From the IMG/VR virus record IMGVR_UViG_3300020195_001430, positions 1-64,000 of that record: a DNA stretch of 64,000 bases. One strand, 5' to 3'. The stretch is from a virus. Every line of letters starts with the position of its first letter. Positions within the stretch are counted from its first letter, which is position 1. The notes below the pieces were generated by a model that did not search any database, had not been told where the DNA came from, and saw nothing but the letters and a program-made list of their open reading frames with translations. Of the stretch, positions 1 to 64,000 are shown piece by piece. Made by a program: the position numbers and the translations under genes.

Positions 1-1506
1 ATGGCTGATTTTGAAGACCCCACGTTGGCTGATCCAGACGAGGATGGCAACGACGTTAAGTACAGTTGGGACGAAGAGTTCCAGAGGCACATCATTGCTT
101 TGGTGTTGTGCGACAGACAATTCATGCTGCAATCACTTGATTTGATCAAGCCAGCATATTTCACAAACAAAGCACACCAGAAGGCCGCAAGTCTGGCATT
201 CGCATTCTTCAAGAAGTACAGAATCCAGCCCGGCAAAGATTTCATCATTCAGGAAATCAAGAGTGCTTTGAAGGACAACAAGGCGTTGTCCTACTATCTC
301 GGCGAGATCAACACACTCTACGATTACTTCCAACCGGGATTGGATGCTCGTGATTACTTGCAGGACAAGATTGCCTACTTCGCCAAGATTCAGGCCGTCA
401 AGCAAGCGTTCCACAATTCATTGAAGGAGATCGACAAGAGTCCAGAGGATGAAGAGACTTGGACCAAGATCTATGACATGATGCGGGATGCGATGACAAC
501 CCACCAGAACTTCGAGGTGGGGCTGGATTACTTCAAGACAATCCAGCAGCGATACGCCGACATGATCACGGATGAGGAAGACAAAGAACGATTTGTCACC
601 GGACTGCCATCCATCGACGAGAAGATCAACGGTGGCGGCTATGGTCGTGGTGAAATCATCTCTTTCGTAGCGGGTTCTGGCGTTGGTAAATCTGTGATGT
701 TGGCCTGCCTTGCCGCAAGCAATCTGTTGCGTGGTAAAAAGGGCGTCTACATCTCATTGGAGTTGGCCGAGCAGAAGGTCGCCGACAGAATGGACTCTAT
801 TCTTACAGGATTCCCAGTACAAAATTTGTATGGGCACCGTGAGTCGATCTTTGAAGAGTTGGCCAATCTGAAGGGTGTTGATTACGACTCCAAGATGCCA
901 TTCGTGATCAAACAGTTCCCTGCTGGAACAGCGACCGTCAATACGATCAGGGCATACATCTCACAGCTTCGTTTCCATGGTTTTGATCCAGACTTTGTGA
1001 TTGTGGACTATGTTGGAGAAATGCAAGACATTCCGGGCATGAAGACCTACGAAAGCCGTGAAAAGACGGTGCGTGATCTTCGTGCTTTGGCGACAGAAGA
1101 GAATGTCTTTGTGGCGACAGCCATGCAACCCAACCGAGGGTCCAAGGAAGTCCAGAAGAATCAAGGTGGTCGTCTTGATGATGAACATTTGGCTGATTCA
1201 TTCGGACAGATTCGTCCGTTGGATGGATGTTTCTCGATCATGCAGAATGATTCTGAGAAATTGCTTGGTATAGGCCGCATGTATGTTATTAAACAGCGTG
1301 ACGGAGAAAGTCGATACCAAATATTCCTTTCATTCAACAAAGAGAATCTGAAAATCACAGAAACTTCACAAGCGACATACATGGACAAACTTAACTCTCA
1401 TAAAGAGAAAGTTGTTGATGATGTCAAAATGGACCATATCATTAAGCCATTTGCTCCAGAAGATGATGATGTTCTGCCAGCGGTGGATGATGACAAAGAT
1501 GACTAA
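1..1506 (+). CDS. DnaB-family replicative DNA helicase
   Basis: Predicted hexameric replicative helicase that unwinds DNA ahead of the polymerase. The 501-residue product has a helical N-terminal region and a RecA-like C-terminal motor. Walker A GSGVGKS is at residues 225-231 and a Walker B-like strand ending in Asp (VIVDY) is near residue 337. The length and two-part layout fit DnaB and phage gp41-type helicases. The C-terminus is acidic. The ATG is the first base of the window, so an upstream start cannot be excluded. A UvsY-like gene follows. Helicase fold is confident; the exact subfamily is not. Confidence 0.9.
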   Translation: MADFEDPTLADPDEDGNDVKYSWDEEFQRHIIALVLCDRQFMLQSLDLIKPAYFTNKAHQKAASLAFAFFKKYRIQPGKDFIIQEIKSALKDNKALSYYLGEINTLYDYFQPGLDARDYLQDKIAYFAKIQAVKQAFHNSLKEIDKSPEDEETWTKIYDMMRDAMTTHQNFEVGLDYFKTIQQRYADMITDEEDKERFVTGLPSIDEKINGGGYGRGEIISFVAGSGVGKSVMLACLAASNLLRGKKGVYISLELAEQKVADRMDSILTGFPVQNLYGHRESIFEELANLKGVDYDSKMPFVIKQFPAGTATVNTIRAYISQLRFHGFDPDFVIVDYVGEMQDIPGMKTYESREKTVRDLRALATEENVFVATAMQPNRGSKEVQKNQGGRLDDEHLADSFGQIRPLDGCFSIMQNDSEKLLGIGRMYVIKQRDGESRYQIFLSFNKENLKITETSQATYMDKLNSHKEKVVDDVKMDHIIKPFAPEDDDVLPAVDDDKDD

Positions 1507-1567
1507 AGCATCGCACTTGTTTTTGCGATGATAAACTGATACAAACAAGGAACAAAGGGTGAATACC

Positions 1568-2116
1568 ATGGCTAGAAAAGAAAAGCTAGAGTTCGCAGGA
1601 GCGGTTGTGGAAATCGACCCAGAGAACCTACGATTCAACGAGACAAATCTGTCTCAATACATTCAGACCGAAGCTGGTTATTACGACAACTTCGGTGCAT
1701 ATCTCTCATTGGCAGAGAAGAACTTACAGAATTTCGAACTGCGTCACGAAAAGACGCTTGCCGAAAGGTTTGTGGAAGCCAAAGAGAATGGCGGCAGCGA
1801 TAAATTGGCTGAAGCCAAAGCGAAATGTGATCCTGTCGTTGTTGATCTTAAAGACAAGATGAACGATGCCAAGTACATTGTTAATCGTCTCAAGCAACAT
1901 TTGCGTGCATGGGACAAGAACCATGACAACGCCCAGAGTCTTGGCCACATGCAGCGAAAGCTCATGGACAAGCTCCACGGAGACATCATGGGGAGCAGCA
2001 GATATCAGGGCGGCAGCAGCGTAAACGACGATCTCATTTCTGAGACTGTGAAGTCTTATGAAGAGGCGGAGAAGGACGGTGGGTTTGCTGATGATTTGAG
2101 TTCTGCAATGTTTTAA
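1568..2116 (+). CDS. Possible UvsY-like recombination mediator
   Basis: Highly charged, mostly helical protein of 182 residues. Its layout (short N-terminal strand, long helices, a middle segment with Lys/Asp-rich spacing, and a motif near AQSLGHMQRK) resembles the UvsY family, which loads the UvsX recombinase onto SSB-coated ssDNA. SSB and UvsX genes lie within 7 kb, which supports a recombination role. I chose ATG 1568 because an AAAGGG element lies 8 bases upstream; GTG 1559 is an in-frame alternative. A 7-bp hairpin (CATCGCA/TGCGATG) lies between this gene and the helicase. The family call rests on pattern only. Confidence 0.5.
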   Translation: MARKEKLEFAGAVVEIDPENLRFNETNLSQYIQTEAGYYDNFGAYLSLAEKNLQNFELRHEKTLAERFVEAKENGGSDKLAEAKAKCDPVVVDLKDKMNDAKYIVNRLKQHLRAWDKNHDNAQSLGHMQRKLMDKLHGDIMGSSRYQGGSSVNDDLISETVKSYEEAEKDGGFADDLSSAMF

Positions 2117-2122
2117 CATGCG

Positions 2123-2157
2123 ACCCCTAAATACACTCAGGTTGTATTTTAAGGGGT
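2123..2157 (+). promoter_or_regulatory. Hairpin covering the ribosome-binding site of the next gene
   Basis: An imperfect stem of about 12 bp pairs 2123-2134 with 2144-2157 around a 9-base loop, with a 2-base bulge. The 3' arm contains AAGGGG, the likely Shine-Dalgarno for the ATG at 2161, so translation could depend on opening of the stem. Its left arm also contains CTAAATAC, which faintly resembles a T4 late promoter core. Confidence 0.5.
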
Positions 2158-2160
2158 TGT

Positions 2161-2568
2161 ATGAAGAATCACTGGATGCAGGTTTACGAGAAGAAAAAGA
2201 AAAAAATCTGGACTGCTGAGTTCAGTAAAAATGGCGTCTACTCTTTGAAGCCCCGTCGAGTTCATGTGGTCGATCCCAAGTATTCACTTGGGTTGTTGGG
2301 CCAGAACCACGGGGCTGTTTCTATTGTCTTCAAAGATGCCATGTTTGCCATCAACGACAAAGAATTGATGGATTTCTTGTCGAACGCACATTACCACAAC
2401 ATGTCTGGATATGTGTCTCGACTGAGGATATATCAGGGCTTGTCAGTCGAACTAGAGAACTATGAGTTGACCGGTTTGGTTTATGACAGCATGGGAAGTG
2501 GCGATTCGGTTGATGACATTAAGTTGACATTCTCATTTAAGCATCTTCGTCATTCTCAAGTTGCTTAA
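2161..2568 (+). CDS. Hypothetical phage protein, 135 aa
   Basis: No family recognised. The N-terminus is Lys-rich, followed by mixed alpha/beta sequence with many aromatic residues and no membrane segment or signal peptide. The start has a good AAGGGG Shine-Dalgarno 4 bases upstream, itself sequestered in a hairpin. It lies alone between the UvsY-like gene and a 235-base non-coding stretch. Confidence 0.75.
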   Translation: MKNHWMQVYEKKKKKIWTAEFSKNGVYSLKPRRVHVVDPKYSLGLLGQNHGAVSIVFKDAMFAINDKELMDFLSNAHYHNMSGYVSRLRIYQGLSVELENYELTGLVYDSMGSGDSVDDIKLTFSFKHLRHSQVA

Positions 2569-2803
2569 ATATCTCATGTTAAGCGTAGATACTGTAGTCC
2601 GTCAACTGTGCCTTCACTGTTGCTTGAGGCTACCCTCAATGATGTCACAAGCAGAAGATGCAGTGAGTGAAGCTTATGAGGAAGTTTGATCATTCTCAGT
2701 GAGTGAAAGCTTATGCGAAACTCGACTAAAACCAGAAAAGAGGCCCGGCTTGTTGCGTTGACAGCTTGGTCTCTTTTCATTTACAATTGAATAGGTCTTA
2801 AAA
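2569..2803. other. Non-coding gap with short direct repeats and a hairpin
   Basis: No open frame worth calling. It holds two near-identical copies of an 18-19 base repeat (CAGTGAGTGAAGCTTATG-like) at 2661-2678 and 2697-2715. Further on, AAAAGAGGCC and GGTCTCTTTT form a 10-bp stem with one wobble around a roughly 24-base loop just before the next gene. This could be a small RNA or a leader; no tRNA fold was seen. Confidence 0.4.
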
Positions 2804-3292
2804 ATGATCAAGAAAATAGCCGCAGTATTGATGTCGTTTTTCATTCTTACAGCCGCCCCATTGTTTGGTGGCGAGTCTTGGCATGAAACAGAATTTGAAG
2901 TAAGAAGCTCTCCAAAAGAGGTTTCTGATTGGTTGAAAGATCACCCAAAAGAAGTAGCTCGTTCAACAAGAAGTGAACTTGTTTCTAAAGACGGTGATAA
3001 AATCAGAGTTCGTCAAGACACTCCAAAGGGGTTGATGGAATTTACTCTGCAAGAGACAGCCAAGGACAATGGTAAGACTTACGATTACAAATCTAAGTTG
3101 ATCAAGGTCCATGAGGGTTTGATTGAAGATCAGGTTACTACAGTGAAGTTGTCGCCAAGTCGTTTTGGTGGTACAATTGTAGTCATGAAAATCTCGGCGA
3201 GAGTCCGAGACACAAAGCCGATTGCCATCAAGACTCAAATTGCCAAATCGGCCAGAGGCTTCCAAGAAATGGTGCAAAGAAAGTTCAACTAA
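2804..3292 (+). CDS. Secreted protein, possibly SRPBCC-like
   Basis: The first 22 residues form a typical signal peptide: MIKK, a hydrophobic stretch, then a cleavage region near LFGGES. The mature part of about 140 residues is rich in beta-type sequence and charged residues and loosely recalls the START/SRPBCC lipid-binding fold. A periplasmic location is expected; function is unknown. Its stop overlaps the ATG of the phosphatase-like gene by one base, so the two are probably co-translated. Confidence 0.7.
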   Translation: MIKKIAAVLMSFFILTAAPLFGGESWHETEFEVRSSPKEVSDWLKDHPKEVARSTRSELVSKDGDKIRVRQDTPKGLMEFTLQETAKDNGKTYDYKSKLIKVHEGLIEDQVTTVKLSPSRFGGTIVVMKISARVRDTKPIAIKTQIAKSARGFQEMVQRKFN

Positions 3293-3738
3293 TGTTCAGG
3301 AAATCAATTCAAGTTGAAAGTATGGCTCAGGCACGTCTGTTCAAATGCGACGTGCCGTGGGCCGCAATCAGCATTGTCACAGATGTTGGAGGCAATCCTG
3401 AACTCTCTGATGAGAACAGAATCGGATTATTGAACATGGCATTTGCAGATGCCGATTTTGCTCATTCTGGAATCACAGAAGAAATGCTGTTTAACAAACA
3501 AATGGCAAAACAAATTTTGGATTTCGTATCTGAGATGTGGCCAAAGGTTGAATGCTTTTTGATTCATTGCCATTTTGGAATGTCACGATCACCAGCAGTG
3601 GCAGCGGCGATTGAACACGTTTATTACGGAAGAGGTGCCGACAATTGGTGGTTTGAAAGAAAGTGCCCCAACATGTTGGTTTACAGAACTATTCTAAACA
3701 CTCACTATGCGGCATCGCCACCAGCAACAACTGGTTGA
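3292..3738 (+). CDS. Dual-specificity/tyrosine phosphatase-like protein
   Basis: Contains the cysteine phosphatase signature HC(X5)R as HCHFGMSRS, with catalytic Cys93 and Arg99, following a hydrophobic strand (ECFLI). An upstream Asp-rich segment (DADFAHSG) could supply the general acid. At 148 residues it matches a minimal dual-specificity phosphatase. Expected reaction: removal of phosphate from Ser/Thr/Tyr residues or a small molecule. Its 3' end overlaps the convergent minus-strand gene by 34 bases. The phage also carries a PrkA-type kinase; any link is inference. Confidence 0.8.
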   Translation: MFRKSIQVESMAQARLFKCDVPWAAISIVTDVGGNPELSDENRIGLLNMAFADADFAHSGITEEMLFNKQMAKQILDFVSEMWPKVECFLIHCHFGMSRSPAVAAAIEHVYYGRGADNWWFERKCPNMLVYRTILNTHYAASPPATTG

Positions 3739-4484
3739 GAGAGACGAGCCTTTCTGGCTTCAAGCTCTGCTTTTTGTTTTGCTTGTTGAGCTTTCAATCT
3801 TTCAGCCGCAGCCGCTATGTTGTAATCTTTCTTTGACATGGTGTTCGATCCAGCAGTTGGCTGTATTGAACCTTGTCCAACAGTGTAGTGTTCTTTGGCT
3901 ACAGATCCGGCTGGGATGAATGCCATGAGTTTTGGCAATCCAGAGTGGTTGTCTGTTGTTGGCCTAAGTTCTACTCCAGTACCTGATCTGAAGGCACTGT
4001 GGACTGTTCCGCCAGCCTCTTGTATGGCTTGCATGGCGGCATTCTTCAACATCTCTGCTGGTATGTGGTAAATCTCTGTTTCGGACTGATTCATCACAAA
4101 GTAATGTTTTACAGATGTGCCTTTGAAATCTCGACCTTGATTTCTAGGGTTCTGTAGTTGTTGCATGACAGGAACTCTTGCATCGTAGCCCAAGACAACT
4201 TCATAGGCGATATCATCGCCGCCACGACCAGTCTTTCGTAGTTTGATTTGCACTGGTTCGCTGAGCCTTCCATCCAGATACCCGTCAATCTTGTCGATCA
4301 TATCGAGCTTCTGCATAGAAGATGAATTGCCAGCATCAACTGTAACAATTCGAACTCCATGTTTGAGCAATTCATTCTTAATGAACTTCTCTCCTTGGTC
4401 TTTTCCTTGCTTCAGTCTGTCTTCTTTAGATAGGTGGCTAAAATCTTGGCCAACTATTTCCATAAATTGTTTGAAATTGCCCAT
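3705..4484 (-). CDS. Putative internal head protein with nuclease-like core
   Basis: The N-terminus MGNFKQFMEIV matches the FKEW/F-type peptide found on about ten proteins in this window, resembling a capsid-targeting sequence. Residues about 60-95 read DKIDGYL followed by VQIKLRKTG, which recalls the Asp...Gln-x-Lys core of PD-(D/E)XK nucleases. A C-terminal Ala/Lys/Gln-rich coiled-coil segment ends the 259-residue protein. If both readings hold, it could be a DNA-acting protein injected with the genome. The nuclease call is tentative. Confidence 0.6.
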   Translation of the reverse strand: MGNFKQFMEIVGQDFSHLSKEDRLKQGKDQGEKFIKNELLKHGVRIVTVDAGNSSSMQKLDMIDKIDGYLDGRLSEPVQIKLRKTGRGGDDIAYEVVLGYDARVPVMQQLQNPRNQGRDFKGTSVKHYFVMNQSETEIYHIPAEMLKNAAMQAIQEAGGTVHSAFRSGTGVELRPTTDNHSGLPKLMAFIPAGSVAKEHYTVGQGSIQPTAGSNTMSKKDYNIAAAAERLKAQQAKQKAELEARKARLSQPVVAGGDAA

Positions 4485-4559
4485 GAACTATCTATAAGAT
4501 TTTTCACTGAAAATTGCAATAACAAATTCATAGTTGTCACTATCTTATCATAGATGGTA

Positions 4560-4649
4560 GGGTGCCTGATTGACAAGAATCAGGCATAACTGCGGCTAGT
4601 TGCGTAAGCGACTTGGGGCATGATGTCCCGAAACACCTCCATCTAAGCG
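4560..4649 (+). ncRNA. Structured RNA with three consecutive hairpins
   Basis: Three hairpins follow one another: 4564-4571 with 4578-4585 (8 bp); 4598-4603 with 4608-4613 (6 bp closed by a GUAA tetraloop); and 4615-4620 with 4624-4629 (6 bp with one wobble). A strong terminator follows at 4650-4689. There is no reading frame. This is the layout of an independent small RNA, although a leader of the next gene is possible. No known RNA family was recognised. Confidence 0.5.
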
Positions 4650-4689
4650 AGAGTGTGTTGGAAGTTTATCCTCCAACACACTCTTTTTA
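4650..4689 (+). terminator. Rho-independent terminator
   Basis: Perfect 13-bp stem pairing 4650-4662 with 4672-4684, followed by a run of five T. It ends the structured RNA at 4560-4649, only six bases before the next ATG. Confidence 0.85.
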
Positions 4690-4694
4690 TTTAT

Positions 4695-5312
4695 ATGGAC
4701 GCAGAACTTATTCGTGATCAACTTAAGCTGGGATTGATGTCGCCACAGAATTTGTTGTCTGGTACAAAGCTCTTGGATGAATCTTCTAGGAACGCAGGGG
4801 ATTATCAAGACTTCAACTATTTGCCATTCTACTATCATTTGGGGAAACAACTTACACCAAAGGTTGTTTATCAGATCGGTGCCAAGCTAGGTCTTGTTGG
4901 AGCTTGTTTTCTTAGAACATGCAAGACAGTAGAGCAGTGGTTGGCCATGGATCAAGACAGAGATCTGGCTGCTCGAATCATCACATCAAATCTTAAACTT
5001 CACACTAAGTATTGTGATGACATCATGCCGGGTCCAATGGGATATATGGGACTTAGCGACGGCATGTTAGAAACGACAACTCCCTACACAAGAGAGTTCC
5101 CCGGATTCGACGTTGGGTTTCTTACAGAAAACTTTGGGGCCGAAAGATACCTTAAGCACTTGAATTTCTTGTGGAAATATTTGACTCCTGAAGGATTATT
5201 AGTTGCCGACTATATAAACTCACATGATGTCTTTCACGAGTTTTGTAGGGTAAACAACCGTGAACCGGTGATTTTCAACACTCGCTATGGCGTAGGCATC
5301 ATTCAAAGGTAA
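4695..5312 (+). CDS. Possible class I SAM methyltransferase-like protein
   Basis: 205-residue protein. The C-terminal half (FLWKYLTPEGLLVADYINS, then a terminal strand YGVGIIQR) resembles the late strands of a Rossmann methyltransferase, but a clear glycine-rich SAM loop is not evident. The start has no Shine-Dalgarno because a terminator ends six bases upstream, so translation initiation is unusual. The next gene follows after 12 bases. Function is uncertain. Confidence 0.5.
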   Translation: MDAELIRDQLKLGLMSPQNLLSGTKLLDESSRNAGDYQDFNYLPFYYHLGKQLTPKVVYQIGAKLGLVGACFLRTCKTVEQWLAMDQDRDLAARIITSNLKLHTKYCDDIMPGPMGYMGLSDGMLETTTPYTREFPGFDVGFLTENFGAERYLKHLNFLWKYLTPEGLLVADYINSHDVFHEFCRVNNREPVIFNTRYGVGIIQR

Positions 5313-5324
5313 CAGGAGAAAATT

Positions 5325-6272
5325 ATGGGTTATGAAATCAAATACATGTACCACCCACGCAAAGAGGATGGTGGTTACAATACAGAAACAAAAGAAGAGA
5401 AGACCGTAAAGGTCGGTAAGCCGTTCGATGAGACTCCTCTGGAGAAGTGTGCGGCGGCGATTATGGTTCAACTGGCTCGACGAGATGTCTGGGTTGTTGA
5501 CGTTAAGGTCTACGAGCTTGTCAAAAGCGAGATCAGCTTCAAGGAAGCCGCTGATGGCCGTGGGATTATCTTAAAGAACAAGAAATACAATCTGGGAAGC
5601 ACAGCCGAGGCACTGGCTGAAGATCTCGTCGAAGAAGAACAATTGCCATTGCCAGCAATGATCGGTCCTGCTGGAATGCAACCTCATGAGATTGCGGCTT
5701 TGCAGAGACAACAGCAGCAAGGCACTGATCTGTCCAATCTGTATGATGGAAGAGCGACCGTCCCCGTCAAGAAGACGCCAAGACCACCTATCAATCAGAA
5801 CAAGACGATCTACCATGTTTATTTCGAGCCATTGCAATGGGCGAATGAAGCCAAGAAAAACAAACTCAAGTTTACAGAAGACAGGAAGTATTCGGTTCAC
5901 GCTGTGATTCCAAAGAAGACAGCCACTGGAGAAATCAGATTGGATGCTCAGGAAATCGCCGTGACTGACGATGACGGGAAGGTAATGATTCTTGATGAGA
6001 AATACTTTACCGTGGCAGGAAGGGGGCTGTTCGGCGACGAACAGTTGGGGTTTTCAGGATCAAACGGTCGAAGAGAATCCAACAGACCCAAGCTCATGCA
6101 CGAAAACGAACTCACCATCGGAACTCACCCAGAAGAACGATCACCGCAGCCTTACAAGCAAATTCGTCGCCCTTCTCAAGCGGATATTCCGGCTGGGATT
6201 CCTGTAGACGATGGCTCTATTCCAGAAGAGTTGTACGCTGTGCCTGATTTGAGACCAAACAGAAGATCTTAA
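5325..6272 (+). CDS. Conserved-looking phage protein of unknown function, 315 aa
   Basis: No family recognised. The N-terminal 100 residues look like a compact alpha/beta domain. A Gln-rich linker (QRQQQQG) and a Pro-rich linker follow at about residues 120-155, then a second beta-rich domain and a Pro/Arg-rich tail. A good AGGAGA Shine-Dalgarno precedes the ATG. It lies upstream of a coiled-coil protein and the SSB gene. Confidence 0.75.
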   Translation: MGYEIKYMYHPRKEDGGYNTETKEEKTVKVGKPFDETPLEKCAAAIMVQLARRDVWVVDVKVYELVKSEISFKEAADGRGIILKNKKYNLGSTAEALAEDLVEEEQLPLPAMIGPAGMQPHEIAALQRQQQQGTDLSNLYDGRATVPVKKTPRPPINQNKTIYHVYFEPLQWANEAKKNKLKFTEDRKYSVHAVIPKKTATGEIRLDAQEIAVTDDDGKVMILDEKYFTVAGRGLFGDEQLGFSGSNGRRESNRPKLMHENELTIGTHPEERSPQPYKQIRRPSQADIPAGIPVDDGSIPEELYAVPDLRPNRRS

Positions 6273-6291
6273 TCTACAGAAAGGAAAGATC

Positions 6292-6786
6292 ATGACATCT
6301 AAAGAACAGAGGAAGTTGCAGAAGAGAAAAGCTCGTGAAAAGGAGAACAAGGAACAGCTTCTCGTCAAACGAGAAAAGTTGCGTGCTCCTGCTCGTGAGG
6401 CCAGAGAAGACATGCGACGTGAGAAGAGGATCAAGAAGCTTCAAAAGGATTTGGAGCATTTTGACCAAATCATGCAAGACAGAGAGTTGGCGGTTGCCAG
6501 CGACAGTACATTGTCGCAGCTTGAGAAGAACATCGAGATTCTTAAAGTGCTGGAAGCAGAACACAATCGAGAGATGGCACAGAAAGCTGCACTCAATCAA
6601 GAGCTTGAAGAAAAGGGCTACTTCACTTTGGAAGACAAAATGAAAGCAGCCCAAGAGCTTTTGGTTAAAGAAACCAATGTCGGAGTGGGCGGATCTGCGG
6701 AATGTAAGGTCGGTGGGCCGGTGAAGGAGACTGCTCAAGTTTCTGTAATAAAGGCTCCGCAAAACGAAACTACAGAAAATTCTTAA
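6292..6786 (+). CDS. Highly charged coiled-coil protein
   Basis: 164 residues, mostly Lys/Glu/Arg heptad-like sequence from residue 1 to about 125, predicting a long coiled coil, then a short Gly/Val-rich tail. AAAGGAAA lies 6 bases before the ATG. Function unknown; its position before the SSB promoter does not inform on role. Confidence 0.65.
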   Translation: MTSKEQRKLQKRKAREKENKEQLLVKREKLRAPAREAREDMRREKRIKKLQKDLEHFDQIMQDRELAVASDSTLSQLEKNIEILKVLEAEHNREMAQKAALNQELEEKGYFTLEDKMKAAQELLVKETNVGVGGSAECKVGGPVKETAQVSVIKAPQNETTENS

Positions 6787-6802
6787 AGACCGCTAAAGTC
6801 CA

Positions 6803-6831
6803 TTGACCCGTTTGGCGAAAAGAAGTATAAG
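6803..6831 (+). promoter_or_regulatory. Sigma70-like promoter for the SSB gene
   Basis: TTGACC at 6803-6808 and TATAAG at 6826-6831 with a 17-base spacer, 55 bases upstream of the SSB start. Confidence 0.65.
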
Positions 6832-6885
6832 ACAACCATCTGAAACAAAACTGTTACAGATCACTTTTCACTTACGGAGGATACC

Positions 6886-7905
6886 ATGTCTGATTTCGGA
6901 ACTCTCGATCTCGAAGAAATGATGGGCGAAGATGCCCGTCTCAATGAAGCTGGCCAAGCCAACTTCTTGGAACAATTCGTTCCAATGCCGGAAGTTAAAC
7001 CCGGCCAAACCGGTACGGTTTCTGTACGCATTCTGCCGCCTGTGCGTGGCGGGAAGTTGTATCAGTACAACCGTACTCACAAGATGAATGGACGCAGCAT
7101 TCACTGCCCACGTCCACTCGTCAACGGCAAGTGGGAACGCACCATCGCCTGTCCAATCTGTGACTACTACAGTGGTCTCTGGGCACAGGCTGACAAGCTG
7201 GAGAAAGCCGGTCACGTCAATGAGGCCAACAAGCTCAAGACGGAAGCTCGGTTGATCAAGCCTGTCGAGCGTTACTACTACAACGCCATTGTTCGGTCGA
7301 TGCCGGGAGAAGGTGGGGCTATCCTCACCAATGTCGGACCACGGATTCTCTCCGTTGGCAAGCTGTTGCACAAGCAACTGATTCGTGCCATCGTTGGCGA
7401 AGAAGGTGATCCTGATTCCAAGCTCGGTAACTTCACCGATCTGAAGGCTGGTTACGACTTCATCATTCGTAAAGAAGTCACCAGCGGCGACGGATTCCCC
7501 AAGTACGAGCGATCTGGATTCGCTCGCAGCACATCTCCTGCTGGAAACCCAGAAGAAGTCAAGAAGTGGGCAGAAGCACTGCACGACTTGACCAAGCTTC
7601 GCAACCCGAAAGAACTCGAAGTTCTGGAAAAGGAACTGGCCATTCATCGTGGTCTCATTCCTGATGATGTCGAGAAGTTCGACACCAACAGCTTCGACGC
7701 CAAGTGGGGCAAGAAGGTGGCAGAAGAAGTGCAGGAGTTGATGGAACACAAGCCGGGCGGAGTTTCCGTTCCAGCAGACGTGACACCAACTTCGGTCACA
7801 ACTTCGGTCACAACCTCGGAAGCAAGCGTCTCTGCCAAGAGCGAAGACATCCCCATCGGTGATGAGGATTTCTTGAATGCACTTGAAGAGATGGAAGGCA
7901 AGTAA
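6886..7905 (+). CDS. gp32-like single-stranded DNA-binding protein
   Basis: Binds ssDNA at the replication fork and during recombination. The 339-residue protein has a zinc site like T4 gp32: His65 (or His73), Cys74, Cys89 and Cys92, with the CPIC motif at 89-92. The core is followed by a low-complexity Thr/Ser/Val linker and an acidic tail (GDEDFLNALEEMEGK), the type used to contact helicase, polymerase and recombinase. An ACGGAGG Shine-Dalgarno precedes the ATG. It has its own promoter and a strong terminator, consistent with high expression, and sits directly before UvsX. Confidence 0.85.
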   Translation: MSDFGTLDLEEMMGEDARLNEAGQANFLEQFVPMPEVKPGQTGTVSVRILPPVRGGKLYQYNRTHKMNGRSIHCPRPLVNGKWERTIACPICDYYSGLWAQADKLEKAGHVNEANKLKTEARLIKPVERYYYNAIVRSMPGEGGAILTNVGPRILSVGKLLHKQLIRAIVGEEGDPDSKLGNFTDLKAGYDFIIRKEVTSGDGFPKYERSGFARSTSPAGNPEEVKKWAEALHDLTKLRNPKELEVLEKELAIHRGLIPDDVEKFDTNSFDAKWGKKVAEEVQELMEHKPGGVSVPADVTPTSVTTSVTTSEASVSAKSEDIPIGDEDFLNALEEMEGK

Positions 7906-7919
7906 TCGCCTTTCGGACA

Positions 7920-7957
7920 GAGGGGCGGACGGCGTAACGTCCGCCCCTCATTTTTTA
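7920..7957 (+). terminator. Strong terminator after SSB
   Basis: 12-bp perfect GC-rich stem (7920-7931 with 7938-7949) followed by six T. Confidence 0.9.
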
Positions 7958-7988
7958 TCAAAGCTTGTTTTTATAGGGGGAACATTCC

Positions 7989-9242
7989 ATGGCCAAGAAG
8001 AAAGCTACCGAGAGCTATGATCTCGACGCAGAATATGCCAGCATCGCAGCAGATACTGGCGGAGATGTCTTAGAAGATCTCGAAGACATCAGATTTTTCA
8101 TCGACACCGGCAACCTAGCCATCAACTATTCTTGCTCCGGCAAGTACATTAAGGGTGGCATTCCGGGAAACAGAATTACAGAAGCATACGGCCCAGAAGC
8201 TTCTGGAAAATCATTGATTGCATCGAACTGTTTGTACGGTGCTCAATTGCTGGATGGCTGGGCTGTCATTCTTGATTGCGAAAACGCAACCAACGCTGAG
8301 TTCATGCAGAAGGTCAGTCATCTGAACTTGAAGCGTGTTCTCCGTTACGCTCCCTCATCTCTTGAGCGAGCATTCCGTCAAATTCATGTGACCACGAAGG
8401 CAATTCGTGACCGTGAAGTTGCAATGGGTCGTGAACGAAAGCCGATTGTATTTGTGTTCGACTCTCTCACAGTTCCACCATGTGAACGTGAATTGAAGGA
8501 GAACGATCTTCCAATGGACTTCAGTGTCGCAGATTGGAAGACAATCGTTGGTCGTCACGAACAGCCGGGCGAAAGGGCCAAAGTCATCTCTGCCGAGATG
8601 CGTAAGTTGCAGTCAATGGTGGTTGAACAAGATGTGACTGTTTACATCATCAACCAGACTCGTGACAAGATCGGCGTGATGTATGGTTCTCCAGAAACGA
8701 CTCCGGGCGGAAATGCACTGAAGTTCTACGCTTCTCTGCGGATGAGAACATCTGCAAAGAAGAAGATCGAGCACAAGAGTCTGGAGAAGTTTTCTGGAAT
8801 CAACATGCAGGTCAAGAACGTCAAGAATCGTTCGTTCCGACCATTCGTTGTCGCCGACGACGTTAAGCTGTACTTTGACAATGGAGTAGATCCTCTAAGT
8901 GGATTGCTCACATGTTTGATCGAGGGCGAGCGTGTCGCAGGCAAGGGGAACTACGCTGTCGCTGATGCGTATTTGCCAGAAGGTCGGGCAGAGTACAAGT
9001 TCAGGGCAAAGAAGGCTGAGAACAGAATTCCGGTTCAGGTTCTCTTGGATTGCCCAAAACTGATTGACGCCGAGAGTGAAGCCGAAGTACAAGAGTACCT
9101 CGACAGATGGGGCGGCGGTTTGATGGCCACAGAAAGTGGCGAGTATGGCGAGAAGTCTGTGCAGTTCGATGCAGATGGCAATCCATTTGAATCGGCTGAC
9201 TATGACAGCTACGAGGAAGATGGAGAAGAAAGCGAGGACTAA
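7989..9242 (+). CDS. UvsX/RecA-family recombinase
   Basis: Strand-exchange ATPase that forms filaments on ssDNA. Walker A GPEASGKS is at residues 68-75. A Walker B strand ending in Asp158 (IVFVFD) follows, then a conserved Gln/Asn stretch (VYIINQTRDKIG) and L2-like glycine residues (TPGGNALKF). At 417 residues it matches phage UvsX rather than the shorter bacterial RecA core, and it ends in a strongly acidic tail that could bind the SSB or mediator. Neighbouring SSB and the UvsY-like protein complete the set. Confidence 0.9.
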   Translation: MAKKKATESYDLDAEYASIAADTGGDVLEDLEDIRFFIDTGNLAINYSCSGKYIKGGIPGNRITEAYGPEASGKSLIASNCLYGAQLLDGWAVILDCENATNAEFMQKVSHLNLKRVLRYAPSSLERAFRQIHVTTKAIRDREVAMGRERKPIVFVFDSLTVPPCERELKENDLPMDFSVADWKTIVGRHEQPGERAKVISAEMRKLQSMVVEQDVTVYIINQTRDKIGVMYGSPETTPGGNALKFYASLRMRTSAKKKIEHKSLEKFSGINMQVKNVKNRSFRPFVVADDVKLYFDNGVDPLSGLLTCLIEGERVAGKGNYAVADAYLPEGRAEYKFRAKKAENRIPVQVLLDCPKLIDAESEAEVQEYLDRWGGGLMATESGEYGEKSVQFDADGNPFESADYDSYEEDGEESED

Positions 9243-9553
9243 AATCCCGCTCTTCGATCATAAGGCAGGTAGTCGGGATCGGCTACCTGCCTTATTTCGT
9301 TTCCATTAGCGAGCCATTGCATGACCTCTTCATCAGAGATCTCCCCCATTACTTCGTCTATTTGAGAGTGGGTAAAGCTTCTGCTTACATCACCGTGTCT
9401 TAAAATGAACCCGTGTCCATCGACTAGAATTTCATCAGCGTCTGTAACCAATGTGCCTCGTTCGAGGCTTGCAAAGAATTCATCTTCAACAGTATACAAT
9501 CTCTCTGGCGTGTTCCTGTCTGGATCACGAAACCAACGCCAAATTGCATTCAT
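9239..9553 (-). CDS. Hypothetical acidic protein, 104 aa
   Basis: No family recognised. Many Asp/Glu residues and a Trp/Arg-rich N-terminus (MNAIWRWF). I chose ATG 9553, which overlaps the stop of the upstream minus-strand gene; TTG 9568 is in frame. It is probably co-translated with the winged-helix-like gene and ends in overlap with the convergent UvsX stop. Confidence 0.6.
   Translation of the reverse strand: MNAIWRWFRDPDRNTPERLYTVEDEFFASLERGTLVTDADEILVDGHGFILRHGDVSRSFTHSQIDEVMGEISDEEVMQWLANGNEIRQVADPDYLPYDRRAGF
9263..9293. terminator. Inverted repeat at the convergent end of UvsX
   Basis: 11-bp stem (AAGGCAGGTAG with its complement) inside the 3' coding end of the minus-strand gene. Only an ATTTCGTTT tail follows, so termination activity for UvsX transcripts is plausible but not certain. 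Confidence 0.45.
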
Positions 9554-10020
9554 CACTCCACCAAGCAATATTTCCCCTGACCGATCTTTTTGATTGTCAT
9601 ACCGCCTCTGATCAGTTGTTTCCTGACGGCTGACAGATGATTACACAAACATGCGTCTGTGATATCGCAATTTTTGTACCGATTCTTCAGATCTTTAAGA
9701 GACACTGGCTTGCCGCCACTCAACCTTGCATGGATGAATTCTCTGATCTTCTTCGCATTCTTTAAGATAGAGCTACGAGGACGACTTTTTGGATAAATCT
9801 TTTCAGGGTTCTGGACTTTCATCTCAATATCGTAATCTGGGTTGCAGATGGCACCGGCCAGATTCTTCAATTGAGATATGATTTTGCCTTCTAACACTTC
9901 CACTCGATACACTTCTGCATGGAATGTCTTGACGTATTCCACGATAGATGTCATGTATTTCTCATTGACAAGGAACTTTCTCTTGTCAGGAGTTTTTATA
10001 AGCAAGCAGTAATTATTCAT
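9553..10020 (-). CDS. Small protein with a possible winged-helix C-terminus
   Basis: 155 residues starting at ATG 10020, three bases after AGGGAGA. The first 70 residues look alpha/beta. Residues about 90-155 contain successive helices (ILKNAKKIREFIHARL, LKDLKNRY, LCNHLSAVRKQL) and a beta hairpin, suggesting a winged-helix DNA-binding fold, possibly a transcription regulator. It is divergent from the amidoligase gene, with a promoter between them. Confidence 0.55.
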   Translation of the reverse strand: MNNYCLLIKTPDKRKFLVNEKYMTSIVEYVKTFHAEVYRVEVLEGKIISQLKNLAGAICNPDYDIEMKVQNPEKIYPKSRPRSSILKNAKKIREFIHARLSGGKPVSLKDLKNRYKNCDITDACLCNHLSAVRKQLIRGGMTIKKIGQGKYCLVE

Positions 10021-10039
10021 GGTTCTCCCTTGACATGGA

Positions 10040-10068
10040 TTGACTGTAAGACACATTCTACATAAAAT
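10040..10068 (+). promoter_or_regulatory. Sigma70-like promoter of the amidoligase gene
   Basis: TTGACT (10040-10045), 17-base spacer, TAAAAT (10063-10068). The amidoligase ATG at 10077 is only nine bases after the -10 box, so this promoter would produce a nearly leaderless message. Confidence 0.5.
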
Positions 10069-10076
10069 ACGAAGTT

Positions 10077-11102
10077 ATGGACAGACCTATTGACTGCCGT
10101 TCTTTTAGAAGATTCGGCACAGAAATCGAACTGAATACTCTGAATGGAATTATTAAGAGGCCAGACTCAGAGGCCGGAGAAATTCCAAACGGTGCCGACT
10201 ACGTTGCTTATATTGTAAGAAAAGCATCTAAAGACAAAGTACAGATCTCTTCTTGGGATTATGTTCACAACAATGACAATTGGGTGTTGAAGCATGACAT
10301 GAGTTGTGGATTGGAGATCAACACGCCGGTCTTCAAGGGATGGCACGGATTACAAAAATTGGTTCGAGTCATTGAAGCTTTGTCAAAAGATCCTAAGATC
10401 AAAGCAAATCACTTGTGTTCTTTGCATGTTCATGTTGGCATTGGGGATCTGGATGTTGAGCAACTGGCGGCTGTGATTGCTTATTACATCAAATGCGAGC
10501 ATATCTTTTTTGATTCGGTTCCATCACAAAGAAAAAACAATCGTTATTGTCAGTTGATAGGAATGACTGATTGGTTCGGAACTGATTTCGATATGGACCC
10601 CATGGATATTGTTAGTCGTATCTCACAATCAAAATATGGGTCAATCAACGCATTTCATTTTGTAAGAGGCGGTGGCTTCGTCACTGGTAATGATCGCAGA
10701 CAGACTTTGGAATTCAGGATTGCGGAGAACACGGCATGTGTAGATCCGTACTTTACTAAGAACTGGGTTCGTTTATTATTGCACTTCATAGAAGTAACTA
10801 AAGATAGAAGACTGCCTCGTCCATATTCTCTTGGCAACCAGATGTCTGGATTGGCGTGGCTGGACTTCCAAGAAGTTTACAAGTTGCTGAAATTTGATCA
10901 AGAACTATCTCCGGGGATGCAACAGGTCCGCCAATGGTTTATGGACCGCATTACAAAAAACGGGAATGCGACTGGGTATTCTGCCATCTGGTCTGAGGCA
11001 GGTAGATCTGTTTGCAGAAATCAATTTTTGGATATCAGCAGAAAACTAGCAAGGATCAATGATTATGAAGATGCTTTGTATGGAGAGAAGTGGTCTGTCT
11101 GA
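10077..11102 (+). CDS. Putative amidoligase (glutamine synthetase/GCS-like fold)
   Basis: 341 residues with the signature order of the Amidoligase_2 family: FGTEIEL near residue 14 (metal/ATP-binding glutamates), WVLKHDMSCGLEINTPV near residues 70-90, and LHVHVGIGDL near residue 120. Downstream are an Arg-rich loop and RQTLEFRI near residue 205. These enzymes join amino groups to carboxylates using ATP and are proposed to modify peptides, cell wall or proteins. Substrate is unknown. It starts its own transcript and is followed by an unrecognised 148-residue protein. Confidence 0.75.
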   Translation: MDRPIDCRSFRRFGTEIELNTLNGIIKRPDSEAGEIPNGADYVAYIVRKASKDKVQISSWDYVHNNDNWVLKHDMSCGLEINTPVFKGWHGLQKLVRVIEALSKDPKIKANHLCSLHVHVGIGDLDVEQLAAVIAYYIKCEHIFFDSVPSQRKNNRYCQLIGMTDWFGTDFDMDPMDIVSRISQSKYGSINAFHFVRGGGFVTGNDRRQTLEFRIAENTACVDPYFTKNWVRLLLHFIEVTKDRRLPRPYSLGNQMSGLAWLDFQEVYKLLKFDQELSPGMQQVRQWFMDRITKNGNATGYSAIWSEAGRSVCRNQFLDISRKLARINDYEDALYGEKWSV

Positions 11103-11118
11103 TGGGTACATACCATCA

Positions 11119-11562
11119 ATGACACCAGAAATTCAAGCCACAATAGACTCCATGAAAGCCATGGCTGACCAATTGCTGCCTCACACATTCCCAAATGTAT
11201 CTTTTGAGGAAGAGCAACAAGTTCTTTGTTTGAAGCAAAGAACGATCCAAGTCGATGGCTACGATCTCATCGTGTGTTTTAGTAGAGCAGATTACAAGAA
11301 ACATGTTTTAGAAACTCTGCAAGTACAATCTCCTCAAGTTCCATTTCTTCCATTCAACATTGTCTGTAAGACTGGTCAATTATTCATGGGACAGAAAGAT
11401 TTGGCCTACATTGATTTTTTCAGAAATAATAGGAAGGTGTACTGCTGGGCTAACAAGTCTTTAGGAGATAGACGTTTGCCTCCGAGTAATAAGTCACGCC
11501 CGACGAGCTACGAAGGATTTGATTTCCATCTATTGCATCCCGGATCAGTAGATTTATTCTGA
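11119..11562 (+). CDS. Hypothetical protein downstream of the amidoligase
   Basis: No family recognised. About 148 residues from ATG 11119. The frame is open upstream to 11059 inside the amidoligase, and no start has a convincing Shine-Dalgarno, so the N-terminus is uncertain. The sequence is mixed alpha/beta with a basic/aromatic C-terminal half. Proximity suggests a partner of the amidoligase, but nothing in the sequence proves it. Confidence 0.6.
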   Translation: MTPEIQATIDSMKAMADQLLPHTFPNVSFEEEQQVLCLKQRTIQVDGYDLIVCFSRADYKKHVLETLQVQSPQVPFLPFNIVCKTGQLFMGQKDLAYIDFFRNNRKVYCWANKSLGDRRLPPSNKSRPTSYEGFDFHLLHPGSVDLF

Positions 11563-11622
11563 TTTGATGTTACTTCTGGATAAATACAGTCAGCACGTCG
11601 TTTTTATCGAGAGGTAAGCCAC

Positions 11623-11934
11623 ATGAAAAACGCTAAAGCACTCAAACTTCAGTACCTCATTATCACTCAGCTATTGGAGCAAGGCAATGTCTCACTCATG
11701 CTGCCAGATGGAGTCACACTCGAAATTGGAATCACACAAGAAGACCAATACGGTGACTTAAAGAAAGTTGATGACTATTGCTACGTTGTTGCATCATCCA
11801 AGGATGGTCGGTCAGCAATGTTAGATTCCTTTAACTTGGGATTGCAGTTCCAAGATGACGACGATACAATCATTTGTGAAGACCGTGTGCTAGACGATAA
11901 CGGAACTCTTGTCCGCACGCTTGATGTTGTTTAA
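11623..11934 (+). CDS. Hypothetical small acidic protein
   Basis: 103 residues, acidic, no membrane segment. GAGAGGT lies upstream of the ATG. No family recognised. Its stop overlaps the end of the convergent minus-strand gene by 4 bases. Confidence 0.7.
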   Translation: MKNAKALKLQYLIITQLLEQGNVSLMLPDGVTLEIGITQEDQYGDLKKVDDYCYVVASSKDGRSAMLDSFNLGLQFQDDDDTIICEDRVLDDNGTLVRTLDVV

Positions 11935-12269
11935 GTAGTTTCGACCACAAAGTGAGTACCATGTGATTCTTTAAGCTTGACCTCTCCGGCCAAGCTCAGG
12001 GACATTACATGTGTTCCAATGATGACACCATCATCTTTTGGAATGCTGAACTCTACCCAAATTTCAAATTCCGAGGGGATTTCTGTGACTAAAAATTTTG
12101 TTACAGATGCTCGAACTTGCACTTTGTGGATTTCCCTTTTCGGCAGAGTAGGGTACTCTGTATCACGGGCGTACTCCAAGCTTATCCGCATCATTTGTTG
12201 CGGACTTAGGAATTCAGCCCATTTCGACTGGAGCAGTTGCTCCAGTCTTTCTGTAATCAAGACTTTCAT
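11931..12269 (-). CDS. Hypothetical protein, 112 aa
   Basis: No family recognised. A helical N-terminus (LEQLLQSKWAEFL) is followed by beta-type sequence. It lies divergent from the 86-aa gene at 12282, with starts 12 bases apart. Confidence 0.65.
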   Translation of the reverse strand: MKVLITERLEQLLQSKWAEFLSPQQMMRISLEYARDTEYPTLPKREIHKVQVRASVTKFLVTEIPSEFEIWVEFSIPKDDGVIIGTHVMSLSLAGEVKLKESHGTHFVVETT

Positions 12270-12281
12270 GTGAGGTATACC

Positions 12282-12542
12282 ATGAACAGGAATACGTTAG
12301 TAGAGTTCGCTGGCTCAATTTCTGAAGACGATCTACGTTTTCTGAGTTCGAGACTGACAGAACGTCTCCAAGGCGATGTTGCAGAAGCATTGGAATTCAT
12401 GAGCCATTTCAAGGCAGTGGACTCTATGTTTTCTGCCGCCAAGTCCACAGCAGAAGTGTATGACATCTGCGATTCCGTTACTGAGGTCTTGCAAAAAGAA
12501 TGCAAGAAACGTGGAATCCAATCACAAGGTGAACGAAAGTAA
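12282..12542 (+). CDS. Small helical protein, 86 aa
   Basis: Predicted all-helical, 86 residues, starting at ATG 12282 behind GAGGT. No family recognised. A stable hairpin (about 12549-12578, GAACAGGCGGG paired with its near complement) lies between it and the exonuclease gene and could attenuate transcription. Confidence 0.7.
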   Translation: MNRNTLVEFAGSISEDDLRFLSSRLTERLQGDVAEALEFMSHFKAVDSMFSAAKSTAEVYDICDSVTEVLQKECKKRGIQSQGERK

Positions 12543-12592
12543 CCACCAAGAACAGGCGGGGAAACCCGCCTTGTTCGTTTCTAAGGAGAGAA

Positions 12593-13192
12593 ATGATGGT
12601 ATCAGGACCAATGCCAGTTGTAGATCATCCAAAGTGGAAGGTTGTCAGTATCGACATTGAGACTCTTGGTCTCGATGAGCAATACTGTGATATGATCGAA
12701 TTCGGAGCCGTGTTAGATGACATGGAAACTCCACTAGATCAATTGCCCAGATTCCAAACATACCTGACCAAAGAAGACAACAGGTATCGTGGGGAGATCT
12801 ATGCGATGATGATGAACGCCAAGATCATCGAACGAATTGCTTTGAGAACTGCCGGTTTCAATTACATGCCAGCCGATTGTCTTGACGAATCATTCTCTGA
12901 TTGGTTGAAGTCGTATGGCATCGACAAAGCTGTAATCGTTGGAAAGAATTTCGCAAGTTTCGACATGAAATTCTTACAGAAGGTCAATTTCGGTAAGACC
13001 ACAAAGTTCCATCGCCGTATTGTCGATGTCGGCAGTATGTTCTATAATCCTCTCACGGATGCTGTGCCACCAGACCTAAAAGAATGTCTGAAACGTGCTG
13101 GAATCATCAAAGAGATTGCACACGGTGCAATTGAAGATGCTGTGGATGTTTTGCGGTGTGTTCGGAAATTTCATGACGTAGAAGTAGACTGA
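12593..13192 (+). CDS. DnaQ-like 3'-5' exonuclease
   Basis: DEDDh-type exonuclease of 199 residues. Exo I is SIDIETLGLD (Asp and Glu metal ligands) near residue 20, Exo II is GKNFASFDMKFL near residue 122, and Exo III is HGAIEDAVDV near residue 182. Likely roles are proofreading with the phage DnaE, which carries no exonuclease of its own in the part visible here, or DNA repair. Shine-Dalgarno AAGGAGAG is strong. The gene begins a run with a methyltransferase and a helicase. Confidence 0.88.
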   Translation: MMVSGPMPVVDHPKWKVVSIDIETLGLDEQYCDMIEFGAVLDDMETPLDQLPRFQTYLTKEDNRYRGEIYAMMMNAKIIERIALRTAGFNYMPADCLDESFSDWLKSYGIDKAVIVGKNFASFDMKFLQKVNFGKTTKFHRRIVDVGSMFYNPLTDAVPPDLKECLKRAGIIKEIAHGAIEDAVDVLRCVRKFHDVEVD

Positions 13193-13195
13193 AAG

Positions 13196-13753
13196 ATGGA
13201 ACTCTCAATAGCCAATCTGCCTGACAGAAACGCAATCCCGGTGTATCTCAAACAAAAAGGATACACCGGGATCGGCATTGAGGTTGGCGTTGCAACGGGT
13301 GTTTACTCAGAAATTCTTTTAGAACACAGCGATTTATCACGTCTGTTCTCTGTTGATCCTTGGACTAGAAGCGAAGCTGATGAGAACTGGCTGAGCGAGC
13401 CATCACTTTATCTTGAATCGGTAAAGCGGCTTACAAAATTTGGATTGAGATCTGTTGTTCTCAGAATGATGTCTGTTGATGCGGCAGAACTGTTTTCAGA
13501 CAACAGTCTTGATTTTGTGTATATTGATGGATGGCATTGGCATGTCGGGATTGACTCAGATATCAGTGTATGGTATCCAAAAGTCAAGTCAGGTGGAATA
13601 TTAGCAGGACATGATTACTGTTGGTTTCACCAAGATGTCATCATCGCTGTGGATCGTTTGTGTTCTGAAAAGTCTCTTGCGTTGAACAAAACAGAATGTG
13701 ACTTTGTTCATGAAGGACATGTGATAAAGTCGTGGTTGGTGGAAAAACCATAG
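13196..13753 (+). CDS. Class I SAM-dependent methyltransferase
   Basis: 185 residues. Motif I (GIGIEVGVATGVYSEIL) near residue 22 is the SAM loop; the second strand ends in Asp (FSVDPW) and a later strand is DFVYIDGWHWH, typical of Methyltransf_24-like proteins often found with sugar-modifying genes. A glycosyltransferase lies downstream at 15823, so sugar or polysaccharide methylation is plausible. It starts three bases after the exonuclease stop. Confidence 0.75.
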   Translation: MELSIANLPDRNAIPVYLKQKGYTGIGIEVGVATGVYSEILLEHSDLSRLFSVDPWTRSEADENWLSEPSLYLESVKRLTKFGLRSVVLRMMSVDAAELFSDNSLDFVYIDGWHWHVGIDSDISVWYPKVKSGGILAGHDYCWFHQDVIIAVDRLCSEKSLALNKTECDFVHEGHVIKSWLVEKP

Positions 13754-13763
13754 GAGAGGTCAA

Positions 13764-15815
13764 ATGCCTGAAGTGATCAGAATTAGCGATAGCCCAACAT
13801 TGATCCCCACAAAGGACTATCCACATGGCTCTTGGGATTTTGATGAATTCAATCCTGTTCAAAGTCGGTTGATGGAAACGTATGCAGGAGAAAGCAACGT
13901 CGCTATTGCTGCCGCCACATCAGCCGGGAAGACAGTGTGTGCCGAGATGTACCTCGCTTATGAGATTCGTAAGCGAGGCGGCAAAGGTATCTACGTTGGG
14001 CCGCTGAAGGCTCTGGCCAGTGAGAAGGAACAAGACTGGACTGATGACAAACATCACTTCCATGACATCAACACAGCCATTGTTACAGGCGACTTCAGAT
14101 TCACCGGGAGCCGTATTTCCGAGTTGGACAAGGCAGACCTGATTGTCATGACTCCAGAAATGTTGGCCAGCCGCTGCCGGAACAACAAGTCAGACAAGAG
14201 CAAGTTCCTAGCAGATGTCGGAACAATTGTGTTTGACGAGAGTCATCTATTGACTGTGCCAAGTCGAGGAGATCATATCGAAGTGGCATTGATGAAGATG
14301 ATGTCGATCAATCCAGAGGTCAGGATTGTACTGCTGTCTGCCACAATGCCGAACGTCGATGAAATCTGTGGCTGGACCACGAAACTCACAGGAAGAGACA
14401 CATACTTCTTGGAGTCTGATTATCGTCCATGTCCGCTGAGCATTCACTACGAATCGTACTACGACGGCGACAAGTCATACGACGATAAAGAGAATCAGAA
14501 GGTTGGTACGGCATGTTCCATCGTCAGCTACTACCCCAACGACAAGTTCTTGATCTTTGTTCACACAAAGCGTACAGGCAAGTTGATGGTGGAAGAGCTT
14601 GACAGACAGGGAGTTCTCGCTGAGTTTCACAATGCTGATCTCGGACTGAAGAAGCGACGTGAACTGGAAGATCGTTTTAAGAACGATCCGAGCTTCCGTT
14701 GTGTTGTGGCTACATCTACTCTGGCGTGGGGGCTGAATCTTCCTGCCAGACGAGTCATCATCACTGGTGTTCATCGTGGCTTGACTCTGGTTGAGAACTA
14801 TGACATCTGGCAAGAGGTCGGTCGTGCTGGTCGCCCTAGATACGATCCTCGTGGTGATGCGTACATTCTGGTGCCAGAGAGCACAAAGGATGAACATGTC
14901 GCCAGACTCAAGAAGAAGTCTCCGATTCGATCAACAATGCTTGAGTTCGTTGGCACGCCGACGAATCCTCACTACAAGACGCTGGCCTTCCATGTTGTGA
15001 GCGAGATTCACCACGGCAGCATCAAGACGAAGGAAGGATTCCATGAGTGGTTCCGCAAGAGTTTGGCCCATCATCAAGATCAAGACTTCAATGATGATGT
15101 GGTTGATCGAACAATCCAAATGTTGGAACAGTGCAGGGCCATCGTCATTGAAGAAGATGAGTACAAATGCACGGCCATTGGCAAGGTGGCCTCGATGTTC
15201 TACTATAGCCCGTTTGATGTTTCTGATCTCAGGCGAAACTTCAAACAAGTGTTCGACCAGAAACTTGAGGACAATGATTACGCTCTGGCTATGGCGATGG
15301 GCAATGTTGATACAAACAAATGGGCCATCGCCAATCGCTATGAGAAAGAGCAGATGGCGACGTTCCAAGGTAAAGTGGAACGCATGTTTGGTGAGGCCAC
15401 ATTCCTGCCCGGAGCCATCAAGTATGGCTTTGCTTACTACAATATGTTGAAGGGCAAGAAGGTCGAAGTTTTTGCAGCACTCCAAGGAGCGTTGCTTGTC
15501 GATCTGGAACGAACCATGCAGGTCGTCAACGCCATCGACTCGATGAGTTGTAAGTGGGAGAAGCAGGCTTGGTTTAAGACATTCAAGATGCGTCTCCAGT
15601 ATGGAGTAGAAGCCGACTTGGTAGATCTGGTCCGTATTCCAAATGTTGGACATGTCAGAGCCAACAGATTGAAGGACAAGAAAATTAAGACAATGGGCGA
15701 CTTCTTGAACTACAATGCGAGCCAACTTGCTGGGATCATGAAGTGTAGCAACAAGCTGGCAGAAGAGGCTCTGGAAGGAGCTAGAATGATTGAGTTGCAA
15801 GACTCGATCACATAG
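13764..15815 (+). CDS. Superfamily 2 helicase, Hel308/Ski2-like
   Basis: 683 residues. Q-motif region near 30, Walker A (ATSAGKT) near residues 51-57, motif II DESH at about 158-161, motif III (LLSATMPN), motif VI (QEVGRAGR), and a long C-terminal helical part ending in a helix-hairpin-helix-like segment (VDLVRIPNVGHVRANRL). This is the layout of the Hel308/Ski2 family, 3'-5' helicases acting on forks or RNA. The phage probably uses it in fork repair or recombination-dependent replication. Confidence 0.88.
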   Translation: MPEVIRISDSPTLIPTKDYPHGSWDFDEFNPVQSRLMETYAGESNVAIAAATSAGKTVCAEMYLAYEIRKRGGKGIYVGPLKALASEKEQDWTDDKHHFHDINTAIVTGDFRFTGSRISELDKADLIVMTPEMLASRCRNNKSDKSKFLADVGTIVFDESHLLTVPSRGDHIEVALMKMMSINPEVRIVLLSATMPNVDEICGWTTKLTGRDTYFLESDYRPCPLSIHYESYYDGDKSYDDKENQKVGTACSIVSYYPNDKFLIFVHTKRTGKLMVEELDRQGVLAEFHNADLGLKKRRELEDRFKNDPSFRCVVATSTLAWGLNLPARRVIITGVHRGLTLVENYDIWQEVGRAGRPRYDPRGDAYILVPESTKDEHVARLKKKSPIRSTMLEFVGTPTNPHYKTLAFHVVSEIHHGSIKTKEGFHEWFRKSLAHHQDQDFNDDVVDRTIQMLEQCRAIVIEEDEYKCTAIGKVASMFYYSPFDVSDLRRNFKQVFDQKLEDNDYALAMAMGNVDTNKWAIANRYEKEQMATFQGKVERMFGEATFLPGAIKYGFAYYNMLKGKKVEVFAALQGALLVDLERTMQVVNAIDSMSCKWEKQAWFKTFKMRLQYGVEADLVDLVRIPNVGHVRANRLKDKKIKTMGDFLNYNASQLAGIMKCSNKLAEEALEGARMIELQDSIT

Positions 15816-15822
15816 GAGGAAA

Positions 15823-16773
15823 ATGCTCAAAACAGTAGAGAAACCAATGGTCATATATCATTGGTGGTGTGACAACCCGCAGATCAAACCATATCAAGAC
15901 ATGTCAAGTCCGGTTGTCCCGTCCATAGCTGTCTTGAGATCTCATAACAGAAGCATCCCCATTACTGTGCTGGACATTAGTTGCAAGCCACAGGATTGGG
16001 GATGCTTTCCTGAGTTGCTGAATTTTACAGTCGTCAGGTGGACTCCTAGACTTGATCTAAGTCTGCACAAATCGAGCAAACTGTGCTCTCGTGTTTGGGA
16101 TGTGTTGGAATACGCCAAACAGATTAGCAACACGAACATACTGTTTACAGATGCAGACATCTTCTGGCTAAAAAACCCTCTGCCTTTGGTGCATCAAGAG
16201 CCAGACGGTAAACTTCTGAAATTCTATTGTTCTTCAAACACAGGGGTATGGTACTTCGACAAAACCTCGGAAATCGTGGATGAAGTTTTTCGTAAGTGGA
16301 AGTTCATTATCTCACGAGTTTTGATCAATGATTCTGAGTTTTTCAATGAACTCAGTGCAATAGTGCCCACGGCATTAGAACGATCATTTCAGGACGAGGT
16401 GGCTTTTGGTTATTTGATCTGTCGGTATCCAGAATTGTATAACCCTGTTGTTTCTGAAGAAAATTACATGATCTACAGGCTTATGAATGATGGTCCTTTA
16501 GACAATGTGAAATGTTTGCACGCATTAGGTGCTGTCCTTGGTTCAACCCGTGGTCTTATTTGTTTGGTACTGAAAGAACTCAAAGAATCAATCCAAAGTG
16601 TATTGAATGATGATCAAATCAGAGATGTGTTTTCTGGAGTCACCAGTAATCATCTTTATGGGATTGATGAAATAAAATCAATTAGCGATTATGAGTTGAA
16701 GAAATTGTTAGAATTCACCGGATCATTGAGAGCCGATGAATTGATCAATGAATTGAGGATTCAACGTGTTTGA
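15823..16773 (+). CDS. Glycosyltransferase-like protein (GT-A, DxD)
   Basis: 316 residues from ATG 15823 behind a perfect AGGAGG. The N-terminal half reads like a nucleotide-sugar Rossmann fold and contains ILFTDADIFWLKNP near residue 105, where DAD is the metal-binding DxD. A later QDEVAFGYLI segment is typical of the acceptor side. It may glycosylate a surface polymer or phage component. The C-terminal 80 residues are not recognised. Confidence 0.65.
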   Translation: MLKTVEKPMVIYHWWCDNPQIKPYQDMSSPVVPSIAVLRSHNRSIPITVLDISCKPQDWGCFPELLNFTVVRWTPRLDLSLHKSSKLCSRVWDVLEYAKQISNTNILFTDADIFWLKNPLPLVHQEPDGKLLKFYCSSNTGVWYFDKTSEIVDEVFRKWKFIISRVLINDSEFFNELSAIVPTALERSFQDEVAFGYLICRYPELYNPVVSEENYMIYRLMNDGPLDNVKCLHALGAVLGSTRGLICLVLKELKESIQSVLNDDQIRDVFSGVTSNHLYGIDEIKSISDYELKKLLEFTGSLRADELINELRIQRV

Positions 16774-17002
16774 AGTCTGGGTCGATGGCACTCGTTGGCT
16801 CAGCCTGCCAAGCGTGGATGCCTGTAAGCGGATGATGACGACATACGATCCTGACGGGACCGTACCCATGTTGATTCGTGAGACAGAATCACAAAGGTTC
16901 TTGTCTTACGAAGAAGTGTGGGGCGGTCCCGCTCCAATAATTCAATTTTCGACGAAGATCGAATCCAAAGAAAAGATTGATTGGGCCTTAGATGGTTTCT
17001 AA
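16766..17002 (+). CDS. Small hypothetical protein, 78 aa
   Basis: No family recognised. It overlaps the end of the glycosyltransferase by 8 bases and the convergent minus-strand gene by 15 bases. Confidence 0.55.
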   Translation: MFEVWVDGTRWLSLPSVDACKRMMTTYDPDGTVPMLIRETESQRFLSYEEVWGGPAPIIQFSTKIESKEKIDWALDGF

Positions 17003-17347
17003 GTCCTCTTCAATCTCTTTTTCTTTACCGAAGAATCCCTTGGGGTATTCGATCTTAACGACGGTGTTCTCTGGTTTCTTCCAGAATTGCCACCATCTGC
17101 GTTTACCGACTTTTCTCCCCTTCTCATCCTCCAGCCAGAATTTTACTTCTTGGATATCTCCAGCGAAGTCTTCTGTAGCTTTGGTTGTTGGGTCGAAGTA
17201 ACCCGTTTCGTAGAAACACTTATCTTCTGGGTCCATAGGAATCTTGTACCGATTCCCTTCTACAAGAACTACAACAGAACATTCCTTGCGGTTTCCGTCA
17301 TAAAGTTTGCAGTTGTTACAGATCCGCTGAATCTCTTTCTTAACCAT
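16988..17347 (-). CDS. Possible metal-binding protein with four Cys
   Basis: 119 residues from ATG 17347; GTG 17359 is in frame. The N-terminal 45 residues hold a CxxC followed by two further Cys (KECSV, DKCFY), which could bind zinc or an Fe-S cluster. A Trp/Lys-rich segment (RRWWQFWKK) lies near residue 90. Function unknown. Confidence 0.6.
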   Translation of the reverse strand: MVKKEIQRICNNCKLYDGNRKECSVVVLVEGNRYKIPMDPEDKCFYETGYFDPTTKATEDFAGDIQEVKFWLEDEKGRKVGKRRWWQFWKKPENTVVKIEYPKGFFGKEKEIEEDLETI

Positions 17348-17352
17348 TGACC

Positions 17353-17381
17353 TTGACACCTTTCATTAAAAATGGTGAAAT
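17353..17381 (+). promoter_or_regulatory. Candidate promoter for the FTR-thioredoxin genes
   Basis: TTGACA (17353-17358), 17-base spacer, TGAAAT (17376-17381). The -35 is perfect and the -10 is weak. It lies 65 bases before the FTR-like start. Confidence 0.4.
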
Positions 17382-17446
17382 GTGTGGCACGCACACACTC
17401 TAATATACCGTTACCTTGACTTTATTAACACAACAGGCAGCGAAAA

Positions 17447-17869
17447 ATGGACATCACACAACCTCCATCAGAAGCGACGATCAGCAAAGCTGAGAAGTCC
17501 ATTCGTGCCTATGTGGACAAGTACAGGGCGAAGACGGGCACAACGGGTCATCCAGACCCCATTGCAGGAGAATCTGTAATCAATGGACTGGTAAAAAACA
17601 TGGAAGAGGTTGGGAGACCGCTTTGTCCATGCAATTTCTATCCAGACAAGAAGAAAGAGCTTGCAGAAAATGGGAGACGATGGGTTTGTGCCTGTGATGA
17701 AATGAAGCAATACAAATATTGTCATTGCTTGTTGTTTGTGAGGGCAGACGGTATGCCAATCACAGAGTATCTTCCAGAAGATCACGAAGGCAGAACAATT
17801 TATGGGGTTCAGTTGGACCCCACACCGGATAAAGGCCGGGAAGGAAAACCAAAAAATGATGGAACTTAA
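17447..17869 (+). CDS. Ferredoxin-thioredoxin reductase catalytic (beta) chain-like
   Basis: 140 residues with three CxC pairs: Cys60-x-Cys62, Cys81-x-Cys83 and Cys92-x-Cys94 (CPC, CAC, CHC). This matches the FTR catalytic chain, whose CPC, CPC and CHC motifs hold a 4Fe-4S cluster and a redox disulfide that passes ferredoxin electrons to thioredoxin. The spacing between the last two pairs is 8, as in the family. The next gene is a thioredoxin overlapping by 14 bases, strongly supporting the role. No variable chain or ferredoxin gene was seen. Confidence 0.85.
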   Translation: MDITQPPSEATISKAEKSIRAYVDKYRAKTGTTGHPDPIAGESVINGLVKNMEEVGRPLCPCNFYPDKKKELAENGRRWVCACDEMKQYKYCHCLLFVRADGMPITEYLPEDHEGRTIYGVQLDPTPDKGREGKPKNDGT

Positions 17870-18152
17870 TGAATCGAATTTTACAGCAGAGACCAGCACA
17901 GGCGTTGTAGTCGTTGACTTCCACGCTCCTTGGTGTGGTCCCTGTCGGATGCTTGCTCCAGTCTTGGAACAAGTCACAGGAGCCAAGGTAGTTAAAGTCA
18001 ATACCGATGAAAATCAAGCGTTGGCAGTGCAACACAACATCTCCTCAATTCCGAAGTTGTTGTTTATGAAAGATGGTCAGATCGTTGATCAATTGACCGG
18101 GCTTGTCAGTAAGCAAGCTATCCAAAGCAAGATTGATGCTCTGAACAACTAA
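17856..18152 (+). CDS. Thioredoxin
   Basis: 98 residues with the active site WCGPC at 26-30, a conserved Asp before it (VVVDFHAPW) and the cis-Pro segment (ISSIPKLLF) near residue 68. It is a classic cytoplasmic thioredoxin that reduces disulfides, for example in ribonucleotide reductase or host enzymes. It overlaps the FTR-like gene, so the pair probably forms one electron chain. Confidence 0.92.
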   Translation: MMELNESNFTAETSTGVVVVDFHAPWCGPCRMLAPVLEQVTGAKVVKVNTDENQALAVQHNISSIPKLLFMKDGQIVDQLTGLVSKQAIQSKIDALNN

Positions 18153-18172
18153 CCCAAGGAAGGGGATTTGAC

Positions 18173-18874
18173 ATGTCATTTGTAATTGGAGTTGCCTCAC
18201 AGGCACAACATGGCAAAGATACTTTGGCGGACGAGCTTTGTGAAAAGCTCAATGCTAAAGGCGGAGCTAATTGGCAAAGAAGGGCGTTTGCCGCCAACGT
18301 CAAGCGAGTGTTTTGTGAGACGTTTGGAGTTGATTCGGCATTCGTCGAAGAGTGGAAAGTCAAATCCGAGATACCACCCGGATTCGACATGCCTGTGCGG
18401 CAGTCACTTCAATTCATCGGCGATGGATTCCGTAAGATCATGGGCAGCATCTGGCTGGACTTAGCGTTCAGAGATGAACTGCCAAAGATCATTTCAGATG
18501 TTCGATATGTCAATGAGTTCACCCGTGTCAAAACCGAGGGCGGATTAAACATTCTGATTGGAAGACCAGACAGACTCAATGATGATCCAAATGGATCAGA
18601 GGCTCAGATTCGACCGTATATCGACTGGTGCTTCAAAGCGTTCTCTCCCACTACAAAGTTCGTGGATCTGAGAGATGTTGATTGGCAGAACTTCAGTAAA
18701 TTCTGTGAGAATGGCAGCAACTTGCCAGTAGGTGCTCTGCCGCCAGAAGGAATGAACCTGTTTGATGTGTTCATCAGAAATGATGGCACAATTGACGAAC
18801 TTTACAACATTGTTGACACGAAGCTGGTCCCATTTGTGGAACACTTCGTGTTTGAATTCAAAGGAGCAGCTTAA
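18173..18874 (+). CDS. Deoxynucleoside monophosphate kinase-like (T4 gp1-like)
   Basis: 233 residues. A P-loop-type N-terminus (IGVASQAQHGKDTLADEL) with the GKDT ending seen in phage dNMP kinases is followed by a basic lid region (GRPDRLND) and a C-terminal helical part. It would phosphorylate dNMPs to dNDPs for phage DNA synthesis, consistent with ThyA, DHFR and dCMP deaminase elsewhere in the window. The stop overlaps the next ATG by one base. Confidence 0.7.
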   Translation: MSFVIGVASQAQHGKDTLADELCEKLNAKGGANWQRRAFAANVKRVFCETFGVDSAFVEEWKVKSEIPPGFDMPVRQSLQFIGDGFRKIMGSIWLDLAFRDELPKIISDVRYVNEFTRVKTEGGLNILIGRPDRLNDDPNGSEAQIRPYIDWCFKAFSPTTKFVDLRDVDWQNFSKFCENGSNLPVGALPPEGMNLFDVFIRNDGTIDELYNIVDTKLVPFVEHFVFEFKGAA

Positions 18875-19467
18875 TGCCTTATATCAAGCAAGAAGACAGA
18901 CAGAAATACAGTTCGTTCATCGAATCAACATTGGGAGTTCTTAATGACCCCAATGACAATCCTTACCTGAAAGGCGAGTTCTTCGGATACTTCGTCAATC
19001 GGTTGGTCAGGAAGTTTTTGGGCACGCCAGATTACACATCTCCGGCTTTCAACTCCTCGTTCTTCAACGAGAGTAAAAGAAAGTCGCTGGAGAACGCCGC
19101 AGACAGCATCGCTGCCGCTCTAAACAGATCAGACCCAATGTCTGCTGCTGGCGACATGAACTACACTCTCAGTGCAATTTACTGGGGCTTCCTTGGTGAT
19201 TGCGAAAAGTTCTCAAGAGCCACTTATGGCACCAGAGCATACATGAATGGCGTGCTCGACAAGATCATGAGTCAGATCGAGACAGTTGCTGTTTCAGGCA
19301 ACAACAAGGATGCCACCATGGCGTTCCGTCGTCAGTTGGTCATTCGTGGAGTTCTTGATCACGTCAAGAGTGAAACTTATCGCAGAAAAACCGCAATTTA
19401 CGAACAAGAAAAAATTGATGAGAACGCTGATATATACACAATGGGTGTTTTGACTCAGCAGAGGTAA
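18874..19467 (+). CDS. Conserved-looking protein starting MPYIKQEDR
   Basis: 197 residues, mostly helical, soluble. The MPYIKxEDR opening is one I associate with a widespread uncharacterised family in phages and bacteria, but no function can be given. It overlaps the kinase stop by one base and is followed by an HNH gene. Confidence 0.7.
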   Translation: MPYIKQEDRQKYSSFIESTLGVLNDPNDNPYLKGEFFGYFVNRLVRKFLGTPDYTSPAFNSSFFNESKRKSLENAADSIAAALNRSDPMSAAGDMNYTLSAIYWGFLGDCEKFSRATYGTRAYMNGVLDKIMSQIETVAVSGNNKDATMAFRRQLVIRGVLDHVKSETYRRKTAIYEQEKIDENADIYTMGVLTQQR

Positions 19468-19470
19468 TCA

Positions 19471-20010
19471 ATGCAGTGTAAATTTTGTAGTGAGGTTTTT
19501 CAAGGAAAACCACGTCAGAAGTATTGTTCTGCAAAATGCAGAAGGTCAGATTGGATGAAGAACAATCTGGCGAAGCACAGAGAATACAACAAAAAGTGCA
19601 GACTTAAAAAGCCTTTAATCTGCAAAAATTGCGGCAATTCAATCCCTGTAGAATTAAGAGCTTCTGGTGTGACGTTGTGTTCTGATGATTGTCGGTCAAG
19701 CAGAAAAAAGCAGTTAGACAAGTCAATCAGAGACAAACTTCATGAAGAATTCAGAGAGATCAAGTGCCGACATGGGTGTTGCTTGTGTGGATACAAAAAG
19801 TTCGGCGGATCTTTGGATTTTCATCATGTAGACCCAAAGAAAAAAGACAAAAGAATTGATCCAAAAAACTGGAGAGGCCAACTGGATGAAATATCAAAGT
19901 GTATACTTGTCTGCAAGAACTGTCATTACGAATTGCACGATCTGATGAGAAAAGATGTTGATGAATACATTGAGTTGATCAAAGACAAGACTGGACATTT
20001 CAAGGAGTAA
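19471..20010 (+). CDS. HNH homing endonuclease with zinc motifs
   Basis: 179 residues. Two N-terminal Cys4-type zinc modules (CKFC...CSAKC and CKNCG...CSDDC) precede an HNH domain: CCLCGYK, LDFHHVDP as the core His-His, and CKNCHYELH as the closing Cys2 and Asn-His. It is free-standing, inserted after the MPYIKQ gene. AGAGGT precedes the ATG. It likely nicks or cuts DNA to spread its own locus. Confidence 0.85.
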   Translation: MQCKFCSEVFQGKPRQKYCSAKCRRSDWMKNNLAKHREYNKKCRLKKPLICKNCGNSIPVELRASGVTLCSDDCRSSRKKQLDKSIRDKLHEEFREIKCRHGCCLCGYKKFGGSLDFHHVDPKKKDKRIDPKNWRGQLDEISKCILVCKNCHYELHDLMRKDVDEYIELIKDKTGHFKE

Positions 20011-20013
20011 CAG

Positions 20014-20193
20014 ATGGAAATTGAAAGACAACACATCATGGTCAAGAAAGGCAGCAAGATCATCTGTTTGAATGAACGTGGTGAGAACATTGTTGCTGAA
20101 CTACAACGAGATATCTGTTGTTGGCCAGAAGGTATCGACACATTCGAAGTCAAACCACTTGAAGTGATTGACAAAAACGGAGATAAGCCGTGA
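20014..20193 (+). CDS. Small hypothetical protein, 59 aa
   Basis: ATG 20014 lies 3 bases after the HNH stop, behind AAGGAG. Its stop overlaps the GTG start of the deoxyribosyltransferase-like gene by 4 bases. No family recognised. Confidence 0.6.
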   Translation: MEIERQHIMVKKGSKIICLNERGENIVAELQRDICCWPEGIDTFEVKPLEVIDKNGDKP

Positions 20194-20660
20194 AAGTTCT
20201 GTATTCAGACGATGAACCATTCGATGGATTGACAAAAGGCATTTTCTTGGCCGGACCAACGCCAAGAAAACCAGAAGTGCCATCTTGGCGTCCAGAGGCT
20301 GAAGAGATTCTGTTTGAAGCTGGGTTCTCCGGCACTGTTCTGGTGCCAGAGAGACAGAATGGATCGGCGAAATTGAGCTATGACGACCAAGTTGATTGGG
20401 AGCGAGCGGGGTTGTCTTTGGCTAAAGCAATTGTGTTCTGGGTTCCAAGAAACATGGAGAACATGCCAGCTTTGACTACAAATGTTGAATTTGGTTATTG
20501 GGTGGCTAAATCGCCAGAACGTGTTGTTTATGGCAGACCACCAGATGCTCCGGGCACTCGATACTTGGATTGGTTGATCAAACAAGAAAATAAAGATGCA
20601 GTTGTTTATGACACATTGCAATCTGTGTTAATGGCTGCTAAAGAGTTATGCAATATGTGA
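20190..20660 (+). CDS. Nucleoside 2-deoxyribosyltransferase-like protein
   Basis: 156 residues, GTG start. An N-terminal strand and loop GIFLAGPTPR, a central WERAGLSLAKAIVFWVP and TTNVEFGYWV (with a conserved Glu) match the nucleoside 2-deoxyribosyltransferase-like fold. Such enzymes move deoxyribose between bases, or act on base-modified nucleotides, and would fit nucleotide salvage. It overlaps its neighbours on both sides. Confidence 0.75.
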   Translation: MKVLYSDDEPFDGLTKGIFLAGPTPRKPEVPSWRPEAEEILFEAGFSGTVLVPERQNGSAKLSYDDQVDWERAGLSLAKAIVFWVPRNMENMPALTTNVEFGYWVAKSPERVVYGRPPDAPGTRYLDWLIKQENKDAVVYDTLQSVLMAAKELCNM

Positions 20661-20839
20661 TCATATCGTGTCTTCTATGGGCATTTTACAAGTTGTATCT
20701 TGGAATCAATTCTATAAGATCTAACTGGAATGTTCCAGAAACAGGCTTTGTTGTTGGTATCGGATATGCACTGAATTGTTTGCTACATGTCGTAGTTGTG
20801 TTGTTTGCTGCTTTTTTGGTTTGGAGAGGGTTTCGATGA
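20648..20839 (+). CDS. Small membrane protein
   Basis: 63 residues with two hydrophobic segments (about 3-18 and 33-58), predicted inner-membrane. Overlaps the preceding gene by 13 bases and the next by 4. No function assigned. Confidence 0.6.
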   Translation: MQYVIISCLLWAFYKLYLGINSIRSNWNVPETGFVVGIGYALNCLLHVVVVLFAAFLVWRGFR

Positions 20840-21436
20840 AAAGATGGATCACAGCCGACTGGCATTTGGGCGAAGATCGTTTTGCAATCATGCAGCGTCC
20901 GTTCAAAGAGCAGCGTGAGATGATTGAACATCTTTTTGGCAAAGCACAACGAACTTGTTGCACCAGATGATCTGGTTTATGTGGTCGGCGATGTGTGCTA
21001 TCAGAATTACCCAGAGTTTCTGGAAGAGGTTGATCGGTTCAACGGCAAGAAGATTGTGTTACGTGGGAATCATGACCGGGTTTTCACAGACGAACAGTTG
21101 TTGAAGCACTTTCAAGAAGTTGTTCCAGAAGGACAGGGGTTGGAAGTTGATGTCGGAGATATCAAGTGCAACCTCACGCACTATCCGACACAAGCAGTTC
21201 ATGGCAAGTTCAACCTTGTTGGCCACATCCACGGTGCTTGGAAGTATCAGTTGAATTCCTTCAATGTTGGCGTGGATGCCAACCATTTTGTTCCACATAA
21301 TTTGGATGAAGCGGTTCCTTTTATCTTAAAAGCAATCTCAGAATTCTATGATGATGATGTGTGGGCCGCTTACAACGCCGCCAATCAGCCTTACTTGGGC
21401 TTGCGTGGCAAAAAAGGGGCATACTTCAAGGGATAG
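20836..21436 (+). CDS. Metallophosphoesterase, interrupted by a frameshift
   Basis: The N-terminal part MKRWITADWHLGEDR (metal-binding D-x-H) is in one frame, which stops at 20970. The rest, including VVGDV, LRGNHDRVF and LVGHIHG, is in the -1 frame, open from 20924 to 21436. The switch point coincides with a run of five T at 20933-20937. Together they form a complete calcineurin-like phosphoesterase of about 200 residues. Either one T was lost (mutation or sequencing error) or ribosomes slip there; I cannot distinguish these. Confidence 0.7.
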
Positions 21437-21444
21437 GATTCACC

Positions 21445-21834
21445 ATGAGTGGCTTGATTAAACCTCGTGACATGAACTTCGTGCCAAAGCGTTGGGGCTG
21501 GGAGCTTTGGATTTGCAATGGCGAGAAGTATTGTGGCAAGAAGTTGTTTATCAAGCAGGGCTGGTGGTTGAGTTTTCATCACCATGAAATCAAGGATGAA
21601 GTCCTGTTTGTGGAGTCTGGTCATGTCTGGTTGACATACGGACCCAATGAACAGGACTTTCTTTCTTTAGAAATGCGTCCGGGATTCGCATTCCATGTTG
21701 AAACTGGACTAAGACATCAAATCCAAGCTATCGAGGACACGATGATATTCGAGTTCTCCACCCAACACTTTGATTCAGACAGCTATCGGACAACTTTGGA
21801 TTTGGTTGTCGATCATGAACCGGATGGGAGATAG
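21445..21834 (+). CDS. Cupin protein, mannose-6-phosphate isomerase type II-like
   Basis: 129 residues. RWGWELWI, FHHHEIKDEVLFVESG and RHQIQAIEDTMIFEFST are the opening, metal-binding HxH(x)nE and closing strands of a single cupin barrel like the C-terminal domain of GDP-mannose pyrophosphorylase/PMI type II. A sugar-phosphate or sugar-nucleotide role is likely. Start chosen at ATG 21445 behind AGGA. Confidence 0.75.
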   Translation: MSGLIKPRDMNFVPKRWGWELWICNGEKYCGKKLFIKQGWWLSFHHHEIKDEVLFVESGHVWLTYGPNEQDFLSLEMRPGFAFHVETGLRHQIQAIEDTMIFEFSTQHFDSDSYRTTLDLVVDHEPDGR

Positions 21835-21836
21835 CC

Positions 21837-21950
21837 ATGGAAGAACTGCTTCGTAAAATCAGTAGACAACTTGAAGAGATCATCATTCTTTTGGAACAGG
21901 CGGCTGAAAGAGAAAAAACATTTGTACCACCTGACTGTGAACATCTATAA
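21837..21950 (+). CDS. Small helical peptide, 37 aa
   Basis: ATG 21837 lies behind GGGAGA, two bases after the cupin stop, and encodes one amphipathic helix and a short Pro/Cys tail. No homologue recognised; the good ribosome site makes expression plausible. Confidence 0.45.
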   Translation: MEELLRKISRQLEEIIILLEQAAEREKTFVPPDCEHL

Positions 21951-21963
21951 AGAAAGACAAGTC

Positions 21964-22890
21964 ATGAAGAATTATCACTTGGATTTGATCCGTGCTGTAG
22001 AAGCTGGAGCGATCCATGCGGCAGAATGGGTTGGTCGTGGAAACAAAGAAGAAGCGGATCTGGCAGCAACCAACGCCATTAGAGATCGTCTGAACAAGAT
22101 CGACTTTCGTGCTGTAATTGCAATTGGAGAAGGTAAAAAAGATGAGTCGCACGGGTTGTATCAAGGAGAAGTTGTAGGAATTGATAGAAAACTTAGTGAT
22201 GGATTTGAGTATTCCATTGCCATTGACCCAATTGAGGGCACAACTCCAACTGCCAAAGGTGGTTATGAAGCGATGTCTGTAATTGCATTGGCCAATGTCG
22301 GAGCCATGTATCAAACAGAGACATTTTACATGAACAAGTTGGCTGTTGGGCCACAAGCCGCACATCTCCCGATTGGGCTTGATCAAAGTGCCATTACAAA
22401 TATTGCACTGCTTTCTCAGGCTTTGGGCAAGTCTCCTCAACACATTACAGTTTGTGTTCTGGACAGACCTCGCACAAAGCCATTGGTTGAAGAACTGAGA
22501 AAGATCGGCTGTAGGATCAAATTCATCTCAGATTGCGATGTAACGGCCTGTATTGCGACTTGTGTGCCAGACAGCGGAATTGACATGTACTGGTCTGTAG
22601 GCGGTGCCCCAGAGGCTGTAATCGCTGCTGCTGCCATGAAGTGCATGGGTGGAAGCCTCCAATGCCGTGAGATGGTGGTTAATGGGGACTCCTGCACCGC
22701 ACTTGAAGAGAGAATCTTGAAAATAGAGGATCTTGTTAAGGGCGACTGTATGTTTGCGGCCACTGGAATTACTGACGGACAACTCCTCAAGGGAGTGAGA
22801 TTTACGTCGAATGGCCCTGTCACCAGTTCGATTGCCATGCGATCTGAAAGCGGAACAATCCGCAGAATGATTACAGAGCACGGCAATTGA
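21964..22890 (+). CDS. glpX: Fructose-1,6-bisphosphatase class II (GlpX-like)
   Basis: 308 residues. GlpX signatures in order: AIHAAEWVGRGNKEEAD near residue 15, AIGEGKKDE near 55, DPIEGTTPTAKG at 88-99 (lithium-sensitive phosphatase metal site), GGAPEAVIAAAAMKCMGG near 215, and ATGITDGQLLKGV near 262. It hydrolyses fructose-1,6-bisphosphate (in cyanobacteria also sedoheptulose-1,7-bisphosphate), a committed step of gluconeogenesis or the Calvin cycle. It is an auxiliary metabolic gene here. I chose ATG 21964; the frame is open further upstream over the 37-aa peptide. Confidence 0.9.
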   Translation: MKNYHLDLIRAVEAGAIHAAEWVGRGNKEEADLAATNAIRDRLNKIDFRAVIAIGEGKKDESHGLYQGEVVGIDRKLSDGFEYSIAIDPIEGTTPTAKGGYEAMSVIALANVGAMYQTETFYMNKLAVGPQAAHLPIGLDQSAITNIALLSQALGKSPQHITVCVLDRPRTKPLVEELRKIGCRIKFISDCDVTACIATCVPDSGIDMYWSVGGAPEAVIAAAAMKCMGGSLQCREMVVNGDSCTALEERILKIEDLVKGDCMFAATGITDGQLLKGVRFTSNGPVTSSIAMRSESGTIRRMITEHGN

Positions 22891-22897
22891 TTCTTGC

Positions 22898-23254
22898 GTG
22901 CCTAAATATGGTATGCAAACCGTTGATAATATTCATGAGTTGGATTACATCTATCCAAAGATTCTCATACTCCAATTGATAGAGAAAACTAAGGATTGTG
23001 CCGTGATTTGGGACAAAATGTCCCCCACGGCTTACAAGACTAAATTTTCTATTGATGACCGATACTACGATATCAATCTGACATATCTCAGAAGCACTTA
23101 CATAATTGATTTCGTAAGGAACGGTAGGTTTGTTATAAATGTGGACGCAGCAAGCGTACCAGAATTGATTGATTTATTCAAAGTCATTGATTTATTCTGG
23201 TTTCAGAATGCCGACATCCTTCAGTCTGTTCAAAATCAAACAAGCTGTTCTTGA
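22898..23254 (+). CDS. Single-domain member of a three-copy paralogous family
   Basis: 118 residues from GTG 22898 (or 113 from ATG 22913). It shares LIEKTKDCAVIWDK, an aromatic beta core and a C-terminal Gln/Asn/Cys end (QNQTSCS) with the N-terminal domain of the next gene and with the minus-strand gene at 27343. Function unknown. It lies 17 bases upstream of its paralogue. Confidence 0.65.
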   Translation: MPKYGMQTVDNIHELDYIYPKILILQLIEKTKDCAVIWDKMSPTAYKTKFSIDDRYYDINLTYLRSTYIIDFVRNGRFVINVDAASVPELIDLFKVIDLFWFQNADILQSVQNQTSCS

Positions 23255-23271
23255 AATGTTGGGGGAGATAA

Positions 23272-24501
23272 ATGGCAGACAACCTACTGGAACTCAATGC
23301 ACTACAACCACAGCTTTTGTTAGCAGAATTGATTGACAAAACAAAACGATGTGCGTTGACTTGGGATAAGGTGTCGCACACATCATATTACACGCATTTT
23401 ATATGGGGAGACGATTGGCACGATGTCTATGTAACTCGTGTTCGTGGCGGATACAATCTCGACGTGTTGAAGAATGACAGAAACGTGATGAGATTTAATT
23501 CTTACACAAACGATCAATTGGCTGTATTGTTTTATGTTATTGTTGACGATCTAAAAAATGATGACATTAGACAAATTATTCAAGATATTAATTCTCTTAT
23601 TTCTTGCACGGCAAGTCTTGAAATGCAAGAAACACACGATAATGCAACCTTGACATTACATCCGCAATCGCACTTAGCAGACGTTGAACTTGGAGAAATT
23701 GCGTTGTACATGGCGAATCCGTCTGGTACGGGAAGTTTGGAAATTTTATTTTCATCTGGAACTATCAAAACGATGTTGTCAAATGTTCACAATATAGCGG
23801 GAGTTCGAGTTGATCAAACTTATGGGAATATTTTTTGGTGTCAGGTTGAACTGCAAGGAGGAAGGCCAAGTGGCACAACTATAAGTTGTTGTGGCACAAA
23901 TGGAGATGGTGCCACAGTTGTTGTGAATTTGCCTGATTATGACGGAGTTCGTGGTTTCGATTTGGACAAAATAAACAAGAAGATATATTTCGTTGTAGAC
24001 AAACTACATGGCAGCGACAATCTGGTTTATGATGTAAAGAGATGTAATTATGACGGCAGTAATATCGAAAGTGTTGTTGATGGTAATTTATACATTTGTT
24101 CTCCAACATCTTTAACTATTGATGTAAAAAATCAATATGTGTTTTGGTGTGATAGCCATGGACTTTCAGAAGGATATGTTCACAGATCTAATTTTGATGG
24201 ATCTGGATATGTAACATTGCTTTCAACCAATGGATACGTTAGAGAAGTTTGTGTTCATGATAACGTGCTTTACATTGGAGGCTCTGGATTGTTGGCTAAA
24301 GTCAATGAGCAAGGCGGCAATGAAGTTCTTCTACCGCACACAGGGCTATCCATCATTGACTCTATTGATGTCAGTGAATCAGGCGTGATGTATATCTCAG
24401 ATCTTGGAGTGAAAAAAGTGGTTAGAACAGATCTGAATGGAAACAATCTTAAAGTCCTCGTTAATGATTCTGGTTCAAGATCATCAATTAGCTGCGTTTA
24501 G
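23272..24501 (+). CDS. Paralogous N-terminal domain fused to a YWTD-like beta-propeller
   Basis: 409 residues. Residues 1-125 are the LIDKTKRCALTWDK-type domain seen alone at 22898 and 27343. Residues about 140-405 hold repeats such as GVRVDQTYGNIFWC, GFDLDKINKKIYFV, TIDVKNQYVFWCD and VHRSNFDGSG, typical of the YWTD/LDL-receptor class B propeller. Such propellers bind proteins or sugars, so a structural or adhesion role is possible. GGGGGA precedes the ATG. Confidence 0.7.
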   Translation: MADNLLELNALQPQLLLAELIDKTKRCALTWDKVSHTSYYTHFIWGDDWHDVYVTRVRGGYNLDVLKNDRNVMRFNSYTNDQLAVLFYVIVDDLKNDDIRQIIQDINSLISCTASLEMQETHDNATLTLHPQSHLADVELGEIALYMANPSGTGSLEILFSSGTIKTMLSNVHNIAGVRVDQTYGNIFWCQVELQGGRPSGTTISCCGTNGDGATVVVNLPDYDGVRGFDLDKINKKIYFVVDKLHGSDNLVYDVKRCNYDGSNIESVVDGNLYICSPTSLTIDVKNQYVFWCDSHGLSEGYVHRSNFDGSGYVTLLSTNGYVREVCVHDNVLYIGGSGLLAKVNEQGGNEVLLPHTGLSIIDSIDVSESGVMYISDLGVKKVVRTDLNGNNLKVLVNDSGSRSSISCV

Positions 24502-24529
24502 TTATTGACTGACTTAACTATATTAAGCC

Positions 24530-24814
24530 ATGGAAAAATCAGATATTCTAAAAGCAGCATCAAACGCTTATTACTTGAATGCCAGCATGATCAAATTTTT
24601 GCTGGTTGAGAATTTGGCACTCAAGACCCTTCTCCATGAGAAGGGCTTGATTACGCCTGATGAATATAAGAAGTATCAAGAACATGCTGGAGCCATTCTT
24701 GCAATGAAAGAAGAAACTCAGATGTTGGCATATTTCCAGAAGATCTTGGAGAATAATTCTAGTTCTCCAGCCATTTCTGAGGATAGCTCGGCGGAGGCAA
24801 CTCATAAAAGTTGA
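24530..24814 (+). CDS. Hypothetical helical protein, 94 aa
   Basis: Predicted helical, with a Ser/Ala/Glu-rich tail. No family recognised. Its end overlaps the convergent minus-strand membrane gene by 56 bases. Confidence 0.55.
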   Translation: MEKSDILKAASNAYYLNASMIKFLLVENLALKTLLHEKGLITPDEYKKYQEHAGAILAMKEETQMLAYFQKILENNSSSPAISEDSSAEATHKS

Positions 24815-25373
24815 ACTCATCGCCGCCTTCTGTCATGCCTTCTCCGCCCTTGCCACCTTTTTTGCCCTTGGCTTTTCCTTTGCCTTTTCCATCGCCACCT
24901 TCACCAACTTCTCCTACACCACCATTGCCGCCTCTTCCAGCCATAAATTTGCCGCCCTTGGCGATTTGCTGTTGGATCTTCATGGCTTGCTCGTGACCTT
25001 TTCTGGTATAAGGCGTTTTGTGTAGTCTTGGCTCTCCGTTGATGTTTTTGTGTTTGGTTGAGATATACCAAGAGTGCGATGTCTTTTCTGGCTCAAGGTC
25101 TTTGATCCAAATATAGATCGCCCCCGGAGCATCAGTTTTTTTGTTTGGCTCTTCAACAGTGATCCACTTGATCTCAAATTTGGCCGGGATGGTTTCTGTT
25201 GTCGGCCATCCTTGGAGATCATCCAGAGATTGCCAGAGTGTGATTGAAAACAACGAGGCAATCACTACTGCGGCAGCTTTTAGAATCCACCATCCTTTGG
25301 AGCCAATGATGATCCAAAGGGCGAGGGACGCAATGATTATGAATGTCAATGGGATTGCAAATGTTTCTATCAT
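24759..25373 (-). CDS. Membrane protein with Gly/Lys-rich tail, third gene of channel operon
   Basis: 204 residues. Two hydrophobic segments (about 5-25 and 30-48) are followed by a roughly 100-residue beta-type domain. A low-complexity Gly/Lys/Glu stretch (about 145-185) and a Pro-rich end close the protein. Its start overlaps the stop of the ExbD/MotB-like gene by 4 bases, so it is translated from the same transcript and likely works with that channel. No family recognised. Confidence 0.65.
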   Translation of the reverse strand: MIETFAIPLTFIIIASLALWIIIGSKGWWILKAAAVVIASLFSITLWQSLDDLQGWPTTETIPAKFEIKWITVEEPNKKTDAPGAIYIWIKDLEPEKTSHSWYISTKHKNINGEPRLHKTPYTRKGHEQAMKIQQQIAKGGKFMAGRGGNGGVGEVGEGGDGKGKGKAKGKKGGKGGEGMTEGGDEFNFYELPPPSYPQKWLEN

Positions 25374-26080
25374 GGTGTTCCCTCCGGGTTAGCTGGAGCA
25401 GCTTCTGGGTCTGGATTTGTAGGTGGCGTGTACTCTGGGAATGAGATCTGAGGTTGTTGGTATTGAGGAACCTGAACTTGAGACTTCGCAAGATCCTTTG
25501 CCAGATCATTGACACTTGTTACGTCTCCGGCATTATCCAATGTGAATCGGAATCCTGTCTTCTCATCGCCAGTTTTTCCAAGCTCAACTTCTTTGATCGT
25601 AATTGTCTTTAGTGCAGGATTGATCTTCTCAAGTTTTACTGTGACTTTGGTTTTCTCTGCTTTATCTCTCTCGGAATACATGTGGACATTGACCACATAC
25701 TCTCCGGGAATGATGCCCCTGATACTGACAATCTCTCTGTTTTCACGCACAATTACCATCGAGCCATCTGCCATTTTAATGGCATCGTTGCTTGTCCCAA
25801 GATCATCACGATCAAGATGCAACAATCCTTTTTCTCTGGCTCTGAAGAATACTAGGTTGCCAAGCGGGTCTTCGACGTAAGTGTCTACGTCATTGTTTGA
25901 ATTCTTATCCCAAGTAATGGAAATGAGGAATTCAGCTTTGGATTCAACCTTGTTGTTCTTTTCTTCGATCTTTTTGCTTATCATCAAGAACGACAACATG
26001 AATAAGCAAATGAACACGCCCAACAGATTTGTAGCCAAGTCTGTCATGGCAATGCCGGGACCGTATTGTTCTTTACTCAT
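25370..26080 (-). CDS. ExbD/MotB-like membrane protein with a DUF2135-like domain
   Basis: 236 residues. The N-terminus GPGIAMTDLATNLLGVF places an Asp (residue 14) at the start of a single membrane helix, as in ExbD, TolR, MotB and ZorB, where it carries protons. After a short coiled segment, residues about 48-150 read ISITWDKNSNNDVDTYVEDP, then a Gly-Glu-Tyr strand, resembling the DUF2135/YfaP beta-sandwich. The C-terminus is Pro/Gln-rich. It overlaps the TolQ-like gene by 8 bases and the third gene by 4. Confidence 0.75.
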   Translation of the reverse strand: MSKEQYGPGIAMTDLATNLLGVFICLFMLSFLMISKKIEEKNNKVESKAEFLISITWDKNSNNDVDTYVEDPLGNLVFFRAREKGLLHLDRDDLGTSNDAIKMADGSMVIVRENREIVSIRGIIPGEYVVNVHMYSERDKAEKTKVTVKLEKINPALKTITIKEVELGKTGDEKTGFRFTLDNAGDVTSVNDLAKDLAKSQVQVPQYQQPQISFPEYTPPTNPDPEAAPANPEGTP

Positions 26081-26588
26081 CCAAAGCTCTCCTTCTGGCG
26101 TGGCCGAGGTTGATGTATTGGAGCTTCAAGAAGAAGCTGCACACCAATCCGGCGAGTGTGGTGTAAAGAGCGGTAGACATTCCATACACCAGATCTGCAA
26201 TGAGTTTCTGGACTGCTCCCATGTTGGACGGGTCAATTCCTACGAATCCCTTGAGGGCGTAGACGATTCCCACAACAGTTCCAATAAATCCCCAGACAGT
26301 GAACTGTTCTGCAATGAACCAACCGACCTTTTCCAAGTCTTTTGTTTTTGTAACATTGACTGGAATGCCAAAGATCTCATTGCGGTTGAGGTGATGACTT
26401 AGAACGAATGTTTTTACTCCACACCAGATTGATGTGAACACAAAAACAACAGCGATGCTAAGACTGATATATGACCAGTCTTTTTCGAGAATTTCTGCAA
26501 ACAAACCAAACTTGTTGCAGAAGAAAGCTCCTACAGATGTGACCGCTGCAATCAATAGCCATCTGAGGAATGCGATGTGTTTGACCAT
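26073..26588 (-). CDS. MotA/TolQ/ExbB-family proton channel protein
   Basis: 171 residues with hydrophobic helices near 8-25, 42-60, 100-118 and 140-160. The family signature is clear: WGFIGTVVGIVYALKGF followed by DLVYGMSTALYTTLAGLVCSF, equivalent to the GTVxG and ALxTTxxGL motifs of ExbB/TolQ. It should form the pentameric part of an inner-membrane proton-driven motor with the ExbD/MotB-like partner. It has its own promoter and lacks the long tail of ZorA. Confidence 0.85.
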   Translation of the reverse strand: MVKHIAFLRWLLIAAVTSVGAFFCNKFGLFAEILEKDWSYISLSIAVVFVFTSIWCGVKTFVLSHHLNRNEIFGIPVNVTKTKDLEKVGWFIAEQFTVWGFIGTVVGIVYALKGFVGIDPSNMGAVQKLIADLVYGMSTALYTTLAGLVCSFFLKLQYINLGHARRRALDE

Positions 26589-26618
26589 ATTGAGCCTTTC
26601 TTTGTTTTAGGCGATCTT

Positions 26619-26647
26619 AATATAGTCATAGAATTGATAATCTGCAA
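26619..26647 (-). promoter_or_regulatory. Sigma70-like promoter of the ExbB/ExbD-like operon
   Basis: On the minus strand, TTGCAG (26647-26642), a 17-base spacer and TATATT (26624-26619) lie 31 bases before the TolQ-like ATG. This gives the three-gene operon its own transcript. Confidence 0.6.
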
Positions 26648-26654
26648 TATGAGA

Positions 26655-27332
26655 TCATTCAGAGATTTGCTGCTGGCGTTTGATTTTGGTTCTCAATTGG
26701 CCGAGTCCAACCTCTGTTTGTACGGCGAATTGCCAACCGTGATTGAGGGCATGATCATTCATAGCACCCCATTTTGCACGGTTTTGCTCATAGGCTGTCT
26801 GATTGGCTGGTTTGATTTCCCAGATTTCTGTACTGCCATCTACAAAATTTACTCGGATGTCAGGAATGTAATCATGCCAAGCACCTTGGTAGTAATAAGG
26901 AACCTTGAACGGTTCAGCGAAGAAGTTGGCGACATCACAGTCTGATTCTAAAAGTTCGTAGAACTCACATTCCATTCCAGATCTGTAAGGAATATCGCAT
27001 CCGCCTTTCTTGGATGAGAAAGTTCCAGTTCTGAATGCAACCTTCTTGGTGGTCTTCTTTTTCTCTCCGCCAGTTTTGAAGTCACGCCAGATGGCTACAC
27101 GAGTCTGCAATCCTTTAGGCATGACTCGTTTTGGGTGTTTGGCTTTGTAGTGGGTGACAAGATCACGTACCGGGGCATCACAATCTGGGCACTTGATGAA
27201 TTCCCGGCCTTCTTCGTGATTGCCGATGATATGTTCTTTGTAGGCTGGAAAATCTTCGTAGTTTCTCCCACAAACGAAGCACTGCCATTTTCTGGTATTT
27301 GCTTTTCCAGCATCTTCAAACAATTTAGACAT
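26655..27332 (-). CDS. C2H2 zinc-finger protein with TnsA-like nuclease domain
   Basis: 225 residues. Two N-terminal C2H2 fingers (CFVCGRNYEDFPAYKEH.. and CPDCDAPVRDLVTHYKAKH) precede a C-terminal PD-(D/E)XK domain. The latter has SGMECEFYELLE (first Glu), YIPDIRVNFVDG (Asp) and EIWEIKPAN (Glu-x-Lys), the order of TnsA-type endonucleases. It probably recognises DNA through the fingers and cuts it. It is the third gene of a minus-strand run starting at 28209. Confidence 0.75.
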   Translation of the reverse strand: MSKLFEDAGKANTRKWQCFVCGRNYEDFPAYKEHIIGNHEEGREFIKCPDCDAPVRDLVTHYKAKHPKRVMPKGLQTRVAIWRDFKTGGEKKKTTKKVAFRTGTFSSKKGGCDIPYRSGMECEFYELLESDCDVANFFAEPFKVPYYYQGAWHDYIPDIRVNFVDGSTEIWEIKPANQTAYEQNRAKWGAMNDHALNHGWQFAVQTEVGLGQLRTKIKRQQQISE

Positions 27333-27342
27333 GTCCTTCCCT

Positions 27343-27729
27343 TTAGCTTCTGCAAGTTGACAAGTTCTGCACGAACTGAATCGTTTCCTTGAGCTTGGCG
27401 TCTAGTTGCAGAACAATGATTTCGACGATTTCATAAAGTTGTTGAACCAAGCTGTTGCGTCCAGTCACTGGCAATGGGCCGTCCTGAACCGAGATGTAGG
27501 CCACTGATTCCTTCTTGATGTCGAGGTTCCATTTGGCGGCTGTATTGCCAATTGGGGTCAATGTGATGTAGAAGTCCCATGTAATATTGGTGTTCTCATC
27601 TTCTTGCGTGGCATGGAACTGGTATGTGCCGATGCTGCTCCATGTCAGTCCACAGGACTTTGTTTTTTCAATGATCTCACGGACCAAAGCTTCGTTATAC
27701 AGATCTTGTAATTCAAGTAGTGATGGCAT
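27343..27729 (-). CDS. Third copy of the paralogous EKTKxCxxTW domain
   Basis: 128 residues: an LLELQDLYNE N-terminus, IIEKTKSCGLTWSS, a beta-rich core and FVQNLSTCRS at the end. It aligns by eye along its length with 22898-23254 and the N-terminal domain of 23272-24501. The stop of the gene upstream on this strand ends one base before its start. Function unknown. Confidence 0.65.
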   Translation of the reverse strand: MPSLLELQDLYNEALVREIIEKTKSCGLTWSSIGTYQFHATQEDENTNITWDFYITLTPIGNTAAKWNLDIKKESVAYISVQDGPLPVTGRNSLVQQLYEIVEIIVLQLDAKLKETIQFVQNLSTCRS

Positions 27730-28209
27730 TTATTCCTCGTCGGCTCTCGTGAAATTCGGAGCATCATCTGGGTCATTTTTCAAGAATCGGGACAAGTCAA
27801 TTAGGTTGAAAGTGCTTTTCTTTTTAGGGAACGCTTTCTCTCCAAGCTTTTCGACTTCCTTATGAAGCATCTCGGAGACTTTTTCTTTATCCAAGATCTT
27901 GATTTGCTTCAGGTCTTTATAACTGAAAACATTCTGGGCAGGCTCACCGCCAACAGACTTTTGTAAATTGTGAGCGGTGAAGTTGGCTTCGTCTCTCCAA
28001 CCAGATGGCAGTTCATCGTCTGGATGCTTCATTTTGGCAAAGACAACACGGCTATCTTCTCCAGCACCAAAGATATCTGTTCCTTTTTTGAAGAAGAAAA
28101 CAAAGGGAGCGATAAGTTCGCTGACTCTGTTGTCAACTTCACTTTCTACAAGATATCCGTCCCAGACATCCATAAGTTCTCTAAATTTTGAAAAGCCGGG
28201 TGATTGCAC
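27730..28209 (-). CDS. Hypothetical protein with an FKEW-like N-terminus
   Basis: 159 residues from GTG 28209, six bases after GAGG. The segment FSKFRELMDVW near residue 7 resembles the N-terminal peptide shared by putative internal head proteins here. The rest is mixed alpha/beta with an acidic C-terminus. ATG 28173 is an internal alternative that would remove the peptide. No family recognised. Confidence 0.55.
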   Translation of the reverse strand: MQSPGFSKFRELMDVWDGYLVESEVDNRVSELIAPFVFFFKKGTDIFGAGEDSRVVFAKMKHPDDELPSGWRDEANFTAHNLQKSVGGEPAQNVFSYKDLKQIKILDKEKVSEMLHKEVEKLGEKAFPKKKSTFNLIDLSRFLKNDPDDAPNFTRADEE

Positions 28210-28250
28210 TGTTTGCCTCGAATCTGTTTGTTCTACTCATATATACTCTC

Positions 28251-28829
28251 ATGATGCAACGATTTAGAGAATTTGTAAGATCAACGCCGTTCGTATTTCG
28301 TCTTCGAGAAGAAGATGCGGCTCCCACTGCATCTGCTCCGATGCCGACAGACCCAGACAACACCACAACCAACAAATATTACTTTGACAAACTCCAAGAT
28401 GAGCTTGATATTGATGATGATGCCATGAAAGGTGCTCTGGAAGGCCCACAGACTCTCTACAAGGTGCCTGATTATGGTTGGGGGTTCAGAGTTCAACCAC
28501 CAGTCCAAGCCACGGTAAAGGACAAAGGAAACGGCACATACGATGTGACATTCCTGTTGGCTCAAGCCAACAAGCGGAAGATGATGTTGCCTTACAAACA
28601 AGGCGAGCGTCCAACTTATTATGAAGGTCCAGTTGAAAACAAGACCGTCATGATGAACAAAGAAGAATTGTCAGATTTGATTGTGCCGCCTTACGAGGCA
28701 GCAGCCGCTGGCGGTGGCATGGGCGGACCTCCACCAATGGGAGATCCAATGGGCGGCGGCATGGGTGGTCCGCCACCGGGTGCTGGCGGACCTTTGGGTG
28801 GCGGAATGCCTCCAATGGGAGGCATGTAA
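28251..28829 (+). CDS. Putative packaged protein with Gly/Met/Pro-rich tail
   Basis: Starts MMQRFREFVRS, of the FKEW/F type, followed by LREE, which could be a head-protease site. The middle domain (about 40-145) is alpha/beta. The last 45 residues are almost only Gly, Met and Pro (PPMGDPMGGG repeats). There is no Shine-Dalgarno; the ATG follows ATATACTCTC, so a leaderless or promoter-proximal start is possible. Confidence 0.6.
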   Translation: MMQRFREFVRSTPFVFRLREEDAAPTASAPMPTDPDNTTTNKYYFDKLQDELDIDDDAMKGALEGPQTLYKVPDYGWGFRVQPPVQATVKDKGNGTYDVTFLLAQANKRKMMLPYKQGERPTYYEGPVENKTVMMNKEELSDLIVPPYEAAAAGGGMGGPPPMGDPMGGGMGGPPPGAGGPLGGGMPPMGGM

Positions 28830-29020
28830 TGAAGTTCAAAGAATGGATGCAGATCCAAGAAGTCGGCACATCAACCAGTTGTGTGGCAGCATTCAGCAGA
28901 ATCACTCTGCCGTTGGTGCGTCGTCTCTGGCCAATGGATTGGGGTTCTTGGAAGGATGATCGGAAGAAAAAGAAGAAGCCTCTTGAGCAGCCTCAAGTGA
29001 AAGAAGATATTCGTCTGTAA
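28829..29020 (+). CDS. Small basic protein with N-terminal KFKEWM peptide
   Basis: 63 residues beginning MKFKEWMQIQEVGTS, with IQE as a possible prohead-protease cut by analogy with T4. The rest is basic and ends in a Lys run. It overlaps the stop of the previous gene by one base, so the two putative packaged proteins are coupled. Confidence 0.65.
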   Translation: MKFKEWMQIQEVGTSTSCVAAFSRITLPLVRRLWPMDWGSWKDDRKKKKKPLEQPQVKEDIRL

Positions 29021-29110
29021 ATACCCAGCAATCCATACGCATCATTCTCTCCAGCCTTTTATATTTGGCTTTCTCTCTAGCTTTACAGATCCAATAATTT
29101 CTGGTTCTCA

Positions 29111-29479
29111 TTAAGACAAACCCTTTCTGCTTTCAGCATCATGTGTGCCAGTATCCAATTCGATATCATCGGCCAGCATTTCGCTGCCTCCGTATGGATC
29201 TGTGCCCATGTGTGACAAAGCTTCGGCCATTTGTCTCTCTTCTTTAACCTTCGGGATGTTGTACTTGAACCGATAGTCATGTCCTGAGCTATCGCTGTTC
29301 CACTTATCTGTCCCTTCTGGTTGGGCAAATGTGAAGTTTGGAGCAGAGATTCTTTTGTCTTTTTTCTTCGATCCACATTCTGGACAGACAACGGTTTTGT
29401 ATTTGCCTGTCTCGTCAAAGCTGGCGAGGGCCTCGTAGTTGGCTTTACAACTTTTGCATTCAAATTCGTAGATTGGCAT
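29111..29479 (-). CDS. FmdB-family zinc ribbon protein
   Basis: 122 residues. The first 50 are a zinc ribbon typical of FmdB: MPIYEFECKSCKANYEAL then VVCPECGSKK with four Cys. The remainder is a charged tail. FmdB-like ribbons are small putative regulators, also common in phages. Last gene of a three-gene minus-strand group. Confidence 0.85.
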   Translation of the reverse strand: MPIYEFECKSCKANYEALASFDETGKYKTVVCPECGSKKKDKRISAPNFTFAQPEGTDKWNSDSSGHDYRFKYNIPKVKEERQMAEALSHMGTDPYGGSEMLADDIELDTGTHDAESRKGLS

Positions 29480-29500
29480 GATTCCTCCGCACTAAAGTAG

Positions 29501-29857
29501 TTACTTTATTACGGTTTCTTCTGGCATTTCAGGTGGAGGTGGGTCGGCTGTGATCATCACAAGAGATTCGTAGATGATTGCGATTTCCTTCATCTTTGAA
29601 TTGGACCCCTTGAATCTCCAAAACCAATGAGCTTCAGCTATTTTTATGGCTTTGTCTAACAGGCTGTGTTTGAGTCCGTCTTGAGCGATCCCGACCTGCA
29701 TGACATCGACTAAATCTTGGCTTTGGATGAAGGCAATTGTGTCTTCTTCCATGTCATAAAGATCATCGTCATCGTCATCGTCATCGTCGTCATCGTGACT
29801 CCCAAAGAATGGTTTCTCGTTTTCGGAATCTTCGTTATAAAATCTGTCCATAAACAC
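29501..29857 (-). CDS. Hypothetical protein with poly-Asp run
   Basis: 118 residues. An eleven-Asp run near residue 22 is encoded by a GAT/GAC trinucleotide repeat (about 29760-29800) that could vary in length by slippage. The C-terminal 80 residues are helical. In-frame ATGs at 29857 and 29851 are both possible starts. No family recognised. Confidence 0.6.
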   Translation of the reverse strand: MFMDRFYNEDSENEKPFFGSHDDDDDDDDDDDLYDMEEDTIAFIQSQDLVDVMQVGIAQDGLKHSLLDKAIKIAEAHWFWRFKGSNSKMKEIAIIYESLVMITADPPPPEMPEETVIK

Positions 29858-29858
29858 C

Positions 29859-30527
29859 TCAGACGACTACGCTGTAAAGGGTACACATTCGCTTCCACAA
29901 ATCGACGATCCTGTTTTCGCAGGATGTCATGTCTGCCGTCATCAGGCCATTAGCATTTGAGAACGGACAGCCTTTCAGGGTATCTATCCATTTGCCACAG
30001 CCTTTGCTGTATGACACCAATGATCTAACTTCTTGTGCGTCTTTGGCTTCTTCGCACAAGCTTTTTTCCTGCATTTCAATTGGATCTTCATCCAATAAAA
30101 ATGAATTCAACATATCTGGGATATTCGGTTGTTTCAGGAACCATACATCATTGTCGAATATATTGGAATCCGAGTTGAGTTGTTCTAAGAGTTTTTGATC
30201 TAAAACATCGACCGCCATCACAAGAGGTTTGATGACTAGAATTGGGGCCTCGATCATCTTGTGTGCAATTGCCTTTCCGATTGCGTCCAAGCGAGAAGCG
30301 ATAGGACTTTCTGTATCAAAAACATTGTGTCTAAGGACGGGCAAGTTGATTCTTTTGGTCCATTGGAAATACTGAAACGGAGTTTGTTCGTTTCTGGCAA
30401 CGCTGATGGCTACTTTGGCATTCGGAAGGTTTTTGTAGATTGAGTACCAAGTTCCGAATGCTTGCCAATCCTGACCAGTTTCTGTTGTGATTAACACAGA
30501 TAGGCCGTTTCCTGTTTCTGTAATCAT
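29859..30527 (-). CDS. Hypothetical protein, possibly glycosyltransferase-like
   Basis: 222 residues. The opening (LSVLITTETGQDWQAFGTW) followed by IYKNLPNAKVAISVARN resembles the first strand and helix of GT-A glycosyltransferases, but no DxD motif is convincing. Several Cys lie near the C-terminus. Function uncertain. Confidence 0.55.
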   Translation of the reverse strand: MITETGNGLSVLITTETGQDWQAFGTWYSIYKNLPNAKVAISVARNEQTPFQYFQWTKRINLPVLRHNVFDTESPIASRLDAIGKAIAHKMIEAPILVIKPLVMAVDVLDQKLLEQLNSDSNIFDNDVWFLKQPNIPDMLNSFLLDEDPIEMQEKSLCEEAKDAQEVRSLVSYSKGCGKWIDTLKGCPFSNANGLMTADMTSCENRIVDLWKRMCTLYSVVV

Positions 30528-30975
30528 GCCATAAAAGAGTCTGTTGACAGGAAATCCATGATTGGATAGACTTTATTGAGACGATTCCATTAGTATGGGA
30601 TGTTGCAATACAAACTCGATGGCACCCCATCGGCGGTTTAGGGCACCGACTGTTGCGATTGCGAAAATTAAGACTTTTGATCACTCAACACGATTTATGA
30701 TGCTTTTGCAGCGATGAAGCCCATATTTTTACCAGTCTTCGGAGCCGAAAGCCCCTACATCGTAGATGCTTGGTCACAAAGCGAGTGAGCGAAGCGAACG
30801 AGACTGCGACCAAGCCCTTTAGGGTAGGGGATGAAGGCGATGGACTAAAGATGGGCTTAAAAGTTTCTCTCCTTCAAAGCAGAGTGACGCTGGTCGAAAA
30901 GGACAAAAGCACCGTCCGCTCAGACTTTCTTGAAAATTGCCTCAGAAATCTGATGCGGCTACTCTATATAAGTTC
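30528..30975. other. Non-coding region upstream of tnpB with nested inverted repeats
   Basis: No gene apart from an optional TTG-initiated N-terminal extension of tnpB from 30937. Three nested perfect stems share one axis: 30717-30724 with 30851-30858 (8 bp), 30752-30758 with 30824-30830 (7 bp) and 30768-30775 with 30808-30815 (8 bp). Small side hairpins include a CCC-TTTA-GGG loop like that at the right end of the element. It may be the left end of the transposon, an RNA, or both. Confidence 0.5.
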
Positions 30976-32139
30976 GTGGGAGTAAATTACACATATCGGT
31001 TTCGTCTTCGACCAACCGCTGAACAACAAACACTGCTTGCCAAACACTTTGGTTGCAGCCGATACCTCTACAACTACTTTCTCGCACGACGCAAACAAGA
31101 ATACCTCACCACTGGTAGGAGCAATAACTTCGTCCGTGACTGCAAAGAACTGACCGAGTTGAAGAAGACCGTCACTTGGCTCAAAGAAGTAAACAGCCAA
31201 AGCCTGCAACACGCCATCAAGAACCTCGATGCCGCCTACGGTAACTTCTTTGAAAAGAGAGCAAAGTTCCCGACCTTCAAGAACAAGAACGGTAAGCAGA
31301 GCTTCCGTGTACCACAGAACGTCAGATTGGTAGACGGCAAGCTCGTCATCCCGAAGTTCTTGGAAGGCATCAAGTGCGTCGTCCATCGTGAAGTCAAGAA
31401 GGAAATCTCGTATTGCACGATCACCAAAAACAAGAGTGGACAGTATCACTGTACACTCTTGGTCGAGAAAGAGATCGAACATCACAAGCCAGTAGATAAG
31501 GAAGTCGGTGTCGATCTCGGCATCAAGACGTTGATCGTAGACAGTGATAATCAGCAGTATGCCAACATCAAGCCGTACCGGACGTTGAAGGCTAAGTTGA
31601 AGCGTGTGCAAAGGAAGTTCAGCAAACGTAAGGAGAAGACGACTGATAAGAAGTCGAAACGGATCGAGAAACTTCGTGTGAAGTTGGCAAGAGTACACCA
31701 GAGGATCAAGGACGTTAGGCAGAACCATCTGCACCAGACGACCAAGAAACTGATTGACGAAAACCAAGTCATTTATCTGGAAACACTCGCTGTCAAGAAC
31801 ATGATGAAGAACCATTGTCTTGCGGGAGCGATTGCCGACTGTTCGTGGTTTGAATTAACCCGACAGTTGGAATACAAGGCGGCTTGGTATGGCAGGAATG
31901 TCGTGAAGATTGACAGGTTCTTCCCAAGTAGCAAGACTTGTAGCAGTTGTTTCTTCATCAAGCAGGACATGAAACTGAGTGATCGGGAGTGGATTTGCCC
32001 TGAGTGTGGGGTGAAGCACGACCGGGATCACAATGCAGCGAGGATGATCTTGTTGCAAGGTAGGAAAACTACGGGTGGAACGCCCGAAAGTAAAGCTCGC
32101 AGACTCAGAAGCAAACCGACTGAACTTTCAGTCGGCTGA
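30976..32139 (+). CDS. tnpB: TnpB RNA-guided nuclease (IS605 OrfB family)
   Basis: 387 residues from GTG 30976; TTG 30937 would add 13. The N-terminal wing reads YRFRLRPTAEQQTLL. RuvC acidic residues are all present: Asp180 (GVDLGIKTL), Glu269 (YLETLAVKNM) and Asp351 (HDRDHNAA). The zinc motif is CSSC...CPEC. TnpB is an omega-RNA-guided DNA endonuclease that keeps the element at its donor site. The gene appears intact, and the usual omega-RNA position (3' end of tnpB into the right end) is preserved. The element lies directly upstream of thyA. Confidence 0.92.
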   Translation: MGVNYTYRFRLRPTAEQQTLLAKHFGCSRYLYNYFLARRKQEYLTTGRSNNFVRDCKELTELKKTVTWLKEVNSQSLQHAIKNLDAAYGNFFEKRAKFPTFKNKNGKQSFRVPQNVRLVDGKLVIPKFLEGIKCVVHREVKKEISYCTITKNKSGQYHCTLLVEKEIEHHKPVDKEVGVDLGIKTLIVDSDNQQYANIKPYRTLKAKLKRVQRKFSKRKEKTTDKKSKRIEKLRVKLARVHQRIKDVRQNHLHQTTKKLIDENQVIYLETLAVKNMMKNHCLAGAIADCSWFELTRQLEYKAAWYGRNVVKIDRFFPSSKTCSSCFFIKQDMKLSDREWICPECGVKHDRDHNAARMILLQGRKTTGGTPESKARRLRSKPTELSVG

Positions 32140-32185
32140 GGATGAAGCGAGAAGCCCCGCCCCTTTAGGGGCGTGGGTAGTTCAC
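32100..32185 (+). ncRNA. Probable omega-RNA 3' part and right end of the element
   Basis: By analogy with IS605-family elements, the guide RNA scaffold spans the end of tnpB and the right end. Here AACTTTCAGTCGGCTG and the GCCCCTTTAGGGGC hairpin (about 32158-32173) form the expected folds. The 5' limit of the RNA is not visible; the guide would lie just past 32185, inside the thyA leader. Confidence 0.5.
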
Positions 32186-32208
32186 AGAAACCCAACAGGA
32201 GAGATTAC

Positions 32209-33111
32209 GTGAACTTGATGAAACCGTATGATGTTGCTCTTCAAGACATTCTTGAAAATGGAGCAGATCGAACCAACAAGCGTACCAACATCAAAACAAA
32301 ATCCATCTTCGGGATGTGTAACAGATACCGATTGGACACGGACTACTTCCCGATCCTGACTCGCCGCAAGGTTTGGCCGAAGTCAGTTTTTGCAGAACTC
32401 ATTTGGTTCCTCTCTGGAAGTACCAACAACGAAGATCTGAAAAAGGTCGGTTGCAATTTTTGGACTCCGTGGGTGGACCATGAATGGGAGAAGAAGAACG
32501 GATTTGCCGAGAACACGTTTGGCCCAGTTTATGGGTTCCAGCTTCGCCACTTCGGCGGCGAATATGGGAATGGATTGTCAAAGCAACCTCATCGTAACGA
32601 TGAAGAAGATAAATCAACAAATGACTATGGCAAAGGCGGCTTCGACCAACTCGCTTGGGTTGTGAATCGAATCAAAGAAGACTCTTCTTGTCGTCGCACG
32701 CTCTGGACTCTGTGGAATCCACAGGACGTGGCTAAGATGCGTCTGCCACCATGTCACATGCTCTACCAAGTTCTGGTGGATGATGAACGGCGATTGACAG
32801 GCATCATGTATCAAAGAAGCTGTGATTTCCCTGTGGGTGTGCCAGCGAACATTCAGTTCTACTCAGCACTGACGATGATGATCGCACAACAAACTGACTG
32901 TACTGCCCATGAGTTCGTTCACATGACGGCTGACAGTCACATCTATGGCGACCAGATCAAAGCAGTTGAGGAATACCTCACGTTGCCAGAGATCGAATCC
33001 CCCAAACTCAAAATCAGAAAGGCAAAGGACATCTTCAGCTACACGCCAGAAGACTTCGAGATCACCGATTTCAAGTCAGGACCAAAGCTTGAGATTCCTG
33101 TTGCAGTTTAA
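32209..33111 (+). CDS. thyA: Thymidylate synthase ThyA
   Basis: Converts dUMP to dTMP with methylene-THF. 300 residues from GTG 32209, seven bases after AGGAG; ATG 32218 is the alternative. Conserved features are the active-site Cys182 in PPCHM, QRSCDFPVGVPANIQFYSAL, and HIYGDQ near the C-terminus. The folate partner DHFR follows within 75 bases. The gene is intact despite the adjoining TnpB element. Confidence 0.94.
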   Translation: MNLMKPYDVALQDILENGADRTNKRTNIKTKSIFGMCNRYRLDTDYFPILTRRKVWPKSVFAELIWFLSGSTNNEDLKKVGCNFWTPWVDHEWEKKNGFAENTFGPVYGFQLRHFGGEYGNGLSKQPHRNDEEDKSTNDYGKGGFDQLAWVVNRIKEDSSCRRTLWTLWNPQDVAKMRLPPCHMLYQVLVDDERRLTGIMYQRSCDFPVGVPANIQFYSALTMMIAQQTDCTAHEFVHMTADSHIYGDQIKAVEEYLTLPEIESPKLKIRKAKDIFSYTPEDFEITDFKSGPKLEIPVAV

Positions 33112-33115
33112 TACC

Positions 33116-33187
33116 ATGCTCACAATCGCTTTTTACGTCGGTCTATTCGCAGTTGGCTACTTTGCAGGCAGGGCTGATCGTTCATGA
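33116..33187 (+). CDS. Tiny membrane peptide, 23 aa
   Basis: ATG 33116, one transmembrane segment (LTIAFYVGLFAVGYFAG) and a short charged end. Its stop overlaps the DHFR ATG by 4 bases, which suggests translational coupling. No clear ribosome site. Confidence 0.4.
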   Translation: MLTIAFYVGLFAVGYFAGRADRS

Positions 33188-33717
33188 TTACAATCCTAGT
33201 CGCTTACGACGAGGCCCGTGTGATGGGTCATGATGGTGGAATTCCTTGGAGGATCACTGAAGACTTCAAGCATTTCAAACGCATGACTCTGGGCAACCCT
33301 TGCATCATGGGCCGCAAGACATGGGATTCGCTTCCTGCAAACTACAAGCCTCTGCCAGACAGACCGAACATTGTTGTCACGAGGAACTCCGTTTTGCTGG
33401 AGAATGAGTGGTATCTCAAGCTGACAGCTTCAAAGAATACGGCTCCAACATTTTTTGAAGACAGTGTTGAAGAGGCCATTGATTTTGCCACTGTCGCTTG
33501 TCCTAGAAAAGAGATCTTCATTATTGGAGGTGCTCAAATCTACCAATATGTCATGGAGAAGAAATTGGCAGATAGAGTTGTGGCTTCCGAGATCAAAGGT
33601 GTTCATGAGGGAGATACATTCTTCCCAAACCTGCCGCTTGAAGGCATGGAACTTGTGAAGTCCCATAAGATTCTCCAAGAATTCGATGATTTTACAATCG
33701 TCGAATATGCTCTTTGA
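33184..33717 (+). CDS. folA: Dihydrofolate reductase
   Basis: 177 residues. ITILVAYDEARVMGHDGGIPW (start of the fold and the active-site loop), FKRMTLGNPCIMGRKTWDSLP, and FIIGGAQIYQYVM near residue 115 are the DHFR signatures. It regenerates THF consumed by ThyA. Slightly longer than E. coli FolA, with an insertion near residues 75-95. Confidence 0.92.
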   Translation: MITILVAYDEARVMGHDGGIPWRITEDFKHFKRMTLGNPCIMGRKTWDSLPANYKPLPDRPNIVVTRNSVLLENEWYLKLTASKNTAPTFFEDSVEEAIDFATVACPRKEIFIIGGAQIYQYVMEKKLADRVVASEIKGVHEGDTFFPNLPLEGMELVKSHKILQEFDDFTIVEYAL

Positions 33718-33740
33718 AAAGTTTGTGTTCTAAAACTTAG

Positions 33741-33776
33741 AAGCCGCTGGTTAGCTCCAGCGGCTTTTTTCGTTTT
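33741..33776 (+). terminator. Terminator of the thyA-folA unit
   Basis: Perfect 10-bp stem (33741-33750 with 33757-33766) followed by TTTTTT and a second T run. Confidence 0.9.
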
Positions 33777-33812
33777 TACACTCTCATAAGTTGCATTCAG
33801 AAAGGACTACAA

Positions 33813-35177
33813 ATGCAACTATTGAAAGAGTTCCTTCAAAAGAACAGAGAAAGAAAGCTTAAGATCCATTGTGTTGGCGATGCAATGATCGACGAATACT
33901 ATGACGTAAAAGTCAATCGTATAAGTCCAGAGTTCCCAATGCCAATCATGTGGTCTTCTAACAATTGGCCCATCAGGCGACCGGGCGGTGCCGCCAATGT
34001 TGCTTACCAATTCAGGCACTTCAATGTAGAGCCACTACTTGTCTGTTGGTGTGATGATCTTGGAAGAAGCGTTTTTACAGATCATCAGATTCGGTGGAGC
34101 CACGCTCTTGCTTCTGAATGTTGCACTCTGCCAGTCAAAAAGAGATTCTTAGATAATGGTGTTCAAGTTGTTAGGCATGATATTGAGACGCCTCTATGTG
34201 GATTAGATGAACATGTTGTTGATTTTGCCACAACTCAGATAACAACAATTATCCAAAAGACATTCAGACCAGATGTGGCCATATTATCTGACTACAATAA
34301 GGGTTTCTTCTCAAGTGAAGAGTATCGAGTGCTGGATTACTACAGAGATGTAACGACCATTGTAGACCCCAAGAAGGGTCCGCTGTCGAAATGGAAGGGA
34401 TGTACGATATTCAAGCTGAACGACAAGGAAGCTCTGGAGTTGTCTGGCAGGACGAATTGGAAAGAGCAAGCCAAGCAACTCCAAAATGAATTGGAGTGTG
34501 AAGCTGTTGTGATCACGTTTGGCGGCGATAGAGTGTCTGGTGTTTGGAACGGAGACTTCTTCAATTTCAAACCAGAACATTCTGTAGTTGTCGAAAGTGT
34601 TGTTGGAGCAGGAGATTGCTTTGCCGCTTTCTTCTCAATGGCAATTGGCCATGGATTCTGTGTGCCAGAGGCCGCAGAGATCGCTTGGTATGCAGGTTCC
34701 AACTACGTCAAGAACAGAAGAAACAGACCCATAGTCCCAGCCGAGTTGGACCCAACTGGAGTTGTAGATCCAGCCGATTTAGAGAACCGTGATTTCAAGT
34801 TGGTGTTCACAAATGGATGCTTCGACCTTCTGCATGAAGGGCACATCAAAACTTTGGAGTTCGCCAAGAGCAAAGGCGACAAGCTTGTTGTGGCGATCAA
34901 TTCAGATGACAGTGTGAAGAGGCTTAAAGGCGAAAATCGACCTATCAAATCACTCGATCAGCGGATGGCGGTGATGAGTGCTATGAAAGCGGTCGATTTT
35001 GTTGTGTCTTTTGATGAAGACACGCCATTGGAATTGATCAAAAGAATCAAGCCCGATGTTCTTGTCAAAGGACAAGACTATAAGGAAAGTGAAATTGTTG
35101 GAGCAGACTTAGTTTCAGAAGTGTATCGAGCACCAATTATTAAGGGCTTGAGCACCTCTGGATTCCTTAAGACTTAA
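33813..35177 (+). CDS. hldE: Bifunctional HldE-like heptose kinase/adenylyltransferase
   Basis: 454 residues. Residues 1-310 are a PfkB-type sugar kinase (RRPGGAANVAYQ, then VVGAGDCFAAFF with the catalytic GAGD). Residues 330-454 are a nucleotidyltransferase (FTNGCFDLLHEGHIKTL with the HxGH motif; NSDDSVKRLKG). This is the arrangement of HldE/RfaE, which makes ADP-heptose for LPS core. The protein is slightly shorter than E. coli HldE (477). It suggests that the phage alters or sustains heptose supply, matching the GT9-like gene at 42093. Confidence 0.9.
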   Translation: MQLLKEFLQKNRERKLKIHCVGDAMIDEYYDVKVNRISPEFPMPIMWSSNNWPIRRPGGAANVAYQFRHFNVEPLLVCWCDDLGRSVFTDHQIRWSHALASECCTLPVKKRFLDNGVQVVRHDIETPLCGLDEHVVDFATTQITTIIQKTFRPDVAILSDYNKGFFSSEEYRVLDYYRDVTTIVDPKKGPLSKWKGCTIFKLNDKEALELSGRTNWKEQAKQLQNELECEAVVITFGGDRVSGVWNGDFFNFKPEHSVVVESVVGAGDCFAAFFSMAIGHGFCVPEAAEIAWYAGSNYVKNRRNRPIVPAELDPTGVVDPADLENRDFKLVFTNGCFDLLHEGHIKTLEFAKSKGDKLVVAINSDDSVKRLKGENRPIKSLDQRMAVMSAMKAVDFVVSFDEDTPLELIKRIKPDVLVKGQDYKESEIVGADLVSEVYRAPIIKGLSTSGFLKT

Positions 35178-35349
35178 CGCTGCAAGTGCAGTTCTTGCAC
35201 TTGCATTCTCCGCAAACATTACCACAGCAGCACTTGCCGCCTTTGCTGCATTCGCAACCTGCTTTACAGCAATTGCAACAGTTGCAGTGGCATCCAACAA
35301 AACAAACACAAAGGGCAACGCCCAACACAAACGAAAGAAGATATTTCAT
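35167..35349 (-). CDS. Cys-rich lipoprotein-like peptide
   Basis: 60 residues. A signal segment (LLSFVLGVALCVCFVGC) ends in a lipobox-like Cys. The following 40 residues contain about 16 Cys, mostly as CxC, CC and CxxC, interspersed with Lys/Gly, like a metallothionein. It may bind metal or form disulfides in the periplasm. GAGG lies 6 bases before the ATG. It overlaps the hldE end by 11 bases. Confidence 0.7.
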   Translation of the reverse strand: MKYLLSFVLGVALCVCFVGCHCNCCNCCKAGCECSKGGKCCCGNVCGECKCKNCTCSVKS

Positions 35350-35379
35350 ATTAGACCTCAGTTAGAGTATCATATATCT

Positions 35380-35658
35380 ATGCGTAATAAACTCATAAAT
35401 AAAGTTGCCAAGAAGAAAGCCGAAGGCAAATGCTGCTTCTGTGAAGAAGAGGACTATGCTGTTCTTGATTGCCATAGAATAGTGCCCGGAGAAGAAGACG
35501 GCGAGTACACAGATTTCAATACGGTTGTTACTTGTGCTAATTGCCACAGGAAGGTTCATGACGGTCAAATAGTGATCGACAGGAAGTATTTCTCAACAAC
35601 TGGCCGCTGGGTTCTGCATTTCTGGCAAGACGGCGAAGAGAAATGGTTGCAGATTTGA
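35380..35658 (+). CDS. Small HNH-type protein
   Basis: 92 residues. CCFCEEEDYAVLDCHRIVPG and VTCANCHRKVHDG give CxxC, a core D-C-H in place of the usual D-H-H, and CxxCH-x3-H. It could be a compact HNH nuclease or a zinc protein. No Shine-Dalgarno is seen; ATATATCT precedes the ATG directly. Confidence 0.6.
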   Translation: MRNKLINKVAKKKAEGKCCFCEEEDYAVLDCHRIVPGEEDGEYTDFNTVVTCANCHRKVHDGQIVIDRKYFSTTGRWVLHFWQDGEEKWLQI

Positions 35659-35668
35659 TAAATAAGGT

Positions 35669-36001
35669 ATGAAATTCAAAACATGGTTCAAAGAAACGGT
35701 CATGAATTCTGCGGGGAACGACAACCAGCCCACGCAAACGAATCAGGCTACAGATCAAGCTGCCAAATCTATTATGGGCAGCAAGGGCTTTGCTCCTGTC
35801 CAAAGCCAGCTTACAGCATCAACTGGAAGCCCTAGTGCTCAAAGAAGTCAGTTGATCAATACTGTAACTAAGGATTTCAAGTCGATTGTGCCTCCACAAA
35901 TCGCTCCTTTGACATCTCCAGCCCCTGTGGCGTTCAACATTCAGAACTCACTGGGTTTGAAATTGGGCCTTCCAAAGCCACAATTCATGAAGAGGAAATA
36001 A
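35669..36001 (+). CDS. Putative internal head protein, MKFKTWF N-terminus
   Basis: 110 residues: MKFKTWFKETVMNS followed by Gln/Thr/Ser/Pro-rich, low-complexity sequence without a clear fold, ending in PKPQFMKRK. The N-terminal peptide is the shared motif. AAGGT lies before the ATG. Stop and next start overlap by one base. Confidence 0.6.
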   Translation: MKFKTWFKETVMNSAGNDNQPTQTNQATDQAAKSIMGSKGFAPVQSQLTASTGSPSAQRSQLINTVTKDFKSIVPPQIAPLTSPAPVAFNIQNSLGLKLGLPKPQFMKRK

Positions 36002-36237
36002 TGAGATTCAAAGAATTTTTACAGACAGAACTTAGTGGAATGTTCGGAGACATCAAGACTGCAAACGGAGAACTAGGTCTGTTCCAAAATCAAATAAAGG
36101 CTGCAAAACCTGTAAAAAACAAGGGAACAACAGTTGGAAGAATCATGTCAACTATGGTTAATCCTGTGATGCCAGCAAAGCCCACAAGTGGCATTGGTTA
36201 TAAGCAACCACAATCAATTCGATCTGTAATCAAATAA
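36001..36237 (+). CDS. Putative internal head protein, MRFKEFL N-terminus
   Basis: 78 residues: MRFKEFLQTELSGMF then basic, Lys/Pro/Gly-rich sequence with a second copy-like segment (LGLFQNQI). It shares the N-terminal peptide with its upstream neighbour and others. Confidence 0.6.
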   Translation: MRFKEFLQTELSGMFGDIKTANGELGLFQNQIKAAKPVKNKGTTVGRIMSTMVNPVMPAKPTSGIGYKQPQSIRSVIK

Positions 36238-36336
36238 TTTCTTAGAATACCTCTTGTGTTGATTTTCTTCTTTAGATATACTCGCTGATGTTATGGGTGG
36301 GTTCGACTCACTCTTCTTCTAAAAAAGGGGTTTTCT

Positions 36337-38424
36337 ATGGAGAACACATCAGTCTTAAAGAAATTCGCAGATCTGTATGATCGTCGTGAGTTTCTTGCTC
36401 TTAACGAAGAGATGTCCTTCGCAGAGTATCTGGAAAAGGTACGGTCGAAACCAAAGCTGGCCAGAAACTCATTTCAATATGTCTACGACATGATCATGGA
36501 GAAGGGCACTAGCACCTTCGAACGATACCGCAAGACATATACCCGGTATCACTTCTTCAACGACAACGAGGTTCCTATCTTCGGTCTCGAAGAAACTCTT
36601 CAGGATCTCGTGGATTTCATCCATGGTGCCGCTGGCAACTATGGAACAGAGCGTAGAGTTCTGTTGCTGCACGGTCCTGTAGGATCGTCCAAATCCACAA
36701 TCTGCCGTCGTCTCAAGAGAGGTCTTGAAACCTACTCTCGTTCTGAAGCCGGAGCGTGGTACACCTATAAGTGGGTGGGTCTCCCAACCGAAGCCGATGG
36801 TTTGAACCCGGCAGTTTTCACAGAGGCATCAGATGTGTCTCCGATGAACGAGAACCCTTTGAAGCTCATGCCAAAGAATATGCGTGATGAGTTCCTCAAA
36901 GAAGTCAATTCAGCAAATCACGAAATGTCCAGTGAAGAAGATCGTGAAAACATTTACAGGTTGATTTGTGATGGCGACTTGAACCCACGTTGCAAGTTGT
37001 TCATGAAGATGCTCTTGGAAAGATACAAGGGCGATTGGCTTCAGGTTGTCGAGAATCACATCGTTGTGATTCGCCGAGTCCACTCGGAAATCGACAGATG
37101 CGGCATCGGCACATTCCAGCCGAAGGATGAAAAGAACCAAGACAGCACCGAATTGACAGGTGACATCAACTTCCGTCACATCGGAAACTATGGTTCTGAC
37201 TCCGACCCACGAGCCTTCAACTTCGACGGCGAATTCGAAGTGGCTAACCGTGGCGTATGTGAATTCATCGAAATGTTGAAACTCGCCAATGAGTTCCTCT
37301 ACGATTTGCTCGGCGTTGCACAAGAACACCAGATCAAACCCAAGAAGTTCTCACAGATCGTGGTTGATGAATTCATCATCGCCCACACCAACAACCCTGA
37401 ATACGAGAAGCTCAAGAACAACCAGTTCATGGAAGCTCTTCGTGACAGAACAGTCAAGGTTGACGTGCCATACTTGACACGTTGGTCTGACGAAATCAAG
37501 GTGTTGGAGCAGGATTATGGTCCGGGCAAGATCAAGCAACACATCATGCCGCACACACTGGAAATCGCAGCACTCTTTGCTGTGCTCACCAGATTGCAGG
37601 ATGACCCAGACGGCAAGATGGACTTGCGTGACAAGGCCAAATTGTACGATGGACGCAGCTTGCCGGGATGGACAGAAGATTCTGTCAAGGAACTCCGAGA
37701 CAGATTCGTCGATGAAGGTCTGACCAGCGGTGTGTCTGCTCGATACACACAGAGCGGTATCTCCAACTGTTTGGCTCGACACAAGAAGTACGTCAACGTC
37801 TTCCATGTCATGAGCGAACTCAAGGAAGGTCTTGGAGCATCCTCGCTGATCAGCAAGGTTGAAGACAAGAAGAGATACGAATACTGTGCCGAGTTGGCCA
37901 TCAAGGAACTGGACGAAATTCTGAAGAATGAAGTTCAGCGTGCCCTTGTCTCTGACGAGAAGGCAATGGAACGTCTCTGCAACAAGTACATCGACAACGT
38001 GATCTCCTATGTGAACAACGAACGTATGATCAATCCAATCACGAACCAGCCGATGGAGCCGGACGAAAGGTTGATGAGAAGCATTGAAGAGAAGGCTGAC
38101 ATCCCAGAACAGGGTTGTGATGACTTCCGTCGTAGCTTGGCGGCGTTCATGGGAACTCAGAGCCGTCGTGGCAAGGAATTCAAGTGGGATTCCAACGAAG
38201 AACTCAAGAGGGCTATTGAGGCCAAAGTCTTCGAGGACATCAAGGACACCATCAAGTTGTCCACATTGACCAAAGAAGCTGCTGAGTTGGACAAGGATCT
38301 GCAAGAAAAAATCGACGCTATCAAGACTCGGTTGATCAAGCAGTATGGCTACAACATGCAGTCTGCCACAGACGTTCTGGATTACGTCAGTTCAATTTTT
38401 GCAAGAGGGGATATCTCTAAGTAG
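36337..38424 (+). CDS. prkA: PrkA/YeaG-family serine protein kinase
   Basis: 695 residues, the usual PrkA length being about 640-690. The AAA-type P-loop is GPVGSSKS at 113-120. The N-terminal region (MSFAEYLEKVRSKPKLARN.. QYVYDMI) and the long C-terminal kinase-like part are family-typical. PrkA is a stress-linked bacterial kinase/AAA protein encoded with YeaH and SpoVR, and both homologues lie downstream here. AAAAGGGG precedes the ATG. A strong terminator follows, so the phage trio is no longer one simple operon. Confidence 0.92.
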   Translation: MENTSVLKKFADLYDRREFLALNEEMSFAEYLEKVRSKPKLARNSFQYVYDMIMEKGTSTFERYRKTYTRYHFFNDNEVPIFGLEETLQDLVDFIHGAAGNYGTERRVLLLHGPVGSSKSTICRRLKRGLETYSRSEAGAWYTYKWVGLPTEADGLNPAVFTEASDVSPMNENPLKLMPKNMRDEFLKEVNSANHEMSSEEDRENIYRLICDGDLNPRCKLFMKMLLERYKGDWLQVVENHIVVIRRVHSEIDRCGIGTFQPKDEKNQDSTELTGDINFRHIGNYGSDSDPRAFNFDGEFEVANRGVCEFIEMLKLANEFLYDLLGVAQEHQIKPKKFSQIVVDEFIIAHTNNPEYEKLKNNQFMEALRDRTVKVDVPYLTRWSDEIKVLEQDYGPGKIKQHIMPHTLEIAALFAVLTRLQDDPDGKMDLRDKAKLYDGRSLPGWTEDSVKELRDRFVDEGLTSGVSARYTQSGISNCLARHKKYVNVFHVMSELKEGLGASSLISKVEDKKRYEYCAELAIKELDEILKNEVQRALVSDEKAMERLCNKYIDNVISYVNNERMINPITNQPMEPDERLMRSIEEKADIPEQGCDDFRRSLAAFMGTQSRRGKEFKWDSNEELKRAIEAKVFEDIKDTIKLSTLTKEAAELDKDLQEKIDAIKTRLIKQYGYNMQSATDVLDYVSSIFARGDISK

Positions 38425-38433
38425 CATAAGCAC

Positions 38434-38480
38434 TTACGTCAATTCTTACAGATTTCTGTAAGAATTGACGTAAAATTTTT
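38434..38480 (+). terminator. Terminator after prkA
   Basis: An 18-bp perfect stem (38434-38451 with 38456-38473), then AAATTTTT. The 3' arm forms part of a 24-base sequence repeated at 39477-39500. Confidence 0.85.
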
Positions 38481-38483
38481 CAT
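38460..38483 (+). repeat. 24-base direct repeat, left copy
   Basis: Identical to 39477-39500. The two copies bracket the HNH gene and a short RHH-like frame, as expected for an inserted cassette or a recombination junction. A TATAAT box at 38490-38495, with TTGACG 19 bases upstream inside the repeat, could drive the HNH gene. Confidence 0.8.
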
Positions 38484-38513
38484 ACATACTATAATGGTAG
38501 TATGGAGGTGAAT

Positions 38514-39374
38514 ATGAAGACTTGCTATCGTTGCAAAAGAGAATTGTTAGAAGATCAGTTTGGGAAGAACAAAAGCAAACCGGGCGGTTTGGCTGACGAG
38601 TGTAAAATCTGTAAAAGCGAGCTTTGTAAAGAATACCAGAGTCGCAATAAAGACGAGATCAAGATTAAGAAACACAAGTATTATCTTGAGAACAAAGAGC
38701 AGATCTCAGAGAAGACCAGTCAATACGCCAAAGATCATCGTGAGTGGCACAATGCAAAAGGAGCAAAAGCCAAGAATAAACTAAAATCAGAAGTGTTCGC
38801 AGTTTATTCTTGCGGTGATCCAAAATGTAAAAGTTGTAACGAGACAGACATTGGCGTTCTTACTATTGATCACATTACTGGAAATGGGTCCGATCACAGA
38901 AGAGAGATTTTTGGGAATAGCAAACGGTGTGGATATCCATTTTATCAGTGGCTCAAGAGAAACAGCTACCCAGAAGGATTTCAGGTTCTTTGCTACAACT
39001 GCCAATATCGTAAACGATTACATGAGATGAGATCTGAAGAACAGACGCATCTCAAAGAAGTTAGAGCGGCATACGCCAGATCAGTCAAAGTTGAGTGTCT
39101 TGAGAGTTATGGTAGTTGCAAATGTGAGTGTGGCGAAGATGATGTTGTTGTATTATCGCTCGATCATGTGAACAATAATGGTGCTGATCACAGAAAAGAA
39201 ACCGGAACAAGAGGATATAATTTTTATATTATGTTGAGGAAGACAGGGTTCCCAAATGATCCGCCATTACAAGTTTTGTGTATGAATTGCAATATTAGGA
39301 AAAGAAATGTCAAATATAAAGAAGGAAAAAACGGACAAACAAATGACGGTTATGGTTCAACCTTCGTTATTTGA
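38514..39374 (+). CDS. Homing endonuclease with two tandem HNH-like domains
   Basis: 286 residues from ATG 38514 behind GGAGGTG. An N-terminal zinc module (CYRCKREL..CKIC) is followed by two homologous halves: LTIDHITGNGSDHRREI..QVLCYNCQYRKR near residues 120-175, and LSLDHVNNNGADHRKET..QVLCMNCNIRKR near residues 215-270. Both keep the DH and the CxxC/Asn-type end of HNH. The tandem duplication is unusual. A 7-bp hairpin lies immediately upstream of its ribosome site. Confidence 0.8.
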   Translation: MKTCYRCKRELLEDQFGKNKSKPGGLADECKICKSELCKEYQSRNKDEIKIKKHKYYLENKEQISEKTSQYAKDHREWHNAKGAKAKNKLKSEVFAVYSCGDPKCKSCNETDIGVLTIDHITGNGSDHRREIFGNSKRCGYPFYQWLKRNSYPEGFQVLCYNCQYRKRLHEMRSEEQTHLKEVRAAYARSVKVECLESYGSCKCECGEDDVVVLSLDHVNNNGADHRKETGTRGYNFYIMLRKTGFPNDPPLQVLCMNCNIRKRNVKYKEGKNGQTNDGYGSTFVI

Positions 39375-39477
39375 GGTATTTGAGAAGAAGTGTCAGGAAG
39401 AACACAGGAATGTATCGGAAGTAGTTCGTGAATTGATATCGAAATATTCACAGGGCTGGAATCAGATCCCTAAATGA
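39343..39477 (+). CDS. Short ribbon-helix-helix-like frame
   Basis: 44 codons overlapping the end of the HNH gene in another frame. SLFEVFEKKCQEEHRNVSEV followed by VRELI has the strand-helix-helix pattern of CopG/Arc repressors, including the SEVVRE motif. No good ribosome site was seen, so it may be a relic or a coupled regulator of the cassette. Confidence 0.4.
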   Translation: MTVMVQPSLFEVFEKKCQEEHRNVSEVVRELISKYSQGWNQIPK

Positions 39478-39500
39478 AGAATTGACGTAAAATTTTTCAT
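39477..39500 (+). repeat. 24-base direct repeat, right copy
   Basis: Identical to 38460-38483; marks the right edge of the HNH cassette. Confidence 0.8.
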
Positions 39501-39505
39501 GCAGA

Positions 39506-39579
39506 GAAGACGATGTTGTCTTGATCATGTGAATGATGATTTAATATCCAAGTATGGTTTCAGTTTCCACAAGGTGTAA
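39506..39579 (+). pseudogene. HNH domain remnant
   Basis: The frame CCLDHVNDDLISKYGF resembles the LDHVNNNG core of the adjacent HNH gene, and the DNA is similar over about 35 bases. It has no start and ends at 39579, so it looks like leftover from a second copy. Confidence 0.45.
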
Positions 39580-39582
39580 TAT

Positions 39583-39816
39583 ATGAAAAATCAAGTAACA
39601 AATAAGACTCGAAGAAATACATTAGTTAAATTTAATTTTGAAGATTTGCCTGTAGAATATCACAGCCAATATCCATTTTGTAAGGAAGACATATTTCTGT
39701 TTTTGGGAGAAATCAAAAAAATGGATGGTCATTGCGTTGTAGCTACAAAGGATGGAAGAGTTATATGGGGCTACCATACAGATAATTTCATTGTTCTTTC
39801 AGATGATGAAATTTAA
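39583..39816 (+). CDS. Small conserved-looking phage protein, 77 aa
   Basis: 77 residues. The C-terminal half (FLGEIKKMDGHCVVATKDG then WGYHTDNFIVL) has the look of a small SH3-like barrel found in many phages. AAGGTG precedes the ATG. Function unknown. Confidence 0.65.
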   Translation: MKNQVTNKTRRNTLVKFNFEDLPVEYHSQYPFCKEDIFLFLGEIKKMDGHCVVATKDGRVIWGYHTDNFIVLSDDEI

Positions 39817-39880
39817 GAAATTAAAGGAATAAAAAATGCCTAACAGCATACATGGAGCATGGCGATTAATTGGCGATTAA

Positions 39881-40027
39881 TTGCAGATATTTACAGATTT
39901 ACAAAGACATGATAAAATCAAAGTAGACTGGTGTAAGTCAAATTTTTACAAACTCATTCAAATTAAATATAATGAGTTTGATTCAGTAGAAAAAATTATC
40001 TCAAAAGAGGTGTATTATCCCCAATAG
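39881..40027 (+). pseudogene. C-terminal fragment of a homing endonuclease
   Basis: 48 codons, no start. QRHDKIKVDWCKSNFYKLIQ followed by IKYNEFDSVEKII matches the usual end of a phage endonuclease family (D-x-I-K, WC, then a hydrophobic strand and an Asp-hydrophobic helix). An 11-base tandem duplication (39860-39870 and 39871-39881) lies at its truncated 5' side. Its last codons overlap the expected start of the YhbH-like gene. Confidence 0.5.
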
Positions 40028-41252
40028 AATCCAAGAAGACCACAAAAAATTCAGAGACGTAATTTCTGGCCGTACACGCCGGGAACTCAAGCGTCTGATC
40101 AAATCAGGATCAATCATTCGTCAACGCCCCAAGGGCGGCAAGATGACTGTCAGTATCCCGCAGATTGACATCCCGCACTTTCTATTCGGAGACACAGGCA
40201 AAGGTGTTGGCCGAGGTCCGGGAAAAGATGGCGATGTAATTGGTCGTGAGCCGCAGCCGGGCCAAGGCAGCAAGCCGGGGGATCAACCGGGTGAAGGTAT
40301 CAACATTTCTGTTGATATGGAAGATGTCCTGCGATTCATGCAGGAAGAGCTTCAACTTCCAAGGATGCGTCCAAAGCCGAATGAGACGTTTGAAGAAGTC
40401 AAAATCAAGTACAACGACATCTCGAAGAACGGCCCAGAGTCACTGCGACATACTCGCCGGACGATGAAAGAAGCCATCAAGAGAATGGCCACAACAGGAG
40501 ATCTGTATGATCCCAAGATCATTGCTGGCACTAGAAGTCCCGGCAAGTTGATCACTCCGATTAACTCAGACCGTCGTTACAGACAATATCAAGAGATCAA
40601 GATTCCAACATCCAATGCTGTTATCTTCTTCGCCAGAGACTGTTCTGGGTCGATGGATGACTACCGTTGCGACATCGTGTCTGATATGGCATGGTGGATC
40701 GACTGTTGGATTAGACGATTCTACAAGAAGGTAGATCGTTGTTACTTCGTGCATGACACCAGAGCTTGGGAAGTCAATGAAGAGGAATTCTACACTTACA
40801 GATTTGGTGGCGGAACACAGTGTTCTTCTGCGTTCAAGGCAATTGCTGAACAGTTGGAGAACAGATATCCTCCACACGCCTACAATGTGTATGTGTTCTA
40901 CTTCTCTGACGGCGACAACTGGGGCGGTGATAACGAAGAGATGTTGAAGACAATCAAGGAAGAACTTGGTCCAAACAAAGTGAACATGATCGGTATGTCA
41001 CAGGTTTGTTCTTGGAGATACGAAGACAGCGTTAAGCACTTCTTTGATCAAGCGATCAAGAGCGGCAAGCTGTCTGATTACATGAGAACGGCTTATGTTG
41101 GGCCAGAGGAATCAAAGGGCGACAGTAACTTCGGATTTGGAAACTGGGGCTATGCTCCAGATATGTCTGAAGAAGACAGAAACAGCCAAATCATCGAAGC
41201 CATCAAATCCTTGCTTGGCAAGGAAAGTGCCGCCATGTCGGAGGTCGCATGA
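40014..41252 (+). CDS. YhbH/YeaH-family (UPF0229) protein
   Basis: A PrkA-associated protein. Family-like N-terminal sequence (DHKKFRDVISGRTRRELKRL..RPKGGK) extends 43 codons upstream of the first ATG (40143) and can only begin at ATT 40014 or a neighbouring non-standard codon. The middle is Gly-rich (GVGRGPGKDGD). The C-terminal von Willebrand A-like domain has FARDCSGSMDD as a MIDAS-type motif and YFSDGDNWGG. It pairs functionally with PrkA and SpoVR in bacteria. The ATG-initiated form would be 369 residues. Confidence 0.82.
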   Translation: MIPNRIQEDHKKFRDVISGRTRRELKRLIKSGSIIRQRPKGGKMTVSIPQIDIPHFLFGDTGKGVGRGPGKDGDVIGREPQPGQGSKPGDQPGEGINISVDMEDVLRFMQEELQLPRMRPKPNETFEEVKIKYNDISKNGPESLRHTRRTMKEAIKRMATTGDLYDPKIIAGTRSPGKLITPINSDRRYRQYQEIKIPTSNAVIFFARDCSGSMDDYRCDIVSDMAWWIDCWIRRFYKKVDRCYFVHDTRAWEVNEEEFYTYRFGGGTQCSSAFKAIAEQLENRYPPHAYNVYVFYFSDGDNWGGDNEEMLKTIKEELGPNKVNMIGMSQVCSWRYEDSVKHFFDQAIKSGKLSDYMRTAYVGPEESKGDSNFGFGNWGYAPDMSEEDRNSQIIEAIKSLLGKESAAMSEVA

Positions 41253-42133
41253 GGTGCAAAGAAACAAGATATGGCCCAATGATGTATCCAGAGAACGACG
41301 ACCTTACAGGTCGTTCTCTGGATTGTTATGGCGAGGCTCAGCAGCTTGAAATAGAATACCTAGAGAAGATCGTTGGTGAAGGTGATGTCATGATGGACAT
41401 CGGGGCCAACATCGGTGCCATTACAATTCCAATGTCAAAAAGAATTGGCTCAAAGGGATATGTTTTGGCTCTCGAAGCTCACTCGATGTTGTTCTATACT
41501 TTGTGTGGCAATTTGGCACTAAATGGTCTGAGTCACGTTCAGGTTTTTCAGAGGGCCGCTGCCGACAAAACGGGAAGTATGTTCTATTTCCACCACTTTG
41601 ATTTCTCCAAGTCACAAAACTTTGGCAATCTCAAGTTGGCAGGTTTGCTCAACTACAAAGACGACAATGGGAATTCTTACGATAATCCTGTCACAGCGAT
41701 TGCATTGGATGATCTAGGAATTGCCAGTCCGAAACTCATCAAGATTGATGTCGGAGGAATGGAGCCTGTAGTTCTCAATGGTTTGAGAAGAACACTCAAA
41801 AGAGCAAAGCCAATTCTGTACATTGATTTCAGACAGAACTGGCAATACATCATAGAGTATTTGAATTCTGTGGGATATGAGTGGGCTTTGCACGAGACTC
41901 CCTTGTTTAACCCGAACAATTTTCAATCTGTGTCAGAGAACGTATTGTTGGACGAAAGCGGAATGCCGCTTATGTCTTATGACTTGGTTTGCTGGCACAA
42001 AACAAAACGCCCCGATTTGGATGATCCGTACATTGTGGATTTGGAGAAGAGCGATGATCCAAGACACGTCCAAATTAAAGAGGTAAGAGATAATGCAGAC
42101 AGAGCAGCAGATTTTTCAGTCGAAGATGATTAA
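41249..42133 (+). CDS. FkbM-family methyltransferase
   Basis: 294 residues. MMDIGANIGAITIPMSKRIG near residue 49 is the SAM loop; VLALEAHSMLFYTLCGNLALN and LIKIDVGGMEPVVLNG follow in the order of the FkbM family (normally IDVEG; here IDVGG). These enzymes O-methylate sugars or small molecules. It overlaps YhbH by 4 bases and the next glycosyltransferase by 41, suggesting a sugar-modification pair. Confidence 0.85.
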   Translation: MRCKETRYGPMMYPENDDLTGRSLDCYGEAQQLEIEYLEKIVGEGDVMMDIGANIGAITIPMSKRIGSKGYVLALEAHSMLFYTLCGNLALNGLSHVQVFQRAAADKTGSMFYFHHFDFSKSQNFGNLKLAGLLNYKDDNGNSYDNPVTAIALDDLGIASPKLIKIDVGGMEPVVLNGLRRTLKRAKPILYIDFRQNWQYIIEYLNSVGYEWALHETPLFNPNNFQSVSENVLLDESGMPLMSYDLVCWHKTKRPDLDDPYIVDLEKSDDPRHVQIKEVRDNADRAADFSVEDD

Positions 42134-43121
42134 CCAATCGCTGGCTGCGGCCTACAATTGTATTCATACAGGACGACCAAACGAAGCTGCAAACATGCTT
42201 GGGGTCGTCCAACGGATCGAACCAGATAACCCCTTAGTCCCTGAGTTTTTTCGGCTTATCGCAGCGAAGAGCGGATTGTGCGATGAGCCGGAAATTGCCG
42301 AGTTCGGTAACTTTTGGGGCGGCGAAAACCTCAATGGTTGTACCATTGAGGTTTTTTGCGATCAGGGCATGGGTGATACAGTAAATATGCTGCGATATCT
42401 GCACCTCATGAAGAATCGTTGGTCATGTCGCATCGTCCTGAACTGCTACGCTTACTTTGAACAGTTCGAAAGATTACTCAAAGACGTGCCTTACATCCAC
42501 GAATTTGTTAAGTATCACAAGACTTGCGATTACTTTACAGACATTTTCTGCTTGCCGACAATTCTTTCTGACATTAAATTGCCGATTCAATATCCCGCTC
42601 ATTTTGCTATGGTTCTTGAAAAGGGTGTGCCTCCGCAACCAATTTTGCCAGCGTATGCAACATTCTCAAGTGCAGACGCATTGAACAACATTCCAGAGAA
42701 ACCGAGAGTTGGTGTTTCTTGGATGTCAAATCCAGAAAATCAACTGTCAACCAAAAAATCAATCCCATTAGAGATCATCGAGAAATTACAGTCCCCAATG
42801 TACGATCTGTGGTCTCTTCACCCAGATGAATGCCCGCCATTCATGAACAAGATCAGATTGAGAGATCTGTATGATACAGCGGCTGTTGTGAGTTGTTTGG
42901 ATTATGTGGTCTCGGTGGATACGGTGGTATTACATCTGGCCGGAGCAATGCAGGCTCCGACCTATGGCATGATTCCAGATGGCTGTGACCCTCGGTGGGG
43001 AACAGAAAATGATCTTACTGAGTGGTATCCTTCTGTGACTTTAATAAGACAAGAGGGAGATTGGTTGTGTGCAATCAAAGAAGTCAAAGAATGCTTGGAA
43101 TCCATTTTCAGAGCAAGATAG
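42093..43121 (+). CDS. GT-B glycosyltransferase, heptosyltransferase-like
   Basis: 342 residues. A short TPR-like N-terminus (SLAAAYNCIHTGRPNEAANML) precedes a GT-B body with DQGMGDTVNMLRYL near 90 (nucleotide-sugar loop), RVGVSWMSNPEN near 210, and DYVVSVDTVVLHLAGAMQAP near 270 (donor-binding domain). The pattern matches GT9/TPR-linked transferases that add heptose or related sugars. HldE at 33813 could supply ADP-heptose. Confidence 0.8.
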   Translation: MQTEQQIFQSKMINQSLAAAYNCIHTGRPNEAANMLGVVQRIEPDNPLVPEFFRLIAAKSGLCDEPEIAEFGNFWGGENLNGCTIEVFCDQGMGDTVNMLRYLHLMKNRWSCRIVLNCYAYFEQFERLLKDVPYIHEFVKYHKTCDYFTDIFCLPTILSDIKLPIQYPAHFAMVLEKGVPPQPILPAYATFSSADALNNIPEKPRVGVSWMSNPENQLSTKKSIPLEIIEKLQSPMYDLWSLHPDECPPFMNKIRLRDLYDTAAVVSCLDYVVSVDTVVLHLAGAMQAPTYGMIPDGCDPRWGTENDLTEWYPSVTLIRQEGDWLCAIKEVKECLESIFRAR

Positions 43122-43124
43122 GTA

Positions 43125-43153
43125 TTGAGTCTTTCTTTTCGATCTTGTAGAAT
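43125..43153 (+). promoter_or_regulatory. Sigma70-like promoter of the spoVR gene
   Basis: TTGAGT (43125-43130), 17-base spacer, TAGAAT (43148-43153), 23 bases upstream of the ATG. Confidence 0.55.
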
Positions 43154-43176
43154 AAGGCATAGAAGGAGCTAGTGAC

Positions 43177-46104
43177 ATGGCAAAAGTTTCTAAAATGATG
43201 AGTGGGTCTCCGATCCTTTGTGGCGATAACACAATTCCGGGATTGAAGATTCACAAAGAAGTTCTCGAACAGATTCCCGCTATTGAAGCGGCCTGTAAAG
43301 GTATGGGTCTGGACTACTACCCAATCATCGTGGAATTCGTCAGATATGACGAAATGGCAGAACTCGCCAGTTATGGCGGATTTCCTGTAAGATACCCACA
43401 TTGGAAATGGGGAATGGAATATGAAGAACTCTCCAGAGGTTACGAGTACAATCAATACCGTATCTCTGAAATGGTAATTAATTGTTTGCATCCAGAAGCT
43501 CCAGTCTTAACATCACAAGGCACCATATCGGCTAAAAATGTTAAGACGGGAGATGAAGTTTTGTTAGATGGCAGAACAAGGAATGTAATCGCTGTTGTGC
43601 GACAACCAAAAGCGAAGACTAAGAAAATTCGTCTTCGTAAAGGGCAAGAAATGATTTGTTCTCCAAATCATAAATGGAAAGTTTTGACAAAAAACGGACC
43701 TGACTGGGTTGAAACAAAAGATCTTAAATCAGGAGATATTTTGTTGGGCAACGATTCATTCAATATGGTTCGTTGGGACACTAAATTGCAATGGTCCTTG
43801 GATGATGTGTGGGACGACACTCGGCCAGCATCCAGACCTTGGCTTAAAAAAATTGTTCCGCCAGCAGAAATGAATTTGGCTTTGGCAGAACTTTTGGGCG
43901 TGCTAATTGGAGATGGTTCGGTTGGGGTTCAAGGTGCAGAAAATAATTTAGCTGTAGCTGTAGGAAAAGATAATCGCCAATATGCTGAACACGTGGCATC
44001 GTTATTTTCTGTTGTTTTTGGATTAGAGGCTGTAATCCAAGAGAAAACGGCTGGGTTGGTTGTTCTTTTGCAGTCTAAAGTTGCTGTTGATTTTGTTGAT
44101 TATCTTGGCATAAACAAAGGTTCTACATATGAGAACAAGAGAATCCCACATTCAATTTGGAAATCTCATCCGATTTTCAGAGCAGCGTTCCTAAAAGGTT
44201 TATTTGATACAGACGGATATGCCACTGATCAACTCGGCATGAGTTGTTTTAATATTAATCTTGCTAATGATGTCCAAATTATGTTTTCTGAGATGGGCAT
44301 TCAGACTATATTAGAAACATTGACAAATGGCACAGGAAAATACGGCAATGAACTATTCATCAATGTTGTAGAAATTAGAGGACAAGCCGCTCTTAGAAAA
44401 TTCCGGGACAGGATTGGATTCACTATTCCTTACAAAACACAGGGCTTGAATAAACTCACATCACGAATTTATTGTCGTGGCGGAGGGATTCATTCTGAAT
44501 ATATTCAAAACTCTCTTTTGGAATGGGGAGAAGAGATGGATATTACATCTTATAACTGTCCGTCTCTTGGTCGCTCGCTGAATCAGATGAAAAAGAAAAG
44601 TGTTGGAAACAACTGTTTGCTCAGCTTTATTGAAAGGGCGGCTAATGTTGAGAAATATAATTCACCAGCGGAACTGTTGATGATATTAGAAAACCCAATG
44701 TTTGAGGTTCAAGATGTGCTAGATGGTGAAGAAACAGAAACAATTGACATTGCTTTAGATCATAACGATCATGATTTTATAGCTTATGGTCTTGTTACTC
44801 ATAACACCAACCCATGCTACATCTATTGCATGGACTCAAACACACTTGTTGACAACGTGGACGTTATAGCCCACGCTATTGGTCACAACGACTTCTTCAA
44901 GAACAATATTTTCTTCGAGCCGACCGATGAAAACATGATGAACAAGTTGGCCAACCACGGCACCAGAATCAGGAAATACATGTCCCGTTGGGGATATGAA
45001 GTGGTAACTGAATTCATTGATCATGTTCTGAGGATTGACACTTTGATTGATCCACAACATGCGTGGAGCAAGAAGACGATCAGAAATGCTGTTGTTAAAG
45101 ACGAGAGAAGTTATCTGTTTCCAGAGCGTCTCAAGTCACACCACAACTACATGGATGAATGGGTCAACCCAAAGAGCTTCATCGACAAACAGCACGAGGA
45201 CATTGAGAAGCAAGAAGCCGCTCAATTCTTGGACATCTTCGAGAAGCCTGAGAAAGACATTCTGGGATTCATCAAGGACAATGCTCCTTTGAAACCATGG
45301 CAACAAGACATCATCAGTATGCTGTATGAAGAGTCGATGTACTTCCAGCCGCAACGTCAAACGAAGATGCTCAATGAAGGTTGGGCGTCGTATGTTGACT
45401 ATCATCTGATGTGCCGAGAAGGTCTCTGTAATCTGGGGCAGAAGAAGGATGGCGACGGTATTTGGCATTACGCCGATCACAAGTGGCGAGTTCTGGGCGG
45501 CAAGTATTCCATGAACCCATACAAGATGGGATTTGAGATCCTGTTGGATATCGAGGATCGTTGGAATAAGGGTCGATTCGGCAGGGACTACGAAGAGTGC
45601 CGTGACATCAAGAAAAAGGAAGACTGGGATTTGAAGCTTGGTCTTGGCAAAGAGAAAGTCTTTGAGGTTCGCAAGTTCTACAACGACTACACAGCAATTC
45701 AAGAGTTCTTCACGCCAGAGTTGTGTGAGAAGAAGCAATTCTTTGAATGGCGTCTCTTCCCTAACGGCGAATACAAGATCATCAACCGGGACTTCAAGAC
45801 GATCAAGCAGAAACTGTTGAAGAGATACTTGAATGGTGGCTTGCCAGACATCAGACTTACTGATCCAAATCACTTGGGCAAGGGCTGGTTCTTCATCAAG
45901 CACATGTGGGACGGTCGTCCTCTGGAAGAACGATACGCCAGAGAAACAATCATCTCATTGTTCAAGCTGTGGCAGAATACGATTATTCTGTCTACACAAA
46001 CGATGGAAGACAAGGAGTTTGTCTACATCTGTGATGGAACTAATCCTGACAAGGATGTTCACCTTCTGACACGTGAAGAATACGAAAAGGATTTCATGCG
46101 ATGA
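43177..46104 (+). CDS. SpoVR-family protein precursor containing an intein
   Basis: 975-codon precursor. The extein (residues 1-102 and 544-975, 534 residues after splicing) matches SpoVR/YcgB: YYPIIVEFVRYDEMAELASY, GYEYNQYRISEMVIN joined to TNPCYIYCMDSNTLVDNVDV, then HAIGHNDFFKNN with conserved His. SpoVR works with PrkA and YeaH in stress and sporulation-linked responses in bacteria. The intein interrupts the conserved VIN/TNPC region. The next gene overlaps the stop by four bases (ATGA). Confidence 0.92.
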   Translation: MAKVSKMMSGSPILCGDNTIPGLKIHKEVLEQIPAIEAACKGMGLDYYPIIVEFVRYDEMAELASYGGFPVRYPHWKWGMEYEELSRGYEYNQYRISEMVINCLHPEAPVLTSQGTISAKNVKTGDEVLLDGRTRNVIAVVRQPKAKTKKIRLRKGQEMICSPNHKWKVLTKNGPDWVETKDLKSGDILLGNDSFNMVRWDTKLQWSLDDVWDDTRPASRPWLKKIVPPAEMNLALAELLGVLIGDGSVGVQGAENNLAVAVGKDNRQYAEHVASLFSVVFGLEAVIQEKTAGLVVLLQSKVAVDFVDYLGINKGSTYENKRIPHSIWKSHPIFRAAFLKGLFDTDGYATDQLGMSCFNINLANDVQIMFSEMGIQTILETLTNGTGKYGNELFINVVEIRGQAALRKFRDRIGFTIPYKTQGLNKLTSRIYCRGGGIHSEYIQNSLLEWGEEMDITSYNCPSLGRSLNQMKKKSVGNNCLLSFIERAANVEKYNSPAELLMILENPMFEVQDVLDGEETETIDIALDHNDHDFIAYGLVTHNTNPCYIYCMDSNTLVDNVDVIAHAIGHNDFFKNNIFFEPTDENMMNKLANHGTRIRKYMSRWGYEVVTEFIDHVLRIDTLIDPQHAWSKKTIRNAVVKDERSYLFPERLKSHHNYMDEWVNPKSFIDKQHEDIEKQEAAQFLDIFEKPEKDILGFIKDNAPLKPWQQDIISMLYEESMYFQPQRQTKMLNEGWASYVDYHLMCREGLCNLGQKKDGDGIWHYADHKWRVLGGKYSMNPYKMGFEILLDIEDRWNKGRFGRDYEECRDIKKKEDWDLKLGLGKEKVFEVRKFYNDYTAIQEFFTPELCEKKQFFEWRLFPNGEYKIINRDFKTIKQKLLKRYLNGGLPDIRLTDPNHLGKGWFFIKHMWDGRPLEERYARETIISLFKLWQNTIILSTQTMEDKEFVYICDGTNPDKDVHLLTREEYEKDFMR
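43483..44805 (+). other. LAGLIDADG intein in SpoVR
   Basis: 441 residues. It begins at Cys (CLHPEAPVLTSQG) after extein VIN and ends at His-Asn (AYGLVTHN) before extein Thr. Splicing blocks are visible: block B as CSPNHKW and block F as HDFIAYGLVTHN. In the middle, LLGVLIGDGSV and FLKGLFDTDGY are the two LAGLIDADG helices with catalytic Asp, so the homing endonuclease appears intact. Confidence 0.9.
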
Positions 46105-46604
46105 GAAACAGAAAAGAACGTAGTGAATTAGCCAAAGCGAATGGCAGGGCCAGAAATCTTGAAAGAAGGACAACATCTGAGGCTCAGATGTCTAAGTCTC
46201 TTCACAAGAGCGGCTGGACTACACATTGTGGGACTTGGTTCAAAGACGACATTAAGGCTGGTTCAATTCACGAGGCATGTAAAATGCAGAGTGATTTGGC
46301 AAAGAATGCAAATGTTGTATTGGCTGAACAGATGACACAACATTTGCAAGAATCAGGTTGGGTGAAATGCGAATCTCACAATGCTTGGAAGAGAAAAAAT
46401 TGGAGAGAGGCGATCACGACCTACAAGAACAAACTGATGTTCAGCGAATGGGACGACAGCATTGTGGGCCGTCATAGCATCTGGGTTAGTATGCCACGGA
46501 CTCGTGAATTCGACCCAGAAGAATTCTATGTTGCAAAGCTGAAAGATGCTTACAGACAACAACTTAAGATTGATGCAGACGCATTAGAAGAAGTTGAAGT
46601 TTAG
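46101..46604 (+). CDS. Hypothetical protein with an internal two-fold repeat
   Basis: 167 residues. Two related units are visible: SKSLHKSGWTTHCGTWFKDD near 30 and TQHLQESGWVKCESHNAWKR near 78, each a helix followed by SGW and a Cys/His-containing strand. Basic N-terminus. No family recognised. ATGA-coupled to spoVR and followed by a strong terminator. Confidence 0.65.
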   Translation: MRNRKERSELAKANGRARNLERRTTSEAQMSKSLHKSGWTTHCGTWFKDDIKAGSIHEACKMQSDLAKNANVVLAEQMTQHLQESGWVKCESHNAWKRKNWREAITTYKNKLMFSEWDDSIVGRHSIWVSMPRTREFDPEEFYVAKLKDAYRQQLKIDADALEEVEV

Positions 46605-46645
46605 ATAACAAAAAAGCCAGTCTCACGACTGGCTTTTTTGTTATC
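46604..46645. terminator. Bidirectional terminator between convergent genes
   Basis: Perfect 19-bp stem (46604-46622 with 46627-46645) with A-run and T-run arms, able to end transcription from both sides. Confidence 0.92.
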
Positions 46646-47030
46646 TTCTTGGAGTCCTGCTATGAATTTCCTGTGTCATTTTTGACACTGCATCTCGGCC
46701 ACCATTGGTCCACCATTTGCCAAATTGTTCTTGATCGCCGAAGCCCCATTGTCTTAGTTGACCAAGCATCTTCCAAGATAATGGTTGTTCTGATCCTTGG
46801 AATTCATTTGGTTGATTGTACATGTTGGCATTTGCAGCAATGTTGGGCATAGTCTGCATAGGATCTCCGCCATGTGCGATTGTATTTTGCACGAATCTTT
46901 GGATGTCATCCATGCGAGGATTGCCTCTAAAGTTGCTGGCAGGATCTCTAAGTGTTGGATTTTGCCAAAACGTGCTGGCTTCATTGTTTATCTTGTCTTG
47001 AAGCCATTCTGTGAAAAGTTTCTGTGCCAT
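46641..47030 (-). CDS. Putative internal head protein, FTEWL N-terminus
   Basis: 129 residues beginning MAQKLFTEWLQDKINNEAS, a variant of the shared peptide. The rest is Asn/Gln/Met/Gly-rich with little predicted order. A good GGAGAG precedes the ATG. It lies 8 bases downstream of another protein of the same type. Confidence 0.6.
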   Translation of the reverse strand: MAQKLFTEWLQDKINNEASTFWQNPTLRDPASNFRGNPRMDDIQRFVQNTIAHGGDPMQTMPNIAANANMYNQPNEFQGSEQPLSWKMLGQLRQWGFGDQEQFGKWWTNGGRDAVSKMTQEIHSRTPRR

Positions 47031-47038
47031 TTCTCTCC

Positions 47039-47488
47039 TTATTCTTGTCCGAATGTACCGGGGCCAGCCATTTGAGAACCGTTAGATGGAATCATGTTCG
47101 GGTGTTGCTTCATTGCTTGAAGATAACGTGGATCTCCGGTAGCCATACCTAAACCAGTTTCTTCTTGTGGCGGAACTTCTTTATCCATCTTAACTTTGTC
47201 CCACTTCCTTTTGAAATCAGACCACATCTTCTTGAACTGGCTAGTTTTGGTCCCAGCTTCTGCCTGTTGTGGCAAAACACTGTCCAAATGCTCCAATCCG
47301 GCATCAATGGCTGATATTCGATCTGCGTCTTTAGCCAACTTAGGCTCTTGAGCATCGACTTGTGGCTGCATATTCGTGCGTTTGACCTCATCGGAGGCAG
47401 GTGTTTCACTGCCACGATTGATCATTAGTTCTGGGGACATTCCGCCCAGACTCATTTCTTGGTCTTCGATCCATGTCTTAAAGCTCAT
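47039..47488 (-). CDS. Putative internal head protein, MSFKTWIE N-terminus
   Basis: 149 residues beginning MSFKTWIEDQEMSLGG. The middle is helical and charged; the end is Gly/Met/Pro-rich. Same N-terminal type as 35669. Probably co-transcribed with 46641-47030. Confidence 0.6.
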   Translation of the reverse strand: MSFKTWIEDQEMSLGGMSPELMINRGSETPASDEVKRTNMQPQVDAQEPKLAKDADRISAIDAGLEHLDSVLPQQAEAGTKTSQFKKMWSDFKRKWDKVKMDKEVPPQEETGLGMATGDPRYLQAMKQHPNMIPSNGSQMAGPGTFGQE

Positions 47489-47549
47489 GGTATTATCTAT
47501 AGACTCAACTGACGATTTTGGTTAAAGTCTTCTTTTCTAAGGAGGCATG

Positions 47550-48254
47550 ATGCCAGAACAAACCAACCTACAAGACCAGCATTTCAATGTCCGACTGAAG
47601 GTATCTGATGTTTGGACCAAGATGATGGTCGAGTTTCTTAAAGAAACGGGCCATATCGAAGATTACAGAGAATCAACTCTGGACGAAGACAAGAACCTGT
47701 TGATCGACTACTGGTTCAAATATCCAGACGAAAAGGAGTTCGTCCCCATCGCTTTCAAATTGCGAATCGACCCTGCCAGAAGGGACATCCCAGTTGTTTA
47801 CAGCCAGCCGTTCTATGGCACAAATGGGGAGAAGACAGTTCTTGGCCGTGACTTCCGGTGTTTGCAGGGACAAGTGCGTGAGTATTATGTTGCTGTAAAG
47901 AACGCCGAGAAGGAGTTCTGTGAAATTTACAGAATCTCAAAGGAAACTTTGTCTCCCAAAATCGACGAGATGATTGCATCTTGGAAAACAGACGAGAATA
48001 TCTCCAGCCAGTTCATCGCTTTTGACAAGCTTACAGAAGCTCGAAACGAAATTCTCTTAAAGAACTTGAACTGGGGGAAGGGAGTTCGTAAGATATGGCA
48101 GACGAGCAACGGAGAGATTTGGTGGCAGAAGAATCCCGGCGAGAAGTTCTCCAAAATCAATCTGTATGTTCCTGAGAGCTTTAAGGAAGAAAGTTTTCAG
48201 ATTCCGACCGCTGCTTACCAGAGAATGCTTGAGAAATCCAAGCAAGATTCTTAA
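47550..48254 (+). CDS. Hypothetical phage protein, about 234 aa
   Basis: No family recognised. Two ATGs in tandem follow AAGGAGG; the second (47550) has the better spacing. Sequence features are IDYWFKYP, AFKLRIDPARRDIPVVYSQP and YYVAVKNAEKEFCEIYRIS, suggesting alternating strands and helices, possibly enzyme-like. It begins a plus-strand run of five unrecognised genes before the HNH-dnaE locus. Confidence 0.7.
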   Translation: MPEQTNLQDQHFNVRLKVSDVWTKMMVEFLKETGHIEDYRESTLDEDKNLLIDYWFKYPDEKEFVPIAFKLRIDPARRDIPVVYSQPFYGTNGEKTVLGRDFRCLQGQVREYYVAVKNAEKEFCEIYRISKETLSPKIDEMIASWKTDENISSQFIAFDKLTEARNEILLKNLNWGKGVRKIWQTSNGEIWWQKNPGEKFSKINLYVPESFKEESFQIPTAAYQRMLEKSKQDS

Positions 48255-48298
48255 AGAAAACAGGGTCTTTTTGCGAACATCAAAGCAGGAGAAATACG

Positions 48299-49498
48299 AT
48301 GTCACAGCAACAATTACTAATTCCTCAAAAGATCAATGTCGGCTTCCAAAATCGGGGCGACACCTACACGGCCAAACTTGGCTATGTGATCTATTACGAT
48401 CACAAGGGCGTGCTTCGCAAGGAAAAATCTTGGCAGGGATGGCGTGATCAGAAGATCGCTCCGCAAGAGTTTCAGAACGTGCCGACAGAAGGCTTCGTTC
48501 TCAACAGGAAGGTCGGTGGCTACAAGAGCGATTGGAATTATCGCAGTGCCAAGATCAGGATCTATGATCCTCGTGACTGGGAGTTCGAGATCACGCTCGA
48601 AAACCTGTTGTTCATTCTTGCGGTTGGTGATTGTAGCCGTGGCAAAGGTCTGGAAGGTCAGTTTGTTTATGCTTGGGATGGCACAGAACTTGTGCTGTTG
48701 CCTGTAGCTTCTGTTGATTACAAGAAGTCCACAGAATACACAGAATTGCAAGCCTGCAAAGTGAAGGCCAAGGAACTCATTCCCGGAGCTTCCTACAAGA
48801 CCAAGAAGCAAGAGGTCTACGTTTATCTGGGTAAGTTCGTCAAGCACGTTGTCCATAGCAACAACACTTGGGAAAAGGAAAAGACAGGCCCTCGACAACT
48901 CTTCTGGGACGGCAATAACTTTGTCTTCCTGACCAGCATGGCCACGATTGCCACTCTTCATTCCGATGCGATTTCTCCAGATTATGCGGAGCTTGTTGAC
49001 AAGTACAACAAGTCTATCTGGGGCAGCAAACCAGTCAAGTTCTTTACCAAAAAGGCAAAGAAGGCGACGAGAAAAGATGGTTATCACTATGGGGAGAACT
49101 GGGTCAAAGAAGAACCAGATGGTTCTTACTTGTTCTGTTCATCTTCTTTTGAACAGAAATACGACCAATCCGCCAAAAGATATGTTCATTCGACAGAACC
49201 AACCCAAATTACCATCAACACGAAGTTGTCTATCAAAGACGACATTTTGCATTCTGAATCTTGGGGCAAATCTTGTTACAAAGACAAGACTGCTCATGAG
49301 CACCAGAAGCGGCAGTATCGTTATTATGGTCCAGAATACCAAAACAGATTTTTCGACAATTGGATCGAACCAACTGGACTTGCATTGTGGGTCGAACTAG
49401 AAAGCGGCTCCAAGTTCCAGATGTCAAATTCAAGCTTGATTGATCACACCAAAACCAAGGAGACATACGAAGATGACGACGAAGACGAAGACTACTAA
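48299..49498 (+). CDS. Large conserved-looking phage protein, 399 aa
   Basis: No family recognised. Beta-rich and aromatic throughout, with an acidic tail (YEDDDEDEDY). The opening (LLIPQKINVGFQNRGDTYT) and KLGYVIYYDHKGVLRKEKSW give the impression of a structural or scaffold-type protein. AGGAGA precedes the ATG. Its last 26 bases overlap the start of the next gene. Confidence 0.75.
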   Translation: MSQQQLLIPQKINVGFQNRGDTYTAKLGYVIYYDHKGVLRKEKSWQGWRDQKIAPQEFQNVPTEGFVLNRKVGGYKSDWNYRSAKIRIYDPRDWEFEITLENLLFILAVGDCSRGKGLEGQFVYAWDGTELVLLPVASVDYKKSTEYTELQACKVKAKELIPGASYKTKKQEVYVYLGKFVKHVVHSNNTWEKEKTGPRQLFWDGNNFVFLTSMATIATLHSDAISPDYAELVDKYNKSIWGSKPVKFFTKKAKKATRKDGYHYGENWVKEEPDGSYLFCSSSFEQKYDQSAKRYVHSTEPTQITINTKLSIKDDILHSESWGKSCYKDKTAHEHQKRQYRYYGPEYQNRFFDNWIEPTGLALWVELESGSKFQMSNSSLIDHTKTKETYEDDDEDEDY

Positions 49499-49931
49499 AG
49501 ACAGCACGGACGCCAAGACACTTGAATTGATCAATGCTGTCAAGGTGCAGAAGGAAGAGATCTCCAAGGCTGAGCGGCCCACATGGATTACAAACTGTTC
49601 CTTCTCATACACCGAGCGTCCAAACGACGCCATGAACATTCATGTTGAGGCAAACATTAGGAATCTGGTGTGCATCGCTGCGTTCTTGAAGGAAAAGGAA
49701 AAGTCCTACAAGGAAGCGGCAGAAGCACTCGGAGTGGATGCTCCGGCATTCACATGGGGAGGCCATTCAGTCAATGAATGGCTGGAAGATCTGAAACTTA
49801 GAATCAACAAGATTCAGATTGCTTCCAAGAAGAAGAAGCTGGAGATTTTGGAATCTCGGCTCAATGCCATCATCAGTCCTGAACTCAGGGCAAAGATGGA
49901 ACTCGAAGCAATTGCCAACGAGTTACTGTAA
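49473..49931 (+). CDS. Hypothetical protein, 152 aa
   Basis: Thr/Lys-rich N-terminus and a long helical C-terminal half (SVNEWLEDLKLRINKIQIAS and onward). I chose ATG 49473 behind AAGGAG; an in-frame TTG lies at 49440. No family recognised. Confidence 0.7.
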   Translation: MTTKTKTTKDSTDAKTLELINAVKVQKEEISKAERPTWITNCSFSYTERPNDAMNIHVEANIRNLVCIAAFLKEKEKSYKEAAEALGVDAPAFTWGGHSVNEWLEDLKLRINKIQIASKKKKLEILESRLNAIISPELRAKMELEAIANELL

Positions 49932-49966
49932 GTTTACACAACAAACCAACCACCAAGGAGATAACG

Positions 49967-50203
49967 ATGAAAACTGAATTTCTATTGTCAGAAGAGTTCG
50001 TAGACTTTTCTGCAAATGTCAAAAGGCTTCACGATCAGAAGAAAGAATTCGAAGCCGAATTCAAAAAGTTCTACACAGAACACAAGGCCAGAGTGAAGGG
50101 CATTGACGACGAGGCTCTCAAACTTCAACAGGAGTTTGACAACTGGGTCGTGGCTCAAACTCAAAGCAAAGCCACGCCGAACCAAGGAAAGGACAAGTCC
50201 TAA
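49967..50203 (+). CDS. Small helical protein, 78 aa
   Basis: Predicted single long coiled coil with Lys/Glu/Gln. AAGGAGA precedes the ATG. The next gene begins at the following base. No family recognised. Confidence 0.7.
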   Translation: MKTEFLLSEEFVDFSANVKRLHDQKKEFEAEFKKFYTEHKARVKGIDDEALKLQQEFDNWVVAQTQSKATPNQGKDKS

Positions 50204-50782
50204 ATGGACCTGCGATATTTCAACGACATGACAAACCAAAATGTCCGTCAGCCAATTGATCTGTCACCAATGTCAGATCAAGAGTTGTATGCTCTGCAAC
50301 AGCGAATCTATGCTGAAACCCAGCAAAGACAAGCCGCTGCCAGAGCCAACAACGAGAAGGTGGGCAAGGATTTCCTTGCCAGCAGCGAGGCTCAGCAACT
50401 GAAGGCTGACATTCAGGCTTTGGAAGCTGAGTTCTCTTTGCTTCCAAAGAAGATCGACCTCAATCAAAAGATCACTCTGAAGTTGTCGGCTGAGATGAGC
50501 ATGTACGAATCTGTAACTGAGATCATCGAAAATGGAGATGATCCTTGTGGATTCACACTGGAATTGGAAGATGCGTCTTCTGTTCCAGAAGACTTGAAGA
50601 GCAGCATTGAGAGCATGATCGACGATCTGAATTCTGACTACAATCCAGCAGGCGAATTCTTGCAGAATTCGTTTGATGGGCGACAGTGGTCCGATTTCTT
50701 ACAGAAACTAAAAGGGCTTGATGACCGGCTCAAAGGTCTGTATGATGCCGGTCTGGACCTTGACGATCTCATGGAGGAGTAA
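50204..50782 (+). CDS. Hypothetical helical acidic protein, 192 aa
   Basis: Mostly helical, acidic C-terminus (LDLDDLMEE). ATG 50204 directly follows the previous stop; ATG 50228 is an alternative without a ribosome site. No family recognised. Confidence 0.7.
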   Translation: MDLRYFNDMTNQNVRQPIDLSPMSDQELYALQQRIYAETQQRQAAARANNEKVGKDFLASSEAQQLKADIQALEAEFSLLPKKIDLNQKITLKLSAEMSMYESVTEIIENGDDPCGFTLELEDASSVPEDLKSSIESMIDDLNSDYNPAGEFLQNSFDGRQWSDFLQKLKGLDDRLKGLYDAGLDLDDLMEE

Positions 50783-50819
50783 AGCATGATTATGATTTCT
50801 GATTTTTAGATTCTGGAAG

Positions 50820-50844
50820 CCTCCTGTATAGATAATACAGGAGG
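50820..50844 (+). promoter_or_regulatory. RNA hairpin that hides the HNH ribosome-binding site
   Basis: A perfect 10-bp stem (50820-50829 with 50835-50844) has AGGAGG in its 3' arm, four bases before the ATG at 50849. Opening would be needed for translation. Confidence 0.8.
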
Positions 50845-50848
50845 TTTT

Positions 50849-51628
50849 ATGTCATCAGGAATTAAGCTTACACAAGAAGAAGTTTCAGATTATTTTAAGC
50901 AACAAGGTTGTGAACTTCTCGATTCATACAAGAACGCACGTACTAAGATAAAGTATCGCTGCGTGTGTAACAATATATCAGAAATAGTTTTTTACAGTTT
51001 TAAGGCAGGTAATCGTTGTCGCAATTGTGGCAACAATAAAAATTCTGACAGGCAAACTTTTTTACAAAAAGAAGCAGAAGAAAAATTTAATAAAATTGGT
51101 TGTAAGCTGATTGGAAGTTACACAAAATCCAGAATACCAGTTGAATTTCAATGTCATTGTGGATTGATTTCTACAGGAATTCCAAATAATATTTGGAGAC
51201 GTGGTCGCTGTGGAGAATGTGGCATTAAAGCTAGATCAAAAGAGAATCATTATATGTGGTATGATGATCGTGAAGAATATAAGCAGATTTGTAGCTTCAA
51301 GGATCGTTGTCATAAGCTCATAACCATGGTTCTTAATGTAACTGGAAGAGTAAAAAACAAAAAGTCGGCAGAACTTTTGGGGTACGATTACAAACAACTT
51401 CAAGAGCATATCAAATCACATCCGAATTGGTCTAAAATTAAAGGAAAGTGGCATGTTGATCACATATTTCCTATCAAGGCATTTATTGATCATGGAATTT
51501 CTGATTTAAAGATAATTAATGGTTTGGATAATTTAAGACCACTTGACTCTAATGAAAATTTGTGCAAGAATGCGAAGTATGATAAGGATGAATTTTACAC
51601 TTGGCTTAAAAAGAAAGGGATTTTATGA
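50849..51628 (+). CDS. Free-standing HNH homing endonuclease next to dnaE
   Basis: 259 residues. Two N-terminal treble-clef-like repeats (CVCNNISEIVF..CRNCG and CHCGLISTG..CGECG) look like DNA-binding zinc modules. The C-terminal HNH core is WHVDHIFPIKAFID followed by LDNLRPLDSNENLCKNAK, with catalytic His and Asn. Its TGA overlaps the dnaE ATG. The short group I intron lies 55 bases downstream and has no endonuclease of its own. Confidence 0.88.
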   Translation: MSSGIKLTQEEVSDYFKQQGCELLDSYKNARTKIKYRCVCNNISEIVFYSFKAGNRCRNCGNNKNSDRQTFLQKEAEEKFNKIGCKLIGSYTKSRIPVEFQCHCGLISTGIPNNIWRRGRCGECGIKARSKENHYMWYDDREEYKQICSFKDRCHKLITMVLNVTGRVKNKKSAELLGYDYKQLQEHIKSHPNWSKIKGKWHVDHIFPIKAFIDHGISDLKIINGLDNLRPLDSNENLCKNAKYDKDEFYTWLKKKGIL

Positions 51629-53297
51629 TGCACCATCCAATTACAGGTTTTGAACATTTGCATCGTCATAGTGATTTTAGCCTCAACAATTAGGGGGCCT
51701 TGTCAGAGAAATCTGATAAGCAAACCGGGTGAACTCAGGGAAACCCTAACGTAAAGACGAGGGCAATCCTGAGCCAAGCCTGCGATACATCGCAGGAAGG
51801 TGCAGAGACTACTGGAGGGATAAAGTTCCCTTAATTACCAGATTCAGTGCCCGGCATCCATTTTGGATGATGATATAGTCCACGCCACAGGAAACTGTGG
51901 AACCGTCGTGCTTAGACGGATTCGCCATGGTCTCCGAATACGCCGAGCGTATGCGGGAAATCAATCAAAAGTTTCTGTGCATTACAGACCACGGGGTGAT
52001 GGGTGCTGTGCCACAGCAAGTATCCGAAAGCGAGAAACACAATCTGTTTCCGCTATTCGGATGCGAGCTTTACATCAACCACATGCAGCCAGAAGTCAAC
52101 AGCCGGGAAGAGTCGGCTGAATACAGAAAGTCTTTGGGAGATGGATCGACTGAAGATCGTACTTCCATAGACAAGAAGCCAAGTCTGCTGCAAAAGAAGT
52201 TCGACAAGTCGTCGCACTTGTTGGCCATTGCCTACAACAACGTGGGCTATTCCAATCTTGTGCGTTTGACATCATGGGCATGGATTCACGGTTACTACCG
52301 TCGCCCACGCATCAATCACGAAGTCCTTCAGAAGTACAAAGAAGGCATCATCTTTACGACCGGCTGTGGCAACAGCGAGATCGCCAATGCTTTTATGGGC
52401 GACAAGGATGAGTCAGGCAAGCCGATCTTCAATGAAGAAGCCGGATTCCAAATGTTGGAACGGTATATCCAGATGATCGGCACCAAGCACCTCAAGCTTG
52501 AATTGATGATGCTGGACTGGGTGATGCAGAAGTTCTACAACCAGTTCTTGATCAAGGCCCACGACAAGTATCGTCTTGATCTTACGCTCTCACAGGATTG
52601 CCATTACTGTAAGAAAGAGCACAGCCATAACCAGCAGTTGATGCTCATGCAGCAGAACAAACGCACGCTTGGTGAAATCCAAGCGATGATCGACGCTGGC
52701 GATGCCGATGACATTTTCGAGCTTCAGGACACGAATCTGTGGCTCAAGTCGGAAGATGAACTGAATGTCAAATGGGAATCTGATTTCAGCGACATCATTC
52801 CATACGAACTTTTTAAGCAGTCCAAAGAGAACACAGTCAAAATCTGTGAGTATGCGAAGGGCGTGGAGATTGATCGTCAGATTAAGCTCCCGAAGATGCC
52901 TGACGCTGAAGAACAACTCATGGATCACATCAAACGAGGATTCCTTTCTCGTCACTGCCCCAAGACGCCAGAATACTCCAAGCGGATCAAAGAGGAATAT
53001 GAATTGATCTGCGAGAAGGGCTTTGCCAGCTACTTCCTGATTCAGAAGATGATGACGGATGAGGCTCGTGTCAAAGGCCCAGAACTTCTCGGATTTGGAG
53101 ATGGATCAGAAGCTGTTGGTCCCGGTCGAGGATCGGCCTGTGGATCATTGGTGGCCTACTGCTTGAGGCTCCACGATGTGGAACCCATTGTTCATGACTT
53201 GAGATTCTCCAGATTCTTGAGTCCTGCTCGTGGTGGTCGCCAGATGCGGATTCGGTATGGAATGGAACCGATCCCGCACGAGATTGTACAGATGTAA
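51625..53297 (+). CDS. dnaE: DNA polymerase III alpha (DnaE), N-terminal part, split gene
   Basis: Exons 51625-51683 and 51911-53297 join to give about 481 residues. Exon 1 ends in HLHRHSDFSL and exon 2 begins LDGFAMVSEY, restoring the PHP-domain start. Further PHP motifs are CITDHG and SQDCHY. The protein then enters the palm: YFLIQKMMTDEA, AVGPGRGSACGSLVAYCL and RFSRFLSPARGG. It stops there after EIVQM, without the catalytic aspartates, which are encoded 7.3 kb downstream at 60608. AAAGGGA precedes the ATG. Confidence 0.88.
51684..51910 (+). ncRNA. Group I intron without an internal ORF
   Basis: 227 bases. The 5' splice site follows U51683, which pairs as U-G in P1 (exon GCCU with intron GGGGC). 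Conserved core pieces are visible: AATCCTGAGCCAAG (Q region), GGTGCAGAGACTA (R/P7) and GATATAGTCC (S/P7'). The intron ends in G51910. Splicing restores the DnaE frame exactly. Confidence 0.9.
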
Positions 53298-53310
53298 CAA
53301 GGATGTTGTG

Positions 53311-53817
53311 ATGAAATGGACACCGAGTAAAAAACTGCAATTGATGGATGCAATTCAACATCGAAAGAAAGATGTTAAGGCTGGCATTAGTTGCGTTTAC
53401 TTTGCATTGAGCAAGACGGTTGGGGCCAAGATGTACATCTCTGCAAAAATCAGAGATGAAACATACAGGAAGCAAGCTCATGCCGCTCAATACCATCTTG
53501 CTCCACAGGTTGGAGATTGCTTTTCCTTCGAGTGTTTCTGGATTGGCCATAATCCTTGCTCCTTGCCTGAAGTGAGGCACAAGGTCATTTATGGTTATCT
53601 GACGCAGAATGCTGTTATTGAGTATCCCAAGAAGGATCGCAAGACAACCTTCAATGAAGAAATGTGGGATCTTGAGATGGAACTTAGAGACATCGGGATC
53701 GTCAACGAAGATTTGGGTCCATGCAATGTTGGGTTTATTGGCAAACGCATGGTTTGCATTGATTTTGATTATGTTTCATGCCACTGGAAAGTTGGCAGAA
53801 AGAGAAAGGTTACTTGA
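53311..53817 (+). CDS. Hypothetical protein with a kinase-loop-like end
   Basis: 168 residues from ATG 53311 behind AAGGA. Near the C-terminus, EDLGPCNVGFIGKRMVCIDFD resembles the catalytic-loop/DFG order of protein-kinase-like folds (D-x-x-x-x-N..D-F-D), but no glycine loop or VAIK-type Lys is clear. Possibly a degenerate kinase; low certainty. The stop overlaps the deaminase ATG. Confidence 0.5.
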   Translation: MKWTPSKKLQLMDAIQHRKKDVKAGISCVYFALSKTVGAKMYISAKIRDETYRKQAHAAQYHLAPQVGDCFSFECFWIGHNPCSLPEVRHKVIYGYLTQNAVIEYPKKDRKTTFNEEMWDLEMELRDIGIVNEDLGPCNVGFIGKRMVCIDFDYVSCHWKVGRKRKVT

Positions 53818-54305
53818 TGCAACGAGAACCCAAAGATTGGCTGCTGGTCGCATACAACGCTGCCACAAAAAGCCCTGATCTGTCAACACAGAACGGGGCT
53901 ATTATTGTGGCACGAGACAATGTTGTTCTGCAAGCCTGCAATGAATTGCCTCGCAACGTGAAGATGAAGGGAGAACGCATGGAGCGTCCTCTCAAGTATT
54001 CTTACACAGAACACGCCGAACGCAACGTCATTTACGAAGCAGCCCGGCTAGGAGTGTCCACACAGGGATGTACGATGTATGTGCCATGGTTTGCCTGTGC
54101 AGACTGTGCTCGTGGGATCATTCAGAGCGGCATTACAAAAGTTGTAGGGCACAAACAGATGATGGACGGGACTCCAGACCACTGGAAAGAATCCATCAAA
54201 GCAGCGTTTGAGATGCTGGAAGAAGCGGGGGTTCAGACAGAATTGCTGGATGTAGTTCTGAATGGACCCAAGGTTCGCTTTAACGGCAAGTGGTGGCAAC
54301 CATAA
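53817..54305 (+). CDS. Deoxycytidylate (dCMP) deaminase
   Basis: 162 residues. The zinc site is His66-Ala-Glu68 (YTEHAERNVIYEAA) and Cys94/Cys97 (PWFACADCARGI). It deaminates dCMP to dUMP, the ThyA substrate. AAAGG lies 7 bases before the ATG, which overlaps the previous stop. Confidence 0.9.
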   Translation: MQREPKDWLLVAYNAATKSPDLSTQNGAIIVARDNVVLQACNELPRNVKMKGERMERPLKYSYTEHAERNVIYEAARLGVSTQGCTMYVPWFACADCARGIIQSGITKVVGHKQMMDGTPDHWKESIKAAFEMLEEAGVQTELLDVVLNGPKVRFNGKWWQP

Positions 54306-54315
54306 GGAGACAAGC

Positions 54316-54672
54316 ATGACGCTTGAAGAATACTGTGATTTTGTAGTCAGCAAGGCTTCCGCACGTTCTACAAAGGATTTTGAATCCGCCATTGGAACAA
54401 GCGGCCTTGGAATCGCTGGTGAGGCAGGAGAACTCGCTGATCTGACGAAGAAGGTTTTGTTCCATGGGATGGAATTCAACGAGGATGTTCGCAACAAGTT
54501 CATTAAGGAACTTGGCGACGTGATGTGGTATGCAGCATTTCTGGCACGAGTTGTCCTTCAGGTTAAGTTGGAGGATGTTATTGATGCCAACGTCGAGAAG
54601 CTCAATGCTCGATACAAAGCTGGCTTCACCACACAAGAGTTCATGGCCAAAGAAGAGTGCAAAAAGGAGTAA
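54316..54672 (+). CDS. mazG: MazG-like nucleotide pyrophosphohydrolase
   Basis: 118 residues. GIAGEAGELADLTKKVLFHG and ELGDVMWYAAFLA give the ExxE..ExxD magnesium site of the all-alpha NTP pyrophosphohydrolases. It may clear dUTP or other noncanonical nucleotides, or alter ppGpp. Start at ATG 54316 behind AAGGAG. Confidence 0.88.
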   Translation: MTLEEYCDFVVSKASARSTKDFESAIGTSGLGIAGEAGELADLTKKVLFHGMEFNEDVRNKFIKELGDVMWYAAFLARVVLQVKLEDVIDANVEKLNARYKAGFTTQEFMAKEECKKE

Positions 54673-54674
54673 TC

Positions 54675-55094
54675 ATGTTCAGTTTGATCTTGGCGGCATT
54701 GTATGTCGCTTGTCGAGTGCTGTTTTCAAATGCCGAACCACTGTCAGCTTTTGAAAGCACGTTGGGGTTTCTGTGGATATGGCACATGACATTTGCTGTA
54801 ATGAAGGTGATTATCTGGCTTGCAGTCCCTATTCTCGGTGCTGTATTTGGGGCAGCAGGCGATGGCAATGAGAAGGTGGCTGGAATCGCCGCAGTTTTGG
54901 TGTCTCCAGTGCTGCTGATACTGATGCTAATTTCATCAGTTTTGTTTTTGGGCGGCGTGTACGCTTTGGATTCAGGAATCCAAAATGGAGAGATTGTCAA
55001 TCAGAACCATGTGATTGTTGGGGTGATCCTATACTTCTTGGCAGTGCTGACTCAGCTTAGAAGAACAGCCTCGTCGTCAAGTAGCAAAGATTAA
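54675..55094 (+). CDS. Membrane protein, 139 aa
   Basis: Three to four hydrophobic segments (about 1-15, 38-60, 68-95 and 115-130), then a Ser-rich cytoplasmic tail. AAAGGAG precedes ATG 54675. No family recognised. Confidence 0.65.
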   Translation: MFSLILAALYVACRVLFSNAEPLSAFESTLGFLWIWHMTFAVMKVIIWLAVPILGAVFGAAGDGNEKVAGIAAVLVSPVLLILMLISSVLFLGGVYALDSGIQNGEIVNQNHVIVGVILYFLAVLTQLRRTASSSSSKD

Positions 55095-55312
55095 GAGTTT
55101 AGCCATTCTTTGAACTTCAAGAATCTGGAGGTGCCAGTAATTGGCACCTTCGGATTCTTGATCATTTTGTCTATGGCGTTTCTCCCAGAAGTAGACTGGA
55201 TTCCATCATGCCAAGCCTTGCTGCGTGTCTCACGAGTGTATTTTGAGAATACACCACGAATGGAGTCAATGAGGTCTTGGACGGCTGGTCTGGAATCTGT
55301 CTTGGATGCCAT
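55091..55312 (-). CDS. Small protein ending in a KFKEWLNS peptide
   Basis: 73 residues. Here the FKEWL motif sits at the C-terminus (TGTSRFLKFKEWLNS) instead of the N-terminus. The remainder is basic and helical. The upstream gene on this strand overlaps its start by one base. Confidence 0.55.
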   Translation of the reverse strand: MASKTDSRPAVQDLIDSIRGVFSKYTRETRSKAWHDGIQSTSGRNAIDKMIKNPKVPITGTSRFLKFKEWLNS

Positions 55313-55539
55313 TAGTATCCTCTGGATATTCTGTTGCGGTTTTCGGCTCGTTCAGCATCGCCTTCAGCCCTGATTTGATTCCATTTCTTGGCGATAGCAT
55401 TACTGCGGTAATTGCCACCATAAGATTTGGCGGCACTGCCGCCATTCGGTAATTTCTTTGGACCCATTTCTGGGTCTTTTTTGCCGAACAGATCAGCGAA
55501 GAAACCTTCATCTGTTTTTACGAATTCTTTGAATCTCAT
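55312..55539 (-). CDS. Putative internal head protein, MRFKEFV N-terminus
   Basis: 75 residues beginning MRFKEFVKTDEGFFADLFGKK, then a Gly/Asn/Arg-rich basic tail. It overlaps the gene upstream by 4 bases. Confidence 0.6.
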   Translation of the reverse strand: MRFKEFVKTDEGFFADLFGKKDPEMGPKKLPNGGSAAKSYGGNYRSNAIAKKWNQIRAEGDAERAENRNRISRGY

Positions 55540-56294
55540 CTTTTCCCCATCAACGCTAACTGAAAGTTCTTCATGGCAGATGCACCCGGTGGTGGCATCT
55601 GAGGTGGTGCTTGCGGTGCAGCCTGACCTCCCATTAGTGGATCAGCGGCATTGGGGTCTGTGTTGCCGTCCGAGGCATCTCCCATGTCCATGTCCATGTC
55701 CATGTCCATATCTCCATCATCAATTCCCTCTTCTGAGCCTGCGAAGTCGTTTTCGGATGGTTCTTCATCATCCTGCTCTTCTTCTCCTTCGAGGCTAGAG
55801 GAAAAAGGGGGAGCCACCTCTTCATTCATGGCTCTGACTAGCTTGCTGCACACAACAGGACCGTATTGTTCGTGTGCCATGACTTCCGCCATGTGGATGT
55901 ATGTCTCTTTGAATTGCAGCATTTCTGCTACAACCATTCCGAGCAAACCATTTCTGCGGAGTTGCCCAACCAGTTGTTCTGTGAGTGAAGGATCTTTCTT
56001 AATAGCATCTACCAAGACACCACAAAGTTCAGCTTGCTCTGCTGTTGGAATTTTAGCTGGAGCAACACTTTGCTTGTTGTCAACTTTTGGTTCGTACTTC
56101 AGCTTGCTATCGCCTTCATCCCCAAAGCCTTTGTCTTTAGACATCTTGAGCTTTTTGCCATCACTGACGCCATAAGGCTTGCCGCCTTTAGGGGCATTGG
56201 GCGATGTCATTGGATCTACAAAATCTCCTGTGACGCTGACCTTTGGCTTATCGACAGCCCCTTTAGAGTTAAGATATTCTTGAAATAGTCCCAT
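55536..56294 (-). CDS. Putative internal head protein, MGLFQEYL N-terminus
   Basis: 252 residues from ATG 56294 behind AGGAG. MGLFQEYLNSKGA is a variant of the shared peptide. A Lys/Gly/Asp-rich linker follows, then a helical domain (about 95-160) and a strongly acidic segment with a repeated Asp-Met pattern (about 190-205). A Pro/Gln/Ala-rich end closes the protein. The Asp-Met codon repeat at 55677-55710 could vary in length. Confidence 0.6.
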   Translation of the reverse strand: MGLFQEYLNSKGAVDKPKVSVTGDFVDPMTSPNAPKGGKPYGVSDGKKLKMSKDKGFGDEGDSKLKYEPKVDNKQSVAPAKIPTAEQAELCGVLVDAIKKDPSLTEQLVGQLRRNGLLGMVVAEMLQFKETYIHMAEVMAHEQYGPVVCSKLVRAMNEEVAPPFSSSLEGEEEQDDEEPSENDFAGSEEGIDDGDMDMDMDMDMGDASDGNTDPNAADPLMGGQAAPQAPPQMPPPGASAMKNFQLALMGKR

Positions 56295-56301
56295 GTTTCT
56301 C

Positions 56302-56475
56302 CTATTCACTTGGCATTACCATCGCCAAAACAATGTAAATCACGACTGGAAAACCAACGCCCATGATTGCGGCAACTGCAAAACACAGTCTTACAATTGT
56401 TGGATCAATATGGAATTCATTGGCTAAGCCAGAGCAAACGCCAAAGATCATTTTGTTGTGTATGTCTTTTTTCAT
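56302..56475 (-). CDS. PspC-domain membrane protein
   Basis: 57 residues from ATG 56475 behind GAGGA. IFGVCSGLANEFHIDPTIVR followed by a hydrophobic segment and LAMVMPSE matches the PspC domain (GVxxGLAxxxxxDPxxxR, membrane helix, then LxxxMPxE). In bacteria PspC senses envelope stress and relays it to the Psp response. A phage copy might mimic or quench that signal. The gene is divergent from the ADP-ribosylglycohydrolase gene. Confidence 0.8.
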   Translation of the reverse strand: MKKDIHNKMIFGVCSGLANEFHIDPTIVRLCFAVAAIMGVGFPVVIYIVLAMVMPSE

Positions 56476-56562
56476 GTTTTTCCTCGCTTGAGTTATTTAG
56501 ATCACAACTTGTGTTTTTACAGAAGTTATGGTATCTATGAGTATTACAGAAAGAAGGTTCAC

Positions 56563-57510
56563 ATGTTAGTTGAAATGGCAATAGGGGATGCCTACGGTGC
56601 TTGTTTTGAATGCACAAGCAACGATTTTGTGGCGAGAAACAACGATCTTAACTATGAGATCCACCCAAGAGTTCTAAGAAGATATCCTGCGGACAAGCAA
56701 CCAACTCTTGTTCCAGCAGGGTGTTATACAGATGACACACAGATGTCAATTGGCATTGTCGAGATGATGCTCGATAAAACCTTTGATTGGCATGACAAAG
56801 AAGCGATGGCTGATGTTTTCTTGAAGTGTTTTAAGCAAGATGAGCGGCGTGGGTATACTCCATATCTCTTCTTGACGTTGATGAACAGCAAATCGGGGAA
56901 AGAGCTTCTTTCAAAACTCAACGGCGACAGTGATAAATCAGGAGCTTTCATGCGTGCCGCACCAATTGGCCTCTACTCTGATCTGGATGAAGTGAAAGAG
57001 AAGGCGGTATTGCAGGCTATTGTCACACATGATTCATGGGTTGGCAGGAATTCAGCGATTGGAGCCGCCATGATGGCTCATTACTTCTACCATGATCTTG
57101 GGCCGAAGAATGGCATGATCCAATGGCTCAAGGACAATCACTTCAAACACACGTTGTTCGCCGAGAAGCCATTTTTAGTTCCATCTGACACAAATCCAGA
57201 AGGGGTCGAGGTAAAGCCTTGGAAGCAAGACAAACGTGTCAGAGTTCATGGTTGGGATTGCTTTGAGGCAGCGGTTTACGTTATAAACGAGTGTGAAACG
57301 ATGTCTGAGGTGTTGCATTTGTGCGTGGCTCTTGGCGGAGACTCAGATACGGTTGCCGCTGTGGCGGCAGCAGTTGCAAGTTGTTCCAAAGAAATCGACC
57401 AAGACATTCCAAGTCAACTGATTGAAGGATTTGAGGACGGACCTTTCGGCCACAAATTTTTGGCCGAGTTGGACATTCAACTGAAGGAGGCTTTCCCATG
57501 CGGTGGCTAA
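56563..57510 (+). CDS. ADP-ribosylglycohydrolase family protein
   Basis: 315 residues from ATG 56563 behind AAGG. AIGDAYGACFE near residue 6, CYTDDTQMS with DDT at 57-59, and the C-terminal ALGGDSDTVAAVAAA with GGDSDT at 258-263 give the two magnesium-binding clusters of DraG/ARH enzymes. It removes ADP-ribose from proteins or nucleic acids. In a phage this could undo toxin- or defence-mediated ADP-ribosylation. Confidence 0.88.
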   Translation: MLVEMAIGDAYGACFECTSNDFVARNNDLNYEIHPRVLRRYPADKQPTLVPAGCYTDDTQMSIGIVEMMLDKTFDWHDKEAMADVFLKCFKQDERRGYTPYLFLTLMNSKSGKELLSKLNGDSDKSGAFMRAAPIGLYSDLDEVKEKAVLQAIVTHDSWVGRNSAIGAAMMAHYFYHDLGPKNGMIQWLKDNHFKHTLFAEKPFLVPSDTNPEGVEVKPWKQDKRVRVHGWDCFEAAVYVINECETMSEVLHLCVALGGDSDTVAAVAAAVASCSKEIDQDIPSQLIEGFEDGPFGHKFLAELDIQLKEAFPCGG

Positions 57511-58136
57511 TCGTCATTTTGGGCCTGTTGATGCCCGCCAGTGTTAATGCCATGGAAAATGGCACGCTGCTATTCGTTGAAAACGGACAAAATCTTGTGG
57601 AATGTTACACTCATTCCACATACTCCCACGTCGCCATTGTGATCGACGATCATGTGTATGAGGCTGAGCCTCCACGGATTCGGAAGCAACCACTGCTGGA
57701 GTGGTTTACAAATGTTGGAAAGTACAATGAAGGGACTGCCAGTCCCGCATTGGTCGTTGTGATGTCGCCAGACAAACCGTATTCCAAAGAGGAAGTCGGC
57801 CAGATGCGAGAGTATCTGGAAAAACAAGTTGGGCGACGTTATTCTATCCGTGGGTATCTAAGAAAGGTGCCGGGCGACGGAATCCATTGTGCCGAGATGT
57901 GTGCTGAAGCACTAGAAGCATCAGGTCGATGTGATCTTTCAGACCCAAACTACACGTACTCTCCCGGAGATCTCCACGACACAGCCCCGGACTATCACCA
58001 GCTTGGCAAGAAGTTGTACGTCAGGATCAAAGACGAATATCGTCGGCCTGTGACTTCACGCTGGAAAGACTGGTGGAAGCACAAGGGTTCAATGTGTGGG
58101 TGGAGTTGTATGGAAACAATGACATTCTGCTGGTGA
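57498..58136 (+). CDS. Secreted NlpC/P60-like (YiiX-type) hydrolase
   Basis: 212 residues. A signal peptide (about 1-18, WLIVILGLLMPASVNA) precedes YSHVAIVIDDHVYEAEP (catalytic His region first) and IHCAEMCAEAL with Cys131. His before Cys marks the permuted papain-like group (YaeF/YiiX). These are predicted lipid- or peptide-bond hydrolases of the envelope. It overlaps the ADP-ribosylglycohydrolase end by 13 bases. Confidence 0.75.
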   Translation: MRWLIVILGLLMPASVNAMENGTLLFVENGQNLVECYTHSTYSHVAIVIDDHVYEAEPPRIRKQPLLEWFTNVGKYNEGTASPALVVVMSPDKPYSKEEVGQMREYLEKQVGRRYSIRGYLRKVPGDGIHCAEMCAEALEASGRCDLSDPNYTYSPGDLHDTAPDYHQLGKKLYVRIKDEYRRPVTSRWKDWWKHKGSMCGWSCMETMTFCW

Positions 58137-58145
58137 AAGAGACAA

Positions 58146-58544
58146 ATGGAACTGCTTATTGTCGGCATGGCGTTTCTCATCGGATTCGGCTCATATCTGG
58201 CTTTTGCGAGGCCAGTTCAACCAGACCAAGTGCATTACGAGCTTCAGGACGCCAATTTATGGCTCAAACCTGAAGAGGAACTGGCTCAAACAGCCCCAGC
58301 CCCATTCAACCAACCAGTGCCACCATGCGTTCCTTCTTCAAACTCTGACGAAGAGGAGGAAGACGATGACGACATGGACGAAGAAGATGACTACGACGAT
58401 GACGAAGACGACTACGAGGATGAGGAAGAGTACGATTACGATGACGAGGAAGAGGAGGAAGAGGAGGAATGGGACGACGATGACGACGAGGAAGATGACG
58501 AGGAAGATGACGAGGAAGAAGACGAGGACGACGATATTTGGTGA
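58146..58544 (+). CDS. Membrane-anchored protein with a very acidic tail
   Basis: 132 residues: one N-terminal membrane helix (about 2-20), a 45-residue linker and then about 70 residues almost entirely Asp/Glu with some Tyr. The linker peptide YELQDANLWLKPEEEL is nearly the same as a segment of the DnaE PHP region (ELQDTNLWLKSEDEL), and 37 of 45 bases match. The acidic tail could mimic DNA or bind cations; function unknown. Confidence 0.65.
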   Translation: MELLIVGMAFLIGFGSYLAFARPVQPDQVHYELQDANLWLKPEEELAQTAPAPFNQPVPPCVPSSNSDEEEEDDDDMDEEDDYDDDEDDYEDEEEYDYDDEEEEEEEEWDDDDDEEDDEEDDEEEDEDDDIW

Positions 58545-58559
58545 AATCCAAAAAGTCGC

Positions 58560-58587
58560 TTGACAATTCCGTTCGGTGCCTTATTAT
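58560..58587 (+). promoter_or_regulatory. Promoter of the tmRNA gene
   Basis: Perfect -35 TTGACA (58560-58565), 16-base spacer and TATTAT (58582-58587), about 40 bases before the mature 5' end. Confidence 0.7.
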
Positions 58588-58625
58588 ATACTCTGAAGCA
58601 GGTGCTCATGGCTTGCTTCCCAATC

Positions 58626-58998
58626 GGGGTCGATTGGCTTCGACATGGTGACGTGTGTGCAATGTGGCGATCCGAGGCTTGTGTGGTGGACTCGTAAAAA
58701 CCAGACAAAAAACCAACTGGCAACACTGTTGCTCCTCTCCGAATGGCCGCTTAAGCGGTGCCGGGTGTAACAGCCCGGCGAGAATGATCCGACGACGCCT
58801 GATAGTCGGAATCATCAGCATCAGGATTAGTCCAACAGACCGCTGTCGTAGGTCGAAGTGGACGAGAATCAAATCGACTGGTCTTCATGAAGCCGTGTCT
58901 TCTTGGGCGTTGTGAAGATGAGATCAAACCGCAGACTATGATCGTAGAGGCGTGCAGGCAGGCACTTATGGACAGGGGTTCAATTCCCCTCGACTCCA
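58626..58998 (+). ncRNA. ssrA: tmRNA (ssrA)
   Basis: Rescues stalled ribosomes. The 5' GGGGTCG (58626-58632) pairs with 3' CGACTCC (58991-58997) in a 7-bp acceptor stem with the G3-U70 pair that marks alanine tRNA. The T-arm AGGGG-TTCAATT-CCCCT precedes it, and CTTCGAC lies in the D-like region. CTCGTAAAAA and a run of A lead to the tag frame 58719-58754, GNTVAPLRMAA followed by TAA, giving the tag A-GNTVAPLRMAA. CCA is not encoded. It is complete, with its own promoter and terminator. Confidence 0.93.
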
Positions 58999-59002
58999 CT
59001 GA

Positions 59003-59040
59003 AAAAGGCCCGGAAGAGAAATCTTCCGGGCCTTTTCGTT
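59003..59040 (+). terminator. Terminator of the tmRNA gene
   Basis: 14-bp stem (59003-59016 with 59023-59036) ending in TTTTCGTTT. It also touches the end of the convergent gene. Confidence 0.88.
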
Positions 59041-59426
59041 TAGGTGGATCTGCGATTCGTTTCGCTTTCCAATCTGAGGCCCGATCCGTCGATCTTGGCC
59101 GATCCAGATATCTCTTCTGTAGAAGTCTTGCCAAAGAACGTCTTCAAGAAGGCTAGGGCACCAGTATTGACTTCATCCCACTGGTAGGCTGGAGCTTTCA
59201 TGTACCAGACTCTGTAGGCAGTGATCGAGATCTCTTCTACTCCCTTTACGGCAAACAACCCATTGGCAAACGCATCTTGGGCTGTTGAATCAAGAGCTTC
59301 ATAATTCTCTTTTCCGATCTGGAATCTGTAATAACCAGCGGGATCTTCTCTTAGATGCACATACACGCCATCATCTGATGTGCCGCTCATCTTGTTGTAT
59401 TCTAGTTTGTATTTAAGACTGGCCAT
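59040..59426 (-). CDS. Small protein, possibly Nfu N-domain-like
   Basis: 128 residues from ATG 59426 behind GAGG. The core (DAFANGLFAVKGVEEISITA, then YQWDEVNTGALAFLKTFF) resembles the Nfu/NifU N-terminal domain pattern (LF-x-x-x-GV, strand, then W-x-x-V-helix). No CxxC cluster domain is attached, so an Fe-S role is not implied. Confidence 0.5.
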   Translation of the reverse strand: MASLKYKLEYNKMSGTSDDGVYVHLREDPAGYYRFQIGKENYEALDSTAQDAFANGLFAVKGVEEISITAYRVWYMKAPAYQWDEVNTGALAFLKTFFGKTSTEEISGSAKIDGSGLRLESETNRRST

Positions 59427-59486
59427 ATTTACCTCTTGCAACAAATGTGCAAATCTTGTAACTTCTGTAGTTATGCAGGACGATAA

Positions 59487-60554
59487 ATGAAACTACAACA
59501 CAAACACAAAGTTGAGATTCTTCCAGAATCAATAAGAGTCTTAACTAATATTGTGAACAAACTCAGGGAGAAAAAGATGTCTTTGTACAACGAAATAGGC
59601 GAATGTTCATCCATGGACCCAGTTGATGATTGGGACGATGATGCAGAAGAATTGGATGTTAGCCCAAAGTATTGTCAGTGGGGCACATCTGATGGCAAAA
59701 TCTTCATGCCATCCAGCAAAACAGTCAGTAAACTGACTCCGGGTGTCTATGAGATCGACATGAGTCCGCAAGTTGGACTTTACTTCGAGAAGGTTCCTGT
59801 AAAAACAGAGGGACTGCTGCGGTTCCCGGACACCAATTCCGACAAAGTAGTCAGTGAGATTCAGAAGTTCTGGGATCGTGAGAACGTCTTCAGAGAATAT
59901 GAAATCTCCTACAAGCGTGGAATCATTCTTTATGGCCCTCCCGGTTCTGGCAAAAGCTGTACAGTGCAATTGATTATGCAGGACGTGGTGCAGCGACAGG
60001 GAGTTGTTCTGGAGTTCGATGAACCAAATCTATTCATCAGTGGCATGAGAGTTCTGCGTCAGATTCAACCAGAAACTCCCGTTGTGGTTATCATGGAAGA
60101 CATCGACTCCATTCTTGAGATGTACAACGAGTCGTTGATCTTAAACATCCTCGACGGCGTGAATCAGATGGACAAGGTTGTCTTCTTGGCAACCACCAAT
60201 TACCCAGACAAGCTGGGCCATCGCATCATGAATCGCCCAAGTCGATTCGACAAACGATTCCGCATCGGATTCCCTTCAGATGAATCACGCCGGATGTACT
60301 TTGAACATTTGATTGGGCAGGAGAATATCTCCAAACTCAAGATCGACCTTGATAAGTGGGTTTCTGACACAAACGAATTCAGCATCGCTCACCTTAAGGA
60401 ATTGTTCGTTGCTGTAATCATTCTCGGCGATGAATACAAAGACGCCTTGAAGACCTTGAAGAAAATGAAGGAAGACATCAAGGACAAGGACTACGAAGCC
60501 ACGATGGGCTTCGGAACATCTAGTAACAACAAAGCAGAGGATTATTACGACTAG
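59487..60554 (+). CDS. AAA+ ATPase
   Basis: 355 residues. Walker A GPPGSGKS at 150-157, Walker B VVVIMEDIDS near 205, sensor 1 VFLATTNYP near 235 and the Arg finger region NRPSRFDKRF near 250 identify a classic AAA domain, closest in feel to BCS1/FtsH/katanin-type modules. The N-terminal 140 residues would be the substrate-recognition part. AGGA precedes the ATG. Confidence 0.85.
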   Translation: MKLQHKHKVEILPESIRVLTNIVNKLREKKMSLYNEIGECSSMDPVDDWDDDAEELDVSPKYCQWGTSDGKIFMPSSKTVSKLTPGVYEIDMSPQVGLYFEKVPVKTEGLLRFPDTNSDKVVSEIQKFWDRENVFREYEISYKRGIILYGPPGSGKSCTVQLIMQDVVQRQGVVLEFDEPNLFISGMRVLRQIQPETPVVVIMEDIDSILEMYNESLILNILDGVNQMDKVVFLATTNYPDKLGHRIMNRPSRFDKRFRIGFPSDESRRMYFEHLIGQENISKLKIDLDKWVSDTNEFSIAHLKELFVAVIILGDEYKDALKTLKKMKEDIKDKDYEATMGFGTSSNNKAEDYYD

Positions 60555-60607
60555 ACGCCATCGTGATTTTTCTGTAAGCTGGTCCTTTCAATCAAGGAGG
60601 ATGAACG

Positions 60608-63600
60608 ATGAAAGAACGGTCCCGGCTTCTCAAGCTCTGTGTGAATGGTTTAGAGTCAAAAGGTCTCACCGGAGATGTTTATAAAGAACGTCTCAAGAAA
60701 GAGATCAAGGCAATCGACGAGCAGGCAGAACACGAATACCTGCTCAATTTGCACGACAAATTTAAGTCGCAAGGATTGATTTTCCCTAAAAACGAAAACA
60801 ATCTCTTTGTGGCCTATCTGCTGGGTCTGACAGATGATTTCGATCTTGCTGCCGAGCCTGTGTTTGTTCAGGGCGAGTTCCCGGACATCGACATCGACTA
60901 TCTTAAAGATGTGCGTGATTATCTCAAACGCACATGGGCACCTAAGCAATGGGGCCAAGAGTTTATCTGTGAGATCGGCACATACGGCACATCGGGTATC
61001 AAGTCGTCCATTCTGGACATGGCTCGTGTTCACAACGTCGAGAAAGACGAAATCCAATCCATCACTGTGAAGATGGAAGACAAGGATGATGAAGGCAAGT
61101 TGCTGGAGTGGGACAAGGCTTTGGAGATGTATCCAGAGTTTAAGTCTTACTGTGACCGGCACCCACAAGTTTCGGAAGCCGCACATCTTCTTCTCGACAG
61201 AAACCGTACTGGTGGAGTTCACGCCGGGGGTTTGATTATCTCCAGTGTTCCGATTGATGGATTTGTCCCTCTCGAAGTCCGATCAGTCAACAAGGCCAAT
61301 CCCAATGGCGTCATTTGTTCTGCGTGGACAGAAGGTCTAAACGCACAGGATTTGCAGCCAGTTGGATTGATCAAATTCGACTTGCTGGTCATCAACAACC
61401 TGATGCAAATCGCACAGGCTTGTAAGCTCGTCAAAGATCGTCATGGACTCACAAGTATCTGTGCTTTGCCCGGCTTGTGGGACTGGTCCGACATTTCTTA
61501 CTTGAATGATCCCAAGGCCCTTGAGATGGCCAACAACGGTGATCTCAAGTGCATCTTCCAGTTTGACGGCGAAGGCATTCGCAAGATGGTCAAACGTGGC
61601 GGCGTCACGGTCTTCGATGACGAAGCGGCCTACTCTGCTCTGTATCGCCCCGGCCCACTGAACATGGGCATGGATGCCAGATACTGTAAGCGGAAGAGAT
61701 GGGAGCAAGACAAGAACCATCCAGACGGTGAGCCATACAACATTCATCCGTTGATGAAGCCGATTCTCGGAAAGACCTATGGCGTTCTGGTTTATCAAGA
61801 ACAGGTCATGGACATTCTGCGTGTTGTTGGGTTGATTCCCGACATGCACACAGAGAAGGTACGAAAGGCCATCTCCAAGAAGAAGGTCAAAGACTTCATC
61901 AAGTACAAAGAACAGTTCATCGAAAATGGACAGAGAGTTCTGGAAGTCAATCGTGATTTCGTGGAAGACTTGTGGAACCAGATTGAGTCTTTTGCGGAAT
62001 ACGGTTTTAACAAAAGTGTACTCATGTACACTAAAATTCCATATGTTGGCGGAGTTAAATGTATTAAAGATTTTGTGCCCGGAGATATGGTTTACTGTGT
62101 TGATGAAACCGGAGCAACAGTAGAAACAGAAGTGGTTGCTTTGCATGATCATGGGGAAATAGAAGGATTTGAGGTCACTTTTGATGATGGATACAAAGTG
62201 ACGTGTTCAGCCAATCACAAATTTCTTACAGAAAAAGGTCAGGTTTCTTTGAGGAATATTTGCAGAACACGCTCTTATATATTGTCTACTCACAATATAA
62301 GGAGTTTGTATGCCGACAAAGAAACAGGATGGATGGAAATCTCTTTGCAATCAGGAGTTTCCAAACAGGAAGGAATATCACGATCATCAGAAGAATTGCA
62401 TTCAATGCGAAACAGCGAGAGTACAGCAGAAGCTGGAGAAATCGAAGTTTGTTGCTCGATGCGGAGAGAAGATGTTAACCAGAGAAATAATGTGGGAACA
62501 TCACAGGTCTTGCGAAAAATGCCTTCAATTGGCATGGAAGAACGAAGAAACACAACATCTCTCAAGATGCGGGATCGAGTTCCGAACATACAGAGAACGG
62601 GAGGAACATCTAAGGACTTGCGATGTTTGCAGTCAATTGAAACAGAAGAATATTCAAGAACGAATGGAGAAACTCAACAAGGACAATTTGGCTCCAGAAA
62701 AGAAGAAAATATTTTCAGACACGGCACGAAAAACATCTGCTCGACCAGAGTTGCTAGCTCAACGAGCGGCAAATCTCAAAAAATGGAGAGAGGAGAATCC
62801 AGAGAAGTTTGCAAAATGCACAGAGGCGGCTTGGAAGAGTCCAAAGAGATCTCGAATGGAAGCATGGTTGAGAAATCAATTAGGATGGAGCTTCGAAAGG
62901 ATTCTTTGTGGGGAAATACAAAAACAAGTGGACTTCGTGAAGGACAAGATTTGGATCGAGGTGGACGGTTATTATCATTTCTTCGAGCACAAGAGCAATT
63001 CGGAGAATCAGTACAGACTCCCGAAGGTTCAGGCACGAGATCAGATGCTCAACGAGGAGTGTGTCAAGAGAATGGATGTGATGCTTCTGAGGTTGAGCAT
63101 GGAGTGTTTTCATTCTTCAACGGGTGCGATGAAGATAGAGATTTGGGATTGGGTGCAGGTCATGCTCCGATCACCGATACCGGGAATTTGGTGCCTCGGA
63201 AAATTGTACGAGTCGTGCCCGTGGGCAAATGCCACATGTTCGATCTTGAAGTTGCCAACCCAACACACAACTTCTTGCTCCCAAATGGCGTTGTGACAAG
63301 TAACAGTCACGCTTATGCGTACACATACATTTCCGCACGACTGCTATGGTTGAAAGCACACTATCCGCTGGAGTTCTACACAGCGATCCTGATGTGTGAA
63401 GACGATCACGAGAAGTTCAAGCAAGTGAGAATTGACGCCAAGGCCCATGGAATAGAAATTTGCGGCGTGCAAATCAATCGTTCCAAGGAGAACTTCAACA
63501 TCGAAGATGGGAAGATCTACTTTGGCTTCGGAAACATCAAAGGGATTGGTGTTGAGGTCGCCAAACGAATCGTTGAATGTCAGCCCTACAAGAGCTTGGC

Positions 63601-64000
63601 TGATTTCCTCAATCGTTTTGGGACAGACGCTTCTGTACTCAAGGCATTGGTGGCTCTTGGCGTATTTGAAGAACCATACGACCGTGTTACGCTCCGCAGT
63701 TTCTCCGAGTTCTACAAGGACAAAGCTGTCAAGCGACGGCAACGGGCACAGCGGTACGAAGCCTCGTTGGACAAGAAGAAGGATGAACTGGCAAATCACA
63801 TCTTGACCTATCTGGCCGAGAATGACTCGGACTATCCTGATCCACAGGATCATCTGCAAGATCCGTTGTTCAAACAGATGTGTCAGTTCACGCCAGAGGC
63901 AGATGCTCTTTGGAAGGAACATTTCGAGAAAAATTTGGTGAGCGTGCCGTTCAAGTATCGTGGGGAAGAACGCACCAAGCAGGTCTCTGCATACAAGATT
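60608..64000 (+). CDS. dnaE: DNA polymerase III alpha (DnaE), C-terminal part with intein, truncated by window end
   Basis: Open from ATG 60608 (behind AAGGAGG) to the window edge, 1131 codons. Residues 20-85 are a degenerate second version of the palm start (LLNLHDKFKSQGLIFPKNEN, VAYLLGLTD). The catalytic cluster PDIDIDY is at 92-98 (Asp93, Asp95, Asp97), and the third carboxylate is in IKFDLL (Asp258). Fingers motifs include YRPGPLNMGMDARY, VLVYQEQVMDILR and FAEYGFNK joined to SHAYAYTYISARLLWLKAHYP after intein removal. It must pair with the N-terminal protein from 51625. Confidence 0.9.
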   Translation, partial: MKERSRLLKLCVNGLESKGLTGDVYKERLKKEIKAIDEQAEHEYLLNLHDKFKSQGLIFPKNENNLFVAYLLGLTDDFDLAAEPVFVQGEFPDIDIDYLKDVRDYLKRTWAPKQWGQEFICEIGTYGTSGIKSSILDMARVHNVEKDEIQSITVKMEDKDDEGKLLEWDKALEMYPEFKSYCDRHPQVSEAAHLLLDRNRTGGVHAGGLIISSVPIDGFVPLEVRSVNKANPNGVICSAWTEGLNAQDLQPVGLIKFDLLVINNLMQIAQACKLVKDRHGLTSICALPGLWDWSDISYLNDPKALEMANNGDLKCIFQFDGEGIRKMVKRGGVTVFDDEAAYSALYRPGPLNMGMDARYCKRKRWEQDKNHPDGEPYNIHPLMKPILGKTYGVLVYQEQVMDILRVVGLIPDMHTEKVRKAISKKKVKDFIKYKEQFIENGQRVLEVNRDFVEDLWNQIESFAEYGFNKSVLMYTKIPYVGGVKCIKDFVPGDMVYCVDETGATVETEVVALHDHGEIEGFEVTFDDGYKVTCSANHKFLTEKGQVSLRNICRTRSYILSTHNIRSLYADKETGWMEISLQSGVSKQEGISRSSEELHSMRNSESTAEAGEIEVCCSMRREDVNQRNNVGTSQVLRKMPSIGMEERRNTTSLKMRDRVPNIQRTGGTSKDLRCLQSIETEEYSRTNGETQQGQFGSRKEENIFRHGTKNICSTRVASSTSGKSQKMERGESREVCKMHRGGLEESKEISNGSMVEKSIRMELRKDSLWGNTKTSGLREGQDLDRGGRLLSFLRAQEQFGESVQTPEGSGTRSDAQRGVCQENGCDASEVEHGVFSFFNGCDEDRDLGLGAGHAPITDTGNLVPRKIVRVVPVGKCHMFDLEVANPTHNFLLPNGVVTSNSHAYAYTYISARLLWLKAHYPLEFYTAILMCEDDHEKFKQVRIDAKAHGIEICGVQINRSKENFNIEDGKIYFGFGNIKGIGVEVAKRIVECQPYKSLADFLNRFGTDASVLKALVALGVFEEPYDRVTLRSFSEFYKDKAVKRRQRAQRYEASLDKKKDELANHILTYLAENDSDYPDPQDHLQDPLFKQMCQFTPEADALWKEHFEKNLVSVPFKYRGEERTKQVSAYKI
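62273..62303 (+). promoter_or_regulatory. RNA hairpin hiding the ribosome site of the nested endonuclease
   Basis: 12 paired bases with one bulged A (62273-62285 with 62292-62303) include AGGA of the AGGAG Shine-Dalgarno at 62300-62304, six bases before the ATG at 62310. Confidence 0.7.
62310..63296 (+). CDS. VSR/DUF559-like homing endonuclease nested in the intein, +1 frame
   Basis: 328 residues, overlapping dnaE in the +1 frame and ending 8 bases before the intein end. The N-terminal 100 residues carry three repeats of a Cys..H..Cys-x2-Cys zinc pattern (ending HQKNCIQC, HHRSCEKC and HLRTCDVC). A NUMOD-like basic segment (TARKTSARPELLAQRAANLK) follows. The C-terminal nuclease fold has QVDFVKDKIWIEVDGYYHFF with Asp and Glu as catalytic candidates, then RMDVMLLRLSM. 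It is a complete, coherent protein, unlike the overlying intein frame. Confidence 0.82.
   Translation: MPTKKQDGWKSLCNQEFPNRKEYHDHQKNCIQCETARVQQKLEKSKFVARCGEKMLTREIMWEHHRSCEKCLQLAWKNEETQHLSRCGIEFRTYREREEHLRTCDVCSQLKQKNIQERMEKLNKDNLAPEKKKIFSDTARKTSARPELLAQRAANLKKWREENPEKFAKCTEAAWKSPKRSRMEAWLRNQLGWSFERILCGEIQKQVDFVKDKIWIEVDGYYHFFEHKSNSENQYRLPKVQARDQMLNEECVKRMDVMLLRLSMECFHSSTGAMKIEIWDWVQVMLRSPIPGIWCLGKLYESCPWANATCSILKLPTQHTTSCSQMAL

Follow-up and report, generated by a model that had tools for sequence, protein, structure and literature searches.

The window, a stretch of 64,000 nucleotides that covers the greater part of a virus record of 65,289 bases (IMGVR_UViG_3300020195_001430), carries on its minus strand three coupled genes, here named A, B and C, which represent a conserved, unannotated family found in many unrelated phages. 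Sequence homology, the coupling of the genes and their invariant residues point to an inner-membrane motor of the 5:2 type (as in MotAB, ExbBD, TolQR and ZorAB), and we lean slightly towards the view that A-B-C encodes such a motor, driven by the proton motive force, which would remodel the envelope towards lysis. Proton-driven stator motors are known from flagella, nutrient uptake, division and one defence system; the cassette would add to them a 5:2-type family that is new and common to phages and cells. Hundreds of viral stretches, some of them contigs of more than 200 kb, contained the putative motor genes, as did culturable Rhizobium phages and chromosomes of alphaproteobacteria. This raises the question of what a phage gains from energising the envelope of its host.

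Organisation and components of the cassette

Gene A (P0001; 26073..26588, minus strand; 171 aa) was assigned as a minimal channel subunit of the MotA/TolQ/ExbB type, gene B (P0002; 25370..26080, minus strand; 236 aa) as an axle-type subunit with an N-terminal helix and a predicted periplasmic beta-sandwich domain, and gene C (P0003; 24759..25373, minus strand; 204 aa) as a two-helix protein with a small, putatively periplasmic alpha/beta domain and a flexible Gly/Lys-rich tail. As had been described in an initial sequence-only reading of the window, the three frames are coupled by overlaps of 8 bases (A/B) and 4 bases (B/C). The same reading had placed the trio behind its own promoter, but this part did not hold: a sigma-70 scan upstream of A on that strand yielded no promoter and a number of sites not above that in shuffled sequences, and the T4 late promoter TATAAATA had a single occurrence at 4688 and none for the trio. 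A same-strand gene lies upstream of A, with a gap of 66 nt to the A start, and A-B-C may be co-transcribed with it. This gene (26655-27332, minus strand) encodes a fusion protein that has a TnsA-like nuclease domain behind a zinc-finger-like N-terminus and that matched the phage head-closure family phrog_218. On the plus strand, a 94-aa gene (24530-24814) converges with C and overlaps its 3' end by 56 bases, an arrangement also kept in a relative (L002, 7733-8017).

The remainder of the window holds T4-type replication and repair genes (DnaB-like helicase, SSB and UvsX). A complete tmRNA gene (58626-59001, plus strand; Rfam RF00023, 150.9 bits), missed by ARAGORN, was detected as well, and a group I intron (51674-51901, plus strand; Rfam RF00028) directly precedes the DNA polymerase reading frame at 51897. 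A SpoVR-like protein (43177-46104, plus strand) contains an intein with a LAGLIDADG domain. We also observed genes for a GlpX-type fructose-1,6-bisphosphatase (21871-22890, plus strand; Pfam E 7e-105), with a GlpX-like gene in the related locus L012 (7189-8175), for a transposase (30937-32139, plus strand; phrog_506, integration and excision, E 1.6e-123) and for an ADP-ribosylglycohydrolase-like protein (56458-57507, plus strand; phrog_6572) that possibly serves counter-defence or host takeover.

Protein A exceeded the Pfam cut-off for MotA_ExbB (PF01618; 30.1 bits, cut-off 22.9, E 4.6e-7), and 60/61 of its relatives matched this family at E 0.01 or better. The A family profile also matched solved chains of MotA, TolQ, ZorA, PomA and ExbB (e.g., TolQ, E 2e-5; ExbB, E 0.02). 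About four transmembrane helices were predicted, with no large cytoplasmic domain or tail and with the C-terminus only about 16 residues past the last helix. The TM3-TM4 channel core (residues 92-156; 26121..26315, minus strand) comprises G100, G103, T104, T144 and G147. Among 146 phage and cellular sequences, G100, G103 and T144 were invariant (146/146) and G147 was present in 142. A thus carries the superfamily hallmark, GxxG(T) together with the Thr of the two pore helices. By these sequence features A is a channel subunit of the MotA/TolQ/ExbB kind, in agreement with the earlier assignment as a TolQ/ExbB/ZorA-like channel. A tblastn search of A against isolate phages gave nothing significant, and the link from the window to the isolates runs through B.

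The structure model of B (mean pLDDT 87) exhibited a helix at residues 8-42 followed by a beta domain. Residues 10-55 weakly matched ZorB1 (PADLOC, E 0.0015). The single N-terminal helix bears Asp14 (codon 26039..26041, minus strand), the presumed ion-carrying residue, which was Asp in 71/71 distinct phage-type B proteins and in 138/139 non-gap rows of the combined phage and cellular set. This conservation is not circular, because the relatives had been found via another part of B, L[DL]RDD[LRI]GxxN. The view of B as a one-helix partner with an ion-carrying Asp is thus supported. For the external domain (residues 49-191; 25508..25936, minus strand), which displays a TerD-like fold, hhalign gave a probability of 98% for DUF2135 (PF09906; E 2e-13, 113 columns), with only three sequences on the DUF2135 side of the comparison. 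Direct Pfam matches to DUF2135 were weak (5/64 B proteins, best E 0.0039), and the B profile also matched a DUF2135 protein at E 3e-9. The best structural rows were mostly TerD, with Z up to 11.5; we therefore considered B as a membrane-anchored TerD (PF02342) and rejected this candidate, since the hhalign probability was 0.6%. Based on the profile comparison (98% vs 0.6%), we call the domain DUF2135-type, consistent with the sequence-only reading. Scans of 64 B proteins gave no Pfam match to ExbD/TolR (PF02472; E 0.05) or to an OmpA-type peptidoglycan-binding domain. Lacking the OmpA domain of MotB/ZorB and bearing a DUF2135-type domain instead, B is indeed, as had been proposed, not a standard member of this class.

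C was recognised from the outset as a Gly/Lys-rich membrane protein, and its model (pLDDT 75) shows two helices and a Gly/Lys-rich tail. The loop between the helices has a net charge of +2.2 and is positive in 99% of relatives, so that by the positive-inside rule the alpha/beta domain would be periplasmic. The flexible tail ends in the conserved short motif LPPPSYPQK (residues 192-200; 24774..24800, minus strand). In the marine phage set, L192, P193, P194 and K200 were nearly invariant, and a motif of the LP..LPxK type was found in 65/147 C tails compared to a mean of 0.18 in shuffled tails. Pfam assigned no family to P0003 and none consistently among its relatives, and none of 61 C proteins matched TonB or TolA. 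In a fold search, the best PDB rows (Z 4-6) consisted of short pairs of helices and of weak matches of the SSB-like kind, and a BFVD search returned a transmembrane protein of Rhizobium phage Y68. C is thus a new protein without a named family.

In a motor of this type, a pentamer of A would surround a dimer of B, and protons would be expected to take a path past Asp14 in B and the Thr of TM3/TM4 in A. Either A would turn around B or B would move. As A is almost devoid of a cytoplasmic part, the output would be periplasmic; candidate output elements are the B head, of DUF2135 type, and an arm provided by C. Like TonB and TolA, this arm, with its tail ending in LP..LPxK, could extend to a target in the periplasm or the outer membrane. 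We infer that the cassette works on the periplasm and the outer membrane.

Distribution in phages and cells

The B profile matched 259 IMG/VR stretches, of which 80 were kept. Because loci were chosen by B, cassettes without B or with a diverged motif would have been missed. Gene calls at the loci were mechanical, and IMG/VR contigs may include mis-called fragments, while the isolate phages are unambiguous. A search for the same three genes in phages had been suggested, and the order A-B-C was recovered in 87/87 loci holding all three, drawn from the kept IMG/VR stretches and the isolates. Gaps of at most 30 nt separated A and B in 80/87 cases and B and C in 81/89. The cassette is under purifying selection, with dN/dS of about 0.05-0.1 against the nearest relative at dS near saturation. 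Given the constant order and these dN/dS values, the trio lies far beyond chance.

Cassette-bearing contigs reached 527 kb, including jumbo-size ones. Isolates with B amounted to 27 records, every one a Rhizobium or Sinorhizobium phage, and belonged to at least four types: 152-158 kb Pootjesviridae, 68-kb N3_13-like, 171-kb I1_18 and temperate 16-3-like phages. Their cassette genes are annotated as hypothetical or by number alone. The cassette now supplies names for such genes, for instance p038, p040 and p042 of phage 16-3, at present called hypothetical. T4-like relatives such as phiM9, Atu_ph04, ORM_20 and OLIVR5 share gp46 and are absent from the B matches, which indicates that the cassette is an accessory but stable module.

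The same genes occur in cells. B-profile matches were obtained in 60/385 alphaproteobacterial, 17/349 Pseudomonadota and 4/247 Rhizobiaceae genomes, a few of the weakest being DUF2135 proteins and not B. The numbers for alphaproteobacteria led us to reject a phage-only family. The label "phage operon" in the sequence-only reading is accordingly right as to the presence in phages but too narrow, since the cassette is also chromosomal in many alphaproteobacteria. Most fetched cellular loci carried A-B-C, many of them on long chromosomal contigs with neighbours common to related genomes. Each of the Azospirillum replicons gave two B matches; A-B-C was present at the one inspected. In 7/37 chromosomal loci a lipoprotein gene directly follows C (six found by regular expression, L147 by eye). 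This uncharacterised lipoprotein (L147, L148, L151, L152, L158, L161 and L162) has a YFP(L/F)..W.Y-like motif and might be a fourth component.

A tree built from 128 B proteins placed the window inside a phage clade of 42 rows and the temperate Rhizobium phages on a different, cellular-rich side. The cellular label needed three changes on this tree, which argues that the cassette was exchanged between phages and cells more than once and suggests independent acquisition by phages; the direction of exchange depends on how the tree is rooted. The stable neighbours of the chromosomal copies imply that the ancestral role was probably ordinary cell physiology and not lysis.

A phage copy might serve envelope upkeep: a host-type motor, working like Tol-Pal without Pal, would stabilise or energise the outer membrane and envelope while host synthesis is shut down and so prolong infection before lysis. 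In line with this explanation, many alphaproteobacteria carry the cassette as a stable operon in the chromosome, sometimes followed by the lipoprotein gene, and the B lineages of phages and cells intermix. We nevertheless regard it as somewhat unlikely. Chromosomes of Rhizobiaceae are almost devoid of the cassette (three of the four genomes with B have prophage-type loci), yet their phages possess it, so that the phage copy is not a simple replacement of a host function there. A protease partner that was observed in loci of phages and prophages but in none of the chromosomal ones also speaks against upkeep.

Neighbouring genes and role in infection

This partner is a secreted trypsin-like protease, encoded upstream beside the cassette in 3/3 temperate Rhizobium phages and 8/8 prophage loci, 11 nt upstream of A in a distant, unrelated marine locus (L014), and in 0/40 chromosomal loci. 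A marine clade represented by L042 exhibited the order endolysin-Rz-Rz1-A-B-C, with the endolysin assigned to phrog_315 (2e-49), Rz to phrog_739 and Rz1 to phrog_812. An endolysin gene was also found near the cassette in L007, L008, L092 and L097 (upstream in L097) and beside it in prophages where readable. These protease and endolysin links are descriptive and have no baseline from random phage loci. Neighbour scans across all loci revealed no general lysis linkage, the upstream neighbours being heterogeneous, and in the window, the Pootjesviridae and most marine loci the cassette does not adjoin lysis genes. We hence discarded a general linkage and confine the association to a single marine clade and to temperate Rhizobium phages. 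The connection to lysis raised at the start is retained for some phage groups (endolysin, Rz, Rz1, protease) and is absent in the window.

The role during infection is the least certain part of our proposal. Tentatively, we assume envelope remodelling, most likely a decoupling or loosening of the outer membrane around lysis, with the secreted protease acting alongside the motor in several lineages. Because lysis and protease genes neighbour the cassette in independent phage groups, we favour lysis-directed remodelling, with some reservation, over envelope upkeep and superinfection exclusion. The lipoprotein gene after C in chromosomal loci supports an outer-membrane reach. That a dedicated proton-powered machine mechanically detaches or breaks the alphaproteobacterial outer membrane appears improbable; such a device would replace or assist spanins by motor power and would come to a halt when the proton motive force breaks down through the action of the holin.

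Superinfection exclusion or anti-phage defence, in which a Zorya-like motor senses or blocks incoming phages and is used against competitors, could be invoked because A is similar to ZorA and the B N-terminus to ZorB, and because temperate phages carry the cassette between lysis region and integrase, a usual place for morons. However, A has no long ZorA tail and B no OmpA-type domain. Among 134 upstream neighbour proteins of viral loci, PADLOC models, applied upstream only, gave no match to ZorC, ZorD or ZorE, and other defence genes were not enriched. The chromosomal copies lie among stable housekeeping neighbours, not in defence islands. We consequently judge exclusion to be unlikely.

Far less probable still is an ExbBD-like energiser of nutrient or ion uptake acting as an auxiliary metabolic module. 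Marine hosts are nutrient-limited, and the window phage has other metabolic genes (the FBPase GlpX); yet the commonest upstream neighbour families included no TonB, TonB-dependent receptor or transporter, and B has no ExbD match. Nor are the homologues host-derived ExbBD next to TonB genes, an origin that had been weighed against the motor operon, given that the third gene is particular to the cassette and that Pfam gave no match to TonB or TolA. Lysis-directed remodelling thus stays our preferred, if tentative, reading.

Relation to known motor systems

Among the closest known systems is ZorAB of Zorya, which was the best match in PADLOC both for A (E about 1e-6) and for the B helix (E 0.0015) and which shares the channel core and the Asp. 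ZorA models, in contrast, span 420-780 positions with a long cytoplasmic tail, whereas A has only 171 aa; the peptidoglycan-binding domain of ZorB is absent from B, and the third gene differs from those of Zorya. Zorya was therefore dismissed as an identity, the likeness being a resemblance only. With TolQRA and ExbBD-TonB the cassette shares a three-component layout including a third, periplasmic arm protein, but the large cytoplasmic domain of TolQ/ExbB is absent from A, the ExbD/TolR fold is replaced by the DUF2135-type domain, and C is a two-helix protein without a TonB/TolA match. No Pal, TolB or receptor was seen near the cassette.

Stators with many different appended domains and partner proteins have been described as generic ion transporters (mBio 2025, PMC12505986) and with vWA force transducers (PMC12204202). 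The parts of these two papers that were searched mention no DUF2135-bearing partner and no phage-encoded motor, and a literature search, with many subscription papers outside its scope, gave neither a phage-encoded motor nor DUF2135 in connection with motors. The matched DUF2135 (PF09906) proteins are mostly larger, with open frames of some 270-1150 aa, and none was seen to be a motor subunit. The cassette is thus neither Zorya nor Tol-Pal nor ExbBD-TonB. Structural studies would gain from it a small and minimal motor that has a DUF2135 head and whose third component is as yet unstudied.

Follow-up and report, generated by a model that had tools for sequence, protein, structure and literature searches.

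A complete one-piece tmRNA gene in a phage genome and its retention among related huge phages

Phage-encoded tmRNAs are already documented. Ten were known in 2014, and tmRNA has been reported for mycobacteriophages of the Bxz1 group and Wildcat and for Bacillus phage G (PMC4131195). An ARAGORN-based survey recorded tmRNA in 402 phage genomes, 2.3% of 18,146 (PMC9004378), and a curated database holds 79 unique phage tmRNA sequences (PMC11915505). Huge phages have been noted to carry tmRNA, some together with SmpB, the tmRNAs being assigned by ARAGORN (Al-Shayeb et al., PMC7162821). The 657-kb Mar_Mega_1 was reported to encode tmRNA (PMC9723777), and the Sinorhizobium jumbo phage AP-J-162 was reported with both tmRNA and clpX, without a link between them being drawn (PMC11242549). 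A search of open-access papers for phage-encoded ClpX found nothing.

The window (the whole stretch of 64,000 nucleotides that was analysed, which makes up almost the entire 65,289-base virus record) adds another phage tmRNA. The Rfam model RF00023 matched positions 58626-59001 on the plus strand with 150.9 bits (E 2.3e-59), spanning the whole model (1-374) far above its gathering score of 47, and the same match was recovered in the 65,289-base record. The original prediction had described a complete phage tmRNA gene with promoter, terminator and alanine identity pair, and had asked for a covariance-model search; this end-to-end match, together with the acceptor, promoter, terminator and tag alignment, bears the description out. 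The features of the gene are as follows.

58560-58587, plus strand: sigma-70-like promoter, TTGACA-16-TATTAT, 11/12 consensus matches
58626-58998, plus strand: one-piece tmRNA (ssrA), 373 nt before CCA addition, from RF00023
58626-58632, plus strand: 5' strand of the acceptor stem, GGGGTCG, pairing with 58991-58997, with G3-U70
58673-58708, plus strand: pseudoknot PK1, CGAG/CTCG and TTGTgTGGT/ACCAgACAA, from covariation in relatives
58719-58754, plus strand: tag reading frame, GGC resume codon to TAA stop, GNTVAPLRMAA, from the aligned tag frames of 18 relatives
58747-58758, plus strand: hairpin CCGC-TTAA-GCGG at the helix 5 position, containing the tag stop codon, from sequence, minimum-energy fold and RF00023 alignment
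58760-58779, plus strand: extra hairpin GCCGGG..CCCGGC between helix 5 and PK2, from the minimum-energy fold
58783-58825, plus strand: pseudoknot PK2, TCCGAC/GTCGGA with CCTGAT/ATCAGG, from comparison with shuffles
58830-58879, plus strand: probable pseudoknot PK3, GTCCA/TGGAC with a stem between its loop and downstream sequence, outer helix in the RF00023 alignment
58881-58936, plus strand: probable pseudoknot PK4, outer stem GTCTTCATGA/TTGTGAAGAT, helix in the RF00023 alignment
58974-58990, plus strand: T-arm, AGGGG-TTCAATT-CCCCT, from sequence and RF00023 alignment
59004-59042, plus strand: intrinsic terminator, 14-bp stem, GAAA loop and T-rich tail

In its overall layout, the RNA corresponds to the bacterial one-piece tmRNA, with which it shares the G3-U70 acceptor, T-arm, D-loop without a stem, PK1, tag frame, helix 5, pseudoknot domain (PK3 and PK4 being probable) and terminator. 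It differs in being phage encoded, in the extra hairpin after the tag (which the alignment shows to be missing from most relatives), and in the CCA, which is not encoded (A73 at 58998 is followed by CTG). The fourth residue from the end of the tag is Arg (LRMAA), where bacterial tags usually have Ala, and the tag begins from a GGC resume codon. Since the order of the parts is the standard 5'-to-3' one, the RNA is not of the permuted two-piece form; Methylophage Melnitz encodes such a permuted tmRNA, with a glutamine riboswitch, and shares with the window gene an adjoining promoter of its own (PMC9004378). The T-loop is uninterrupted, so the RNA is not of the intron-containing form, and the presence of a tag frame and pseudoknots distinguishes it from the domain-only tmRNA of phage DS6A, which shares the tRNA-like domain but lacks a tag frame (PMC4131195, PMC11915505). 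Earlier phage tmRNAs resemble it in being full length and in residing in large phages; here, by comparison, the gene is syntenic, is vertically kept across a clade marked by prkA-yeaH-spoVR, and has selected tags.

The individual structural elements were then assessed in the window and in its relatives. The acceptor stem (GGGGTCG/CGACTCC) has 7 bp including G3-U70, a pair present in 19/19 tmRNAs inspected, and the T-arm, tag frame and stop named in the original prediction were likewise all found. A pseudoknot domain, whose absence was to count against the prediction, is present. Across 18 phage tmRNAs, PK1 had a covariation score of 0.58 versus 0.20 for shuffled alignments, 53 cells changed on both sides versus 16 in shuffles, and standard pairs in 90% of the cells of its 14 pairs versus 70% when shuffled; the signal was destroyed when the partner was shifted by one column. 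In the window's own PK1 the second stem contains a G-G mismatch, and this PK1 taken alone is indistinguishable from shuffles (64/200 as good). For PK2, 1/200 shuffles was as good. PK3 and PK4 are probable, resting on the model alignment; for each of them in the window alone, 30/200 shuffles were as good, which is not significant. The fold of the whole RNA was 2.0 standard deviations better than that of shuffles. ARAGORN with default settings reported no tmRNA in the window, and the tag ARRE, obtained with a relaxed threshold, was rejected because the relatives give it no support.

Tag frames were placed by alignment. The window frame, with its TAA stop at 58752-58754, aligned with the tag frames of 18 relatives, which upholds the predicted tag A-GNTVAPLRMAA and its -MAA end. 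All 19 aligned tags end in (M/L/V)-Ala-Ala, an ending that guided placement where the sequences were divergent. In its middle the tag is variable (GETVYAMAA, ANTFAVAA, DKTNFAMAA, VENTTPLRMAA), and each of TAA, TAG and TGA occurs as a stop among the 19 tmRNAs. Both Ala codons have GC at positions 1 and 2 in 19/19, and position 3 uses all four bases; because variation is confined to third positions, selection acts on the translated degron. Degradation by ClpXP depends mainly on the C-terminal Ala-Ala (PMC7652416).

The gene is flanked by its own expression signals. The end of the promoter lies 38 bases from the tmRNA start, with a chance expectation of 0.5 such sites in the 800-base region, and promoters scoring at least 9/12 were found upstream of 9/18 related tmRNAs versus 18% of shuffles. 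The terminator hairpin starts 5 bases after the tmRNA; terminators with a stem of at least 7 follow 14/18 related tmRNA genes versus 0% of shuffles. A complete, expressible tmRNA gene with the tag GNTVAPLRMAA is thus well supported.

Next, the phage that carries the gene was characterized. The window record encodes a phage-family DnaB-type helicase, a UvsX-like recombinase and SSB. The best match among GenBank phages for the helicase and for the PrkA-type kinase of 695 aa (33% and 62% identity, respectively) was LR756511.1, a published 595-kb record of an uncultured phage that itself has a full tmRNA. The order prkA, DUF444/yeaH, spoVR, tmRNA, AAA ATPase is identical in the window and LR756511, and this synteny gives good support for the tmRNA belonging to a phage. 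The first three genes are the landmark of the tmRNA locus, whose protein-coding members in the window are listed here.

36337-38424, plus strand: PrkA-type serine kinase, 20 kb upstream of the tmRNA (PF08298, PF06798)
40143-41252: DUF444/YeaH (PF04285)
43177-46104: SpoVR (PF04293)
59487-60554, plus strand: AAA ATPase, the conserved downstream neighbor of the tmRNA (Pfam PF00004, E 4.2e-14)

The window ATPase has 60% identity to the one just downstream of the LR756511 tmRNA, and an AAA ATPase also adjoins the tmRNA in records L095 and L093. It was considered as a possible ClpX and rejected, as it resembles YjoB/Cdc48-type ATPases. The upstream protein at 57498-58136 (PHROG "enoyl-CoA hydratase-like") was likewise rejected as ClpP; its Pfam match, which is below the cut-off, places it closer to the C92 permuted papain-like family. 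A pattern search of viral contigs found no relatives of this C92-like protein, and a counterpart is present in record L108. Between it and the tmRNA, the ORF at 58146-58544 encodes a hydrophobic N terminus followed by about 65 residues that are nearly all Asp or Glu, with no family match.

Several other genes of the window were recorded. The prkA-yeaH(DUF444)-spoVR stress module (36337-46104) is interleaved with FkbM methyltransferase and glycosyltransferase genes, and PrkA relatives are present in Thermus phages too. The SpoVR gene contains an inserted intein with a LAGLIDADG domain, an insert that the LR756511 SpoVR does not have. A group I intron (RF00028, 102.4 bits) lies at 51674-51901, in the opening part of a DNA polymerase gene; the preceding exon ends in ...HLHRHSDF and is PHP-domain-like, polymerase homology resumes at 51897, and an HNH endonuclease ORF (50849-51628) lies upstream. 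The phage also contains a TnpB/IS605 OrfB-type gene (30937-32139) and a GlpX-type fructose-1,6-bisphosphatase gene (21871-22890, E 6.7e-105), a metabolic gene that is unusual in phages.

To survey the clade, 49 related records were collected via their helicase and PrkA proteins. A tmRNA scored over the cut-off in 18/49, and in 15/24 (about 60%) of the records that extend 20 kb or more beyond prkA on its downstream side. The remaining 9/24 long records have no detectable tmRNA, and the gene is therefore not essential to the clade. In the 18 records, the tmRNA lies 4.9-16.2 kb downstream of the prkA-type gene, on the same strand in 17/18, and tmRNA distances track PrkA protein distances (Mantel r 0.56, p 2e-4, n=17). 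Long retention by descent would be expected to produce this pattern. The original statement that phage tmRNAs are rare holds for sequenced phages overall, given the survey and database counts cited above, but not for this clade. Default ARAGORN found 11/19 of these tmRNAs and missed 8/19; since published phage counts are based on it, phage tmRNAs are probably undercounted.

One related record, L108 (IMGVR_UViG_3300031623_001144), carries a tmRNA on the minus strand (about 1260-1856, intron included) whose T-loop is split by a 226-nt group I intron (RF00028, 96.3 bits). With the boundaries set so that U precedes the intron and G ends it, the insertion point is between loop bases 1 and 2, and removal of the intron restores the T-arm and G3-U70. 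Intron-containing tmRNAs have been described from bacteria (883 sequences; PMC11915505); no report of one in a phage was found in the open-access literature.

Ribosome rescue and proteolytic tagging are the activities expected of such an RNA. We consider it quite probable that the window gene encodes a functional one-piece tmRNA, kept by descent in the huge-phage clade, which rescues ribosomes through the SmpB of the host. The RNA would be transcribed from its own promoter and processed at both ends (RNase P), and CCA and alanine would be added by host (or phage) enzymes. Once charged, it would join host SmpB and enter ribosomes stalled where broken messages end, and there Ala-GNTVAPLRMAA would be added to the nascent protein and the ribosome freed; the -MAA end would route the tagged fragment to ClpXP-type proteases. 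In the late stage of infection, with phage or host nucleases cutting messages, the phage would gain a steady supply of ribosomes, and the likeliest benefit is this freeing of ribosomes from cut messages, with phage translation continuing. SmpB was found in 1/47 records (G040, 114 bits). None was found in the 595-kb LR756511, so the host SmpB must accept the phage tmRNA, and SmpB, ClpX and ClpP were all absent from the 65-kb window record, which is a fragment. When bacterial genomes were scanned for the clade consensus tag, six tmRNAs were found (five in Bacteroidia and one in a Chloroflexi MAG), which hints at a possible Bacteroidota host for some relatives. The window's own tag falls outside this pattern, and therefore no host is named for it.

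A different main role, re-routed proteolysis, was weighed against rescue: the phage tag, ClpX and a ClpP-like protease would clear host proteins or recycle amino acids. ClpX scored above the NCBIfam cut-off in 9/45 records of the clade, together with a full tmRNA in LR756511, G024, G026 and G048 and with a weaker tmRNA match in LR756504. The LR756511 ClpX aligns over its full length with solved bacterial ClpX (E 5e-131). In E. coli ClpX, the ssrA tag is read by Tyr-Val of pore-1, Thr and Val of pore-2, and Arg and His of RKH (PMC7652416); these residues are retained in the clade ClpX proteins, except that G026 has RKN and the pore-2 pattern of G039 is altered. ClpP-like S14 proteases occur in 8/14 records and in six contigs (G014, G017, G024, G026, G034, G040) lie between prkA and the tmRNA. 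The tags all retain the degron end and not the middle, and selective degradation of host proteins was proposed by the authors of the Melnitz study (PMC9004378). Nevertheless, a tmRNA tags anything on a stalled ribosome, and no preference for host proteins is apparent here. The window record has neither ClpX nor ClpP, including beside the gene at 47547-48254, whose homologue in relatives adjoins a ClpP-like gene. Models of Clp proteases and of head-maturation proteases both match the ClpP-like proteins, in every case below the cut-off. Four contigs (G032, G033, G039, G041) have ClpX apart from any detectable tmRNA, and for this reason no statistical link is claimed from these fragments. We therefore regard proteolysis as the main job as rather unlikely. 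A tag-unfold-degrade path run by the phage, with its own tmRNA, ClpX and ClpP-like protease and only SmpB and charging enzymes drawn from the host, is a tentative suggestion, slightly less doubtful.

The RNA might instead act as a decoy that inhibits the host tmRNA by tying up SmpB, like the domain-only RNA related to phage DS6A. An RNA consisting of the tRNA-like domain only strongly inhibits tmRNA, perhaps via SmpB titration (PMC4131195). LR756511.1 encodes, at 2250-2386 (L124 1501-1637), a second RNA of 137 nt that scores above the RF00023 cut-off (50.4 bits), includes G3-U70 in its tRNA-like domain and lacks a clear tag frame; it is closer to the DS6A tmRNA than the window RNA is, and could act as such a decoy. 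A DNA match for it was found in 0/46 other records. For the window tmRNA, which has pseudoknots and a complete tag frame under codon-level selection, both needless for a decoy, this role is very improbable. Least probable, and largely refuted, is that the gene is a recent nonfunctional passenger from a host chromosome or that the contig is bacterial and misfiled as viral: phages and islands commonly integrate at tmRNA genes (PMC11915505) and prkA, yeaH and spoVR occur in bacteria too, but the locus is the same across a diverse clade and diverges in parallel with PrkA, the structure and tag are intact, UvsX, helicase and SSB are of phage type, the published LR756511 genome is syntenic, and neither the exact tag-region DNA in the viral contig collection nor similar DNA in GenBank phages (DNA search) was matched.

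Rescue of ribosomes by a phage tmRNA working with host SmpB thus remains the preferred reading. The tmRNA is not a stray copy, as it occupies one place across a diverse clade and its tag end is selected. The interest of the finding centers on the clade-wide retention of the tmRNA and on the co-encoded ClpX: some of the same phages encode a ClpX that would be expected to read such tags, so that what phages do with tmRNA can be tested on a defined set of genes.

Follow-up and report, generated by a model that had tools for sequence, protein, structure and literature searches.

A putative homing endonuclease gene overprinted on the open frame of a dnaE intein

INTRODUCTION

Inteins are classed as full-length (with an in-frame endonuclease), mini or split (PMC7765530). 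Fractured genes that carry split inteins together with EDxHD endonucleases were described by Dassa et al. (2009; doi 10.1093/nar/gkp095), as related in PMC12350094 and PMC6801210, and the EDxHD family has been reviewed (PMC3943268). In 2025, an out-of-frame HNH endonuclease was reported in the ShiLan element, a non-splicing insert in a phage methylase gene (PMC11855218); the same paper points to a preprint for overlapping frames in actinobacteriophages.

The dnaE insert considered here has neither the layout of a full-length intein nor that of a fractured gene. Its endonuclease is not an in-frame domain but lies at +1 in nine loci, and no stop separates the N- and C-terminal splicing parts (IntN and IntC), as it would in a fractured gene or split intein (0 stops in nine loci).

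RESULTS

The dnaE frame reads through an intein

The window, by which we mean the whole 64,000-nt stretch of viral DNA analysed, ends within a dnaE gene whose stop lies further on, near position 64672 of the complete viral record (65,289 bases). The dnaE frame has the following parts.

60608..64000, + strand: dnaE (DNA polymerase III alpha, PHP part absent), a continuous ORF through the intein
62015..63304, + strand: intein, 430 aa, Ser1 to Asn430, site YGFNK/SHAYAY
62015..62320, + strand: N-terminal splicing domain (residues 1-102), modelled with confidence as a HINT fold and containing the conserved His68 of block B
62321..63157, + strand: stop-free linker of the intein frame (residues 103-381), pLDDT <50, with the composition that the overprinted frame would lead one to expect
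63158..63304, + strand: C-terminal splicing domain, residues 382-430, DLEV...HNF...TSN, then Ser+1

The boundaries given in the initial annotation, 62015-63304, match the first Ser and the last Asn. Excision of this segment joins YGFNK to SHAYAY, and two intein-less phage dnaE genes (L009 and L010) read YGFNA/SHAYAY, an empty site that fits exact removal of the intein sequence. The window intein has Ser1 as nucleophile, the terminal Asn430 and Ser+1. Terminal Asn and Ser+1 are present in all members with the overprinted layout described below, and the B-block His68 is invariant in an eight-member alignment. Residue 1 is Thr, which is unusual, in five of the nine overprinted loci (L013, L015, L031, L036 and L044). 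The penultimate His of the G block, usual although not universal in inteins, is replaced by Ser in all overprinted members, and Ser also occupies this position in those fractured relatives whose IntC was located.

In an AlphaFold model of the intein frame, most residues of the two end segments, 1-102 and 382-430, have a pLDDT of about 90 or higher, and the middle falls below 50 and appears disordered. The best PDB matches of the model are inteins (E 7e-7), among them Npu DnaE and Ssp DnaB; sequence profiles for inteins match under their curated cut-offs (PF14890, 24 versus 35.8 bits; TIGR01445, 19.4 versus 24.5 bits). The two ends are thus confidently predicted to form a HINT splicing domain, and this model, together with the conserved splicing residues, bears out the assignment of the splicing domains to the DnaE frame. 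The conserved residues suggest that the precursor splices in cis. Reading the insert as a catalytic RNA (intron) was considered and dropped, with no support from Rfam.

The insert could instead be of the ShiLan type: the homing endonuclease would be out of frame, and the in-frame translation of its gene would be tolerated as a loop without protein splicing. The same overprinting principle has indeed been published for phage methylase inserts (PMC11855218). Here, however, both ends are confidently modelled as a HINT domain that matches solved inteins and keeps the conserved splicing residues, the insert lies within a conserved stretch of an essential polymerase, and one bacterial relative (L038, see below) has retained the splicing domain after losing the endonuclease. 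We consider a non-splicing insert very unlikely.

Several other features of the window touch on DnaE and on inteins. DnaE itself is divided over two ORFs 7 kb apart: 51897-53297 covers PHP and the first part of the polymerase (phrog_405 positions 54-439), and 60608-64000 covers the remainder (from 441); intein halves were not seen at this break in the window. The HNH-type endonuclease encoded at 50849-51628 (phrog_559, E 6e-17), just ahead of the PHP-DnaE ORF, may represent a free-standing homing enzyme in the neighbourhood of dnaE. A SpoVR-like gene (43177-46104) holds an ordinary intein with an in-frame LAGLIDADG endonuclease (PF14528 2e-12, PF14890 4e-7), and two intein designs, in the SpoVR-like gene and in dnaE, are thereby present in one phage. 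PrkA and SpoVR are both found on this phage contig, the PrkA-type kinase at 36337-38424; a PfkB plus cytidylyltransferase fusion lies at 33813-35177 and an amidoligase at 10077-11102. At 58146-58544 is a 132-aa ORF whose C-terminal half is nearly all Asp/Glu plus some Tyr and Trp.

A separate endonuclease gene lies in the +1 frame

A separate endonuclease gene in the +1 frame, with its own ATG and Shine-Dalgarno sequence, had been proposed for this locus. The ORF and an AAGGAG motif are both there, and the gene is arranged as follows.

62299..62304, + strand: Shine-Dalgarno-like AAGGAG, 5 nt ahead of the endonuclease ATG
62310..63296, + strand: gene for the 328-aa EDxHD/Vsr-type homing endonuclease, offset by +1 from the dnaE frame
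62346..62630, + strand: three zinc-finger-like repeats, residues 13-33, 51-71 and 87-107, with zinc-finger arrays among the fold matches
62637..62837, + strand: helical linker/NUMOD-like DNA-binding segment, residues 110-176
62847..63173, + strand: nuclease domain, residues 180-288, with E184, D208, H223 and D244
63174..63296, + strand: endonuclease tail and stop over the C-terminal splicing domain, where codon positions follow the intein frame

The three zinc repeats noted at the outset are visible in the translation as three copies of C-x(n)-H-x3-C-x2-C, and their number differs among relatives. The structural model (pLDDT 77.8) comprises zinc-finger-like units, long helices and a nuclease domain. 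The most conserved stretch of the protein is the helical linker/NUMOD-like segment (TAKKTSARPE..LKKWREENPE). When the nuclease domain was searched by fold against the PDB, no hit passed E 0.001; the best was Vsr (1vsr; E 0.024, probability 0.94), with I-Bth0305I lower, in line with the Vsr-type nuclease originally suggested. At the level of sequence, the endonuclease gave no convincing match in PDB or Pfam, and on its own found no match among 50,697 phage records. We assign E184, D208, H223 and D244 to the EDxHD motif. All four are intact in the nine overprinted loci, and across the 29 endonuclease members D208, H223 and D244 are invariant and E184 is kept in 28. By analogy, this putative homing endonuclease may cleave intein-less dnaE site-specifically.

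Overlapping +1 frames would also be compatible with programmed ribosomal frameshifting, in which ribosomes leaving the dnaE/intein frame would make a fusion of N-extein, IntN and endonuclease, with no internal initiation. Support from the start region is weak in L015, where the Shine-Dalgarno-like sequence is weak or absent, and the exact endonuclease start is unsure in L015, L036 and L044. Such a sequence does precede the endonuclease in most other members, and the window, L002, L013 and L014 have a clear Shine-Dalgarno sequence and ATG. In the fractured relatives, too, the endonuclease is a separate ORF that starts inside IntN. These observations make frameshifting improbable and favour internal initiation.

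The same layout is kept in nine divergent loci

Relatives were found by profile scans, and most of them are metagenomic contigs; an initial scan of genome contigs gave none, and a six-sequence profile then detected L036. The overprinted layout occurs at the same dnaE site in nine loci, namely the window and eight others, with endonuclease identity down to about 33%. Six of the eight are viral contigs (L002, L013 on a 458-kb contig, L014, L015, L016 and L031) and two are bacterial (L036, a Thiotrichaceae MAG, and L044, from genome G419, a 4.28-Mb single contig). In all nine the endonuclease is at +1 and the intein frame is open. Among these relatives we found neither an in-frame endonuclease nor stops in the intein frame, either of which would have spoken against overprinting. 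The neighbours of dnaE in L036, named from our own reading of the ORFs, we take to be ispA-, dxs-, pgi- and purD-like. Since the intein-bearing dnaE is the sole copy found in the L036 genome and in the L044 genome, a functional polymerase in these hosts should need splicing, provided that the assemblies are complete.

An IntC-like half of another intein was seen at the start of, or within, the dnaE genes of L016 (3219-8255) and L007 (1440-3044) and the N-side ORFs of L021 and L025, an example being NAEGMAVHNSA before a GRGSAAGSL site. Several phage dnaE genes therefore carry more than one intein, some apparently split.

In a single sequence, a similar picture could arise from a pseudogene or a frameshift artefact, with an ordinary in-frame endonuclease displaced by two indels or sequencing errors, and the linker indeed has no recognisable domain. 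The layout recurs at this insertion site in the eight further loci, however, which excludes chance or frameshift error as its source: the same frames recur in nine divergent loci, one of them on the 4.28-Mb single contig, and no in-frame relative was found. Nor can indels yield the codon choice described next. We give this explanation next to no credence.

Wobble choice in the endonuclease keeps the intein frame open

Synonymous recoding with phage codon usage predicts 20.2 ± 3.5 stops in the intein frame of the window, against 0 observed. None of 20,000 recoded samples was free of intein-frame stops, and the analytic P is about 10^-11.8 for the window alone. The frame had been described as stop-free over 328 codons with a chance of 10^-7; the open frame is confirmed and the evidence is stronger than claimed.

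It follows from the genetic code that, at the +1 offset, an intein-frame stop requires a T-ending codon before a codon starting AA, AG or GA. Because every such stop needs a wobble T in the endonuclease, all of them are avoidable silently, at small cost. In the window, stop-making wobble T is used at 0/53 T-capable sites, compared to 59/108 at other sites; pooled over the nine loci, the counts are 0/418 versus 483/979 elsewhere. Each overprinted locus has 0 stops versus 13-28 expected. Single-locus P values range from about 10^-6.5 to 10^-19, and, as the loci are related, these values are not to be multiplied.

Divergence by codon position, a check proposed for both frames, gave an answer for each. 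Between the window and L002, the endonuclease core diverges by 0.37/0.28/0.58 at codon positions 1/2/3, the pattern of an ordinary gene, whereas the last 40 endonuclease codons, which lie over IntC, give 0.125/0.375/0.30. Across eight members, the core values are 0.45/0.36/0.63, and fourfold divergence in the core (0.53) is slightly under that of flanking genes (0.64-0.88). By these patterns, it is the endonuclease frame that is under selection in the core; over the C-terminal splicing domain it is the intein frame. No extra selection on linker hydropathy was seen relative to stop-free recodings (z between -2.0 and 2.1). As the linker is in this respect like any stop-free recoding, the intein frame in the middle seems to be selected mainly for staying open.

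Fractured relatives use the same site

Twenty further loci have, at this dnaE site, homologous endonucleases (about 23-35% identical to that of the window) flanked by the halves of a split intein, so that free-standing EDxHD-type nucleases in this position, mentioned in the initial annotation as known, are seen among the relatives themselves. In these loci the IntN ORF terminates, the endonuclease usually begins inside IntN in the other forward frame, and IntC is an ORF of its own, located in 18/20. The frame that is open in the overprinted set contains 26-59 stops in the 16 fractured loci counted, where T in stop-making contexts occurs at ordinary rates, with no avoidance. Overprinted and fractured members fall on opposite sides of one branch, both in the endonuclease tree (support 100/100) and in the IntN tree (100/99); both trees are unrooted, and the second rests on IntN only, the IntC parts not having been picked up.

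With fractured genes as the nearest relatives at this site, the continuous reading might be incidental, with the protein made as a split intein and an internal start serving an IntC-dnaE piece. Stops in the linker would then be harmless, yet there are zero in nine loci, and the mini-intein of L038 is a single continuous ORF. We regard a split product as extremely unlikely and retain the continuous, presumably cis-splicing precursor.

Loss of the endonuclease leaves a mini-intein

The dnaE gene of a bacterial genome (G118; locus L038), the sole copy found there, contains a 148-aa mini-intein at the same site, and in the IntN tree L038 nests beside L036 and L044. Its +1 frame reads SGKLYKWVSKCGEV, an internal stop and, further on, MINDGNWQGIWCFGEWCESVSWDGIKVTIWR followed by a stop. 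Both ends match the L036 endonuclease, which has SGKSYNWVAKCGAV and IINDGSWDGIRCYGSLYEPLSWDGIKVTILK, the latter followed by the stop, at the corresponding places. Besides this internal stop, the L038 remnant has lost a large inner part of the gene, and the deletion leaves the intein reading frame intact. The match of the G118 tail had been considered as a surviving endonuclease and was rejected, being this fossil in the mini-intein. When the endonuclease dies, this sequence suggests, the intein frame is the part retained.

DISCUSSION

We put at roughly 90% the probability that this dnaE locus holds a mobile intein that relies on double coding, with a splicing precursor and an overprinted homing endonuclease. 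Ribosomes translating dnaE would traverse the whole insert without meeting a stop and make one precursor. The ends of the intein frame, predicted to fold as HINT, would excise the intein and join YGFNK to SHAYAY, and the middle would be a disordered linker. A second initiation on the same mRNA, at the internal Shine-Dalgarno sequence and ATG, would produce the +1-frame endonuclease, as these signals and the codon conservation suggest. Judging from its family and from the empty alleles, the enzyme would cut intein-less dnaE at the junction, and repair would copy the element in. The intein frame is kept open cheaply through wobble choice in the endonuclease, and, when the endonuclease decays, a deletion that preserves the intein frame may survive, as seen in L038.

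A broader reading, which we consider probable though with less assurance, is that the dual-coding inteins form a previously undescribed group of single origin, in which the endonuclease, translated on its own, lies entirely over a cis-splicing intein whose frame is held open by selection at wobble positions. They would have passed between phages and entered the replicative polymerase genes of bacteria, would cycle through overprinted, mini-intein-with-fossil and empty states, and would have a fractured-gene counterpart.

In this layout, splicing and homing have common DNA but separate proteins, and either one can therefore be expressed, tuned or lost without the other; the initial suggestion that endonuclease expression and splicing can be controlled separately is plausible. 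The layout also ties the fractured-gene arrangement to continuous inteins. It is a natural case of two-protein coding on about 1 kb under a simple rule (no wobble T before AA, AG or GA), and it shows that a HINT domain can house very long disordered linkers. Such endonucleases would be overlooked by annotation that allows one ORF per locus.

The initial annotation saw here a third arrangement of intein and endonuclease. Nine overprinted loci support this claim, which is qualified by the out-of-frame endonuclease already published in a non-splicing phage insertion (PMC11855218). Reports of out-of-frame intein endonucleases were limited to ShiLan-type inserts in the literature covered, which stops short of the full text of Dassa et al. 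(2009) and of the Gosselin et al. (2025) actinobacteriophage intein preprint (doi 10.1101/2025.01.02.630785). An endonuclease wholly overprinted on a continuous intein is thus apparently an undescribed layout, with priority uncertain.

Each known system shares part of this layout. With full-length inteins, the dnaE element has in common HINT and the placement of the endonuclease between N- and C-terminal splicing domains; in those inteins the endonuclease is an in-frame domain, whereas here it is a separate protein in another frame. The Npu and Ssp DnaE inteins presumably sit three codons upstream of the window site (Y/CFN). They have the HINT fold and the dnaE host gene in common with the window intein (PDB 4kl5, 1zd7), but are split inteins without an endonuclease. 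The predicted nuclease fold and the E...D...H...D residues are shared with I-Bth0305I and Vsr (PDB 3r3p, 1vsr); the fold match is remote, and the window endonuclease has in addition a zinc-finger-like N-terminal array. The ShiLan element is likewise a mobile insert in which the endonuclease gene lies entirely over an open frame of the host gene. Its nuclease is of the HNH type and starts with GTG, no ribosome binding site is detectable, and a splicing domain is lacking (PMC11855218); in the dnaE element the nuclease is of the EDxHD/Vsr type, a Shine-Dalgarno sequence is present and the host frame encodes a HINT splicing domain. Fractured genes, finally, share an EDxHD-type endonuclease that is its own gene tied to an intein, and the fractured relatives found here occupy the dnaE site of the overprinted loci, with homology in their inteins as well as in their endonucleases. 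In fractured genes, however, the intein is split, whereas here it is continuous, with its frame open across the whole endonuclease gene.
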